Shown piece by piece: positions 1 through 64,000 of a DNA stretch of 64,000 nt. Source of the DNA: Hericium rajendrae (lineage: Eukaryota > Basidiomycota > Agaricomycetes > Russulales > Hericiaceae); contig CM065889.1 in the NCBI GenBank assembly GCA_033439255.1, positions 1,116,001 to 1,180,000 of the forward strand. The letters run 5' to 3'. The translations under genes were made by a program, and so were the position numbers. Under the pieces are notes generated by a model. The model did not search any database. It was not told the origin of the DNA and saw only the letters and a list, made by a program, of their open reading frames with translations. Numbering within the stretch: position 1 is the stretch's first letter; each line of letters opens with the position of its first letter.

Positions 1-152
1 GTAGTGCACGGCCCAGTAAGTGGCCCCAACGACATTACAATACGAGTGAATTATAATGTGTGGTGCGAGTTGCTGGCCAGCAACTTTCGAGGTTTTTGTA
101 ATACATCTCCGGCAATTTGCTGATGCACAATATAGTTTCATAGCTGGGACTG
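1..152. other. Unassigned sequence upstream of Gypsy copy 1 gag
   Basis: No gene is recognised here. The stretch does not match the region upstream of gag in Gypsy copy 2, so it may be a further insertion or a diverged gag start. It contains a perfect 16 bp palindrome at 69-84 (GTTGCTGGCCAGCAAC). The palindrome resembles in style the GTTGC hairpins of the CATCTG-end elements, but its neighbours do not match them. The window edge prevents a better assignment. Confidence 0.4.
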
Positions 153-811
153 GTGGACTTCCCCTACCTCGAACTCATTGACTTCGACGTTGCCAGAGAA
201 GAACACCACTGCCTACACGCAGCCACTCCACCGCTCCCTACCGTTGCCCCTCCTAGTATCGACTCCCCTCCTGCACGCACCGAACCCCTCTTTGTACCAA
301 CAGGTATCATCTTCAACGCCGTTACCAGGAAGTACTACGCATACCGTTCCAACTCTCGATGCCTAGTCGTTGGCTGGAGACCAAACCTAGTAGAAGGAAG
401 AGATCAGTGGTTTTGGCAGGCCAGTAGCGTTTTCATCACTGAACCTGAACTCGCTCTCTCTCACCAAGTCCTAGAAGCACGCGAGCAAGAGCGAGTTGCC
501 CGGCTTGCAGTCCTCCGCTCACCGCTACCCCCTCGCATCCCAACCCCGATACCAGTCCCCTCACCCGCTCCACCTGTCACCACTGTTACATCCACATCCA
601 CCGTCAACGTCAAACCGACCATCGCCCCAGCTCCCCCTGTTCAGCCACCCGACGACATGTCCAACCCCGAGATCGGCGTCAAACCTGCTCCCTTTGAGGG
701 AGATCGTTCCAAGTCCAAGGAGTTCCAGTTGCGTATTCGCTTATTCCTTCGTGCCAACTCTGTCTGGTATAAAGATGATACCGCCCAGATCTCCCTCTTC
801 CTCGACCTCTG
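153..811 (+). pseudogene. gag: Gag, 5' part (Gypsy copy 1), interrupted
   Basis: This is the N-terminal part of a Ty3/Gypsy Gag, about 220 residues. It has a proline-rich linker (roughly residues 125-165) followed by the start of the capsid-like domain: the stretch beginning MSNPEIGVKPAPFEGDRSK and then the RIRLFLRANS motif. The same sequence occurs uninterrupted in copy 2 at about 33150-33800. Translation runs into the inserted LTR at 812 and stops at 908. The target duplication CTCTG (807-811) marks the break, and the gene resumes at 5959. Upstream homology to copy 2 gag is lost before about 155. Confidence 0.88.
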
Positions 812-1298
812 TGTAACGGATGGTTTATCAGTTACTACTATAGTCTTCTACTTTCTTACTCTTTTCTACCTGGCTTACTTTTCGAGTTTTGCAGAGTTTC
901 CTTATTAGGATAGCTGAGTTTGAATCATGTACTTAGAGCGGATTTCCTTATTGGGAATAAGGATCTATCTTGCCAACTCACCACCATCTGTCTGCTTTTG
1001 TCTCAGTCTCTGCTTGTTCTCCTCATATCTGAAAGGTTCTCTTGGGATCCAACCCTCAAAGGAAGGTGTGTGGCCCCCAATACCCTCATCAGGAGGTCTA
1101 TATCTGCTGCTGGCCCTCAGAGGAGGTGCCAGCTCATCACTCATCTGCTTGGCTGCAGGACTGAGGCATCCTCGGTTCTGTTAGCTCTAGCTCGTGGACT
1201 CTCTCTAGGAGGTCTACGACACCTTTATACCCTCCTCACTCGCTCGCCTACCTTGGACTTCCCGGGCAGTAGCGGCTCGACCTCTATCGTCCGTTACA
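812..1298 (+). repeat. 5' LTR of nested non-autonomous element
   Basis: 487 bp direct repeat with a 9 bp terminal inverted repeat (TGTAACGGA / TCCGTTACA). It appears identical by eye to 5472-5958. It follows the CTCTG target duplication. Confidence 0.95.
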
Positions 1299-1353
1299 AA
1301 GGTGGATACATCCGGAAGTCCACTCATCTCTGGCTGGCTGGTGAGGACTTCAC

Positions 1354-2138
1354 ATGTCTCATTCAGTTCCCCTCTCCCTGGACGTGGCATCCATGTCCAG
1401 GTTCCTTATCTCAAGCGACGATGTCAAGTCGTCTTATCGCCATTCGCTGGAGAGCCGCGTTCTTGCTCTCCGGTCTCATTCCCTTGTCGACAGTGATCTT
1501 GTCGACAATGGGCTTGGTATCCGAGCCCATCAGTTTCGGATCAGGGAGCCCTTGCTCCACTTTGCCTTAGAGGTCATCGAGCAACTTCAATCGTTGCTCG
1601 ATCAAGTTGGGTTTTGCCTGCCATACCCCCGAGTTCTGTCTTTATGGTCGACAGGGATCTCGTTCTCTGTTCCTGTCTCCATGGGTCACCGTCTCCCTGG
1701 GACGTTCGTTGGGCCTGGCGCACTTTGCAGGCACGAGTCGCTGAAGGTGTCGATATCCTATTCCAGTATGCAGGTGCTCTTCCTCCTGCCATCAAGACTC
1801 CTCCTCCTCCTCGAGTTGAGGACCTCAGGGATGTGGAATCCATGTCCCTGGCAGTCCCAGGAGCTCTCTACCTTCGCACAGAACATGTCCCATGTGTTCT
1901 CCGGCCACTGTCTGTCGACGCAAGACTCGCTCAGTCATTCCAGGCCTCCTCCTCCTCTGGGCAGCTCCCTGCCTCCAGCTCCTCCTTCGGCCCAATTCTG
2001 GCTGCTTGGAGGGCTCTATATGCATCTCTAGTCCTCATAGAGATGCTTCGCTTCATCGCCCTATCAACAGGGCCTCGCCTCGAGAACTCCCATGCCGAGG
2101 AGAGGGTCAGGGAGCCTGGTAGTTCACCCCCTCTCTAA
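1354..2138 (+). pseudogene. Possible Gag-like remnant in the nested LTR element
   Basis: Two overlapping open stretches in different frames (1354-2031 and 1614-2138) could be one broken reading frame with a shift near 1640. The first part reads from an ATG at about 1393 (MSRFLISSDDVKSSYRHSLE) and is mostly hydrophilic. The second ends with serine/proline-rich sequence at 2138. No zinc knuckle, protease or RT motif is visible. The position just after the 5' LTR is where gag would lie, which is the only reason for the suggestion. It may equally be chance open frame. Confidence 0.25.
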
Positions 2139-2159
2139 CTCTCTCATTTCTGGACGGAT

Positions 2160-4720
2160 TCCCTCGGTTTCTTTTGTATCCTATTCGCTTTTCAAACGCT
2201 TTCCACCTCGCTTCAAGTCCAGGAGGCTGGGGGGGCTGTAGATCGCTGAGATCAGGCTCTGTCAGGCGATGTAGGGAGGGTTTGGATGCAAATCGTGCTT
2301 TGTACGTTGCCCCTGCTCCTTAAACCACTCCACCATCCTCTTTGCCTTTTCAAACGCTTTCAAACGAGCCCAAGAACGTCTCAAGCGCTCCAGCGGTTGT
2401 CAAGATATCTTCATGCTCTCCTCACCCTCCCTCTGAAGCAAAATTTCACTGTATTTCCTTCAAATTTTCTTCTATTCCTTCGAAACTTGCTCCGTGGAAT
2501 CCATGGAGCATTTGATACACCTTCGCATATCCGCTTTCACCCTGGGAGAAGACCCAACCTGTCAAATCTTCGCCATAGTCCATCTCCTATGGCCGGACTA
2601 TCCTGGGGCTCATGAAGTCAGTTCTGCACAGATCCTTATACGGACAGGACGCCTCGATTCGGACCATCCACACGAATCCAACGAGCCCTTGCACGAGCTG
2701 ATTGGAGCCCTAGTTCCCATTTCATCGGCGATCCTGCTCTGCCTGGAGGAGAGATCATATTGCACTGCTGTATCTCTCCTTTCCCTCTATCGATTTGGAA
2801 CCGGGTTTTTGCACGTCAATGTGTGCCTTTAGGACCGTTCCGCTCACCAGGACGCTTTTCAGAGTGTCCAGCCATCCCCTTGGAATCCGAGGGTATCAAG
2901 GACGCTTCCTGGTGCGCTAAGATGGCCATAGCGTGGCGCCCATGCTAGCTATGACCAAACGGACTTTTGGCCTGAGTCCGCATTGCAAATACGCTTCGAA
3001 CGAGCCCTCATACGTCCAGATCCGACCACCGGTTCTCATTATGCTCGAGGGGCTACTCACCCTGCTGCCCCTCCTGAGTGCCAGCTGGTATCTCCCTTAA
3101 TACTGGACCGATTTCGAAGCGGTCTTTTGCACTCGACTCGCATTATTGACCCGGTACTGGAACACCAAAACGATTTGAGGGACGTCCAGCCGTTCCTCCG
3201 GAATTGTGTCCATAGTCCAGGGGATTCCCCAGGCAGCCCTAGCTCCATATCTCCGTGACCAGGGGTGCTATCAACAAGCGGTTTCTTGTCATCTATTCCT
3301 TTATTTCACCATATTCATTCGTCTTAAGACCAGGAGGCTGGGGGGGCTGCCAATGGCCGGACTTGGGCGACCCTGGGCGATGTAGTGGCACTTGGATGAA
3401 GCTCTGTGGTATCCACTGGAGCTTCATTCCTCCTGTTCTTCCTACATTCAGCCTACCCTTTTCAAACGCTTTTCAACAAGCCCAAGATCGTGCTGATTGG
3501 TCCAGCCGTTCTCAAGATCGAATCATCTCCTCTTCCTCCTCCCTCTGGGGCGAATTTTCCTTGTATCTTCTTCAATTCTCCTCCAATTCTTTCGAAACCT
3601 TTCTCGGTGGAATCCACTGAGAATTCGCTTTCGTATTCCTGCATTTGTTCTGCCCTGAGAGGCTCCCTTCTTTACCATCTCTCTGGCCCTGCCTGTTCTT
3701 CAGGCCAGACTTATCTCTACACCCAAGGCCGAATATCTGGCGGATTGTCAAACGGTTTGAACGCCCAAGTTTGCGTTTTTAACGCGATTCCAACAAGCCC
3801 TCATACGACCTGATACGACCAGCCCTTCCCATTTCACCTATGGGGCCACAGCCTCTGGGAAGGGCCCAGACTGCATATCCATATCTCTACCATCCGTGGA
3901 CCAATTCCTAAGCGGATTTTTGCATCTGGACCGCAATAATCGTCGTATTCTGGGGCACCCAAAACGTTTCTACGAACGCCATCCCATTCCGTTGGATTCC
4001 AATGGAACTGATGGCGCTCTTGGGTGCCTTAGAAGGCTTGTAGCGCTCGATCCACATGTGCTATCGCTGCAAACTCTTCTGGCCCTTAACACGTTCAAAA
4101 AAGGGATTCAAACAAGCCCTCACCCATTGTCATCCACCCAGCCGTTCCCATTCGACCTTCGCCTGGCTTTTGCAGCTAACCATCCTCCCTATCCTGCCAC
4201 ATCTCCTTTGTTTCTGGACCGATTTGGATGCGGATTTTTGCGCTCTGCTCGCATACTCGAACGCTTTTGAATCCCTATACAAGCTCTGGGGTATTCTATG
4301 GCTCGGGTAGTCATCCAGCAAGTCACTTGGCGATTTAGGCCTCTTTTGGCTCAGCCATATCTCGGCATCCAGACCACAAATCAACAAGCGGATTTTTGCA
4401 TCTCCTCCGCATTGTTCACACCTCCAAAACGCGCCCTCACACGTCCTAATCCGACACGACCTTGCTCCGCAAATCCCTTCTCTCCATCCTTATCTCCTTC
4501 AACATCCTAGGGATGGCATCCATCCCTTTCTGCTTATCTGCAACCCTCACTGCTCTTATGCTCTGTGATCCTCATTCAATCCTGTCTACTCTCAACTCAA
4601 ATCTCCTGCACCAGTCTGGGGGGGCTCGCACGCCTCACTCATTGTCCGTCCTCGACCCCACCATCCACCCATATTTTGGACTTCCATCTAGTTTCTGATG
4701 CGGAGTCTGGGGGGGCTTGT
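2160..4720. repeat. Diverged internal repeats with G7 tracts
   Basis: The interior of the nested LTR element repeats two themes. The first is CTGGGGGGGCT with exactly seven Gs, at about 2227-2237, 3338-3348, 4617-4626 and 4708-4717, matched by the seven-G polypurine tract at about 5462-5468. The second is a diverged block containing GCGGATTTTTGCATCT, then a rightward CCGCATT, then CAAGCCCTCATACG, seen around 2990-3010, 3117-3150, 3790-3815, 3912-3935, 4110-4125, 4225-4250 and 4388-4450. No gene is supported here. Confidence 0.6.
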
Positions 4721-5445
4721 GTGACTAGGGCCTGTGGCACAGTTTTCAGGATTTTGGGACCTTAGAGGTATGGAGGTTTCGCTCCCCCTGTCCATCTACT
4801 GGGAGTACCTGCACAGAGCTAGCGATGGGGGGCTATAGGGATGTATAGGAGGGAGGCTGGAGCCTTGCAGAGCACTGGATCCAGCATTCCTTTGGAGTCA
4901 GACCCTTAGGGCTGAGAGCAGCTGGGAGCTGCATAGGAGCTTGTGAGATCCTGCCTTCTTGCTGTGAGCAGACTGGAGGAGTGGCTGGATGCCTCAGGCC
5001 TCAGCCATCCTGAGACCAGCTTGGAGACCTAGGAGCTGAAGAGATCCTGTCTCTTTGCTGAGAGCAGTCTGGAGTCTGGGTGGCTGAGATAGCCTGTGGC
5101 CTTGGCTTAGCATCTTTCATCCTTCTCTTTTGGATGTGAAGTGCTGCAGCTGGAGGACTTGTAGCTTGGCTAGGGTTGGAGGCTGCTCTGTTAAGAGAGC
5201 TTGGTGCAGTTAAGTCTGGAGCTGCAGAGCTTCACATGCAGATTTTCTCTTCAATTTTCTTCTCTGATTTTTCACTCTAATTTTTCACTCTAATTTTTCA
5301 CTTTTATCTTGTTTCTACTTTCTTCTCTAGATTTTTCTCTGATTTTTCTACTTTAACCCTTTCTCTTCTTTTCTAATTTTATCTTATTCCCTTTCTGCTT
5401 TGTTCATTCTCAGCTTTGCACTACTCACTTTGTGTTCAGGAGTCT
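4721..5445. other. Non-coding 3' interior of nested LTR element
   Basis: No open frame or motif is supported. The left half contains repeated short phrases (GGAGCTG, TGAGAGCAG); the right half is pyrimidine-rich with repeats of ATTTTTCACT and TTTTTCTC up to about 5400. Confidence 0.6.
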
Positions 5446-5453
5446 CAAAGACC

Positions 5454-5471
5454 AAGAAAGTGGGGGGGCTC
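5454..5471 (+). other. Polypurine tract of nested LTR element
   Basis: AAGAAAGTGGGGGGGCTC abuts the 3' LTR at 5472, the expected place and composition for a plus-strand primer. The G7 run matches the four internal G7 tracts. Confidence 0.75.
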
Positions 5472-5958
5472 TGTAACGGATGGTTTATCAGTTACTACTA
5501 TAGTCTTCTACTTTCTTACTCTTTTCTACCTGGCTTACTTTTCGAGTTTTGCAGAGTTTCCTTATTAGGATAGCTGAGTTTGAATCATGTACTTAGAGCG
5601 GATTTCCTTATTGGGAATAAGGATCTATCTTGCCAACTCACCACCATCTGTCTGCTTTTGTCTCAGTCTCTGCTTGTTCTCCTCATATCTGAAAGGTTCT
5701 CTTGGGATCCAACCCTCAAAGGAAGGTGTGTGGCCCCCAATACCCTCATCAGGAGGTCTATATCTGCTGCTGGCCCTCAGAGGAGGTGCCAGCTCATCAC
5801 TCATCTGCTTGGCTGCAGGACTGAGGCATCCTCGGTTCTGTTAGCTCTAGCTCGTGGACTCTCTCTAGGAGGTCTACGACACCTTTATACCCTCCTCACT
5901 CGCTCGCCTACCTTGGACTTCCCGGGCAGTAGCGGCTCGACCTCTATCGTCCGTTACA
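5472..5958 (+). repeat. 3' LTR of nested non-autonomous element
   Basis: 487 bp, apparently identical to 812-1298, followed by the second CTCTG duplication (5959-5963), after which gag resumes. Confidence 0.95.
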
Positions 5959-6798
5959 CTCTGCCAGGGCCCTATTGCCAGCCAGTGGGCCACCCAGCGT
6001 GTTGAGGAGATCCTTGAGAATGACGATCTCGTGGCTGCAAACACATCTCCAGCTCATGTCCCTCGCTACGCCAACCTCGCTGCCCTTCGAACTCGCTTCA
6101 ATTTGGACTTCTCCCCCCTTGATGACTCCAAGGATGCCTCCCATGCCATCCAGACCCTCCAGATGGGTACGCGCCCGGTAGTCGACTACATCACCGAGTT
6201 CGAGTCCTTCGCTCCTCGCACCGGCTACAACGATGTGGCCCTGATCGATTGGTTCCTGCATGGCCTCAACAGCGCCTTGCAGGATGATTGCCAGCGCAGC
6301 TATCCCACGCCCACCACCCTGGATGAGTGGAAGGTGAGGGCCCGTGACAGGAATGCTGCCTACCTCATGCGCACCCGGTTCCAGAGTCCCCGCCCTACAA
6401 CTGGGCGCACCCCGGTGAGCACTCGCTCCCCTCAGTCCACATCTACTGGCCGATCCCGCACAGTTGCTGCTACAGGTGCCCCACTGCCCAAACTCTTGGA
6501 GCCTGACCGTGAGCATCTCAGGTGTGAGGGCGGTTGCTTCCGCTGCCGCCAGAAGGGCCATGGCTTCCGCGACTGCCCCCTCAATGCCGACTCCAACCCC
6601 CGTGCCCCAATCCCTCGTGTCCGAGCGCTAGAAACCGGCTCTGCCCCGGGAGTAGCTCCAGAAGATGCAGCCGCCACCCTCGCTGTCCCCGCCATCAACA
6701 GGTCCATCGCCGACTTATCGTCGCAGTTGAAGGACTTGAGCGAGGAAGAGAGGGAAGAGGCAAAAGCTGCATTAAAGGATATGGTTGAGGGTTTTTAA
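5959..6798 (+). pseudogene. gag: Gag, 3' part with zinc knuckle (Gypsy copy 1)
   Basis: Continuation of Gag after the nested element. It begins in the capsid-like helices and runs through RARDRNAAYLMR to a CCHC zinc knuckle, CFRCRQKGHGFRDC (CX2CX4HX4C) at about 6538-6579, which binds the RNA genome in Ty3/Gypsy elements. The C-terminal tail is acidic/helical (KDLSEEEREEAKAALKDM) and ends at TAA 6796-6798. The stop lies inside a five-T run that looks like a -1 frameshift site into pol. With the nested element removed, gag would be one frame; as it stands it is interrupted. Confidence 0.9.
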
Positions 6799-6830
6799 AG
6801 CGCCCCCCGGTCACGTCGTCCGTGGGTGGC
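6790..6830 (+). promoter_or_regulatory. Putative -1 ribosomal frameshift signal, gag to pol (copy 1)
   Basis: Gag ends GGT TTT TAA, and pol is open in the -1 frame through TTT TTA AAG with no ATG of its own. Five nt after the slip point a GC stem can form: 6802-6808 against 6824-6830 (three pairs, one mismatch, three pairs), with loop 6809-6823. The same sequence is kept in copy 2 at 34626-34666. The slippery run is not the classic X XXY YYZ heptamer, so slippage of the P-site tRNA on UUU at a stop is the inferred mechanism. Confidence 0.55.
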
Positions 6831-9281
6831 AAGAAACATTTCTTTGATCCGTCGAATCGCTTCTCTGTACTATCCGACCCCTGTGAGCAATTGTATCCAT
6901 CGTCTTTGCACATGTCCGCTATCACGCCCAACCGTCAGACACCGTCCATTACGCTCCAGGCCAAGATTATCACTGCCCCGATCAAGAAACAAATCGACGC
7001 TGAGGCACTTCTCGATAGTGGTGCAGAAGGCATCATTATGCACCCCGAGTTTGCCAAGAAACACCAGTTCCCCCTCAAGAAACTCCCTAAACCCTTTCCC
7101 GTTCGCAATGTGGACAACTCCGAAAACATCATGAGCTGGGTTCGCTATTCAGTCAACCAGAACATCCGCATTTACGCCAAGGACTCGACATCCTTCCATG
7201 AGGAGACAGCTGAGTTCTACCTCGTTGACATTGGTGACTACGACATCATCCTTGGGACCGATTGGTTACAGGAGCACAACCCTGAAATTGATTGGGTCTC
7301 TCGTCATGTCGACATGACTCGCTGCCCTCCCTCTTGCACTCTGAATAAACCCCCGGTCAAGAACCTGTCCACTCGCACTGAACGCCGCCAGTCAGCCCCT
7401 CATCCACTAGTCCTCAGCGCTGCTGCAGTGCTGCTCCCCCCACCTTGCCCCCCTCCATTGCTCCCACTGCCCCCACCATTTGTTGCTGCTCCACTTCCCA
7501 AATATGTGATCCCTGCCCGCCGAGTCCAAGGTGTCCGCCTTCGCTGCATCCACCTGTCCAAAGTCCCTGCACGCCTATTCACTGAGGATGATGACCCCCG
7601 ACCTAATGTCGATGACGACTGGGTTGAAGAGGGCCTTCGCCTAGCTGGTGTTCTCCCTGACTGGGACACACCACCCCCACCAGATGACGACCCCAACTAC
7701 CAACACACCATCCGTATCCGTCGCTCTTTCACCAATGCTCAGAAACTGGCTGAGCGTGTGGCCACTCGTGTTGCAGAGAAGTCCTTTGCTGAGATGGTTC
7801 CCCCTCAGTATCAGGATTTCCAACCTGTCTTCGACGAGGAATCCTCCCATCGCCTCCCCGAACGTCGCCCTTGGGATCACGCCATTGATCTGAAAGATGG
7901 TTTTGAACCCCGCTCCTGCAAGGTCTATCCCATGGCTCCTACTGAGCAGGAGGACCTCGATTCATTCCTTGATGACCAGGTCAAGAAAGGCTACATCCGT
8001 CCTTTCAAATCCCCTATGGCGAGTCCCTTCTTCTTTATCAAGAAAAAAGATGGAAAACTACGCCCCGTCCAGGACTATCGCACCCTCAACAAAGGCACCA
8101 TCAAGAATGAATATCCCCTGCCCCTCATCTCTGAACTCGTTGACAAGCTCAAGGGTGCCAAAGTCTTCTCCAAGATGGACGTTCGTTGGGGTTACAACAA
8201 CGTTCGCATCAAGGAGGGCGACGAATGGAAAGCCGCCTTCAAAACCAACCGTGGTCTCTTTGAACCCCTGGTGATGTTTTTTGGTCTTACAAACTCCCCT
8301 GCCACGTTCCAAGGAATGATGAATGAACTTTTCAAGGATCTCATCGATACGGGCAAAGTCGTCATCTACATGGACGATATCCTCATTTTCACCGAAACCC
8401 TCAAAGAACATCGCGACCTCGTGCGCAAGGTCCTCCAATGCCTCCAGGACAATGACCTCTTCCTCAAACCAGAGAAGTGCTCTTTCGAGCAACCCTCAGT
8501 TGAGTTCCTTGGTCTCATCGTCTCCCATAACACGCTTGCCATGGACCCCGTCAAGGTTGCAGGCATTGCTGAATGGCCTACCCCCCGTAACGTCAAGGAC
8601 GTCCAGTCCTTTGTTGGCTTTGGCAACTTCTATCGACGCTTTATCCAGGACTTCTCCAAAGTCACTCGTCCCATGTTTGACCTTACCAAGAAAGACCATC
8701 CTTGGGCCTGGTCTGCTGAATGTCAACATGCCTTTGAGGCTCTTAAAGCTGCATTCACCTCGTCCCCAGTCTCTTATCGACTGAAGCTACCGCCCACCTG
8801 GCGTATCCACCCGGTGTTCCACACGTCCCTGTTGTCCCCTTACAAGGAAACCAATGCTCATGGTCCCAACTTCCCTGCACCACCACCTGACCTTGTGGAG
8901 GGCGAGGAAGAGTACGAAGTTGAGTCTGTCCTCGATGCTCATCTCACCCAGAACAAACACGGCATTGAATATCTCGTCAAATGGGCAGGCTACCCTGATT
9001 CGGAAAATCAGTGGCTTTCACGTACCTCCCTTTCCAATGCCCATGGTGCAATCACTGACTTCTACACCTGCCATCCGCATGCACTCAAGGCTCCCAATCT
9101 TCGTGGACTCATCTACCTCGACCCCGTCCATGCTCATCACGCACTCCAGGCGAAAGTGCGTCTTAGAGAGGGGGTGATGTTACGGATCGCTCCATTTCTC
9201 TCCGCCTTCTTCTCTGCCATCAAGGCATCGCGTTGGTCATGTGCTCCAGCAGCCCCATCACATGTTCACTTCCTCACATGA
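6799..9281 (+). pseudogene. pol: Pol with in-frame loss of RNase H and integrase (Gypsy copy 1)
   Basis: The domains in order are as follows. Aspartic protease has LLDSGAEGII with catalytic Asp codon 7014-7016. Reverse transcriptase has KKDGKLRPVQDYR, the FGLTNSPATF motif and catalytic YMDD at about 8369-8380. The RT connection domain runs to TSSPV. The frame then passes directly into SYRLKLPPTWRIHPVFHTS and a C-terminal chromodomain (EYEVESVLDAHL ... EYLVKWAGYPDSENQW). RNase H, the HHCC finger and the DDE core are missing. The junction at about 8764-8773 uses CCCAGTC, present at both breakpoints in copy 2 (about 37182-37189 and 41576-41582). The deletion is about 1.65 kb and keeps the frame. 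The frame ends inside the 3' LTR at 9281. Confidence 0.9.
9165..9177 (+). other. Polypurine tract of Gypsy copy 1
   Basis: AGAGAGGGGGTGA abuts the 3' LTR at 9178. Copy 2 has the same tract before 41989. Confidence 0.7.
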
Positions 9282-9600
9282 CCTAGGGCTATCCTTCACC
9301 CATGCCCTTGTTCCCCTTTGGGACATCCTATTGTTCTCCCTCCCATTGTTCTCCTTTTGGCCACCATTGTTCTCACTCTATTGTTCGACCCGTTATGGTG
9401 TCCATTGTTCTTTTCCCATTGTTGTCCCAGTACTTATAGGCTCCCTGTTGCTCACCTATTTCCCTAGATTGTCCATTTCATCTGTACCGTACTGTACCTC
9501 CAATACAGGTCACTGCGCTGCTAGTCGCTCTCTGCTCTCTCGCTCTCATCATCGCTGGTGACTTGGGTGGTTCTCTGCTGTCTACGACCGAGTCTTGACA
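9178..9600 (+). repeat. 3' LTR of Gypsy copy 1
   Basis: 423 bp starting TGTTACGG and ending GAGTCTTGACA. It differs at several positions from the copy 2 LTRs and from the solo LTR, for example TGTTACGG for TGTCACGG. About 9329-9430 carries six near-repeats of CCATTGTTCTC. The final codons of pol extend into it. The 3' flank is ATGTC; the matching 5' duplication is outside the window. Confidence 0.93.
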
Positions 9601-10601
9601 ATGTCCGCCACGTCCTGCACATGTCCGCCACGTCCTGCGCACACCCGCAACATCCCGCGCACACCCGCCATGCCCCGCGACCCCCACTGCACCACACCGC
9701 CCTTCACTGCACCTTGTGCACAAGTCAGTGGCCATCCCACACCCTGCACATGCCTGCCGTGCCTCGTGCCCGCCCTCCACATCCTGCTGCACGTCGTGCA
9801 CGGGCCAGCGGCAGCCAGCGTCTCACGCACGGGCCCGCACGCCTCGTGGACTTGGGGCGCCTCATGCTCGCGGACTCGGAGCACCTCATGCTCGCCCGCT
9901 GTGCCTTGCACACGGTCCCCGGTATCTCGCGCATGAGCCCGCCGTGCGCCACGTTTTCTGCGCACACCCCGCGTCTCGCATACGGGCCCGCCGCAGCCCG
10001 ACGCCACCGCGCATGCCGCGGCTCCTCTCGCGCCTCGCGCACGGACCTAGCACGTCGCGCATGGGTCCAACACCTCACGCATGGGTCCAGCATCTCGCAC
10101 GGGCCTGTTGTGCCTCATGCACGGTGCCACGTGCATGACTACCGTGCCACCCACGCCTGCCACGCCTCGTGCGCGTGCACACCCTTGTCGCTCTACCTGT
10201 GCATGCCACGTGCCACTGCACGCGTGCACTGTTTAAAATTGTAGTGTACTTAATTGTAGTAGTAATAGCTGTATTAAATATAAATATAAATGATTTTGAC
10301 TTCATATCTTTCGTACCTGGTTGACTTAAAATAATAATATTAGTATTCATATCTCACTTACTGTAGGGATCATAGGGATCATAGGGACCATAGCAAGCCA
10401 GTGAGCTTATATAGCAGCTATAGCTGCCCCTCAGAAATATATAGCACTATATAGTGTCTAACTACTACTATAGACTATGATAGGCCTCATAGCCTTATAT
10501 AGTTGAGAAAGACAGCTACATAGATGGTTATAGACCTCATAACACTATGATAGGTCATATAAATCAACACTAAACTATATAAAATTTTAATTTCTCAGAT
10601 G
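9601..10601. mobile_element. Right part of a CATCTG-end non-coding element, interrupted by Gypsy copy 1
   Basis: GC-rich, CATGCACG-like sequence (9601-10230) passes into AT-rich DNA and then ATAGC-type subterminal repeats. It ends AATTTCTCAGATG at 10601, the right-terminal sequence also seen at 49336 and 41295. The left part lies beyond Gypsy copy 1 and outside the window. The long frames in the GC-rich part occur in several frames on both strands and are not taken as genes. A TT dinucleotide follows the end. Confidence 0.6.
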
Positions 10602-10648
10602 TTTGTCAGGTGGAGACCTCGACAGGTAAGCTACAATATCTTGGAAAG

Positions 10649-11071
10649 TGTCACGGATCACTCCATTTCTCTCCGCCTTCTTCTCTGCCATCAAGGCATC
10701 ACGTCGGTCATGTGCTCCAGCAGCCCCATCACATGTTCACTTCCTCACATGACCTGGGGCTATCCTTCACCCATGCCCTTGTTCCCCTTTGGGACATCCT
10801 ATTGTTCTCCCTCCCATTGTTCTCCTTTTGGCCACCATTGTTCTCACTCTATTGTTCGACCCGTTATGGTGTCCATTGTTCTTTTCCCATTGTTGTCCCA
10901 GTACTTATAGGCTCCCTGTCGCTCGCCTATTTCCCTAGATTGTCCATTTCGTCTGTACCGTACTGTACCTCCAATACAGGTCACTGCGCTGCTAGTCGCT
11001 CTCTGCTCTCTCGCTCCCATCATCGCTGGTGACTTGGGTGGTTCTCTGCTGTCTACGACCGAGTCTTGACA
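10649..11071 (+). repeat. Solo LTR of the Gypsy family
   Basis: 423 bp, TGTCACGG ... GAGTCTTGACA, flanked by a perfect 5 bp duplication GAAAG (10644-10648 and 11072-11076). A solo LTR with an intact duplication is the expected product of LTR-LTR recombination that removed the internal region. Six CCATTGTTCTC-like repeats lie at about 10800-10898. Confidence 0.96.
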
Positions 11072-11950
11072 GAAAGGTGGTTCTTGATTATTAAATGGTT
11101 GAACAGCAGTTCTATCATTTTGCATAGAGGCACCATGGACCTGATGCAGTCAGCAAACATGGCCACCTCTGAGAGCCCCTTTGGGAGGAGCTCATCGAAG
11201 TGCGTGAGGCCATGAAGGCACAGTCAGAGGACTGGCAGCTCGAATTCAAGGCATACCTAAAACAGCAGCAAACTGTGTTACTCCAGATGCATGATATCTT
11301 TCTTGCAACCAACAAGGACTTATGCAGCTTGTGTCACCTGGTTGCTGCATACCATCAAGAGATCTATCTGTCTGAGCTCCCAGAGGTCATCTATCAAATG
11401 CTGGCTGAAAACTACAAGTTAATTTGGTGCAGTACATGGTATGCTTTCCTTGTGTCTAATACATGCTGATTTGATTTACTTACATATTGGCAGTGTTCAT
11501 CGACCTCGTTTCAATGTTTATATAAATTTTGACAGCCATGTAGTCCCCAAAGGTCCTTTGGGAATCATCTGCTTGATGTCTTTCCTGTGTTCTACCTGTA
11601 TATAAGTATCTATCATAGTTAATTCTACAATCACATTATCCTCGACTTGGCATGCCAGCTTAAGCCTCAAGAATTGATCTGAGGATCATTGGCACCTTTC
11701 GGTATGCAAAAGTGAGAGGTGCATATTTAAACCTTTCCACTAGTCTGTACTTGTTTGCAGTGCTTGATGTCGATCTGACCATCATGTGTGGTAAATGCCT
11801 GCAAGCCAAATTGGATAAAATAATACATCTTAGTCATCATGTATCGCGGTCACCTGCTGAAATAAACAAACAAATGTGGAAGCACTGGAAACCCACCAAG
11901 ATACTAGTTACCACCCCATCCCTCAGCTCAATGGTGGGCAAGCACAAGTG
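11072..11950 (+). pseudogene. Unrecognised coding remnants upstream of KDZ transposase
   Basis: An open stretch around 11180-11469 encodes a hydrophilic, probably coiled-coil peptide (REAMKAQSEDWQLEFKAYLK, then QQQ and a Cys-His rich segment). A second one at 11712-11951 contains MCGKCLQAKLDKIIHLSHHV. I do not recognise either. They lie just upstream of the KDZ gene on the same strand and could be its 5' exons or a companion ORF. The region 11470-11710 between them is AT-rich without a clear frame. The solo LTR at 10649-11071 separates them from a short fragment at 10602-10648. Confidence 0.3.
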
Positions 11951-11960
11951 AGACAATGGC

Positions 11961-14900
11961 ATGGAAATCATGCATATGGGATCCTGGATGAGCAGTGCAG
12001 GCATCACTGGGCATCAAGCTAGCATGATTGCCAACACCCATCACCACATTACTCTCAGTGTCCTGCAGGACAAGGACCAATGTGCTAACCAGCAAATGTC
12101 ATTTCATAGTAACATCCAAGACCTTCCATCGGATGCTTCACCTTCTATTCCTGAGGACACATCTGACCATCCACCAGACTGGCAAGACATGAACTGTTCA
12201 ACTCAGACATTATCATTTGTACTTCATCAGAGAAGCAAAGACAACCTCCAGTACACATCCTTCTGATGGGTATGAGACACTGATCTGATCTAATTGTGTT
12301 CATTATTCTAAAGGTTAACCCTATGAAAGACTGGATACCCTTCCAGGATACCTATCTTGATGAAATGCTTCAGCACAATGGCCTGGGTGCATTCGAAGAG
12401 CCCCCTCTCTGTGCTCAGTGCGAGACTTTGATTGGCCGAGTACATTGTACAGACTGTGTCGGCAGGCCAATGCTTTGTAAAAAGTGCATGGCAGATTGTC
12501 ACAAAATGATGCCCCTGCACCGTGTGCAAGTACGTGGTAGACATCGCACAGCTGAGTACGTATTGATCCTTATTATTTCAGATCTGGCATGATGGCCTGT
12601 TCAATCGATACACACTTCATGAAGCTGGCCTTCATGTACAACTCGGCCATGATGGCCACGCCTGTCCCCATCCTCACGTTCATGAAGGAACACTTACTGT
12701 CATGGACGTGATGGGGTTTCATGAGGTTGCAATTGACTACTGTGGATGTGACATCATTGGATCATCTGATGTCTGCATGCAGCTGCTTCGTTCACATTGG
12801 TTCCCGACCACCATTGATCACCCTCAGACTGTCATCATGTTTGCAGCCTTGCGCATGTTCCACAAACTCAATCTACAGGGCAAGGTCAACAGATACGATT
12901 ATTATCATGGCATTGCTGCAATTAATAACGGTACAGGACTGTACACACCTCTGGTTTGTTCTTGTCTATATCCTGAAGCTTTTATCTTATGTTTCTTATT
13001 ACAGGATCGCTATAAAGAGTTCATGCGCACTGTGCACATGTATCGATTATTGCTAATGGCCAAGCGAGGTGGGCGAGAGCATGATCCAATGGGGATCAAA
13101 GGCACTGGTCAAGGGGAGTTGGTTGTTGAGTGCCCGAGGGCTAGGAGAAGGCCCCAGAAGTGACTAGGTATGAGTTCTGCATGTCCATTCATTTAATGAT
13201 TCATTCATGGTGAATACATAGATGAATGTATTGTCTGCTGTTGGCCATGGATGCCAATTTCAAATTGAAGCTCAAAAAGAAGAAGGACCACCAGACGGAA
13301 CTAGCATCGGGGTGGGCATATTTCATTGAAGAAACAAAATATCAAGAGTACTTGAAGCAACATGTTATTGAGGCTGAGGTGCATTGCACCGTAATGCATC
13401 TGGCACATCAGCTTAAATTCTTCCAGATGAAACATTGTGATTCCAATCATTCTGCAATCAATATGCCAACGTACCATCACAGAAGCAGTTTCTTGTCTCC
13501 GGTGTCGGTGCTGTTATTTGCTCCTGCCACTGCTATTATTGCAAACATGGTGTCATGAACTTACAGCATGGAGAACAGTTAGTGGTCTTCCCAAACTAAT
13601 TTCACAGACACATGCTGATGTTGATTATTCAGCTTTGCAAACATGGATCATGCACTGCTGTCGATGCTCATCCTCACCACCAAGTTCATACTCCTCCTCC
13701 TGATTTCTTACGACATCTCATGCTCTTTCATGGTCAATTTCTTCTGTCAGCTCTGACTTGTTCCTGACCACCTCACTTTTGACATCAAGAATGTCAAGAT
13801 TTGGTGGGCAATACCGAAGTTCCATCTCCTTGCACACGGCGAGAAGTGTCAAGGTCCATTTTCTCTTAATTATATGCATGGTGCAGCTCGGACCAGTGAA
13901 GAGGGTAGTATCAAAAGCAGATGGGCCCTCACAAACCCAGTGGCACTGAGTACTCGTGAGATGTTGGCAGCTGGGCACCATGAGGTTCTCAATGATATCT
14001 TTGGCACTGTTAACTGGTCTAAAACTACAAGACTTCGTACATATTTTTGCTTGCATCATATGATGTGAAACTGACTCTTAATTTGACAGGGACTACATTA
14101 TACACAGCCCTCAAAAGTGCACTCGAAGACTTATCTATTCAACGGGAGATATTCGAGGACCTCAACCAGACCGTTCCCGAACAATATACACAGAAGTGGG
14201 AAGATTTGGTCCTCAACTACGAGCACTCCACCAGTAATCCAAACCCATATGAGGAGAAACAAAAGAGTGAGTACTTTACATATCCCTGATAAGCCTTGCA
14301 ATACTCATGAATCCTAAGGTACATCTATGGCAAATGTGCATCAGGAGCTGCAAATGGAAGAGGAAGAGGAAGCCAGTCATGGGATACTGCCTGTGCACGA
14401 TATGACACCAAGCATTTTCTTAATGGTTGAGCTGGATCTTGAGGAGCAACAGTAAGCCAGTGATTCTATCTTTCATATCATATGGCTCATGTCAATTAGG
14501 CATATGCTTCATGCCTGGATGAAGAAGGCTTTGACGACCAGTGAGAAGAAAGCTAATATTGGTGAGAAGCATGGCATACTGCACAACTGCATTGTTGCAT
14601 GGCACCGAGTTCAGTGCACGTACATGCTGTGTGTGGCACAGTTGCTTGAGGGCATGGACCCAACCCATGCCGATGGCATCACCCCGAGCAGAGCCTTTGG
14701 GCATGATAACAAGCCAGAGCTTGCTGATCTATGGCTACCATCAGATCTGCCTTCCCAGTATAGGGAGGCACCCAGCATGCAAGATCTCGTATCCAAGGAG
14801 GTGTGACTTCGTGAAGCTCAAGCTGATGATGCATTGCACCATGTGCAGCACCAGATACATGTTCAAATGGGCCTCGTGCATTACAAAAGTACACATGTCA

Positions 14901-15690
14901 ATGGGCCTAGGCAGGGGGTGAATACATGAGTGCAGTTGCAAATCAACAGCTTAACTGAGAAGTTGAATCACTACATCAAGCACTATCAAGCAGCTCACAA
15001 GGTCCTGAGCTGTTTGAACCTGGATGGCAACTGGAAGACATGCCTACACAAGCTGAAGGCAGAAGATGTCAAGCCACCCACATCACAAGAGAAAGGACTA
15101 GGGTGTGGTTGGTGAGAGTTGACGTGGATCTGGCGTGTCCAACGGCAAGATGATTGTGACATGCCCGATGGAGAAGGTGTGACAGAAGATGAGGTACATG
15201 AGAGTAAGTGTCTAGTTGCTCACCATATGCATAGGTTACTGATGCCTTCGCATCTTCATGTAGGTGTGCATGTTGAATGGGCCACCAATTGTGCATCAGT
15301 GCAGCACTGGGAAGAGGAGGTCACTCTGTTGCAGAAGGAGATGTGAAGGAGTGTTGCATTGTTCCAGTTCAAGCAGCATGAGTGGACCGAGAAGATTGGC
15401 AGCCGCCCAGCATCAGGCATGACATGCGATCAGGGCTTGATGCATACACTCACTGGCAAGCGAGCATGTATGGCCTCTTTGCGCTATCTTGCATCACCCA
15501 GTGGCAGCATCTTCTTTCCAAGCATGGCCTTCCAAATCCATGACAAGATGGTGAGTATGATGTTTCCATGTGGCAAAACCACAATGATGCCATCTCCTTG
15601 GATGAGGGCATTGACAGCGATAGCAGTGATGATGAGGCTGATGAGGATGAGGGCGATGATAATAATGTCCCTAGTGAACCTCAGGTGATA
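11961..15690 (+). pseudogene. KDZ-family transposase with CxC2-like cysteine cluster, decayed
   Basis: A run of exons matches the Kyakuja-Dileera-Zisupton transposase pattern known from mushrooms. An N-terminal part (11961-12266) is followed by the CxC2-like zinc cluster (CAQCETLIGRVHCTDC, then CKKCMADCH; about 12413-12510). Intron 12530-12581 leads into WHDGLFNRYTLHEAGL, FHEVAIDYCGCD and HPQTVIMFAALRMFHKL. Intron 12954-13004 leads into DRYKEFMRTV and GTGQGELVVECP. Further blocks are AMDANFKLKLKKKKDH (13243 on), IPKFHLLAHGEKCQGPFSLN (about 13814-13873), NPVALSTREM (about 13936-13965) and a C-terminal helical part to about 15690. Frameshifts and stops, for example after 13150 and near 14925, indicate decay. 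Residues of the catalytic triad could not be assigned with confidence by eye. Confidence 0.82.
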
Positions 15691-15699
15691 CTGGCTGCT

Positions 15700-16320
15700 G
15701 AACGGTTCTCAGTTGTGTAAAATATCACTTAGTATAGCTTATCTTGTACATGCAGGGAGTAGACAAAAGTAAGATGTCACCACTGACTTGAAGATGAAAA
15801 ATCTTCTAAGTCAGATGCCAAGAAGATGCCGAAGACAATCCTGGGCAGCACTTACTCAAAATGGTCACCAAAACATAATACTGGAACAATGCCAAAGCAA
15901 TGCTGACAGAATGCTGCAAAGTGCCCTGGAGCACAGACAAAACACCCGAAGTGGTTGATTGAACTACATTTAAGGTGAAAAGAATATTCTGATCATCAAA
16001 GAAGCATTGCACAGATCAAAGAAGCCAGTGATCAGGGACACCAAAGCCTGGATGCTATATTAATAGCATCACTAAGGTGGAATGACCAAGATTAGGGTTA
16101 ATATCAGTATTACTAAGCTAATGCATACTATTTAAGCATGAGAATAAGTCCATATAATATGCTCCATGCCCGAGGGCAGCTGCCATGGGAGCCAATAGCC
16201 TTATACAACTAATGGAGTCTCTTTATTAGCATCTGCCTATTAGCACTCTTACTGGGCATTAGTTGTTGTCATAACATGCTTCTGCTTATTATAATAGTGT
16301 TTAGTACTATAAGGTAAGTA
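15700..16320. other. AT-rich sequence without identified features
   Basis: No open frame, terminal repeat or hairpin is supported between the end of the KDZ remnant and the next hairpin-bearing element. It probably includes the 3' end of the KDZ transposon. Confidence 0.5.
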
Positions 16321-16828
16321 CCTACAGTTGGGCAATGGGAAAGCACAGCGAGGTTCCATAGCAAAGAGACAAAAACCAAGAGTATCGCTCGAATTCGAGC
16401 AATACTCTCGTTAGTCAGTATAAGAAGTGCAATAGATGTTTTGAATGCTTACCAACAAACTCTCAGTTTCTTCAACATCCATGGCCAAAGCCATAACGAG
16501 ACTCAGAGAGCCTTCCTGCATGCCATTGCATAAGCTCTCAGACCAATTGAAGATGCCATGCAAGTGGCAAAGCATTGACAGTGTCTGCATGGCAGACTTC
16601 TGCTCTGCATCGTGCAATGCATTTTGCATAGACACTCCATGTCTGTGAGGGTGAAGGGAAGAGGAGAGCTGCACAAGCATGGTGGCATGTGCACAAAGCA
16701 TGCCGAAGTCGAGCATCATCGAGTCTTTGGTCCATATATGAGATCAGATACAGAGTGGTCAACTGAGGGAGGTGCAGAGTGATGCTGAAATGGAAATTCA
16801 TGCAAGGAAAATACAGCACCCAAGTCAA

Positions 16829-16978
16829 TTCTGAGATACTACGAGTTACTCGTGGGTCACTCACAGGTCTATGTATTTTTGTAAGGTCTCGACCTGGATC
16901 TGCACAGGTCTCAGCCACTGGGTGATCCAGATCTGTGGGTCACATACCTGCGGGTGACTCTGACTCATGTCCAACCCT
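16829..16978 (+). mobile_element. Right-end fragment of the GGGTTCGACAC TIR element family
   Basis: This 150 bp segment matches the right end of the element at 31452-32977. The order GACCTGGATCTGCACAGG, CAGCCACTGGGTGATCC, GGGTGACTCTGACTCATGTC then CCCTA is the same. No matching left end was found upstream, so this is a remnant or a one-ended copy. Confidence 0.55.
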
Positions 16979-17253
16979 AGAAACATGAGAGTCAATGTAC
17001 GTTTGGTGCTTCAGCCACCAAACAAGTGAAGCTGCATTGCACAAGCCTCAACAAATTGAATAAAATTGAATAAAATCAGAAAAAAGGCATACAGCAATAG
17101 AAAATACATTGAGTTGGAATGTATGAAAAAACTATAGATCTACTGTACTGTAAGTCTCTGAGCAACAGCATCAATTTACTGAAGTCTACCAGCCAGTCCC
17201 AGACTGTGGCCCTCAGCAGTGCCCAGCAGCCACAATTCTCAGCTTCACCCGAG

Positions 17254-17290
17254 ATTCATATATAAGGCTCATGCAATGTGCCTTCCCTCT
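17254..17290 (+). promoter_or_regulatory. Conserved TATA promoter of the diverged CATCTG-type element
   Basis: TATATAAGGCTCATGCAATG is followed by TGCC. It matches the TATATAAGGCTGGCACGATG promoter of the element at 46412-49336 (minus strand) and related sites near 40494 (plus), 55950 and 62345 (minus). A pyrimidine-rich leader and a GTAAGC donor follow at 17472. Confidence 0.5.
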
Positions 17291-18439
17291 TGCTCTTTAA
17301 TCTCCATCTCTTGCCACATTGACACCTTCATTGTTGTTGATGCCTTCGTCATCATTGTTTGCTCACTCGTCATCATTGTTTACTCACTCATCATCATGAT
17401 TTACTCACTCGTTGTCATCAGCTCTCTCTGTCATCATTGTTTATTGCTCATTATTGCTGTCTGTCTTAAAGGTAAGCTTTTGTTCTTTATCTCTTATAGC
17501 TTATACTAATGTCTTCATTTTTACTACACTACTTTTTGTAGTTCTACTAGGTAAGTTTTGTTATATAATGTACTGATGTCTTTATGTGTCTTTAGATTTT
17601 CACTTTTTGTTACTTTGGTAAGCTTTTATTTGTTATCTTTGTTATCTTCAAATACTAATGTTGTCTTTTCTTAATTAGATTTTTGCTTGTTGTAGTCATT
17701 GTAAGTTTGTTTGTAGTCTTTTATATTAGTCTTGACTAATGCTTATGTTTTTATAGAAGTTTTCTTAATGTCTATCTTATATAATATAGTGTAGTAATGT
17801 ATCATGATATTTGATATTAGTGAATAAATAAATAAATTTTGTGCTTAACTCTTGTTATGATGAATCTAATTGTATTGTGCTATAATGAAGCCTCATGTCT
17901 AGTTGAATTATGATTTACATGATAAATGTATAATATACAAAGAGTACATAGTAAGCTAGCATAGTATAGACAAGGTAAGCTTTATAGTGTACAGATAATA
18001 CATAGTGACTTAGCATAATATAACTAACATAGTCTTTATAGTCTTTGTACATCTTAAAAAACAGGAAGAGCTACAGTGGGCTACCATGAGCTACAGTAGT
18101 GATCAGAATCCTACCGTAGTGACCTGTAGCTCCCATAGCTCCTGTAGTACTCGTAGGACCCCCTCTACTACCGTGGCTCCGATAGTGAGCTGTAGTAACC
18201 TGTAGTGAATATGTCTCTACTGTAGCAATGAATCTCTTTACAGTAGTTATACAATTCAATGTATAAACAACTATTGATATCCTTATATTTCACTCAATTG
18301 CAATATATCAGAACATTCAAAAACTTTATTTAAGAATAACTACATAACATGAGCTAGCTAATCACTACTCCATACTACATTAGGTCACTTGTGCTGTCAT
18401 CTCACAGATATATAAACACCAGCCCCCTCTACTGTAGTA

Positions 18440-18512
18440 CATACATAGGTCAGACAGACATGCGAGTGAGCAGGTGGGCATGCAAGTGAGGAGGTGAGCA
18501 TGCGAGTGAGCA
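18440..18512. repeat. Minisatellite, left part (Plavaka-1 target site)
   Basis: Repeats of the type GAGCAGGTGGGCATGCAAGTG run to the left edge of Plavaka-1. The same repeat resumes at 44771 on the other side, so this is the split target. CA at 18511-18512 is one half of the duplication. Confidence 0.8.
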
Positions 18513-19179
18513 CATCAGTAAACCTCAAATTTCCTGACTGATCTGAAAATGACCTGAAAATGATCTAATTTTATCTGATTTTGTCTGATTTCTATCAGGA
18601 CTGTCATTTAGGGTGCTGTTTTTCAGATCACATCAGACCATATTAGAAAAACTGATCTGTTATCAGATCAAAGTCTGATTCTCAGATCAAGAGTCTGATG
18701 TCAGATAAATTCTGATAGCATTAGACAATCTCTGATAGTCAAAAATTGTCTGACAATCAGAAACTATCTGATAGTTAGAGATTGTCTGATAATCTCAGAG
18801 ATTTTCTGATGATGTCAGAAATTATCTGACAGTTAGAAAATGTCTGACATCAGATTTATTAGTCCAATGTCAGAATTTGATCTAATATCAGAGTTTGGTC
18901 TAATTGTCAAAATTTAATCTAATATCAGTCACTCTAATAAAATTTTACTGTTATACAAACAAGCTTTAGCATTTTTGACTTGTCAAGATTAGGGTCTGTG
19001 TTGATATCTGACTCAAGTAAGATGCTATCAGATTAGTTAGACATCTCAGAATATTTCAAGTTGAAAAATCAGACCCATTAGAGTTAATTCAGACATTTCA
19101 AAAGTTTACAGAATATCTCAGACTCATTAGAGCTAATTTTGAAGTAGAGTCTATATTGATATTTGCCTTGATTGAAGTA
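18513..19179. repeat. Plavaka-1 left terminal and subterminal TCTGA/TCAGA repeats
   Basis: Dense, irregular TCTGA, TCAGA and GTCTGATA-like motifs start about 15 bp from the terminus. CACTA-type transposases bind such short subterminal repeats in other organisms. The array is interrupted by the rolling-circle-like element at 19180 and resumes at 20669. Confidence 0.7.
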
Positions 19180-19401
19180 CTTGGGGGAAGAGGGCCGATG
19201 CTCTGCACGGCAATACGATTCCTTTTAAATTGTTCTAACTTTGTAGTGTTATTCTCACAGAATTAATAAGATAACAGAGAATTGAATATACTAGTATTGT
19301 AATGCTGCAAAGATCTCTATCTTCAAAGTATATTGTTTTACACTTATCTCTTATTTTTAAACTTTGCTACCAGCAAGAGTTGAACTAATGACAAAATAAT
19401 G

Positions 19402-19447
19402 GTCACGTGCAACAGCGAGCCCGGTCAGGCTCGCTGTTGCATGTGAC
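19402..19447. repeat. Hairpin 1 in rolling-circle-like copy A
   Basis: 20 bp stem around GTCACGTGCAACAGCGAGCC with a 6 nt loop. It is conserved with changes in copy B at 28205-28250. Confidence 0.85.
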
Positions 19448-19765
19448 TTCTCAAAAATTGTGTTTACATTTATGAAGTACATAAGTGTGGCCTTTGAAAG
19501 TCTGTCAACTGTTGTATGTTGCCTAGATTGATTTTATTTTTGCCTTCTAGGGGTCTGAATCAGTAAGTTGGCTATATCTCTGTCAATTCTCCAGCTATAA
19601 ACATCAACTCAAGTGTTTCTGAATAGTACTATTGATGGCCATATTAACACGATTTTTACTGATTTTTTATGCTACTCAGTATGTGCCTATTCTCAGATGA
19701 TTTGATGATTTGCCCCTAGACTTGAATGATTTTTTCGATTTTTTCCTGCTTATAAATCGCTTATG

Positions 19766-19855
19766 TAATCCGCAGCACGGGCAAAATGACGTACTCCCGT
19801 CCCCCTCATGATGTCATGGGATGGGAGTATGTCATTTTGCCCGTGCTGCGGATTA
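19766..19855. repeat. Hairpin 2 in rolling-circle-like copy A
   Basis: Stem of about 38 bp with two mismatches, starting TAATCCGCAGCACGGGCAAA and returning as GGATTA, with a loop of about 14 nt. It is conserved in copy B at 27797-27885. Confidence 0.85.
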
Positions 19856-20668
19856 TGTAAAACCTTGAAAATAGTCAAATAGGAGGTTTTGTGATAATTC
19901 GAGTGTACCTCCTTAAGTACTGAAGATATCGCCGGTCCCTTTATTGAATCAGAAAGCCCTTTATTATACCTTTCAAATGATGCTAGGTACATTACAATTG
20001 GATGAGTCAATAAAAAGATATGGCCTCAACAAGTTTGCCCCTACCTCTAATACCAACCCTTCAGTAATCGCTACCGCGTTTTCTCAATACATATCCGATC
20101 ATCTTGTATAATATGCCGTTGGAAAGATACGAATCAGACCTTTCCAATGGTATCTTTAGCGTGTAAATAGCACCACTCATTGCTCCGCTACGATGCAATC
20201 ACTATGATCTTCTCCTCAAAGGTATCTTTTGAAGTGATCTGCTCATATCTCAGTCATTTCTGAACCTATTCTCATGAAAAAAAATGTTCTGACTAGGTAA
20301 CATCTGCCTTTATCATATTATCATAGACCATACTAACTTACATCAATGACAAGGTGCAGAATATCCTATTAAATATGTTTATCTGTTATCTCAACAAGTT
20401 TGCACTTTCTTATACTAAAATCTTTCAGTTGTGATAAGACTAGCATTGATTTACATATGCATATAGTTTAACACTAATTGAATTTATTTAGTAGACTGAT
20501 ATCTCTAAGAAACATTTAAAATCACAAAAATGACAATTGCCAGAATCGAACCTACAACTTTACTTTAAGATGTGAGAAATTATTACTATAAAAGGCATTA
20601 CATTGGCTGGGTGTCATCTTTTTTGAGTTGAAAAGCGGGTTAGAGTAAACGATTCTAAGGAATCGTAA

Positions 20669-21390
20669 TTATGAGATCAATCAGATATTCTTGAATGTTA
20701 TAAGTTAGAATTCTGATGGTATCAGACTCATTCAGATATCTCAAAATTTTATAAGATAAATTTCAGACCATGTTAGACTCATCAGAGCCAATTCAAATAT
20801 ATTTCATCTTCTGCAAGATATAAGTCAGTCTAGTTCAGACTTGAGTCAGAACAACTCAGTTGTATTTTTAGAATAATTAACAGAGCTTTTAGCTTACAAT
20901 CAGACCTTTCAGCCAGTATTCAGATACTCAGAATCACACCAAATTATCAGAACCACTGCATTCTAAAATTAAGCAGGTAAAACGACTAAAACGCCCAATG
21001 CAGCATAAACCCAAAAAGGCAGGCCATAGGTGAAAGGGATTTAACAGTAAATGTAAAGCATTAAAAGTCATTAAAACATCAGATGTATCAGGAGAGGAAA
21101 ACTAGATGAGAAGTCAGCTCAGACCAATATCAGACAAGATGAGACACACTCAAACAAAATTCAGAGGCATCAAATCCTGTTCACAAGAAAAAGATCAAAG
21201 TTAGAAGTCAGCTCAGAGAAAAATCAGACAAAGTACAAACTCAGACAAATGCAGACAAGTCAGATCCTATTTGAAATTAAATTAGAGCAGACTCAAAGTT
21301 AAAAGAACAAACACAAACTATATGGATATCATTCAAGCTCTAAAAAATAAAGTCAGATTACTATGCAAGAAGAGAAAAGAAATACAAACT
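20669..21390. repeat. Plavaka-1 left subterminal repeats, continued
   Basis: TCAGA motifs continue after the copy A insertion (for example TCAGACTCATTCAGATATC), fading into the 3' flank of the accessory gene. No gene is seen. Confidence 0.6.
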
Positions 21391-21391
21391 C

Positions 21392-24300
21392 TTAATCATC
21401 AGACAGATAATCCACAAGTCCTGTCTGGCGACGAGCACCTGCATCCAAAACACCAGACTCAGTCTGAGGATGCTTCTTACACTTGGAAGCACAGGCTGTC
21501 TCAGCCAACTCCATGATCAACTCCCACTTCTGATTAGAAAGAGCATCAATCGCCTTCATGTAGTGGCGAGAAGCAGCTCCCCAATTGCTAGAGCTGAACC
21601 TCCTATCCTCAATAATGCTTTGAGGAGCTTCCTCCGGAGGCAGGAGATTGAACAAGGCACACTCAACCTGCACAAAGTTAGCAACAACAGCAACAAAAAT
21701 CAAAAGCACTCACAGCAACTACAGCCAGGCAGAGAGCAGCTTTAGGCCACTTATTTGTCCTAGAGGCAGCAGGAAGATGGGAGATAGGAATCAGATGAGC
21801 AAAGGCAAGGGTCTTGATAATTATAGAATTCCTAAACATGCCAGAATGAACCTACAAAGCTTGTCAATAAAAGAAATAGAAAAAAGGAAAAACATACTGG
21901 GGCTGCACCATCAACCTTCTTGAAGGTCTCAAAGATGAAGGGATATGTTCTGGTATTAGTGGCTTCATCCTGATCAGCCCTTGTGCGGCACTCAGGCTTC
22001 CGACCAAGGTGAAAGCGGACACAAGCAAGGATACAGTCCTGCTCATGCCTCTCACCCCTCTTGAATGTCTTCAAAGTGATCTCATGCTTTGGCAAGTACT
22101 TGCCGACAACAAGCTCAGCGATAGGAGCAAATGGCTTCCTCCAGTCATAAGTGCGCTGCTTCACCTGCAGAAAATAATTATTGAAAGAAAATGATGAATG
22201 GTTAAGACTTACCAAAAGGAAAGCAAGGTCCCCCTTCACAGAAAAGTCATGGGGGGTGCTAGGAAAGCACCGGTCATAGAGGCCTTGGATGTCAGCAACC
22301 ACATGATCAGAGTCGAAAGGATCAGGAAAAGTGCCCAGCATGTCGCGCCACAACGGGATGAACCAGGTCTTCCACTGGTCCAAATCCACGGGCACGTCGT
22401 CATTGCTGGCAGTAGTACGGTTGCGACTGGTTGTCGAAACCTCCGAAGTATCCTTAAGAGAAGTTAGTATCGCACAAGAAAATAATAAATAACTAACACA
22501 CGGTTCTGGCAGATGGAGTACGGCTCTATGATAACAAAAGAATTTAAGTCAGCCATAATAAACAATGAAAGGTAAAAAGTACTATACCATTCTGCCCGGC
22601 GTACGGGCAGCAGATGGTGCCTTGGAGCTTGATGGAGTGTTGGAGCTCGACAACACGCGCGATGGTGTCTCGTTAACAGAAGTGGGTGTTGCAAGCACAA
22701 CTTCGGGCATGGTATCAGATTCAATATTGCTGATATCCCCATCTTGCCCGTCTTGCTCACCTTGAACACCTTGTGTGCCCTGCTCAACAAATACATCCCA
22801 CTCAGTATCGGATTCCGTCTTGCTATCCTCGCCATCCTCGTCACCTTGGCCTTCCAGCTCCACCTCCATGTCCTCACTGTCATGCATGCCTTGTTCCTCT
22901 GGGTCCGACTCATGCTCGAGAACAGTTCTGTCGGGACCAGTTGGCACGACTTGCCATTCCCGGTCGACATCGGGCTCGCTCGCACTGGCATCTTCATCAC
23001 TCGCAGGTTCCATGATGGCCTTCGCACTGGACTTGAGATACTTTGCTGCCTTCACCGCACTCGTATCCGGGCTGTCCCAGTCTGAGTCTTCTGGAGCACT
23101 GATCTCTGCAAGCACATCATCTTGATCCACTTTGCTGGTGCTCGGCTCGGGGGTAGGCATCGTGCGGGTGAATGGAGCATTAGACACATTCTACAAGTAG
23201 TTAGTCAGACTTATATCATAGTGATGAAAGATATATGCAACATACCATTTCCCCAGCAGCCTTCTTTGAGATTGTCACCTGCTTCTGCACAGACATTCCA
23301 GGGGTGTTCTAAAATACCAGACCGTTAGCAACTAACGATCGCGTGGGAAAAGCAATCAGAACACATACGCAGGGAGTCGAGGTTACCATATTTGGTGTCA
23401 GCTTCTTTGTCTGTAAGAAGACAGGGAGTGAAAAAAAAGGAAAGCATTTAGCACGAGAGATGATCAAATATACAAAAATGAAATACGTACCTTCTGAGCT
23501 GCAGGAACTGAGACATTCTGCACATCGTGCACCGGTTTTTTACCCTATAAGACGGAGGGAGGGACAGTAGGGACAGAAAAGTAGTGAGCACAGGATCCTA
23601 TCAAAGATAAAGCACAGTACATACCTTTGAAGATGATGGCACCGACGCGTTCTGGACATCGAACGTCAGCAATTGAAGCAGTTAGAACAACAAACGATCC
23701 GCGATAGGGCGTGAATCACGTACCTTTGAGCCTGAGGCCACTGAGTTGTTCTGCACATCATCTGCTGGCTTCTTACCCTGTAAGAAGATAGAAGAGTGAA
23801 GGGTGGAAAGAGTCAGCACATGAAACGAGCAAAAAAGAATGTAATTTGGATGCACCTTTTGCTTGGATGATCCACCCACTGGCTGAGCTATCTTCTGGAT
23901 GATTTGGACTGGTGCTGTGTCCTACATCATATAAACGAACGTTAGAGAAAGCAACGTACGACGATATACCAGCGTACCTGAAGCTTTCGACTCCCTCCCT
24001 TTCGTACCGATGCGGCCTCCAGTGCATCATCCTCGCTGCTTGACAAGTCTATTGGCTCCTGCTCGACCTTCTTACGACCTCCGCGCTTGGCTTGCTTTGA
24101 TCCGGTGCTGGGAGTTGGCACAGGAGCATTGAAACGTTCCACGGTAGTTGATCCAGGAGACTTCGAGGCCCCGGGCAGTCCTGCGTGCCAATTCGGATGA
24201 AGACCATGGTTCCTGAAAGGCAAAGTCGTTAGCATAGCAAATAGGTGGGGCATCACACACAGTATAACAAGAAAAACTGTCGTACACAACGACAGCAAGA

Positions 24301-25756
24301 GGTAGTGGGTAGACGGAGGGATAAAGGTCAGAGATAAGTCGATTACCGGAGCGCCCGAACTGACAGCATGGGCGCTCGTTGTCGAACTGACTGACGGGTG
24401 CTCGTACTGACGGGTGCTCGTTCTAGAAAGAGATAAGGAATACTTACCTTTCATTGTTGAAGCTGACCTTCTTTGCCTTTGCCTTACCCTTGCCCTTCAC
24501 CGACTTCCTAGTGTCCTCCTCAGCTTCGCTACCTCCATCGTTTCCCTCATCCCTTCCCTCCTCTCAACTTTCTTCGAACTCGTCTTCGCCCCGAGGGTCT
24601 TCGAACTCTAGATCTGAGTTGCGATCTGGCTCGATCTGGTGTTTCTTGCCAGCCTTCATCGAATCCTTGCGGCGTGGGGCCTTGCTGGGTGTCGGATCTG
24701 CGAGATCGACCCGATCGAAGTCGTTAGAGGGTGCGGGCTCTGGTATCCAAGGTGAGTTCAATGCTCGATTGTCGGCGATGGTACAGAACACTTACCGTCG
24801 ACTCGCACTTGCTCGTTCTCGAGCAGTGCATCATCATCTTCTTCCCCTCCGTTCTGTCTTCCACGCCCCGACTTCACCCCTGAGTCCGTCGACTTATGCC
24901 GTTTGGGTGCAGGGTCTATATCAAAGGTGAGGTCAACATGGCATCTTAAACAACGAAGACTTACCATCAATTTGCATCTGCTCGTTCTCAAGCAAGGCTT
25001 CATTGTCGTCCCCTCGTCCCTGTCCTCCATCTCCCGACCTTCCTGTTGCCGGTGCTTTCTTGTCAAGACGACTTACCCCCGACTTATGCCGTTTCTGGGT
25101 TTCCCCTCGCGATCCCTGCATATCCTGGGGATCGACTTCAGCTTCGGTACGTGCGCGCTTGCTTGTCGAAGACGAGGTATTAATGACAACCTCCAGCTGT
25201 CCGCGAGTCGAGTCTCACTGCTTCTTCTTCACAATCGAAGATCCTGTTTTGCGTGTGCTGCCGTACTTAGGTGAGTATTCTGGGCTATTGTTAGAGAATT
25301 GAAATGCTGACTTACCGGCCATGGGCACAATGTCAGATACATCTTGGGCAACGTCCCTGACATCTATACGCTGCCCCCGAGGGGCATTACGGTGCTTCTT
25401 CGCAATTGAAGACCCTGTTTTGTGGGTGTTAGGTGAGTATCCTTTCGTGTTAAATGCAACATTGACTTACCGGCCACGTCTTGGACAACAGTATCCACGT
25501 CACTCATCTCTTCGACATCCTCGATGGCCCCATGCGGTCTCTTGCGAGCATGGAAAGCCTTCTCCGCAGCCCTCTCCGCAGCCTCGGCCACCTTCGCAGC
25601 ACTCTCGGCCGCCTTTGCAGCAGCCTCTTCGAGCATTACCTGCTCAGTAGTGCGTCGTCTCTTCTTACCAGTGCCTTGCATTGCTGTCGAAGAGTCTTCG
25701 TGAGCTTGTCCTTTGCCTGAATTCGAAGCTGTTGACTGATGAGTGCTCGGCGCCAT
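21392..25756 (-). pseudogene. Plavaka-1 accessory gene, multi-exon, with in-frame stops
   Basis: It reads from ATG 25756 (MAPSTHQSTASN) through many short exons joined by 50-60 nt introns with GTAAGT, GTACGT or GTATGT donors. The N-terminal part is Lys/Ser/Asp-rich and probably nuclear. It includes exon repeats beginning GSSI(A/V)KK and exon repeats ending ALLENEQ(M/V)(Q/R)(I/V)DG. A GLHPNW motif lies near 24190-24210. A set of micro-exons of the form GKKPxxDVQNxSVxxxxK occupies 23480-23800, and a long acidic exon 22570-23190. The last three exons (about 22455-22213, 22165-21898, 21667-21392) hold a conserved-looking globular part (DQWKTWFIPLWRDMLGTFPD ... KQRTYDWRKPF) and end at 21392. In-frame TGAs lie at 25214-25216 and 24564-24566. 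Plavaka-2 carries a related gene. The globular part resembles a lineage-specific mushroom family; I know no function. Confidence 0.65.
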
Positions 25757-26495
25757 GTCCACAGAAACAGAGAGGAATAGCGAGGTGGAGGTGCACCTGC
25801 AACAGGCCAGCAGAGCAGTGAGGCCTTAGGGACTGACTCGTCAACCTCTGCCTTCACTTCGCTTCACCGCCAGCTCTCTGATACCACGTGACTCTTCGCG
25901 GCCTTGTCCAGCCTTGTCCCTCGTGCTGCGTGCCTCCTTGTCCCTTGCGCCGTGGACCTCCTTGTCTCTCGCGCCGTGGACCTCCTTGTCTCTCGCGCTG
26001 CATGCTTCCTTTGGTGCTATTACTCGAACTCCATTGCTCTCTTGAAGCCTGGCCCTCTACGTCTAACCCATCTCTGCATCATCTCACCTCTTGACTCTCA
26101 TCTCTTTGCCCAATCATCCTCTGTCTCATAATCTCGAATTTCTAGCCTGTTGAATTTGGTCTATTGTGTCTACATTGGGCGGTTACTTCGAAGATATTTG
26201 CATGACCTGCACCTCGGTCCATTTGCTTATAACGCTTTGCACTACGTTGTTCTGATACTGGTTACATCTTGACAACCTGCATATTTGATATTGCTGTAGT
26301 GTCTTTATTGTCAGCTTTGACAGTGATAGTGTGACTCTTGGCAACTTGGAGTACATTGATCTTAAAGGCTCAGAGATCTGTTGCTTAAAGGTCGAAGCTT
26401 GCATTTTGCCATTACTTGCTGTGCTCAAATTGTCCTTGCAATAATAATATTCCAAGTCTAATATCTTTGGGACTTGGGTGAAGTTTATCATTCCA
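25757..26495. promoter_or_regulatory. Divergent intergenic region of Plavaka-1 with 24 bp tandem repeat
   Basis: It separates the two divergent starts (25756 minus, 26496 plus) and so must hold both promoters. At about 25910-26010 a 24 bp unit (CCTCCTTGTCTCTCGCGC plus CGTGGA) is repeated about three times. No TATA box was assigned with confidence. Confidence 0.55.
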
Positions 26496-26982
26496 ATGGC
26501 ATCCACTCAGAATCGAAAGACATATAAATGTCGTACATATGTATGTCCACAGCCTGTGGGTACTAGATGTCGGCGTGGCTTTATCAGTGCTAGAGGCTTG
26601 AGACAGCATATAGATGCAATACATCCTGACTTGCATAGACCTGCAGAGAAGCCTTATCATCCACCTACAGCTCCAACTGATCCAAAATCACCACAACATG
26701 AGCAGCCAAATATGTTTGATGCTGATCCACATTATGGTGAACTTGATAATGATGCAGGGAGTTCAAATGCACAGCCTGGCACAAAAAATATGATGCATCC
26801 AAATCTAAATGGGAGACCTTGTGATGATACTGGAAATTATCTTGATGATGGTGCAGCTCCACATTCAAAGGATATTCCTGATTCAAATGATTGGTCTCCA
26901 TTTCGAAATCGAGTTGAATTTGAGGCTGCAGATTTGCTATTTCAAGAGATGCCAGTTTCTGAGAAAAAATTCAATCGTCTTA

Positions 26983-28472
26983 TTACGATTCCTTAGAATC
27001 GTTTACTCTAACCCGCTTTTCAACTCAAAAAAGATGACACCCAGCCAATGTAATGCCTTTTATAGTAATAATTTCTCACATCTTAAAGTAAGGTTGTAGG
27101 TTCGATTCTAACAATTGTCATTTTTGTAATTTTAAATGTTTCTTAGAGATATCAGTTTACTAAATCAAATTTTATTAGTGTTAAACTATATGCATATGTA
27201 AATCAATGCTAGTCTTATTGGAACTGAAAGATTTTAGTATAAGAAAGTGCAAACTTGTTGAAATAACAGATAAACATATTTAATAGGATATTCTACACCT
27301 TGTTATTGATGTAAGTGAGTGGAATGTATGATAACATGATAAAGGCAAATTTTACCTCCTCAGAACATGTTTTTCCATGAGAATAGGTTCAGAAATGACT
27401 GAGATATGAGCAAATCACTTCAAAAGATACCTTTGAGGAGAAGATCATAGTGATTGCATCATAGCGGCGCAACGAGTGGTGCTATTTACACGATAAAGAT
27501 ACCGTTGGAAAGACCTGATTCATACCTTTCCAACGGTATATTGTACAAGACAATCGGGTAAGTATTGAGAAAACGCGGTAGCGATTACTGAAGGGTTGGT
27601 ATTAGAGGTAAGGGCAAACTTGTTGAGGCCATATCTTTTTATTGACTCATCCAATTGTAGTGTACCTAGCGTCGTTGAAAAGGCATAATAGAGATCTTTT
27701 TGACGCAATCAAGGGACCGGTGATATCTCCAGTCGTTAAGGAGGTACACTCAAATTATCACAAAACCTCCTATTTGACTATTTTCAAGGTTTTACATAAT
27801 CCGCAGCACGGGCAAAATGACATACTCCCGTCCCCCTCATGATGTCATGGGACGGGAGTACGTCATTTTGCCCGTGCTGCGGATTACATAAGCGATTTAT
27901 AAGCAGGAAAAAATCGAAAAAATCATTCAAGTCTAGGGGCAAATCATCAAATCATCTGAGAATAGGCACATACTGAGTAGTGTAAAAAATCAGTAAAAAT
28001 CGTGTCAATATGGCCATTGATAGTACTATTCAGAAACACTTGAGTTTATGTTTATAGCTAGAGAATTGACAGAGATATAGCCAAATTACTGATTCAGACC
28101 CCTAGAAGGCAAAAATAAAATCAATCTAGGCAACATACAACAGTTGACAGACTTTCAAAGGCCACACTTATGTACTTCATAAATGTAAACACAATTTTTG
28201 AGAAGTCACATGCAACAGCGAGCCTGACTGGGCTCACTGTTGCATGTGACCATTATTTTGTCATTAGTTCAACTCTTGCTGGTAACAAAGTTTAAAAATA
28301 AGAGATAAGTGTAAAACAATATACTTTGAATATGGAGATCTTTGCAGCATTACAATACTAGTATATTCAACTCTCTATTATCTTATTAATTCTGTGAGAA
28401 TAACACTACAAAGTTAGAACAATTCAAAAAGAATCGTATTGCCGTGCAGAGCATCGGCCCTCTTCCCCCAAG
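26983..28472 (-). mobile_element. Rolling-circle-like non-autonomous element, copy B, in transposase exon
   Basis: 1490 bp inverted near-copy of 19180-20668. Excising 26983-28472 joins CTTA to TGGGACTC and restores the Plavaka frame (reads RLMGLWAKTT), showing insertion at A/T without duplication. Both internal hairpins are present (27797-27885 and 28205-28250). Near 27020-27115 is a degenerate tRNA-like stretch with a B-box-like GGTTCGATTC. Confidence 0.6.
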
Positions 28473-30449
28473 TGGGACTCTGGGCAAAAACAACCAAAGT
28501 ATATCCATATGCAAATAAAGATGATCTTCATGCAGTGCTTGATTCAATTAAGCATGGAGATGCTGAATGGCTATGTTTTTCAGTAAAATACAATGGCAAG
28601 CTACCTAAAAAACCATCTGCATGGATGTCAAAAGAATTTGAAGTCTGGTATAGAAATCCACACACAGTTCTGCATAATCAGCTAAAAAACCCTGACTTTG
28701 CTGGAGAATTTGACTATGCTCCAAGACAAGACTTTAAAGAAAATGGTGAATGACAGTGGACAGACTTTATGACTGGAGATTGGTCATGGAAGCAGGCTGA
28801 CACAATTGTGGCTGAAGATCCAACAAATAAAGGAGCTATGTTTGTGCCAGTAATCTTGGGCAGTGACAAGACTACTGTTTCTGTTGCTACAGGACATACT
28901 GAATTTTGGCCATTATATATGTCGCCTGGAAATGTGCATAACAATGTTCGTCGAGCCCATCGAAATGCTGTGAGCATCTTAGGATTCTTGTCTCTTGGAA
29001 AGACAGATAGAAAATTTCAAAATCAGGCAGCCTTTTGTAGATTTCGTAGACATTTGATACATCAGTCTTTGCGCACAATTCTTGAACATTTGCGTCCTGG
29101 CATGACTACCCCAGAGATTGTTCGCTGTCCTGATGGACATCTTCGTCGTGCAGTTTATGGTCTTGGACCTTATATTGGAGATTATCCAGAACAAGTATTG
29201 ATATCATGTATTGTTTCAAAACAGTGTCCAAAATGCTTGGCTCGACCAAATGATCTAGATAATGGTGGAGAGACCTGAAGTCATACACATACAAAATCTT
29301 TGATAAATAAGGGTACTAAGGCAGGAATACTATGGGATGACTATGGTATAGTTCCTAATATTATGGTGAGTTTTATAAACTATAACAAAAATTTAACATG
29401 TTCTAATTCTGATCTTCTTAGCCATTCACATATTATTTTCCTCAAGCTGATATTCATGAGCTTATTGTATTTGATCTTTTGCATCAAGTGATCAAAGGTG
29501 TTTTCAAAGATCATTTAGTGGCTTGGGTTGAAGACTATTTGATCAAAGAACATGGACCAGGTCGTGCTACTGAAATTATGGCAGATATTGATAGGAGGGT
29601 TGCTGCTGCTCCTTCATTTCCAGAGTTGCATCGATTTTCTGATGGACGTGGTTTTCAGCAGTGGACTGGTGATGACTCTAAAGCTTTAATGAAAGTGTGG
29701 CTGCCTGCAATTCAAGGACATGTTCCAGATCAGATGGTCCGAGCTCTTGCTGCATTTATGGAGTTCTGCTACCTTGCACGAAGATCTGTTATTGATGAGA
29801 CTACATTAAATGCCATGGAAGCTGCACTTGAAGAATTTCATAAAGAGCAAATTATCTTCAAAGATGTTGAAGTTTGCAAAGGATTTTCTCTACCAAAACA
29901 GCATGCTCTGATGCATTATATTGAACTTATTCAGCTGTTTGGTGTGCCAAATGGACTTTGCACATCTATAACTGAGGCCAAACACATCAAAGCTATAAAG
30001 GAGCCATGGCGACGCTCTAGTAGATTTAATGCACTGGGTCAGATGCTGCTCACAAATCAGAGGCTTGATAAATTGGCTGCAGCCAAAAATGACTTTGTTG
30101 CTCGTGGCATGCTTGATTTGCCCTTAGATCTTGTTGAGGTCAAATTTGACTCAGATTCTGATGATTCTAAATCTGATTCAGACTTTGAAGATGAGATTGA
30201 ATTTGATAATGAAGATGAGAATAATGAGAATCTTAAGAGAGCTACAAAACATCATGTAGATGGAGCACCAGCTCATAATGTGCCAGAGTATATGGCAAGT
30301 GTTTCTCTGGCCAAAACACGAGCATCCAAATATCCTCGACAGCTTTATAAGCTTGAAACTTATTTGGAGTATCCTGAGCTGTCAGAGATGATTCAACGGT
30401 TTTTATATGAACAACTTCATCCTGATTATTCATCAGCAAATGTAAAAGA

Positions 30450-30872
30450 TGTCACGGATCGCTCCATTTCTCTCCGCCTTCTTCTCTGCCATCAAGGCAT
30501 CGCGTCGGTCATGTGCTCCAGCAGCCCCATCACATGTTCACTTCCTCACATGACCTGGGGCTATCCTTCACCCATGCCCTTGTTCCCCTTTGGGACATCC
30601 TATTGTTCTCCCTCCCATTGTTCTCCTTTTGGCCACCATTGTTCTCACTCTATTGTTCGATCCGTTATGGTGTCCATTGTTCTTTTCCCATTGTCGTCCC
30701 AGTACTTATAGGCTCCCTGTCACTCGCCTATTTCCCTAGATTGTCCATTTCGTCTGTACCGTACTGTACCTCCAATACAGGTCACTGCGCTGCTAGTCGC
30801 TCTCTGCTCTCTCGCTCTCATCATCGCTGGTGACTTGGGTGGTTCTCTGCTGTCTACGACCGAGTCTTGACA
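30450..30872 (+). repeat. 5' LTR of Gypsy copy 2
   Basis: 423 bp, TGTCACGG ... TTGACA, identical by eye to 41989-42411. Six CCATTGTTCTC-like repeats at 30600-30695 match the known yeast Rox1 HMG-box consensus YYYATTGTTCTC closely. Confidence 0.96.
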
Positions 30873-31059
30873 CCTGGACAATCTCTCATACACCCGCCTC
30901 ACCTCCCTACTATCGCCCATCATACCTTTCTTCTTTGAACCCTTCACCGCCGACATCTTCACCGAATCTTGACATCCATTCCATTAACCTCATCTCCCCT
31001 TCCCCATTGCCAACACCATCGAGGGCAGTGCACTCATCCCCCTCCTCCGCTATTGTGCT

Positions 31060-31451
31060 GTGAAGCGTTGGGAAGCCGAAGGAGTTTGGTTTCAATTGAG
31101 GTCATGGAAACCACGTGCAGGTGCTATCTCCATTGCCTTATACGTTCGAATTCGAGTTTCCTTTGACGTCGACTTGCAAGAATTCACATTCGGTGCCTCG
31201 GACATTGCTTACCACTGTCGCCAACCCAACCGAGGATCCCCTGCAAGCATCCTGCCATCGACCTCGTTCCCCTTTTGCACACTAGGTCTCTTCACCCCGG
31301 AACCCTTGCCTGAGCCTGTGTGGGCCAGAGAACGCCTCGGCCACCGATTCCTCAGAACCCCGTACTCGGACCCCCTGTACCCTCGTGCTCTTGGTCGTCG
31401 CCCAGTTGCGGCTGACTTCCTCTAGACCTCACCATTGATCCCACCGACCTA
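31060..31451 (+). pseudogene. gag: Gag N-terminal region of Gypsy copy 2, interrupted
   Basis: Open in one frame from about 31060 (GTG; no ATG seen in frame) to an in-frame TAG at 31423-31425, then open again to the insertion at 31452. The product has no recognisable domain. It is assigned to gag because removing the inserted element (with one target copy) puts it in frame with the gag body starting at 32979. The TAG could derive from CAG or TGG by one transition. The true start may lie elsewhere or the leader may be spliced. The leader 30873-31059 shows no clear primer-binding site. Confidence 0.55.
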
Positions 31452-32977
31452 GGGTTCGACACGAGTGCACTCGCGGGTGACCCGGATCCGAACCCACGGG
31501 TATTCAACATGGCAGCAGGGCTGACCTGGATCTGCACGAGTTTCAGCCACCGGGTGAACCGGAGCCGCGGGTCGAGTACCTGTGACATCACGGGTCACTC
31601 GCAGGTCAGTCGGTCTCTACTTTCTACACCCTATCATCTCTTCTCTCACGATTTTTCCTCAAGTCCAACAGTAAGGAGGGTTTTGTAGGTGCCAGAGGGA
31701 TGTCAGGTGAGTCAAATCGACTTTTATCTCATTGTTCTGTACTAATCTCGCGAGTCTCGCTCGATAACGAGTGAGACTCGGTTTTTATCGTTCATCGACC
31801 GTCCCTAGACGTTTCCCTCGCCTCTCGCATGCCATTTGTGCTTTGCTCGTCACCCACATGTTCGACAACCCCCTGAGCACCCACCATACCTTTGTCGACA
31901 CGTCAATCCTGCGCGTCGATGCCCACTCCACCCTAAGAGTGTACTTGGCCCCGGTGTGGCGCGTAGAAGGCTAGCGACCACCGACAGCGAACCGCCGGGC
32001 CTTGTTGCTGTAGCAACGAGGCTTGACTACTGTTCGTTCAGCGCTCATGTGGTGTCGCGCCCGCCTACTTGAGCATCCGCCTGATGCGGTGACTTCAATA
32101 CCGTGCCCAGGCGCGCGTGTCTCCGCCTTTCGACAGTGTGCAATTACCCCCGCCCGTCCTGCCGAGATTGGCCTGCCTCCATCTGATGTGCACCTGAGCA
32201 ACCTCATGCTGCCGTTGCCCTGGCTCCGCCTCGCGGCCCTCACGCTCACGCTTCCTCCGCTCCACCGTGCATCTCTCGGACGTCGTCAAGCATTCTCCCA
32301 GCTGCACACGCGACATCGCAGACACGCCCGGCGATGCCTCGACGTGCCTCGCATGTGTCCTCCTGCTGCTCGTGCTGCGCACACTGCGCCTCACCGCGAG
32401 CGTGCTCGCAGACGTGCTCCCCGCGTTGCGTGTGTCAGGCCTCACTGTGCTCACGTCACCGACCTCGATGGCCTTCGCCGCAGACCCTGCCCTTCTCAGC
32501 ATCCCGCGCCCACCGCTGGGCTGCCCATGCCTCGGATGCCTGCGCAGCACCACGTCCAGAGTGCCCGAGCTCGTGTAGTGTGCATGCCGCGACGAGGTGC
32601 TCGTGGTATTGCACAATGGCGCCGCCGATGGCACGGCATGTCCTGTGCTCAAGGCCCTGTGATGGAACTGTGTCCAGGCGTGTCACCTCGCTGCTCGCAA
32701 ATCTAGTTACAATGTCATAGTGTACCAATGCCAAATAAACTCAGTGATGAAATCTATGAGAAGTTGTCAATGAAATCATTTAATTACTATCTTTTTTCCA
32801 AATAGTTGCGGGTCACTACAGGTTACTCGCAGGCCAATGGATTTCGGTAAGATCTTGACCTGGATCCGGACAGGTTTCAGCCACCGGGTGATCCGGATCC
32901 GTGGGTCAGGAACCCGCAGGTAAATCTCGCGGGTATACCTGTGTTGACTTGCAGGTGACTCTGACTCGTGTCGGTCC
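31452..32977 (+). mobile_element. 1.5 kb non-coding TIR element carrying the hairpin module
   Basis: The ends are GGGTTCGACACGAGT and, reversed, GGACCGACACGAGT. A CTA (or CCTA) duplication flanks it at 31449-31451 and 32978-32980. Both ends contain a direct repeat of about 60 bp (GACCTGGATC ... CAGCCACCGGGTGA). The interior holds the same module as the CATCTG elements: donor GTGAGT, TACTAAT, hairpin 31751-31780, then GC-rich DNA with a second hairpin at 31999-32022. The terminal sequences differ from that family, so the module has moved between element types. No conserved coding sequence is seen. Confidence 0.7.
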
Positions 32978-32980
32978 CTA

Positions 32981-34634
32981 CACCGACCCCCGTTTCCAGA
33001 CCACAGAACCATACCCACTTGGCGTCTTTGCCTCGCTCGATGAATACTTCATCTACACCCTTTCTGGCATCGTTCGAATAGACTTTGTCTCGGAGGACGA
33101 CGACGGTCCTGCACAGTGGTACTTCGCTGATCGTGACGACCAGGCAGACCTCGAGCTTAACGACTTTGACGTCGCAGCTACAGAACACCGCCGTCAACAC
33201 CCCGCTACCCCACCGCTTCCCACCGTTGCCCTTTCTAGTGCAGATTCTCCCCCTGCTCGCACCACACCACTTGTTGTTCCCCCAGGTATTACCTTCAACC
33301 CGGTAACCAACAACTACTATGCATACCGCTCCGACACCAATCGGCTCGTAGTCAGTTGGCGACCCAGCCTCGTAGACGAAAGTGATCTGTGGTTTTGGCA
33401 GGCCAGTACCCTCTTCTTAACTGCTGCAGAACTTGCACTCTCTCAGGCAGTTATAGAGAATCTCGCTCAGCAACAAGCTACCCGCCTTGATACCCTTCGG
33501 GCCCCACTACCACCACCTGTTTCAACGCCTACCCCAGTACCAGTCCCCTCACCTGCTCCACCCGTTGCCGCTGCTGCATCGACATCCACTGTCAACGTCA
33601 AACCAATCATCGTCCCAGCCCCCCCTGTCCAACCGTCCATCGACATGTCCAACCCTGAGATCGGCGTCAAACCTGCTCCCTTTGAGGGAGATCGTTCCAA
33701 GTCCAAGGAATTCCAGCTGCGTATTCGCTTATTCCTTCGTGCCAACTCGGTCAGATATAAAGAGGATACCGCCCAGATCTCCCTCTTCCTCGACCTCTGC
33801 CAGGGCCCTATTGCCGGCCAGTGGGCCACCCAGCGTGTCGAGGAGATCCTTGAGGATGACGATCTTGTGGCTGCAAACACATCTCCAGCTCACGTTCCCC
33901 GTTACGCCAACCTCACCGCCCTTCGAACTCGCTTCAACTTGGACTTCTCCCCCCTCGACGACTCCAAGGACGCCTCCCATGCCATCCAGACCCTCCAGAT
34001 GGGTACGCGCCCGGTAGTCGACTACATCACCGAGTTCGAGTCCTTCGCCCCTCGCACCGGCTACAATGATGTGGCCCTGATCGACTGGTTCCTGCATGGC
34101 CTCAACAGCGCCCTGCGGGATGATTGCCAGCGCAGCTACCCCACGCCCACTACCCTGGCTGAGTGGAAGGCAAGGGCCCGTGACAGGAATGCTGCCTACC
34201 TCATGTGCACCCAGTTCCAGAGTCTCCACCCTACAACTGGGCGCACCCCGGTGAGCACTCGCTCCCCTCAGTCCACATCTACTGGCCGATCCCGCACAGT
34301 TGCTGCTACAGGTGCCCCACTGCCCAAACTCTCGGAGCCTGACCGTGAGCGCCTCAGGTGTGAGGGTGGTTGCTTCCGCTGCCGCCAGAAGGGCCATGGC
34401 TTCCGTGACTGCCCCCTCAATGCCGACTCCAACCCCCGTGCCCCAATCCCTCGTGTCCGAGCGCTAGAAACCGGCTCTGCCCCGGGAGTAGCTCCAGAAG
34501 ATGCAGCCGTCGCCCTCGCTGTCCCCGCCATCAACAGGTCCATCACCGACTTATCGTCGCAGTTGAAGGACTTGAGCGAGGAAGAGAGGGAAGAGGCAAA
34601 AGCTGCATTAAAGGATATGGTTGAGGGTTTTTAA
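32981..34634 (+). CDS. gag: Gag body with zinc knuckle (Gypsy copy 2)
   Basis: Continuous frame of about 550 residues after the inserted element. It has an acidic N-terminal region (VFASLDEYFIYTLSG), a conserved block around YYAYRSDTNRLVVSWRPSL, a proline-rich linker, and a capsid-like domain (RIRLFLRANSVRYKEDTAQI ... GQWATQRVEEI). A CCHC knuckle, CFRCRQKGHGFRDC, lies near 34373-34414, and the helical acidic tail ends at TAA 34632-34634. It forms the particle and binds genomic RNA. It runs straight through the site that is interrupted in copy 1 (CTCTG, about 33796-33800), giving the empty site. Pol follows by a -1 shift. The N-terminal segment is separated by the element at 31452-32977. Confidence 0.88.
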
Positions 34635-34666
34635 AGCGCCCCCCGGTCACGTCGTCCGTGGGTGGC
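34626..34666 (+). promoter_or_regulatory. Putative -1 frameshift signal, gag to pol (copy 2)
   Basis: Same five-T run at the gag stop (34628-34632) and same downstream GC stem as at 6790-6830. Pol again lacks an ATG. Both copies keep it exactly. Confidence 0.55.
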
Positions 34667-36363
34667 AAGAAACATTTCTTTGATCCGTCGAATCGCTTCT
34701 CTGTACTATCCGACCCCTGTGAGCAATCGTATCCATCGTCTTTGCGCATGTCCGCTATCACGCCCAACCGTCAGACACCGTCCATTACGCTCCAGGCCAA
34801 GATTATCACTACCCCGATCAAGAAACAAATCGACGCTGAGGCACTTCTCAATAGTGGTGCAGAAGGCATCATTATGCACCCCGAGTTTGCCAAGAAACAC
34901 CAGTTCCCCCTCAAGAAACTCCCTAAACCCTTTCCCGTTCGCAATGTGGACAACTCCGAAAACATCATGGGCTGGGTCCGCTATTCAGTCAACCAGAACA
35001 TCCGCATTTACGCCAAGGACTCGACGTCCTTCTATGAGGAGACAGCTGAGTTCTATCTCGTTGACATTGGCGACTATGACATTATCCTTGGGACCGATTG
35101 GTTACAGGAACACAACCCTGAAATTGACTGGGTCTCTCGTCGTGTCGACATGACTCGCTGCCCTCCCTCTTGCACTCTGAATAAACCCCCGGTCAAGAAC
35201 CTGTCCACTCACACTGAACGCCGCCACTCAGCCCCTCGTCCACCAGTTCTCAGCGCTGCTGCAGTACTGCTCCCCCCACCTGGCCCCCCTCCATTGCTCC
35301 CACTGCCCCCACCATTTGTTGCTGCTTCACTTCCCAAATACGTGATCCCCGCTCGCCGAGTCCAAGGTGTCCGCCTTCGCCGCATCCACCTGTCCAAAGT
35401 CCCTGCACGTCTATTCACCGAGGACGATGACCCCCGACCTAATGTCGATGACGACTGGGTTGAAGAGGGCCTTCGTCTAGCTGGTGTTCTCCCTGACTGG
35501 GACACACCACCCCCACCAGACGACGACCCCGACTATCAACACACCATCCGTATCCGTCGCTCTTTCACCAATGCTCAGAAACTGGCGGAGCGTGTGGCCA
35601 CTCGTGTTGCAGAGAAGTCCTTTGCTGAGATGGTTCCCCCTCAGTATCAGGATTTCCAACCTGTCTTCGATGAGGAATCCTCCCATCGCCTCCCCGAACG
35701 TCGCCCTTGGGATCACGCCATTGACCTGAAAGATGGTTTTGAACCTCGCTCCTGCAAGGTCTATCCCATGGCTCCTACTGAGCAGGAGGACCTCGATTCA
35801 TTCCTTGATGACCAGGTCAAGAAAGGCTACATCCGTCCTTCCAAATCCCCTATGGCGAGTCCCTTCTTCTTTATCAAGAAAAAAGATGGAAAACTACGCC
35901 CCGTCCAGGACTATCGCACCCTCAACAAAGGCACCATCAAGAATGAATATCCCCTGCCCCTCATCTCTGAACTCGTTGACAAGCTCAAGGGTGCCAAAGT
36001 CTTCTCCAAGATGGACGTTCGTTGGGGTTACAACAACGTTCGCATCAAGGAGGGCGACGAATGGAAAGCCACCTTCAAAACCAACCGCGGTCTCTTTGAA
36101 CCCCTGGTGACGTTTTTTGGTCTTACCAACTCCCCTGCCACGTTCCAAGGAATGATGAATGAACTATTCAAGGATCTCATCGATACAGGCAAAGTCGTCA
36201 TCTACATGGACGATATCCTCATTTTCACCGAAACCCTCGAAGAACATCGCGACCTTGTGCACAAGGTCCTCCAACGCCTCCAGGACAATGACCTCTTCCT
36301 CAAACCGGAGAAGTGCTCGTTCGAGCAGCCCTCAGTTGAGTTCCTCGGTCTCATCGTCTCCCA

Positions 36364-36943
36364 CATCAAAAAGGTTGACAACTTTCTGATTGACCTGACA
36401 ATTTCTAACCCTACTGACAGCTCCTGATTGACCTGATCCACCTGAAAGCAATCTTGAGAAGCAAATATCTGATCAAACTTTTACATTTAAGTAAAGACAT
36501 TTATTGTCAGATATATAAGTTTGTAATCTCTAACTAATAAATATAACAAAATCTCTGATATCTGAAATTTTCTAAATCTGAGAGTGTCTGATCTGAGATT
36601 TTTTCAAATCTGGAGGTCAAATATCTGAAAATTATCTGCAACTGTCTGAGAGCATCTGATGGTGTCTGACACTGTCTGATCCATCTGACTGATATTTGAC
36701 CTCCAGATTTGAAATCAGACACTCTCAGATTTTGAAAAATTTCAGATATCAATGATTTTGATATATCTATTAGTTAGAGATTAAAAACTTATATATCTGA
36801 CAATAAATGTCTTTTCTTGAATGTAAAAGTCTGATCAGATATTTGCTTCTCAAGATTGCTTTCAGGTGGATCAGGTCAATCAGAAGCTGTCAGTAGGGTT
36901 AGAAATTGTCAGGTCAATCAGAAAGTTGTCAACCTTCCTGATG
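36364..36943. mobile_element. 580 bp foldback MITE with Plavaka-like ends
   Basis: The two halves are nearly complete inverted repeats of about 270 bp. The left end starts CATCAAAAAGGTTGACAACT and the right, reversed, CATCAGGAAGGTTGACAACT. A CA duplication flanks it (36362-36363 and 36944-36945). The empty site is in Gypsy copy 1 near 8522-8530 (TCCCATAACACG). TCTGA motifs fill the arms. The terminus closely matches the left end of Plavaka-2 (CATCAGGAATCTTGACAATT), so a Plavaka transposase is the likely mobiliser (inference). Confidence 0.9.
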
Positions 36944-39927
36944 CATAACACGCTCGCCATGGACCCCGTCAAGGTTGCAGGCATTGCTGAATGGCCTGCC
37001 CCTTGTAATGTCAAGGACGTCCAGTCCTTTGTTGGCTTTGGCAACTTCTATCGATGCTTTATCCAGGACTTCTCCAAAGTCGCTCATCCCATGTTTGACC
37101 TTACCAAGAAAGACCATCCTTGGGCCTGGTCTGCTGAATGTCAACATGCCTTTGAGGCTCTTAAAGCTGTGTTCACCTCGTCCCCAGTCCTTATCATGCC
37201 TGACCCGTCCAAACCCTACCTGGTTGAGGTCGATGCCTCAGACTATGCCACAGGAGGTATCCTATCCCAGTGCGGGGAGGACGAGCAATGGCACCCTGTT
37301 GCTTACATCTCCAAGGCCTTCACCGCCCCCGAACGCAACTACGACATCTATGACAAGGAACTCCTGGCCATCATTCGTGCCCTCGAAGCCTGGCACCACT
37401 ACCTGGAAGGTTCTCCCCATACTGTGGAGATCTGGACCGACCATAAGAACCTGGAATACTTCAAGTCTGCCCAAAAGCTGAGTCGTCGTCAAGCTCGCTG
37501 GGCTCTCTTCCTCACTCGTTTTGACTTCACCCTGATCCACAAACCCGGTATTCATCACCGGCCAGATGCCATGTCGAGACGACCTGACCATAGAGAGGGG
37601 GTGGACGACGACAACTCCGATCGTGTCCTCCTCGACCCCAAGTACTTCCAGATCTGTGCTACACGTCCAGCTGCTGTCAAGTCCATTGGCAATGCTGATC
37701 TTCGCCAATGCATTCGCAATGCCAAGACCAAGGACATTGAGGTTGTTCAAGCCCTTGATGTGATCCTGAACAATGGTCCTCGCTCCCTCATCAAGAACCT
37801 CCAGGAATGGAACTATGAGGATGGCCTCATCCTCTTTCGTGGCAAAGTCTACATCCCTGCTGACAAGGACCTTCGTTGGGACATCATCAAGCTGCATCAT
37901 GACACCCCCATGGCTGGTCACCCAGGACGCTACAAGACCTATGAGCTCCTCAGTCGCAACTACTGGTGGCCCGGTATGTCTGTCTTCATTCGTGATTATG
38001 TTGATGGCTGTGCTACCTGCCAGGCCACCAAGGTTCAAAATCACTGCCCTCATGTTGAAACAATTCCCAATGCCATCCCTACCCGTCCCTTCCAAGACAT
38101 TACCTCGGACTTCATCGTCAAACTCCCAGAATGCCAAGGCTATGACTCCATCAATGTGGTCGTCGACCGTTTTACAAAGCACGTCTCCTTCACTCCTTGT
38201 AAAGAGACCATTACCAGTGATGGCACAGTCGACATCCTTTTTGACAGGATTTATCGGAACTACGGCCTCTGGGAACGCCTCATCTCTGATCGTGGCCCAC
38301 AGTATGCAGGCAAAGTCATGCGTGGCGTCTTTGACAAACTTGGTATCAAGTCCTCCCTCAGCACCACCTATCATCCACAGACCGACGGCAAGTCAGAACG
38401 TGTCAATCAAGAACTCGAGCAGTTCCTTCGCACCTTCTGCAACTACCGTCAGGATGATTGGGTCCAATGGCTCCCTTATGCTGAGTTCTCGCACAACCAC
38501 CGTATCCACAGCGCCACTAACCGAGCTCCATTTGAAATGCTCCTCGGCTATCATCTGAAAAATCTAATTTTTATATAGCAAAAGGTCAAGCTATGAGTCC
38601 TATAGGTAAGCTATAGAGTCTATGGCTCTTAACTTGCCAAGCTATGTAGAGCTATGATAGTTATCATAGCCTTCATAGCAGATAGTGTAAAATACATAGC
38701 CTACATAGTTAGTACTGTCAAATACATAGAGCTATCATACTTGCTAAGGGGAGCTATGGCTCCTATCAATACTATGCTGAGTATGCTAAGTCAAATAGGC
38801 ATCAGATGTGTGAAGTCTAAATTATTAGATTATGATGTCACTAGTACTACAAACTGGTCTGCTACATTACAGAAGTATACCGAACAGATCTCGTACATAC
38901 ACAACGGCGCACACTGACGACGTAGCGCCCGTCGTCGCAGCTGTTCACGCGGCGCGTACTCTATACGCGTGCGGGCGCTGGCGCAGTCGTCGGCCACCGG
39001 TGTGCACGGCCTCGCGCACGCAGACGCGGCTGCCCGTGCGCGTGCAACCTCATCAGCGTGCGCAGCCCCGCAGCTGCCGTGCATACGCCGTCGCCAGCGC
39101 GTATGGCCTCGCGCGTGCGTATGGCCTCGCGCGTGCGTATGGTCTCGCGCGTGCAGATGCGACTGCCCGCACGCATGCGCATGAGCTGGCGCCGTCGTCC
39201 GCTGGTCTCGTGGCCCCGCGCGAGTAGACGGGGACCGTGCGCATGTGCACTGGCTGGTCGTGAGCGGCCCTGCACGCCATCGCCGGCCTGCGCGGCCCCG
39301 CGTTGGCAGACGAGGCCGTGCGTGGGGCTGGCAGGTCCTGCGTGTCTGCCTCGCTGCGGTGCGCACACGCACGCGCTCGCGCGACCATCTGCGGCCGTGC
39401 ACAGGCGGGGCGGGCCGTATGTGACAGCCCACGCACTGGCGGGGCGTGCGTGACAGCGTGGCCGTCCGCCGCCGTGTGCGCGCTGTTGGGGTTGAGTGCG
39501 TACACGCGCTGGCGCGGTCATTGCAGCCGTGCACAGGCGGGATGAGGCCGTGCGTGACAGCCCGCGCGCTGGCGGGATCGTCCGCGGCTGCCGGCACGCG
39601 CGTGCGCACGCTGGCGCGGTCGTCCGCCGGCGGGCATGGCCCCGCGCGCGCAGTCCGTAGCTGCCAGCGCAGTGCGCACGCAGGGTGCACTGACGACCGT
39701 CCGCGACCGCGCGCAGGGAGTTGCCAGCGTGGCCACACGTACGCGGGCGGGGCCACACGCACGCGTGCGCGGGCATGCGTGCGCTGGCAGCGTGGGGGCG
39801 AGGGCGGGGGCGGGGACAAGGGCGGGAGCGGGGACAAGGGCGGGAGCGGGAGCGGGAGCGGGAGCGAGGGCTTGCGCGTCGGTGTTCCGGTGGAGGGGGA
39901 GAGCACGTCGCACAACGTTTAGTCGAA

Positions 39928-39949
39928 TCTCGTTGCCGCGGCAACGAGA
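39928..39949. repeat. GTTGC hairpin in E1
   Basis: 22 nt perfect palindrome, TCTCGTTGCCGCGG then CAACGAGA. Counterparts are at 31999-32022, 48091-48116 and 63289-63316, with stem changes that keep pairing. Confidence 0.8.
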
Positions 39950-40032
39950 CCCGACGTCGACGTCGACGACGGCGTTGTCGAGAGAGTGGCGTGGGGCTGG
40001 GTGGGCTCGTGGGCCCCGGTCGTGAAACGATA

Positions 40033-40065
40033 CGAGTATCGCTCGTTTGGAACGAGCGATACTCG
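40033..40065. repeat. Intron-type hairpin in E1
   Basis: Perfect 15 bp stem (CGAGTATCGCTCGTT) with a 3 nt loop. It lies next to CTAAT and, on the minus strand, downstream of a GTAAGT donor. Counterparts are at 16380-16407, 31751-31780, 47729-47761, 56388-56421 and 62798-62831. Confidence 0.85.
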
Positions 40066-40484
40066 TTTGATTAGCACGAAGACAAAAAAAAAGGATGGTA
40101 TTTACTTACCTAGAGGCCCATGATCCTCCTGCTTACCCTTCCGACCGTCGGCCGACGCCGTGCGTTGCTCGTGTAAAGGAAGAGGGGAGGGCAGACGCGG
40201 GCAGACGAGGTGGGAGATGGAGAGAAGAGATGCACTAAGTCGCGCGTCGAGCCACCGACTCGCGCGTCTGGCGGTTTCGAATGCAACAAATCAAATAAAT
40301 TCTTGTAAAATCCGAAAAAAAACGCAAATGGTATATATTATCTGTTTGCGCACAATGAATGAGCTACATACGTATATACTCCCCTCTAATTCCTTGCGCA
40401 GCTAAGCCAACATAGTGAGATCTAATGGCTAGCCTCGGCGCGACATCCGGCAGCCACATTTCGGGCTCCGCCGGACAGATCCGA

Positions 40485-40611
40485 ACGCTGCGTTTATAAC
40501 GCTCGCACGACGCGCGTTCCCTCTTGTCTCTCAACCACTACCATCTCCTCTCGTCCTCCCTTCTTCCTCTCCGTCATTCCTCTTTAACTTTTTTGTCTTC
40601 GGTAAGTATGT
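40485..40611 (+). promoter_or_regulatory. Promoter and leader of E1 micro-exon transcript
   Basis: A TTTATAACG box is followed by the palindromic CGCACGACGCGCGTTC, then a C/T-rich leader to the GTAAGT donor at 40612. The arrangement recurs in four other copies. Confidence 0.5.
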
Positions 40612-41988
40612 GTATCTATGTTCATTAGTATTAGTATATTAATGTATTGGTTCTGTAGACTTGAATTTTCGCTTTTTGTCTCTGATGGGGTAAGTCTTTT
40701 CTTATATCTGTTGTCACTTATGTTGATGATGTGGCATCTTTGTTAGACTATTTTTCGACTTTTTTATGCTTGGTAAGTCTTATGCATTGTTCATGTGAGT
40801 CAGTTTCACTTATATTTGTATCTTGTATATTTTTATAGTCTTTATATATGTAAATAATTTAGTATAACATCTGTACTTATATATGAGTTAATATATTGTT
40901 TTTGAATTTTCGATGTTTGGATGGCTTGATGTATATTTAATCTAATGAGGCTATAAAATATTTAAATTTCTATAGAATCTTTATAGTAGGCCTAAGTCAT
41001 ATATACAACAGAGTTAATATAGACTAGATAGCAATCCTAATTGATTAGATATGATATGATAATGAGTATACAGAATATAGCTGACATAGCTCCTATAGCT
41101 ATGATAGCTATGCCTTATGCTCTGATAGTTATGATAGCTATGATAGTATAGCATAGCTATCCTATTTGACTACATAGCTTATCATAGATTGGCTCTCAGC
41201 TATGAAAGCTCTATGTATAAAAGGGGATTGCTATGAAACTATGAGTTCTATGTAGATGATATAGGACAATATAGCATTGGTATATTTTTCAGATGATATT
41301 CCCACTGCCATCCCCACTGTCAACCCCACATCGTCTACACCCACCGTCGAGGATCGTTTCCGTCATCTCGAACAACTTCGCACTGAGGTCCAGGCCAGCC
41401 TTCAAACAGCTGCTGATCTCATGAAGCGCAACAACCAGGACCATATGCACGACACCATCCACTTCCAGGTTGGTGACAAGGTCTGGCTCGATGGCAAGAA
41501 CATCAAAACCACGCGACCCAAAGCTAAGCTTGCTGATCGACGCCTGGGACCTTTCGAAATCACTGACGTCCTGGGCCCAGTCTCTTATCGACTGAAGTTA
41601 CCGCCCACCTGGCGTATCCACCCGGTGTTCCACATGTCCCTGTTGTCCCCTTACAAGGAAACCGATGCTCATGGTCCCAACTTCCCTGCACCACCACCTG
41701 ACCTTGTGGAGGGTGAGGAAGAGTACGAAGTTGAGTCTGTCCTCGATGCTCGTCTCACCCGGAACAAACGCGGCATTGAATATCTCGTCAAATGGGCAGG
41801 CTACCCTGATTCGGAAAATCAGTGGCTTTCACGTACCTCCCTTTCCAATGCCCATGGTGCAATCACCGACTTCTACACCCGCCATCCGCATGCACTCAAG
41901 GCCCCCAATCTTCATGGACTCATCTACCTCGACCCCGTCCATGCTCATCACGCACTCCAGGTGAAAGTGCGTCTTAGAGAGGGGGTGA

Positions 41989-42411
41989 TGTCACGGATCG
42001 CTCCATTTCTCTCCGCCTTCTTCTCTGCCATCAAGGCATCGCGTCGGTCATGTGCTCCAGCAGCCCCATCACATGTTCACTTCCTCACATGACCTGGGGC
42101 TATCCTTCACCCATGCCCTTGTTCCCCTTTGGGACATCCTATTGTTCTCCCTCCCATTGTTCTCCTTTTGGCCACCATTGTTCTCACTCTATTGTTCGAT
42201 CCGTTATGGTGTCCATTGTTCTTTTCCCATTGTCGTCCCAGTACTTATAGGCTCCCTGTCACTCGCCTATTTCCCTAGATTGTCCATTTCGTCTGTACCG
42301 TACTGTACCTCCAATACAGGTCACTGCGCTGCTAGTCGCTCTCTGCTCTCTCGCTCTCATCATCGCTGGTGACTTGGGTGGTTCTCTGCTGTCTACGACC
42401 GAGTCTTGACA
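41989..42411 (+). repeat. 3' LTR of Gypsy copy 2
   Basis: 423 bp, identical by eye to the 5' LTR. Preceded by polypurine GAGAGGGGGTGA and followed by AAAGA (42412-42416), after which the Plavaka-1 transposase resumes. Confidence 0.96.
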
Positions 42412-42945
42412 AAAGAGTCTCAACTTCCTCGTGCACCATACACAATTGATATTTTTCACTCTGCAATTGCTGTGTATCGTTCTCCAAGTGATTTATCAGG
42501 ACTTACAAATATGCATCGTCATCGTATTCGATCTACACCTGAGTGGAGACATGGACCTACACGTCGAGATTGTGTTTTTGTTGAAAATAATCCAGAGTTG
42601 CCAGGAATGCAAGGACTTTATGTGGGACGAGTTCTGATGTTTTTTTCATTCAAACATAACACTGTCATATATCCTTGTGCATATATAGAGTGGTTTATTC
42701 CCATTGGAGATCAGCCAGATCCTGATACTAAAATGTGGATTGTAGAGCGAGAAGTTGATGAAGATGGTAAGAATATTCGTTCAGTAATTCATGTTGACAC
42801 TATCTTGCGAGGAGCTCATTTGATGCCTGTTTTTGGAGAACAGTTTCTTCCTTTTGACTTTGACTATACTTATTCCTTAGATGCCTTTAATACATACTAT
42901 GTAAACAAGTTTTCTGATTATCATGCCAATGAAATAGCCTTCTGA

Positions 42946-44770
42946 TTGAGTATTTGAATATTTTGTTATGCTATGTAAGAACAAGTAAGTTGTATAATTA
43001 TTTGTATGTATATACTAAGTCAGCAGTGATAAAAAGATAAATGTTTCAGTAGTATTAGATCTATAACAGTAAAGTTTTATCTTGTTTTGCTATGGAACAA
43101 CTACAGCCAACAATAGAATTAAAATTTAAAAATCTTTGTATCTCAACATATCTAAGTTTATATCTGAAATGTCTGACTTTGTTCTGAAAATTAGGACTTT
43201 TCTGACTATGTTTGATGTCTGACATTGATATAAAAATCTGACAAATATCATAAAGTTTAATTGACCTGATAAAGCCTAGATAATAAAAATACTATCTGAG
43301 AATGTTATTATTTCTGAGACTTTTTTAAAAGTCTGACTTGTAATAAAGATCTGATACTTGTAAACATTATGAATAGTCTGAATAATTATGAGTCATTTAA
43401 TTATATCTGAAACTTATCTTTTTGCTGAAAAGTTTTTCCAATCTGATTTGATTGAGTAGTTCTGATAAATGTTCACACTTCTGATATGTCTGACACTATC
43501 TAAATAATAGACATCTGCTTGACTTTGTTAAAAAAATACCTCTGTAACTGTTGATAAAATGTTTGACAGATTTCAAGAATTCTGATATATGCACAAAGTT
43601 TGAAATGCCTTTAATTGTGTCTAAACAAAGAAGGTCTATCTAATTATATCTAAGATTTGAAACTAGTTTGACTTTTTATGCAATGTCTGAGTGTAAGCAC
43701 TATATGTGACAAGATATCAATATCTGAACTATCTGATTGTGTCTGAAGGATGAAGATCTAAATGATCATGTCTGAAAAACAGACATCTAAATGATTAGAT
43801 CTGCTATTTTACACAATATCTGACAATAATCTCTATGTCTGACAGAATTTGAAAGTCTAATAGCTCTGATTTATCTGATACATAGACATTGAAATGATTG
43901 TGTCTGAAAAACAGACACCTAAATGATTAAGTCTGCTATTTTACACAATATCTGATAACAATCTCTATGTCTGATAGAATTTAAAAGTCTAATAACTCTG
44001 ATTTTATCTGATACATAGACATTTTCATGATTGTGTCTGAAAAACAGACACCTAAATGATCATATCTGAAAATCAGACACCTAAATGATTAGGTCTGCTA
44101 TTTTACATAATATCTGACAACAATCTCTATGTCTGACAGAATTTAAAAGTCTAATAGCTCTGATTTTATCTGATACATAGACATTTAAATGATTGTGTCT
44201 GAAAAACAGACATCTAAATGATCATGTCTGAAAAACAGACACCTAAATGATTTTGTCTGCTATTTTACACAATATCTGACAATAATCTCTATGTCTGATA
44301 GAATTTAAAAGTCTAATAGCTCTGATTTTATCTGATACATAAACATTTAAATGATTGTGTCTGAAAAACAGACATCTAAATGATCATGTCTGAAAAACAG
44401 ACACCTAAATGATTTTGTCTGCTATTTTACACAATATCTGACAATAATCTCTATGTCTGATAGAATTTTGAAGTCTAATAGCTCTGATTTTGTTTGAACA
44501 CTAGAGGTTGAAATGATTATGTCTGTGAGATAAATTGTTTCTGAGTATTGGTCTGAGATACATTATGTTTCTGAAAAAATGTAAAATTTCTGGCAAAATT
44601 AGCTATATCTGAAAGTATTTGGTGATCTGATGATTCTGACAGTATCTGGAGCATATCTGAAGTCAAAAAGTATCTATTCATTGTTTTATGCATATCTGAT
44701 TTCAGACACTTGACATTTTCCAGACTAGTCATGTTGTCAGATCACTCATGAAATTTGGCCTTTGCTGATG
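42946..44770. repeat. Plavaka-1 right subterminal region with tandem repeat
   Basis: TCTGA motifs become dense from about 43140. Between about 43740 and 44500 five tandem units of 133-163 bp can be counted by the phrase TCTGCTATTTTACA at about 43803, 43931, 44094, 44257 and 44418. Each also carries GTCTGAAAAACAGACA, a short inverted repeat. The region ends at the right terminus, 44770. There is no gene. Confidence 0.75.
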
Positions 44771-45080
44771 CAGGTGGGCATGTAGGCAAGCAGGTGAGTG
44801 GACGAGCATGCAAACAAGCAGGTGAGCAGACAAGCATGTGAACAAGTGGAAAGGTACATAGGTGAGCAGGCAGGTTTGCAGATGAGCAGGCAGGCAAGCA
44901 GATTGCGAGCAAGCCATCGAGCAAGCAGGCAAGCCATCAGACAGGCGAGCAAGCCATTGGGCAAGCAGGCAAGCCATTGGGCAAGTGGGCAAGCCATTGG
45001 GCAAGCAGGCAAGCCATCAAGCAAGTGAGCAGGCAAGCAGGCAGGCATACATGTGGATGGTTGCGTGGGCGAGCGGGCAG
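44771..45080. repeat. Minisatellite, right part
   Basis: Repeats of GCAAGCAGGTGAGCAG and CAAGCCATTGGGCAAG types follow the CA duplication. They are continuous in kind with 18440-18512, confirming the Plavaka-1 boundaries. Open frames here on both strands reflect the repeat. Confidence 0.8.
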
Positions 45081-45239
45081 GTAGAGGGCAGATGAGCAAG
45101 CATGTCAGCACTGAAACAAACAATAAAATAAAAACAAACATACATTCAATGTACCAGTATCACTCTTGTAGCCTTCTCTTACACCCTTCTAACCTGAAAA
45201 GAGATGAGAACAAAAGAATAACAGACTTACAATAAAACA

Positions 45240-45285
45240 AGAGAGAGAGAAGTGAGAGAGTGAGAGAGTGAGAGAGAAGAGACTT
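45240..45285. repeat. GA-rich simple repeat
   Basis: A run of GAGAGA and GTGAGAGA units, about 45 bp. No gene is nearby. Confidence 0.7.
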
Positions 45286-45345
45286 AGAAAGAGTGACAAA
45301 GACGACATGCTGCTGGCAAATCCTGAGGCCAAACAACACCAAAGG

Positions 45346-45383
45346 CAGAAACCAGATTGCCATATTTGGCAATCTGGTTTCTG
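45346..45383. repeat. 17 bp inverted repeat
   Basis: CAGAAACCAGATTGCCA is followed by TATT and its exact reverse complement. A diverged second copy lies at about 45490-45527. The sequence around (45081-45700) has no recognised gene. Confidence 0.8.
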
Positions 45384-45701
45384 GCTCCTGCATGAAAAAT
45401 GAAAACATTGCAAGTTATATTACTTATAAAATTTCCTTCAGTGTTTATAGATATGAACTCTACACTGACTTACACTTGTCCAATGTTGGCAGAAATCAGA
45501 TTGCCAGATATGGCCATCTGTGTTCTGCCCTGTTGTGCGCCTTAGCTGCAAGGAGCGTGGGAGAGTATCTGGGTCCCCTGGAGAGTTTTGCATTTCTCTG
45601 CTACAAACATCAGTTTTCATCTGATTAACACGTACCTAGTACTGACCAAGCCAGACAAGTCGTCGCTTTCGAACGATGCCTTGTACGCCATGATCTGTTG
45701 G

Positions 45702-46262
45702 CATCAGGAATCTTGACAATTTTCTGACAGGTCTGATAGTGCTGATAGTGCCTGATTGTGTCTGAGAGCTTCTGATCAATCTGCAGCAACTGATCATTTT
45801 TGCAATCTGACAATTTTCTCTCAGCAGTGATCAGAAAACATCAGACATGTTCAGCTAATGTCAGATATACTTTTAAAAATCAGATGTCTATTAGTTTTTA
45901 AGCAGATGCATCAGATATCTTCAGATAGTATCAGAAATACTTTTAAAAATCAGATATCTATTAGTTTTCAAGTAGATGTATCAGATATCTTCAGACAAAA
46001 TCAGAAATCTCATTAAAAATTAGGTGCTTGTCAGTTTTCAAGCAGATGCATCAGATATCATTAGTTAAGTGTCAGAAACTGTTTTGAAAATTAGCTATCT
46101 ATCAGTTTTTAAACAGTTATGTCAGATCATTTTAGACAAGATCAGAATTACTTCAAAAAATCAGATGTCTATCAGTGTTTAGACAGATATATCAGATCTC
46201 TTCAGACAAGATCAGAAATCTTGTTAAAAATTAGATGCCTATCAGTCTACTTTACAAGTCTA
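45702..46262. repeat. Plavaka-2 left terminal and subterminal TCAGA repeats
   Basis: Repeated phrases of the kind AAAAATCAGATGTCTATTAG and CAGATGTATCAGATATCTTC occur four or five times at about 75-80 bp spacing between 45880 and 46250. The array is broken by the insertion at 46263. Confidence 0.65.
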
Positions 46263-47728
46263 CTTGGTGGAAGAGGGCCGATGCTTCGCACGGCAATACG
46301 ATTCCTTTTTCATTGTTAGTTATATTTAGAAACAGTGCATAAATGATGTAAAGTCTCACTTGTCAGATTGATTATAAATCTCTATAAAATCTATAGCTAC
46401 CTCAAGGTCAACATCTGAGAAATATGTTACTGGTATATAACACTATATTAGCTACATAGCTTTTCTAGGTCCATAGCTGTCCTCTTTTATACATAGCAGT
46501 CAAGTAAACAATGCAAAGCTATCATAGCTTGTCATAGCTGTCATAGCATAGGGCATAAGCTATCATAGCTGTCATAGTTATTCTAGTATAAGATAACTAT
46601 AGAAGCTATATTAACTATATAATATATCTCTATCATTATATTATATCTAGCTAGTAAGATTTCTATCTACTCTATATTACTTCTATCAAATATGCTAAAA
46701 TAGCATATAAAATAAATATATTATAGATTCAATAGTCTGATGTCTTACAGTCACAAACATCGAAAATTGGATAAATTATATTACTCAAACAATTTCATTA
46801 CAAAACATTACTATAGCTACAGAGACTACTACAGAACTATAAAAGGTAACAAACTTACAATGACTACAAAAAACAAAAGATACAAATAAGAAAAGACATG
46901 AGTATTAGAAGATAACAAAGATAATATATGAAGACTTACCAGATTAACAAAAAAGTGAAAATCTACAAGACAATTTGAAGACATCAGTATAAGAAACAAT
47001 CAAGCTTATCTAGTAGGACTACATGGTAGTGTAATAAGTATGAAGACATTAGTATAAGTTATAAGATAATTAAGAATAACAGCGTACCTTTAACAACGAA
47101 GAGAACAATGATTAATAAAATGAGCAAACGACAATGACGAGTGAGCAAATGATGATGATGAGTGAGCAAACGATGACAAGTGAGCAAATGATGACAACAA
47201 ATGTGTTGACATGGCAAGGGATGGTGGGGGTTAAAGAGCAAGAGGTAAAGCGCATCGTGCCAGCCTTATATAGGAATCCCAGACGGAATTGGAATTTGTG
47301 GTTGCTGGGTGCTTGCCGAGTGTTGTAGCAGAGACTGGATGCCAGACTTTACTACGTTGATGCTGCTGCTCACAGATTCACAGTTCAGTAGATACACAGT
47401 GTTCTCATACATTCTAATTAAATGTATAATCTATCACTGTCCCTTTTTTCGTTGAATTTATACAAGTTTATTTGATTTGCTGAGGCTTGAGCAACAAAGC
47501 TTTGCTCATTCAGTGGCTGAAGCACCGAGTTTAACATGTCGAGACTTCACTCCTTTTTACCAGTCTCCCTTCCCCTCCTTCGTGTTTCCTCCTCCAGCCT
47601 CCTTCCTTCCATTTCTTTCATTCTCTATTGGCTTTCAATACGGCTGGGATGGTTTTTTTTAGCAGATACTTAGAGGGCCTTAGGTGAGTAAAAAAAAAAG
47701 CCTCTTATCATTTTTTCGTACTAATCAA

Positions 47729-47761
47729 GAGAGTGTCAATCATTTTTCGAGTGACACTCTC
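47729..47761. repeat. Intron-type hairpin in E4
   Basis: GAGAGTGTCA pairs with TGACACTCTC (10 bp). TACTAATCAA precedes it and a GTGAGT donor lies about 45 nt upstream. Confidence 0.8.
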
Positions 47762-48090
47762 GATATCTTTTATTCTGTTGATCCCACATCCTCGCGCTAC
47801 CATCCTACGATCCTGCTGCCTTTTTTGCACTCTCATCGCCCCTTCCTTGGCCTGTCTACACCACATCCACGCCCTGCACACAGCTCGTACACCCCATGCC
47901 TGACTCCAACAGGCTGCGACCCCTGCGCATGCCTCCGACCACCATCTCCTTCCACGTGCACCAGCATGCACAAGGCTACAGCATGCGTGCATGTGTGTAC
48001 CACGTGACGTCATCTGCACGATGTCAACAACATGTGCACACAGGCCACGTCATCGCCCATGCCCCACGTCCATGCATGTGCATGCACCAT

Positions 48091-48116
48091 AGTCCCGTTG
48101 CCATGGCAATGGGACT
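48091..48116. repeat. GTTGC hairpin in E4
   Basis: AGTCCCGTTGCC then ATGGCAATGGGACT. The stem differs from other copies at paired positions and keeps one G-U pair. Confidence 0.8.
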
Positions 48117-49336
48117 CGGACGTCATTCATGCCTATCGGCCATGACCCCACATGCTCGCCTCAATCCCTGCAAGGCCTCATGCTCACGTTCAACACCGTG
48201 CATGCTTGCAATGTCCTGTCCATGCACTCAAGCCCCCACACCCACTCACAACACCCTGCACCTGCTCACAACACCTCGGACATGCATGCCATGCCCGGTT
48301 GCATGTATGCTCCTGCACCTGCTCAACTCAACATGCCCTGCGTGTGTGCACATCGATCTGCACAGGTGCACAACAATCACACATGCGTGACGTGCCATAC
48401 AGTGCCTCTTCGTGCATGCAGAATGTTCTGCAGGCCCGCTTCAGGCCTCCTGCACATGCTCGACACCTGCGCGTGCCCGACATCCCCCGCACGTGTCCAG
48501 CTCCACCTCCACATGTGCACAGATGCCAGTGCATGGCGGCACTGCAAGACCCCATCCCACAGCAATGCATGCACGACACCCAGCATTCACACTCAATGCC
48601 ACTTGCCTACAACACCCTACATGCGCGCATGCTCCCGCGTGCCTGCTCAACACCCCGCACCCTCCAGATGCTCTGCGTACATGCGCAACATCCCACATGC
48701 ATGTACACAACCTGCATGCATGCACGGCAGCCCTGACCCCATTTGTGGGCATGGCCACCCGCATGCAGCTACACATGGTCCAGCTTGCCGTGCATGGACC
48801 ATGTATGCTGTGTGCGGCCCACACCTACCTCTGTGCTCTCTGTGCTGGCATTCGTGCATGCCGCACCACCTTTTGTATGCACATGCTGTCTTTTGTGTGC
48901 CCGCGCTGTCTTTGCACCTGTGCCTGCACCCTCCACAGTGACTTGCATGCCCTCCGCATCCTGTGCCCTATGCAGTAGCTCGACTAGCTTATATATGTAT
49001 GGTAGTAGATTTATTATATGTATGGTAGTAGATTTATTACAATTTATTATAATAAATTCTGACTTGTAATATCTGGTGCTTATCTGACTTGTGGTAGTAA
49101 TCATAGGCATCATAGTAGCCATAGCACACCTTGTTAATCATGATAGCCCTATGTATATCAGACTACAAGCTATGGAGGCTATGATAACCCTATGAATGTC
49201 ACACTGTCTGCTATGTAGGCTATGATAGCTCTCATAGCTCTACATAGCTGGATAAGCAAACTTCATAGCTCTGATAGCTCAATGATAGCACCTATAATGT
49301 AACCTGCAGCTATGTCAAATTTAAATTTCTCAGATG

Positions 49337-49965
49337 AAGATCTTGAAAGGAAGATCTCAGTTTCGAGTTTTGATTTTTGAGTTCTGGGCAGATTGGGGTC
49401 TATGTAGCATGTCTGGAATGTGATTAATCAGTACATTCCAGCACATTTTAGAACAATTAAATCGGTGGGGAACTGCCAGACTTACCTTAAGGTCAAGATC
49501 TTGGGGGGGAGATCTCAGTTTTGAGTTTTGATTTTTGAGTTCTGGATGGCATGGAGTCTATGTAGCATATCTGGAAAGCGATTAATCAGTACATTTCAAT
49601 GCAATTTAGAACAATTAAATCGGTGAAGAACTGCCAAACTTACCTCAAGGTCAAAATCTTGGGGGAGATCTCAGTTTCGAGTTTTGATTTTCGAGTTCTG
49701 GATGGTTTGGGGGCTATGTAGCATGGCTGGAAAGAGATTAATCAGTAGAGTTGAACGCATTTTAGAACGAGAGAATTGGTGAAGAATTGAAGGACTTACC
49801 TCAAGGTCAAGATCTTGAGGGGGTAATCTCAATTTCGAGTCTTGATTTTCGAGTTCTGGATGGTTTGGGGGCTATGTAGCATGGCTGGAAAGCGATTAAT
49901 CAGTAGAGTTGAACACATTTTAGAACAAGAGAATTGGCAGAGAATTGATGGACTTACCTCAAGAT
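49337..49965. repeat. Tandem repeat of about 157 bp, four units
   Basis: Units start AAGGTCAAGATCTTG and contain CTCAGTTTCGAGTTTTGATT, ATGTAGCATGGCTGGAAAG and ATTAATCAGTA. Unit starts lie at about 49337, 49490, 49646 and 49803. The left neighbour of E4 (46390-46411) is the edge of the first unit. Confidence 0.8.
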
Positions 49966-50459
49966 CATTAGAATAATGATAATTGGTTGATTTTCAACTA
50001 GGCAGATAGGCTAGCATAGCTCAGAAGGCCTCATCTGGAAGCAGCTATCAATATCATTTTGATAAGCTTCAATATACCTTAGTTGGTATCAGATTTAGAG
50101 ACCTATAAGTAAATTAGTCTGCCAGCTCAGCAAGTTAGATACATACAAGACGACCAAGGTGAGCCGCCGGGTCAAGTACCTCCTGGTTCCAAACTGTCAA
50201 CCACTCAGCGGATGACTTGGAGATACCCGTTGAGCTTTGCAGCCAACATGACAAGCATGCAGGATGTAAAGCTCATGAGAAAGCAAGACTTTACTGCTGG
50301 TGCTTCAAAACTGAAATTTTGATTATATAATCAGTCTTCAAAATCATAGATTTCTAGGCATTTCTGTACTTATAATATACTATAAGAGTAGACATTGTAC
50401 TAATGCTAATTGCTCATTGATTATATTATTCTTAGTATTAAAAAATATTAAAAAAGTCT

Positions 50460-50530
50460 GGCATGAACTGGAATTGAACTTGCAAACTCAAGAGAACTCA
50501 CACTTCACCACCGAGTTTTGATTATGTAAT
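50460..50530 (-). repeat. Antisense tRNA-like fragment
   Basis: The minus strand contains GAGTTTGCAAGTTCAATTCC, resembling a tRNA T-arm and Pol III B box. It is a diverged copy of the fragment at 51077-51166. Not a functional tRNA as far as I can fold it by eye. Confidence 0.35.
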
Positions 50531-50544
50531 CATCACATGATCAC

Positions 50545-50570
50545 CACCATGGTACGGCCGTACCATGGTG
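50545..50570. repeat. Perfect 26 bp palindrome
   Basis: CACCATGGTACGG followed by its exact reverse complement. A diverged copy (AACCATGGTACAGCTGTACC) follows at about 50590-50615. Confidence 0.9.
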
Positions 50571-50624
50571 AAGTGCTCATGTGATCACAACCATGGTACA
50601 GCTGTACCATGATGAAGTGCTTCA

Positions 50625-51060
50625 CATTCTATGAGTTCTGCATGGATCAAAATGCAAAAAATATGGTTCAAAAGCTATAAATGAGTAGTATTTGATCCAC
50701 TTGAGAACGAGTGAATTGGTGGAGAATTGATTGAGATAACTAAGAATCAAGCATACTAGGAGGAAAAATACAGAAGTACTTCGTGTTCTACGAGTTCTGC
50801 ACAGATCAAAATGCATAAAATATGGCTAGAAAGCAATGAATGAGTAAATTCTGATACATCTAAGAATGAGTGAATCAGTCAAGAACTGACTGAGCTAGCT
50901 GAGGATCAAGCATACTAGGGGAAAAAATACAGGAATGCTTTGCATTCTGCAAGATCTACATGGATCAAGATGCATAATATATGGTTAGAAAGTGATAAAT
51001 GAGTAGATTCTGGTGCATTTGAGAATGTGTGAATTGGTCAAGAACTGACCAAGTTACAGT
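50625..51060. repeat. Diverged satellite, three further units of about 150 bp
   Basis: Units carry TTCTGCAYRGATCAARATGC, ATATGG, AAATGAGTAGATT and GAATTGGT(C)AAGAACTGA. They resemble the 157 bp units at 49337-49965 in order of motifs but are more diverged. Confidence 0.65.
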
Positions 51061-51076
51061 AAACAAAGTGTAAAAG

Positions 51077-51166
51077 AAAAAGTCTGGCCAGAGCTGGAAT
51101 TGAACCTGCAAACTCGTTAGATTGAAGATGTGTGATTATATAAGCCAACTGCCTAATGGGCATAGT
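51077..51166 (-). repeat. Antisense tRNA-like fragment near right end of copy C
   Basis: On the minus strand it reads TAGGCAGTTGGCTTATATAA ... CAGGTTCAATTCC, with a B-box match and a plausible T-arm, but the acceptor and anticodon stems pair poorly. Copies A and B have a related stretch at the same place near the right end (about 20525-20620 and 27022-27115). Confidence 0.35.
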
Positions 51167-51551
51167 CATCGTTTTGGTGTCGTTTTCACTATGAAAAGGC
51201 GGTATAGAGTAAACGATTCTAAGGAATCGTAATCACTTAGTTTGAGTTGAGAGTCAGTTTCGATAAGTATCACTAGATGTTATACAAAGAGATCTGAAGT
51301 TGGTATTATGATATTAATCACTATTAGTAGTAAGAATCAAAATCAAAATTGAACATCAAAGTAATGTCAAAATAATAAGTCAAAATAGATAAGATTCTTA
51401 CTCTGTTAAGTTGAAGAATTACTTCACTAAAACTAACTAGAAAGATATGTTCTTGCTAGAGTAAAATCATATTGACAAAACTGGTAGTATACAGGTAAAG
51501 ACTAAATAATGTACAATAATGAAAAAGAAAACAACCATTCAAAGTCAATCT

Positions 51552-54544
51552 TTAGAAAGCAAAATCATAAGCATGATGATCAGAGTACTTGTTTACATAA
51601 AAAGAGAAAAATGCATCCAAAGAATAAGTATGTTTGAAATCTTTAGGAAGAAACTCAGTCCCATATACTTCAATAAGATGTGCTCCCCGATAAATTGTGT
51701 TCAGATGAACTACACTCATCACATTCTGATCCTGATCATTAACCTCTGGCTCTACAATCCACATTCCTGTATCTGTATCAGAAGCATCTCCAGTAGGTAC
51801 AAACCATTCAACAAGTGCACAGGGATAGACATTTTGATTATATTTAAAGGAGAAAAACATTCTAACTCATGCAACATAAATTCCCCTCATTCCTGGTAGA
51901 TCAGGATCATGCTGAATAAAAACACAGTCACGTCGTGCAGGTCCATTGTGCCAGTGAGGTAAAGAATAGATATGATGACAATGCATGCCTGTTATTCCTG
52001 ATACATCACTAGGAGCATAATATGTTGCTATAGCAGAGTGAAACACATCAATCTTGTGAGGTGCTGGTGGACAAGTATCCAAATCAACATCCATAGAGGT
52101 TAATTCAGGAGTTCCATACAACTGATCATATAAGAACTGTCAGATAAGTACAGGAAGATTTGGTAGATTTGTATCTCTGCAAGCTGTGATAACTTTCGAG
52201 GATATCCTCTTTTACGTGTAGCTGAAAGAGTCACTTGAGCAACAATATTATGTCCTTCAGCAACTCTATAATTTGGAAGTTCTATGTTCTCATTGTTCAA
52301 TTCTCCTGCAGTTGGATCTGGTAGATTTTCTGACTGTTCTACTTCAAATTGCAAAGGCTTGTCTAGCATGCCACGATTAATAAAGTCCTTTGTACAAGCA
52401 TTGAGTTTGTCAAGCCTCTGATTGGTTATGAGCATCTGACCAAATGCATTAAATCTGCTAGAACGTCTCCATGGCTCTTTGACAGCTTTGATGTGTTTAG
52501 ACTCAGTAATTGCAGAATCAAGTCCACCTGGCACTGCAAATTCTTCAATCAATGGCCTATAATGCTTGATTGAATGCTGCTTAGGAAGTGAAATTCCCTT
52601 TGTTCGAACATCACTGTCTATGAATACTTGTCGCTCCTCCCAGAATATATTGAGTGTAGCATCTATAGCATCCAATGTCTCTTCATCAATAATAGGTTTT
52701 CACACCATATAGGCAAAATCTATGACTGCATGAACAGCTCGCACTATTTGTGATGGAACATGACCAACAATAGCAGGAAGAAAAACTTTCATCAGAGCTT
52801 TGGAATCATCTCCTGTCTATTGTGAAAATGCACGACCATCAGGAAATCGACGTAGCTCAGGAAATAATGGAACAGCAGCAATTCTTCGATCAATATCATC
52901 AATAATTTTATCTGCAGCAGTTGGTCCATGCACTTTTCTGAGATATTTTTCTGTCCAATCAACCAGATGATCATGAAACAAGCCTTTGATGATCTGATGA
53001 AGTAAATCTGGTGTCAAAAGGTCATGAATATCTGCACGCTCAAAAGAGTCTGTAAATGGCTGTATTTACATGAGAGTCAGTTCACAATAAATGATATATA
53101 ATTTTTAGTCACATACCATGATGTCTCCAACAATCCCATACTTAGACCATAATATTTGCTCATTAACAGTATCCATAAGTAACGTTGTATATTCATGACT
53201 ACGTCTTATACCATCACCACTATCAAGATCTTTTGGTGGACATGTACATTTTGGACACCAATTTTTAACAATACATATCATAAGAACCTGCTCAGGATAG
53301 TCTGCAATATATGGACCAATACCATAAATGACTCGATGTAAATGCCCATCAGGACAGCGAACAATATCTGGCACAGTCATTCCAGGCTGTAGATGCTCTA
53401 AAATTATTTTCAAAGACTCATGCATCATATGTCTCCTGAATCTTTGAAACTCAATATCATTTCGAGATTCTCTGTCTGCTTTTCCAACAGATAAAAATCC
53501 AACAACACCAACTGCATCACGATGAGCATGGCGAACATTATTGTGCACATTGCCAATAGATGCATACAAGAGATAATACTCATTGTTTCCTGTACCAACA
53601 GACATAGTTGTCTTATCACTGCCCAGAATAATAGGAACAAACATAGCACCATGAGTTTCTGAGTCTTCTGCAATTTTATCAGCTTGACGCTATGTCCAAT
53701 TTCCAGACATAAAATCTGACCACTGTCTTTTTCCATTTGCCTTAAAATTCTGACGTGGAGAATAATCAAAGTCATTCTTAAAATCAAGATTTGCTAGTTG
53801 ATTTTCAATGACTGATTTTGAATTACGATACTATACTTCATATTTAGCCAGCATCCATGACAGTGGATTATGCTCTGGGATAGGCCCTTTATATTTTACT
53901 ATAAAAGATAGCCAAGGTGCATTTGCCAATGGTATAGCATCAAGAGTGCTTAATAAATCATCATTGTTTGCAAAAGGTGGATCAACATTGTGATGTGCAG
54001 CCCATGCATGCATCAAATCATCATTGAAATCTGCAGATGTCTGTCCATGGCGAAAAAGCAAATCTGCAACTGTATATTCAATACGGTTTCGAAATGGAAA
54101 CCAGTCATTAGCTGATCTTGGCTCAGGTAAATCTGCAGGAGGGGCACCAGATGGTAGATCATGTCCAAATTCATCACATAGTGTGCCATCAATAATTGGA
54201 TGAAACAGAGTCTGAGAATCATCATCTCGATGCACAGCATAATTATCTCTGAGATGTATATCAGGACTTGCAGAATTATCATCTCGCAGAGGTGCATCAG
54301 AACTTGTATGCATATGGTCATCATCAGATGAAAGCTCCAAGAGATCAGCTGTAGAAGCTAGTGGAGTCACAAGTGGAGTTACAGGAACAGAGACACTAGG
54401 TCTAATTGCTGGATGCATAGCAAACATATGCTGTTGCAAGCCATGTGCAGATACAAATCCTCTCCGACAGGTCACAGATGTTGGACATGGACATGCCACA
54501 GAACGGGGCTTATAAACCTTCCTCGAGCCTTGTCCTCGAGCCAT
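51552..54544 (-). pseudogene. Plavaka-2 transposase with multiple in-frame stops
   Basis: Starts at ATG 54544 (MARGQGSRKVYKPRSVACPC). A finger related to that of Plavaka-1 follows (GFVSAHGLQQHMFAMH). Downstream blocks are parallel to Plavaka-1: FVPIILGSDKTTMS, NVHNNVRHAHRDA, FRRHMMHESLKIILEHLQPG, an intron near 53108-53050 at the same place, LLTPDLLHQIIKGLF, EPWRRSSRFNAFGQML and PHKIDVFHSAIATY, ending YVNKYSDHHAYDFAF at 51552. Stops stand where Plavaka-1 has Trp (TAG at 53831-53833, 53690-53692, 52817-52819) or Arg is expected (TGA at 52700-52702 and 51867-51869, and one near 52140). There is also a one-base shift near 52170-52185. Confidence 0.85.
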
Positions 54545-55186
54545 GGTAGTATCCAATATAATGCTGAGGCACAAGGCACACAGCACACTCAGACTATGAA
54601 CACAGTGTCAATCACTAATATCAAGCAGCAGCTTTTAAAATCAAGGGCTCAACCTTCCAGAATATGAGCAGTGTCAATCAATAGCCCTCAAAATCAAGAC
54701 AAGCTCAGCCCAAAGAGCAGTATCACAAAGTAGCTCTCAAAATCGAGAGCTCAACCCGAGCAGAGCCACACCCAGACTATGAGCACAATATCAAGTAGCA
54801 GCTCTCAAAATCAAGAAACCCAAGTTAATCTCAATCAGTAGAATCTGAGATTCAAGAAAGCACAATGGTCAGATACAATGTTGTTAAGTAGCCCGAGCAA
54901 GTAAAATCAGTCCTTTCTGCAATATGAGCACCAAGCAAACAGCAAGGTCACACAGTGATACAAAGGGACCTGCAGGACCTGTAAACAGAGTGTGGTGCAC
55001 GCAAAGACCAGCGGCCAATACCCGGGCCGCGACAAAGACCCGCGCAGCCAATACCCGTGCCACGACAAAGACCCACACGGCTGTATCCGAGCTCTGAATT
55101 TGAACTCGCACGATGCGAGACTTCAACTTGCAACCAAGATATCTTGCACCCTACAACAACCAGCACACCACTCATTCATCAGCACT
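54545..55186. promoter_or_regulatory. Divergent intergenic region of Plavaka-2 with repeats
   Basis: It lies between the divergent starts at 54544 (minus) and 55187 (plus), equivalent to 25757-26495 in Plavaka-1 but unrelated in sequence by eye. Four diverged copies of GCTCTCAAAATCGAGAGCTC lie at about 54634, 54684, 54733 and 54802, alternating with ATATGAGCA. A second small repeat, CCAATACCCGGGCCGCGACA-like, lies near 55014-55075. Confidence 0.5.
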
Positions 55187-55939
55187 ATGCACCGTCATAC
55201 TCGTTCTAACATCAGAAAAATCTGTAAGTGGTACATAGCTCTATATAATCTATATAGATTTCATAGTTCCATAGCACTGCCCTTTTCTCTATAGCCAGCA
55301 TAGCTGAAGAGGGGTGCTATATAGTGCTATGAAGCTGAGGGGCAATGCTATGGAGTGCTATGATAGCTATGATAGCTGACTATGCAGCTATCATAATATG
55401 TATAGCTATGAGAGATATGAGTATCTATCAAAGCTATAAGACTTATGCCACTTATACATTCTATATTCAATATGTAGACCTAGCATATCTATTGAAGCAA
55501 TGAAGCCTACTAAAACTACAAATTTTGATCAGATTCACATAGTCATACAAATATAAGCTTTATTTAATGCATCAAAATTATATTCATATTATTAGACTAT
55601 TACAAGCAAAAACACTACTACTAAAATAAAGCACTACACTTACTACTAGAAGAATAAACAAGATGAGTATACTAAGCTTACAAAGATTACAAAAAGCGAA
55701 AATATAATCTACAAAGTAGAAGATTAGTCAGTAAATAAAACAGTGACAAAACATCAAGACATACCAAAGATATTACTTATATTAATAAGAAGAATATATA
55801 ACTGAAGACATGTATAACATTAGCATAGACCAGTAAACATAAAAGACGAATGACTTACCAAAGGTTGAGGAAGGAGACTGAAGATGTCGAGGAAAGTCGG
55901 AGGAATGTAGTGGTTGAAGAGAGAGAGAGAACGCGCATC

Positions 55940-55962
55940 GTGCGAGGTTTATATAGGTGAGC
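55940..55962 (-). promoter_or_regulatory. Conserved promoter core of E2
   Basis: On the minus strand TATATAAACCTCGCACGATG is followed by CGCGTTC. The GCACGATGCGC palindrome follows TATA by about 5 nt in E2, E3 and E4. Upstream lies GCAGCCACATTTGTGGCTCC, an inverted repeat also kept in E3. Confidence 0.55.
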
Positions 55963-56387
55963 GTGGGTTTCCCCAGCGGAGCCACAAATGTGGCTGCCGG
56001 AGCCCAGCCCGGGCACCACGTCAGAGGCTAAGTGCTAGATTTTCGTAAGTTTGCTTCGCTGCTCAGTAGCTTTCAGTAGTTTATTTAGAGATGTACTCAA
56101 TTCAATCGAATTATATTATCATACGCTTGCTACTCTCTTTTTCCTGAAATTATTGTGATTTTATCCGCTTTACAAAGTTCAAAAACATTCGAACTCACAC
56201 ACGTTCGGTGGCTGAAGCACTGAAGTCGCGTCGTCGACTCTACCTCTCTAGCTCACTCACCCTAGCTACTCCCCATCTTTGTGTTTCGTCTTCTCTCATC
56301 AATCTAAAGGATGCAGGTGTCTTACAGGGATTCAGGGACACGAGGTAAGTAAAAAAAGTCTGTATTTTGCGTGTAAAATACTAATCT

Positions 56388-56421
56388 CGAGAGTACCACT
56401 CCTCGATGAGTGGTACTCTCG
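56388..56421. repeat. Intron-type hairpin in E2
   Basis: 14 bp perfect stem (CGAGAGTACCACTC) with a 6 nt loop, immediately after ATACTAATCT and about 40 nt after a GTAAGT donor. Confidence 0.85.
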
Positions 56422-59400
56422 TTTTCTCGGTTGTTCTTTGCTCCAAATGACGCCCGTCCCCTCCGATCATCCGGCACACCATCCGCGCACCATCCGCGCC
56501 CACTTCTCCACGTTCGCTCGCGCTTCGACCACCCACCACTGCCGATGCCCTCGCCTGCCCATGTGCACGGCCACCACGGCTGGGCCAGTGCATGCACGCC
56601 CACTCATGCCCCGTCAATGCCCGCGCACAAGCCCATCAACGCCCGCGGACTCCGCCTTCCCCCCTCTGCCCACTAGCACGGTCCCGCACGACACCAGCAC
56701 ATGGCCACGTCCCCCATGCCAGCGGGCGGCGCTGCACATTCACGCCAGCGTACGCAGACCAGCGCACAGCGTGCATACGCTGAGTAAGGTCCCGCCTGCA
56801 CCCCCATTCCCCCACGCATGCACGCATGCACGCACGGCAGTGCCAGTGCATGGACCCACGCGTACGGCCCCTCAACACCAGCCGCTTATGCATGCAAGTC
56901 AACACACATGCCACCTCGCATGGCAGCACCAGTGCATGGCCACGAGTGCCTGCGCATCCCCGCAGGCACGCTGTATGGCGTGCACGTTGTGCAGAGCCCC
57001 AGTCTGCCTCAATGGACCCAACGACGCACGCACGGCCGCAGCGCACGCAAGCATGGCTCCAACAGCCCGCGCACGAGCCGAGCAGCGAGCATGCAATCCA
57101 GACGCCTCGCGCACACTCCCAGCAACCCATGCACGCTTGCCGGCGCACACCCCCGACTGCCTCACCCACTCACACCCCAAATACGTGAGGATTGCGTGCA
57201 TGCGCACGCACGGCCACACATGCCATGGACAGCGTATGCACGCCGCGTCTGTCCTGTCAATGCACGCCATGGGCATACCCGCACACACTCATGCAACGTG
57301 CACCCAGTGCCCTCGCCGCGACAATGTTATCGTCGCCACGTCGCGTGTCCCCGTGCGGCCTGCATGCCATCTCCCGTGACTCGCGCCCTGCGCCAGTGCG
57401 TATCAGGTGGACATGTGTAATGTGCCCGCTGTTGTTTTGACTTGCGCACGCAGGGCTCTCAGCCCCACGCACAGGTCATCCACATGTCGGCGACGGAGTG
57501 CGCGAGTCCACGATGATGACTATCTCATGTGTGCTAGTATCCGGCTCCCTTGTGTACTATAGATTTCAGTAGTTGAATGCAATACCATTTGGTGTAATAC
57601 AATACAATATTAGAAATATAGACTCTATAACAACTATACCCTGTGTAGTAGCCTGAGATTCCATAGCAACCTTATGAAGCTGTATATTGAACATAGCATC
57701 CATAGCTTACATAGAAGAGAACCAAAATACATAAACTACATAGCAGACATAGTAGTGTGCTATTGCTATGTAGTACTACATAGCTATCACCCATAGCTAT
57801 AGAAGCTTTGATAGCTCCCATAGTTCTGTATAGTTGTGTGGTCCAACTACATAGCAGCCATAGCACTATGAAAGCAAGTATAGCATTGGCTGATAGCTAT
57901 GTAGATTTCACATTTTTGAGATGAAGGCCAAAGAGCCTCACCTATCTACTGATGAAGACCTCCCCCCTCCACCCAAGAAGAAGCAGAGGACCATGAAGAC
58001 GGACACCGGTGAAGCTGAGATGTCAACTAGCAGGACCTCACAGTGCGCCCAAACAGCCTCCACTGCAGGTAAGAAGAAGCCCACGCAGAGATTGACAGCT
58101 GCACAATGGCACGCACAAGAAGAAGCTGAGCTTGCTGCCATGCAGCAAGCAGTTGACCGAATCATCCGTTTTGAGCAGAAGGCAGTTGCAGCAGATGCAG
58201 AGGCTGCTCGTAATGCAGCGAGACCTGAGCCGCTGACTCGAAAGAAGGTACCTCATGATGTTGTTGAGGTGCTGAAGCAGATGCACGTGATGGCAAAGAA
58301 GGCAGTTATAAATGCGTTGAGGGCAGATGGGGATGAGGAGACTATGAACAATGGTCAGTACTCTCTCGTATTAAGACACGAACTATAAATGACTTACCTT
58401 GAGAATGCACAGAAACCGCGGCTCCCTCCAAGAACTTGAAGCAGGTCTTTATTGAGATCCCGAAGCGGATGGGCAGGAAGGGAAACAAGAAAGATGGTCC
58501 CGAAGCTATGGTGGTTGACGAAGGTAAGTACTGCATTGAATTAGGACATGAACTAAACAAAAACTTACCTCGAGACCTTGCAGATATCCTGGCTCCCTCC
58601 AGGAACTTGAAGAAGCAGGCCGTTATCGAGGTCTTGAAGCGGTCGGGCGGGAAGGGAAACAAGAAAGCTGTAGACACGAAGGCAGACAGGAATGAGGATG
58701 GGCCCAAAGCTATGGTGATCGACAAAGGTAAGTACTCGAATCAGGACACAAACTAAATGATGACTTACCTCGAAAAATTGCAGATGGCCCAGCTCCCTCT
58801 CAGAAGAAGATAGTCAAAGGAAAGGGAAAGCAGTCAAAAGTGTCAGATGAAGGCGAAGACGGGCCAGAAACCTCTATGGTTGTCGACAATGGTGAGTACC
58901 TTCTCATACGAGGAGTCACACTACAAACTTACCTCGAGATCCAGATGATGTTACCCTCACTGCCGGAGTCTTCACAGTCACCGGCAACACACTTGGTAGC
59001 AAGACTGAGACAGATTTGAGCAATGAAGAGGCCCCACCTGCTTCAAAGTGGGCTTCGCGCTCGCAAGAGATAAGGGCATGCTGCGAGGAACAAGAGGAGT
59101 CGAGCGAGGAGGATAAAATTGGGGGAAGTGAAGCCGACTTTGAGGAGAGACTGTGACTCGTGCACGAGCAAACGTCAAAGTGGGAAAGAGAGTTGGAGGA
59201 GATAGCAGGGGATATTGAGGATATCAAGGAAGATGATAGGGCCTGCGTGGCTAGATGGGCAAAGGAACAAATTGAAGGTAAGCGATCTCAACGATAAACA
59301 ATGATATCACGTACCTGATACCCTCCCCACACCAGAAGACAACGCTAATGACTCCAATTTCGATCCGATTGAGGACGCCGATGGAGTTGTCGACAAGGGC

Positions 59401-62400
59401 AAGCGAAGGAAGAATGTCGAGTACGACGGAGATGTCGAGATGGATGCAGATGATTGAGGGTCCAGAGCGAGAGACAATGGCAAGGTCAGCAAGGGCAAAG
59501 GCAAAGCAGTCAGAGGGAAGAAGAAAGTGAAGAAAGGGGAGTGGAGAGAGCTCGTAAAGAGCACGAAGGGACGTGTTGAAGGTGAGGATGAGGCTGCTGC
59601 CTTAATCAGGGCATCGGACGTGTGAGTGCTTGTTGATCGAGCGCCTACGAAATTTTACTAACTTCAACACTCACTTTGCTCAACTCATGCTATGTCTTCC
59701 ATTCTTGCTTCCTCCTCTGACTTCCTCTACTTTTCAAATGCATCTCTGCCTCCCCAACACCACTCTCCGCCCCACCCTTCCTCACGATTCTGCAGGTCTC
59801 GCATTGTCAACACGAGTGGCGTCAAGCCGGGCCTTCACCCGAACTGGCTCGACAAGGTCAACAAGTCGAAGCAGAAACGATGCGGCGGCCAAGTAATTGA
59901 AGACGAGAACACACAGCAGCACCCAACAGATGTGTTCGAGTATGCGGAGGAGGCTGTAGAGGAGGCCGTGGGTCATGACGTGGGCACTTCCGGTGGAAAA
60001 TCGAAGAAGGTACGTCATTATTTCTACCATTTACCTGTTCTATCTAACGGTATTCTATTGTAGGTATGTTCGCTCGTCTCGATTCACCACACCTCCACCG
60101 CTGGTTCCTCGAATTTGACGATATTTGGGCCTATCACCCCCACACCACAACCCTGTGGGCATGTGGCTCCAACTCGGTCTACTGGGCCGAGCGTTCGCTT
60201 TGCGAACTCCAGCGGTACGTTCTATATCATATTCAGATCTTTTTCTCTAAATCTTACATTCCTCGCAGCCCGACCTCAGGTATCCCTACCAGCTCCAGCT
60301 GTCCCAACTCAGCAGAGTGCCCCCGGCTCGTCTGCCTCGGCTTGTCGTTCGGTCACTATCCCAAGTGCCCTGGTCACTGCGTATCACACACCGAAACCCC
60401 ACCAAGCCTGCACAAGCACGAGCATGAGCACAACACACACAACGATGCCTCTTCTGGTGTGGGGGAAAAGTGTCATCACTCGCAGTGCATCATCAGCCCT
60501 GCAGGGCACCGTTCACTCGAGCAAGAATGCGAACCAGAGTAATTCAGATGGTAGTACTTTTTTGATATGTGTTTCTCATATGTGTTGCTGATGTGTTCAC
60601 CTAGTTCCCCCTCGTGCTACGGGGCCAGGTATTGCTATGCACGAGAAAATGGTATGTATATGTTCAATTTGCCTCGTACGTCTCGCCGTCGACACTAAGT
60701 CCCATTCCTTACTGATATATGACTTCCAGAGAGCAAACACTTCAAACACTTTGATGCAGCAAGTGAATGCTAGCAATGCGAGCACCTTGGGCTCGCATAT
60801 GGTATGCTTTTGTGATACTATCTTGTGTTCCTTGCTAATAAGTTACTTACAGAAAGTGAGTTCATCAACAAGGCCAGCAAATAGTACTAGCAATGCGAGC
60901 ACCGAGCCGCACATGGTATGTTTCTTATTATTAAAATCTTTAATTTGATTACTTTATCTATGACAGAATCGCAAGCCCGAGGGTGATCAAGACACCATAA
61001 AAGACTCGGCGCCGATGAAATACAACCTCTGACATCTCCCGCCAGGCAGTCAAGAACGATTCAGCAAGGTGTATGTTCCGAAATGGAAGGCATTCCTGAG
61101 CGTGCATGAGGACCCTTGGGTCAATGTACCTGACCTGCTTCCCGAGGCACAGGCCTTGTGGAATGCAACCTATCCTGATATCCCCCACGTCCTAGATCTC
61201 AATGGTGTAGTTTTCTCTCTGGTGTGTAATTTCTCACGTGATTTTAATTAAGTCTGACTCTTTGTTGTGATAGCTACAGCAACGGTCATATGATTGGTGG
61301 AGCAAGTTTGCGTTTCATGCATACCATGCTGTTTTAGCACATCTGGAAACTGCCTGGCCAGAGCCGGATGCACTGAGGGAGGATGCTGTGCGCTGGCAGC
61401 TCGGTATGAAGAATGTGCCTGAGGATATTCGAGTCCCCTTTGTCTACAGTGATGCATATATATGCAAAGCTGAAGGCGACGATGAAGATGCAGATGAAGA
61501 TGAACCTGGTCCAGTAAGTCTTTTATTCCTCTATAGTGGATTTGGTTTAACTTTGTGCAGGTGGTGTATAGTGGCTCTTTCCTCATCAGAAAAATGTGTA
61601 AGTGGTACATAGCTCTATAAAGTCTATATAGATTTCATAGTTCCACAGCACTGCCCTTTTCTCTATAGCCAGCATAGCTAAAGGGGAATGCTATATAGTG
61701 CTATGAAGCTCAAGGGTGATGCTATGAAGTGCTATGATAGCTATGATAGCTAACTATGCAGCTACCATAGTATGCATAGCTATAAGAGCTGTCAGTGTCT
61801 ATTAAAGCTATGAGACTTATGTTACTTACATATTTTATATTTAATATATAGACTTAGCATATCTATTAAAGCACTAAAGCCTATTGAAACTATATTATTT
61901 GGTCAGATTTACATAGCAAGATCCAAATAAAATGATCACACAAATATAAACTTTGTTTGATGTATCAAGATTATATTTATATCATTATATTACTAAAACA
62001 AATACTACTATTGATTACCAAAAGATTAAAACACTACACTTACTACTAAAGATAAACACAAGATAAGTATACTAGACTTACAAAGATTACAAAAAGCGAA
62101 AATAGTCTACAAAATAAAAGGTTGCTTAGTAACAAACTAATAGTGATAAAAGATTTAAGACATACCAGAAGTGTTAAAAAGCGAAAATACATAACCCTAA
62201 GATATGAATGACATAAGCATAGGATAGCAAACCTTAAGAAGAAAGACTTACCGAAGGTAGAGAGAAAAAGGGCCGAGGAAAATCGGAGCGAAGGGGGAAT
62301 GTAGTGGTTGGAGAGAGAGAGAGAATGCGCATCATGCGAGGGTTATATAGGTGAGCACGGGTTTGCCCGGCGGAGCCCCAAATGTGGCTGCCGGAGCCCG

Positions 62401-62797
62401 GCCCGGGCATCACGTCAGAGGCTAAGTGCTAGATTTTTGTAAGTTTGCTTCGCTGTCCAGTAGCTTACAGTACCTTACTTGAATATGTTTCTCATTGGGT
62501 CGAGTTGAATGTATGAACGCTAGATGCTGTTTTTTGTTCAGAAATTATGCAATTTTATTTGAATTGCTAGGCTCGAAATCATTCTAACACGCCCGGTGGC
62601 TGAAGCTTGACGCTTGGAGCCTCAACGTGTCGTTCAACTTCGTCTCGAAATCCACTATCCTCACTCCCTCTCAGCCCTCCTCTCTTGTCTTTTCTTATCA
62701 CTCTTATTAACCTGAAGGCTGGATAGGTCGAGAAGGATGTCGAGGGACCCAGGTGAGTAGAAAAAAAAGCTATGTTCTCTTAAACTCGTACTAATCT

Positions 62798-62831
62798 CGA
62801 GAGTCTTGCTTGTTATTGAGCGAGACTCTCG
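62798..62831. repeat. Intron-type hairpin in E3
   Basis: CGAGAGTCTTGCT pairs with AGCGAGACTCTCG (13 bp, one G-U). Same position as in the other copies. Confidence 0.85.
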
Positions 62832-63288
62832 TTCTTGCATGCTCTTCGACACTCCCTGCCCGCGTGCCATTCGACACCCTACTCCACCTCCCACGCACCG
62901 CCCGCGCCTGTCTCTCTCCCCGTGCCCATGCCTGTCTCCCTCCCCATGCCCGCGCCTTCGACAGCTCATGCCCACGCCTTCGATAGCCCACTCCCGTGCC
63001 GCTGACATGTCAATCAGCGACCCCCTGCCTGTTTGCCACAGCCCACGGGTGCTCGGGCATCCCGACACGTCACCCACGCGCGGTTTCGACGGGCTCCATC
63101 CCATGCACGCAGCCGCGACAATGCACGGGGATCCCGCCGGCTCGCCATCGGCCAATGCCACGCATACGCACTCCCAACACCCACACACGCGCGTATCCCC
63201 CACCCACACGTCCCCGCACTCCCAACAACCATGTGAACGGCCTCAAGAGCCTGCTCATGTCCCGTGGATGGCCAGCAAGGTCAACGTC

Positions 63289-63316
63289 GAGTCTCGTTGC
63301 TGTGGCAATGAGACTC
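63289..63316. repeat. GTTGC hairpin in E3
   Basis: GAGTCTCGTTGC, loop TGTG, GCAATGAGACTC; 12 bp with one G-U pair. Confidence 0.8.
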
Positions 63317-64000
63317 AATAATGCGTCGTGCGGCCACGTACTGCGTCGCTTGCTCCCGCATGCGAACACGCGTGCGCACGGCCCCGCACGACAGCGCCAG
63401 CACAGTGCCATGCCCATCTACGCCAGGGACGGCGCGACAAGCTCGCACCAGCACACGCAGACCAGCAGCATATGCACGCCGGTGTATGCGTGTGCACGCC
63501 CGCGTTGCGCAGAGCCTCAGTCCGCCCAGCTCGGACCTAATGGCCCATGCACAGCCGCAGCGCGCGCATGAGCCAAGCAGCGCGTGCAACCTGCACATCT
63601 CACACATGGCCCCAGCAGCGCATGCACGCCTGCCGGCGCACGCTGCCGACTGCCGCTCACCCGTTCACGCCGCCGACTACGTACGCACACTATGGACTGC
63701 GCACGCACGGCCGCGTCTGTCCCCGTCAGTGCGCGCCTGTTTGTGCATGCCTTCGTATGCACCGGACTGCGCTCGCATTCCACGTACAATGCGCACATGA
63801 CACCCAGTGCTCTTGCCTGCGATGTCACCGTCGCTGCGCCGCCTCTCCCCGTACACCCCGCACGCCGTCTGCTGTGACTCGCGCCCCGCACCAGCACGTA
63901 CAAGGCAGACACATGTAACGTGTCCGCTGCCGTTTCAACTTGCATACGCGGGGCTCTCAGCTCCGCGCACAGGTCGTGTCGGCAACAGTGTGGGCGAGTC

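Follow-up and report, generated by a model that had tools for sequence, protein, structure and literature searches.

Non-autonomous CACTA/CMC elements and MITEs are moved by a transposase acting in trans, carry repeated subterminal motifs and reach high copy numbers. MITEs usually are short and lack conserved internal transcription units. Pack-TIR elements (Pack-MULE, Pack-CACTA) may hold gene starts between transposon ends, and yeast introns may have structure between the branch site and the acceptor. PlavakaB elements of the CMCT clade were described with the ends CATCA..TGATG and 2-3 bp target duplications (Kojima 2025; PMC12730594). The same source presented fungal transposon-borne TET/JBP genes as an accessory module found in several superfamilies, with a proposed anti-silencing role (PMC12730594).

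We analysed a window of 64,000 nucleotides from Hericium rajendrae, which contained elements with CATC ends. Putative trans dependence, subterminal repeats and many copies were common to these CATC elements and to the non-autonomous CACTA/CMC elements and MITEs, but, unlike MITEs, the CATC elements kept their layout across diverged subfamilies. Their CATC.. termini and 2-bp duplications resembled PlavakaB (PMC12730594). In contrast to PlavakaB, they had no transposase, CATCT was commoner than CATCA, and the interior was a non-coding cassette.

Copies, ends and target sites

Judged by their sequence, E1, E2, E3 and E4 are non-autonomous DNA transposons. The window held the following copies:

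38552..41295, minus strand: element E1, 2744 bp, promoter side at the right, inside a gypsy integrase frame, duplication AT/AT
46412..49336, plus strand: element E2, 2925 bp, within a 158-bp tandem repeat, duplication AA/AA
55210..57923, plus strand: element E3, 2714 bp, inserted into an open frame, duplication AA/AA
61584..64000, plus strand: element E4, truncated by the window, beyond which it has its right end at about 64415, duplication CT/CT
9601..10601, plus strand: right (GC-rich) half of another element, terminating in CAGATG at 10601

All four elements had inverted CATC(T/A)G termini and ATAGC-rich subterminal repeats, and their termini and duplications lay where the original prediction had placed them; the partial element at 9601-10601 was also present, as a right half only. 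Across the 15 full elements, CATC was found at both ends in every case and the 2-bp flanks were equal in 14, the sole exception being L070:899-3557 with the flanks GA and TT. A genome search for the termini, suggested together with the original prediction, returned 176 matches for the left-end pattern and 227 for the right-end pattern, while each control gave none. Among the matches listed, 29 of 43 inward end pairs were spaced by 2681-2969 bp, and for 26 of 69 left ends no partner was listed.

E2 had more copies on the same contig at 98-100% identity. Most copies, though, differed from each other by 20-39%, and the mutual similarity of E1, E2 and E3 was limited to short stretches. The proposed single family of about 2.7 kb had to be given up, and the CATC elements form several diverged subfamilies.

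The three empty sites read earlier could be recovered. Namely, the integrase frame stayed open when the flanks of E1 were joined, joining the flanks of E3 also left a frame open, and the 158-bp repeat unit adjacent to E2 had the site uninterrupted. The joined E1 flanks (298 bp) found 98-99% identity at 40 of 40 scored places, one of them starting from base 2. Moreover, both LTRs of the gypsy copy hosting E1 were identical along 425 bp. Mobility of the elements was supported by the duplications in 14 of 15 full elements, by the position of E1 within a gypsy copy with identical LTRs and by the 40 scored empty sites.

Interior layout and the hairpin intron

The interior of the elements was organized around the following features:

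40490..40502, plus strand: TATA block of the left-going unit of E1 (sequence and copy alignment)
40602..40778, plus strand: donors 40602, 40690 and 40773 and two micro-exons of E1, the latter with TTTTCG(C/A)(T/C)TTT
40104..40109, minus strand: GTAAGT, 5' splice site in the right-going E1 unit
40069..40076, minus strand: branch site TGCTAATC of E1
40032..40066, minus strand: intron hairpin of E1
38890..39905, no strand assigned: E1 block rich in GC and CpG, with approximate limits
47684..47761, plus strand: hairpin intron of E2 (GTGAGT 47684, TACTAAT 47719, hairpin 47729-47761)
56345..56420, plus strand: hairpin intron of E3 (GTAAGT 56345, TACTAAT 56379, hairpin 56389-56420)
62753..62831, plus strand: hairpin intron of E4 (GTGAGT 62753, CTAAT 62791, hairpin 62798-62831)

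At the level of the sequence, the shared transcription unit that had been predicted was confirmed. On one side, the CATC elements had a left-going promoter and donor-flanked micro-exons, with 41 donors against 3 on the other strand. TATAA was present on the reading strand in all eight full copies of the E1 group and all five of the E3 group in the alignment. The TATA block, donors, micro-exons, hairpin and GC-rich block could be discerned in both groups. E2 had two donors but lacked the micro-exon motif found in the other 14 elements. The predicted splice positions 40690, 17618 and 56345 were right, and the first donor of E1 was at 40602 rather than at 40612. Identity was 0.90 for the TATA block and 0.89 for the exon-end/donor block of the E3 group, whereas in the E1 group both had 0.75 and did not rise above the flanking 60-bp windows (0.71-0.83).

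On the other side, a right-going exon led into a predicted intron composed of a donor, a branch site about 36 nt later, a hairpin and an AG-depleted stretch; both the donor and the branch site of a U2-type spliceosomal intron were present. The hairpin pattern had 227 sites in the genome and none for its control, which, together with the pairing statistics, rejected a chance hairpin. Identity across copies was 0.91-0.95 in the hairpin arms and 0.96-1.00 at the branch site, but only 0.57-0.68 in the spacer between donor and branch site and 0.46-0.49 in the GC-rich block. Conservation of internal signals was thus seen in the hairpin arms and the branch site, but not every signal stood out, as the TATA and exon-end/donor blocks of the E1 group were no better than their surroundings. 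A strict-pattern hairpin lay at most 4 kb from 22 of 94 left ends; in 18 of these 22 the distance was 1.20-1.47 kb, and of the 18 the hairpin shared the strand of the end in 14, the strand not being told in the other 4. There were no Rfam matches at the gathering score in 95355 bases from 6 sources, on which ground a known RNA family was rejected.

The stem was 97% paired and showed compensatory changes, with 44 double-change cells compared to 11.7 in shuffles. Neither the number of pairs with a double change (64 of 500 shuffles as high) nor that of further pair types in the stem (208 of 500) exceeded the shuffles. Since the copies are related, counts over them are not independent. In the stem, G-U outnumbered A-C, by 14 to 3 when the loop-closing pair was left out and by 15 to 6 when it was counted. 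Over the first 150 nt downstream of the hairpin, the observed-to-expected ratio of AG was 0.32, 0.43 and 0.46, against 1.85, 1.19 and 0.99 for GA, although 17 of 42 copies were not individually AG-poor at 0.05 and some had an AG close to the hairpin (at 0 nt in L046, 9 nt in L032 and L060, 12 nt in L042). The first AG past the hairpin was CAG or TAG in 37 of 49 cases; the actual acceptor position is a guess. In 4 of 42 introns (L019, L021, L030 and L060), the automatic call had placed the donor elsewhere and it was assigned by eye; L060 had no clear donor.

These observations bear on whether the hairpin acts in DNA, as a palindrome bound by a transposase or a host factor, its position after the donor and branch site being incidental. 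The stem is indeed an almost perfect inverted repeat. Another palindrome, GTTGCCNNGGCAA(C/T), occurred in the GC-rich block of several elements (7 of 8 copies in the E1 group, E2 and the element on L070, but none of 5 copies in the E3 group). However, ten hairpins picked by the hairpin alone, taken from the first 50 sites for loop variety, all had a donor and a branch site together at a fixed distance and on one strand only. Along with the AG depletion downstream and the excess of G-U over A-C on the predicted RNA strand, this made a DNA palindrome quite improbable.

Alternatively, the cassette could have been captured from the 5' part of a host gene, as in Pack-type elements, and at present do nothing for the transposon. 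It does resemble the start of a gene in its promoter, leader exon and first intron, and its presence in two kinds of transposons would be expected from independent captures. Yet most copies are 20-39% apart while the stem pairing was kept through double changes, and, in contrast to Pack-TIR elements, the intron seems to be under structure constraint. We consider such a capture unlikely.

The GC-rich block contained long open frames, as might be expected if the elements were remnants of larger coding transposons that had lost their gene. A further point for this reading was the end shared by a hairpin subfamily and 12.4-kb Plavaka elements (see below). On the other hand, a crude test of the block gave no codon rhythm and no indels in multiples of three, one E3 frame had no relative in the protein database, and a conserved reading frame was not found in the CATC elements; a coding GC-rich block was rejected on the crude test and the lack of a database relative, in agreement with the earlier statement that no conserved protein is visible. 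Moreover, lengths were clustered, diverged subfamilies had the same layout, and none of the three 12.4-kb elements, which lie on C2 and C4, contained the strict hairpin motif. Fragments of a larger coding transposon, against which the original prediction was set, were thus not seen, and we regard a remnant origin as quite improbable.

Carriers of the intron and relationship to Plavaka

The intron module was also present in two elements with hAT-like ends. The second of them, L043:637-2225, had TAGGG ends, the 8-bp duplication ATCACCCC and the hairpin intron known from the CATC elements; the other hAT-related features were in the window:

31450..32980, plus strand: hAT-like element with ends TAGGG..CCCTA, 8-bp duplication CACCGACC and hairpin intron at 31707-31788
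16300..16979, minus strand: hAT-like fragment with hairpin intron, branch site near 16414, one end at 16979, lower limit approximate
17005..18050, plus strand: E2-like half with promoter and micro-exons, 74% identical to E2 over 17005-17711; a 371-bp repeat breaks it off at about 18050

Both elements shared the 8-bp duplications and TAGGG ends with non-autonomous hAT-type elements and differed from them in carrying the hairpin intron of the CATC elements. When the target site of 31450-32980 was joined, none of the three forward frames was open. The region at 16.3-18.4 kb, formerly taken as a diverged relative, is by its sequence a composite of the hAT-like fragment, the E2-like half and the 371-bp repeat from about 18050.

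The Plavaka elements of this genome, with 132 matches, ended in CATCTGG. Three CATCTGGAAAAAG end pairs, 12414-12416 bp apart, bracketed Plavaka genes, and CATCTGGAAAAAG was an exact 13-bp end common to these 12.4-kb elements and a hairpin subfamily. Of 133 listed sites, the first 100 included 25 hairpins of the subtype CTAA(T/C)CAA; judged by eye, 11 of these had an inward CATCTGGAAAAAG 1.4-2.0 kb downstream and 14 had none nearby; the hairpin elements ending in CATCTGGAAAAAG were located at that end only. The ATAGC subterminal repeats of E1-E4 differed from the one Plavaka end read here, which had no such cluster, and among the matches listed the ATAGC-rich ends were not found on any autonomous element. 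Of the end pairs listed outside 2.0-3.5 kb, one of 11 held a Plavaka match, which was nested.

Two Plavaka genes were located in the window, and their termini were looked for and not found:

26448-30708: Plavaka gene; its C-terminal piece lies at 42433-42959
54607-51537: Plavaka gene

They belonged to a different lineage from the L069 Plavaka (31-35% identical). Named relatives of the L069 protein included Dentipellis.

Other transposase sources were rejected. For Tc1/mariner, TA suited only some of the target sites, and the duplications included GC, TC, TG and AA. KDZ loci did not follow the hairpins by eye among the loci listed, and the published 8-bp duplication of Zisupton (PMC12730594) was counted against a KDZ partner.

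The termini of the CATC elements were usually one base off the published PlavakaB: 5 of 15 full elements had CATCA at a single end and none had it at both. This count slightly lowered our trust in a Plavaka-type explanation, which we still hold to be probable. The CATC elements would work like PlavakaB, and we did not file them as members.

A proposed mechanism and its meaning

We consider it probable that the CATC elements are Plavaka-dependent non-autonomous parasites that keep a spliced, structured, non-coding cassette with a portable hairpin intron. A Plavaka-type transposase (CMC-like clade) would move them in trans by cut-and-paste, recognizing the CATC(T/A)G ends and probably also the ATAGC-type subterminal repeats. 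Unlike a deleted transposase gene, the interior would be a conserved divergent transcription cassette. One arm may produce a short RNA with micro-exons, and the other a CT-rich leader exon followed by the hairpin intron, which in the CATC elements appears to be joined to the divergent promoter. The hairpin between the branch site and the acceptor would hide nearby AGs, and the spliceosome would be led across the AG-poor stretch to a far acceptor within the GC-rich block. Structured yeast introns likewise have structure ahead of the acceptor; here, in contrast, it is repeated in many transposon copies and accompanied by an AG-poor stretch.

Selection at the RNA level would keep the intron across subfamilies. 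Since it was present there and also in hAT-like elements, it may be a portable module helping its carrier, most likely by maintaining transcription and splicing and thereby avoiding silencing. More tentatively, a protein-free RNA cassette might have been acquired and retained by both Plavaka-type and hAT-like transposons, its efficient, structured splicing shielding transcripts from RNA- or methylation-based silencing. Such a cassette would be a counterpart of the TET/JBP genes that fungal transposons hand on to one another, also one accessory module common to several transposon superfamilies, but the module shared by the CATC and hAT-like elements is non-coding. The listed titles and abstract openings, mostly from non-subscription sources, on Plavaka, spliced non-coding non-autonomous elements and branch-point hairpins held no description of this cassette. 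The suggestion of an undescribed family may hold for the cassette, but the termini resemble PlavakaB (PMC12730594).

The interior of these elements kept a structured, spliced-looking form despite 20-39% divergence between most copies and in two end types, arguing that the element benefits from this RNA or from its production. Non-autonomous elements are normally seen as hollowed-out copies with an interior that can drift freely. Work in Cryptococcus reportedly indicates that a stalled spliceosome can act in basidiomycetes as a signal for siRNA. An intron adapted to splicing within a transposon would therefore make the link between splicing and silencing testable. For repeat annotation, the hairpin cassette would be a clear marker of such elements.

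Termini, subfamilies and insertion history

The window was part of contig C12 in a 46.8-Mb genome of 19 contigs and contained both Plavaka and KDZ genes. A CxC2 domain, the companion of KDZ transposases, was located at 12567-13160 (Pfam E 8e-34), and Dentipellis was among the named relatives of one Plavaka protein of the genome. The Plavaka and KDZ genes, together with these relatives, suggest an agaricomycete host. The surroundings of the non-autonomous elements E1 to E4 included:

30448-42411, gypsy element with two inserts, a hAT-like element (31450-32980) and E1 (38552-41295)
26448-30708 with 42433-42959, Plavaka gene split by the gypsy element
54607-51537, second Plavaka gene

The sequence CATC(T/A)(G/C)ARAAAT, inverted, formed both ends of E1, E2 and E3, each with a 2-bp target duplication; E4 started at 61584 and had its other end beyond the window. 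ATAGC/GCTAT clusters in the window were confined to the ends of these elements and of a half element at 9.6-10.6 kb. Thus, the termini, subterminal repeats and 2-bp duplications of the original prediction were confirmed for E1-E3. Equal 2-bp flanks of no fixed sequence were found in 14 of 15 full elements (AT, GC, TC, TG, TC, AG, TA, GT, AA, TG, TC, TT, TC, AA), the exception being L070:899-3557 (GA versus TT).

E1 broke the integrase frame of the gypsy element. Its joined flanks (298 bp) were found uninterrupted at all 40 scored places (98-99%), which bore out the empty site proposed at 38551/41296. E1 moved recently, since the LTRs of its gypsy host were completely identical across 425 bp. 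Despite this, its closest full-length relative in the genome was only 74% identical, and the best long partial relative reached 86% over 1.3 kb.

The left-end pattern occurred at 176 places in the genome and the right-end pattern at 227 (control 0 for each). The copies fell into several diverged subfamilies, including the E1 group (eight full copies, 67-80%) and the E3 group (five, 61-97%). Among the matches listed, 69 left and 94 right ends were used for pairing; 43 of the left ends could be matched with an inward-facing right end no more than 20 kb away, and the remaining 26 could not. Of these pairs, 29 were 2681-2969 bp apart, three about 3.3 kb and 11 longer (3.8-18.5 kb), and the outward control gave 10 scattered values. 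By eye, one shape of GC profile was common to all 15 full elements.

Several other repeats were observed. Tandem repeats with 158-159 bp units lay beside E2 (49337-49967 and 50614-51049), and E2 had ten further matches on C12 at 98-100%, some partial. Two of them were 28.9 kb apart, a spacing shared by two E3-type copies, which suggests a segmental duplication, perhaps centromeric. A repeat of about 371 bp (18050-18420) had at least 26 further full-length matches (95-98% identity). The stretch 57924-61583 was gene-like and had E3 close to its beginning and E4 close to the other end; one tested piece of it had no Pfam match.

Predicted left and right transcription units

Toward the left end, the predicted left-going unit had first a TATA block, next a CAACCACTAC block (identity 0.87 and 0.97 in the two groups), and then donors and putative micro-exons around TTTTCGCTTT. 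Counting GTAAGT, GTAAGC or GTGAGT as donors, a 490-bp stretch of the 15 elements held 41 on the predicted strand and three on the opposite one, with 4.8 expected from shuffles. The predicted micro-exons (AG, motif, then GTAAG, GTGAG or ATAAG) recurred as a sequence pattern in 14 of 15 elements and were missing from E2. A conserved imperfect palindrome such as CCGGCGGAGCCCGAAATGTGGCTGCCGG (0.90-0.91 identity) was located about 16 bp past the TATA block:

822-849 from the left end, CCGGCGGAGCCCGAAATGTGGCTGCCGG-type palindrome, E1 group
764-791 from the left end, the same, E3 group

The predicted right unit opened with a CT-rich leader exon that ended at a donor, mostly GTRAGT or GTAAGC (placed by eye in 4 of 42 introns; L060 had no clear donor). 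A branch site (TACTAAT, TACTAAC, TGCTAAT or similar) followed 32-38 nt past the donor, and beyond it lay a hairpin whose stem was 11-19 positions long. In 34 aligned introns, 97.0% of stem cells were paired, compared with 25-47% in slid controls. Double changes affected 44 cells (shuffled 11.7) and 6 of 14 pairs (shuffled 4.4); neither the count of pairs with a double change nor that of pair types was above shuffles. G-U/U-G cells outnumbered A-C/C-A cells by 14 to 3 without the loop-closing pair and 15 to 6 with it. Thus, donor, branch site and compensatory stem changes supported the proposed intron-type hairpin, although two covariation counts did not.

The hairpin pattern had 227 sites in the genome (control 0). 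Ten of the first 50 sites, located with this pattern alone and chosen so that their loops varied, all had a donor at positions -44 to -47 and CTAA(T/C) at -8 or -10, together on a single strand. Among the matches listed, a strict-pattern hairpin was found within 4 kb of 22 of 94 left ends and was absent at 72, because the strict patterns missed subtypes and covered the matches listed only. The distance from these 22 ends was 1.20-1.47 kb in 18 cases and 1.7-2.1 kb in three; at one end the sole hairpin was on the opposite strand. At locus L022 (2661-2746 and 3178-3260) and at L023, the hairpin intron was followed about 516 nt further on by another.

Across 52 distinct copies, observed/expected AG in the first three 50-nt bins past the hairpin was 0.32, 0.43 and 0.46, and GA was 1.85, 1.19 and 0.99. 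At 150-400 nt the values were 0.59-0.75 for AG and 0.63-0.81 for GA, and beyond 400 nt AG was 0.80-0.86. The first AG came at a median of 97.5 nt, in the context CAG (30), TAG (7), GAG (11), AAG (1) or at the edge (3). For 25 of 42 copies, no more than 5% of shuffles had an AG-free run of equal or greater length; for the other 17 the share was higher. Such depletion would be expected if the first AG served as acceptor and selection acted against earlier AGs. Judging from the conserved signals, splicing would cross the hairpin to a distant acceptor, and the divergent promoter would drive expression.

The claim that no conserved protein is visible was upheld for the frames tried. In a crude comparison of seven pairs, substitutions in the GC-rich block had no three-base rhythm and indels were not in threes. 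None of three frames, one taken from each of E1, E2 and E3, had a Pfam match, and a 366-aa frame of E3 had no relative among 5.8 billion proteins. Rfam returned nothing at gathering scores. The palindrome GTTGCCNNGGCAA(C/T), which we liken to the RFX X-box, was found in the GC-rich block about 1335-1400 from the left end of E1-group copies; it was present in seven of eight of these, E2 and the L070 element, and in none of the five E3-group copies.

Proposed mobilization of the elements, and sharing of the hairpin module

PlavakaB has 2-3 bp duplications and CATCA..TGATG ends, as described in section 3.2.2 of Kojima (PMC12730594). Our elements likewise had CATC at both ends; however, we did not assign them to PlavakaB because CATCA stood at a single end in 5 of the 15 and none of them had it at both ends. 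The genome had 132 Plavaka matches. Two Plavaka copies, L069 and L070, were 94% identical over 3.2 kb and had the common end CATCTGGAAAAAG, a 13-mer with 47 genome occurrences (control 2). Three CATCTGGAAAAAG pairs, 12416, 12415 and 12414 bp apart, bracketed Plavaka genes on contigs C4 and C2. By eye, an inward-facing CATCTGGAAAAAG lay 1.4-2.0 kb downstream of 11 of 25 hairpins of the CTAA(T/C)CAA subtype (from the first 100 of 133 sites); the other 14 lacked one there. Thus, a hairpin-bearing subfamily had the exact end of an autonomous-looking Plavaka family.

No autonomous partner sharing the ends of E1-E4 was found among the matches listed, and the ATAGC cluster was absent from the one Plavaka end examined. 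Both Plavaka genes of the window belonged to a lineage other than L069 (31-35% identical), and a search for their termini found none. The ends, the duplications and the common 13-mer make it likely that a Plavaka-type transposase moves the elements in trans.

The hairpin intron was also present in two elements of another kind:

31450-32980, inside the gypsy element, 1531 bp, ends TAGGG..CCCTA, 8-bp duplication CACCGACC
L043:637-2225, 1589 bp, duplication ATCACCCC

We take TAGGG ends to mark hAT-like elements, and by their ends and duplication both appeared hAT-like. Under loose scoring (1e-3), the first aligned with 7 and the second with 5 of the 15 full elements; these alignments covered 91-311 bp with 61-70% identity, the best at 1.8e-13. 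The hairpin at 16.3 kb, in the stretch previously considered a diverged relative of the CATC elements, was in a fragment of this TAGGG kind. Thus, the module was not bound to one transposon end type.

E3 and its close copy L010 had 93 differences, 77 of them CpG versus TpG/CpA, with 74 lost in E3; as read from these sequences, the decay pattern was that of methylated CpG. Observed/expected CpG in the GC-rich block was 0.61 in E2 and 1.00-1.48 in the other 14 elements. Fungal transposons that carry TET/JBP genes have been described (in PMC12730594), which we name as a precedent. We conjecture that the cassette helps its carriers to escape silencing, an idea consistent with the loss of CpG sites, with the occurrence of the module across superfamilies and with the TET/JBP precedent.
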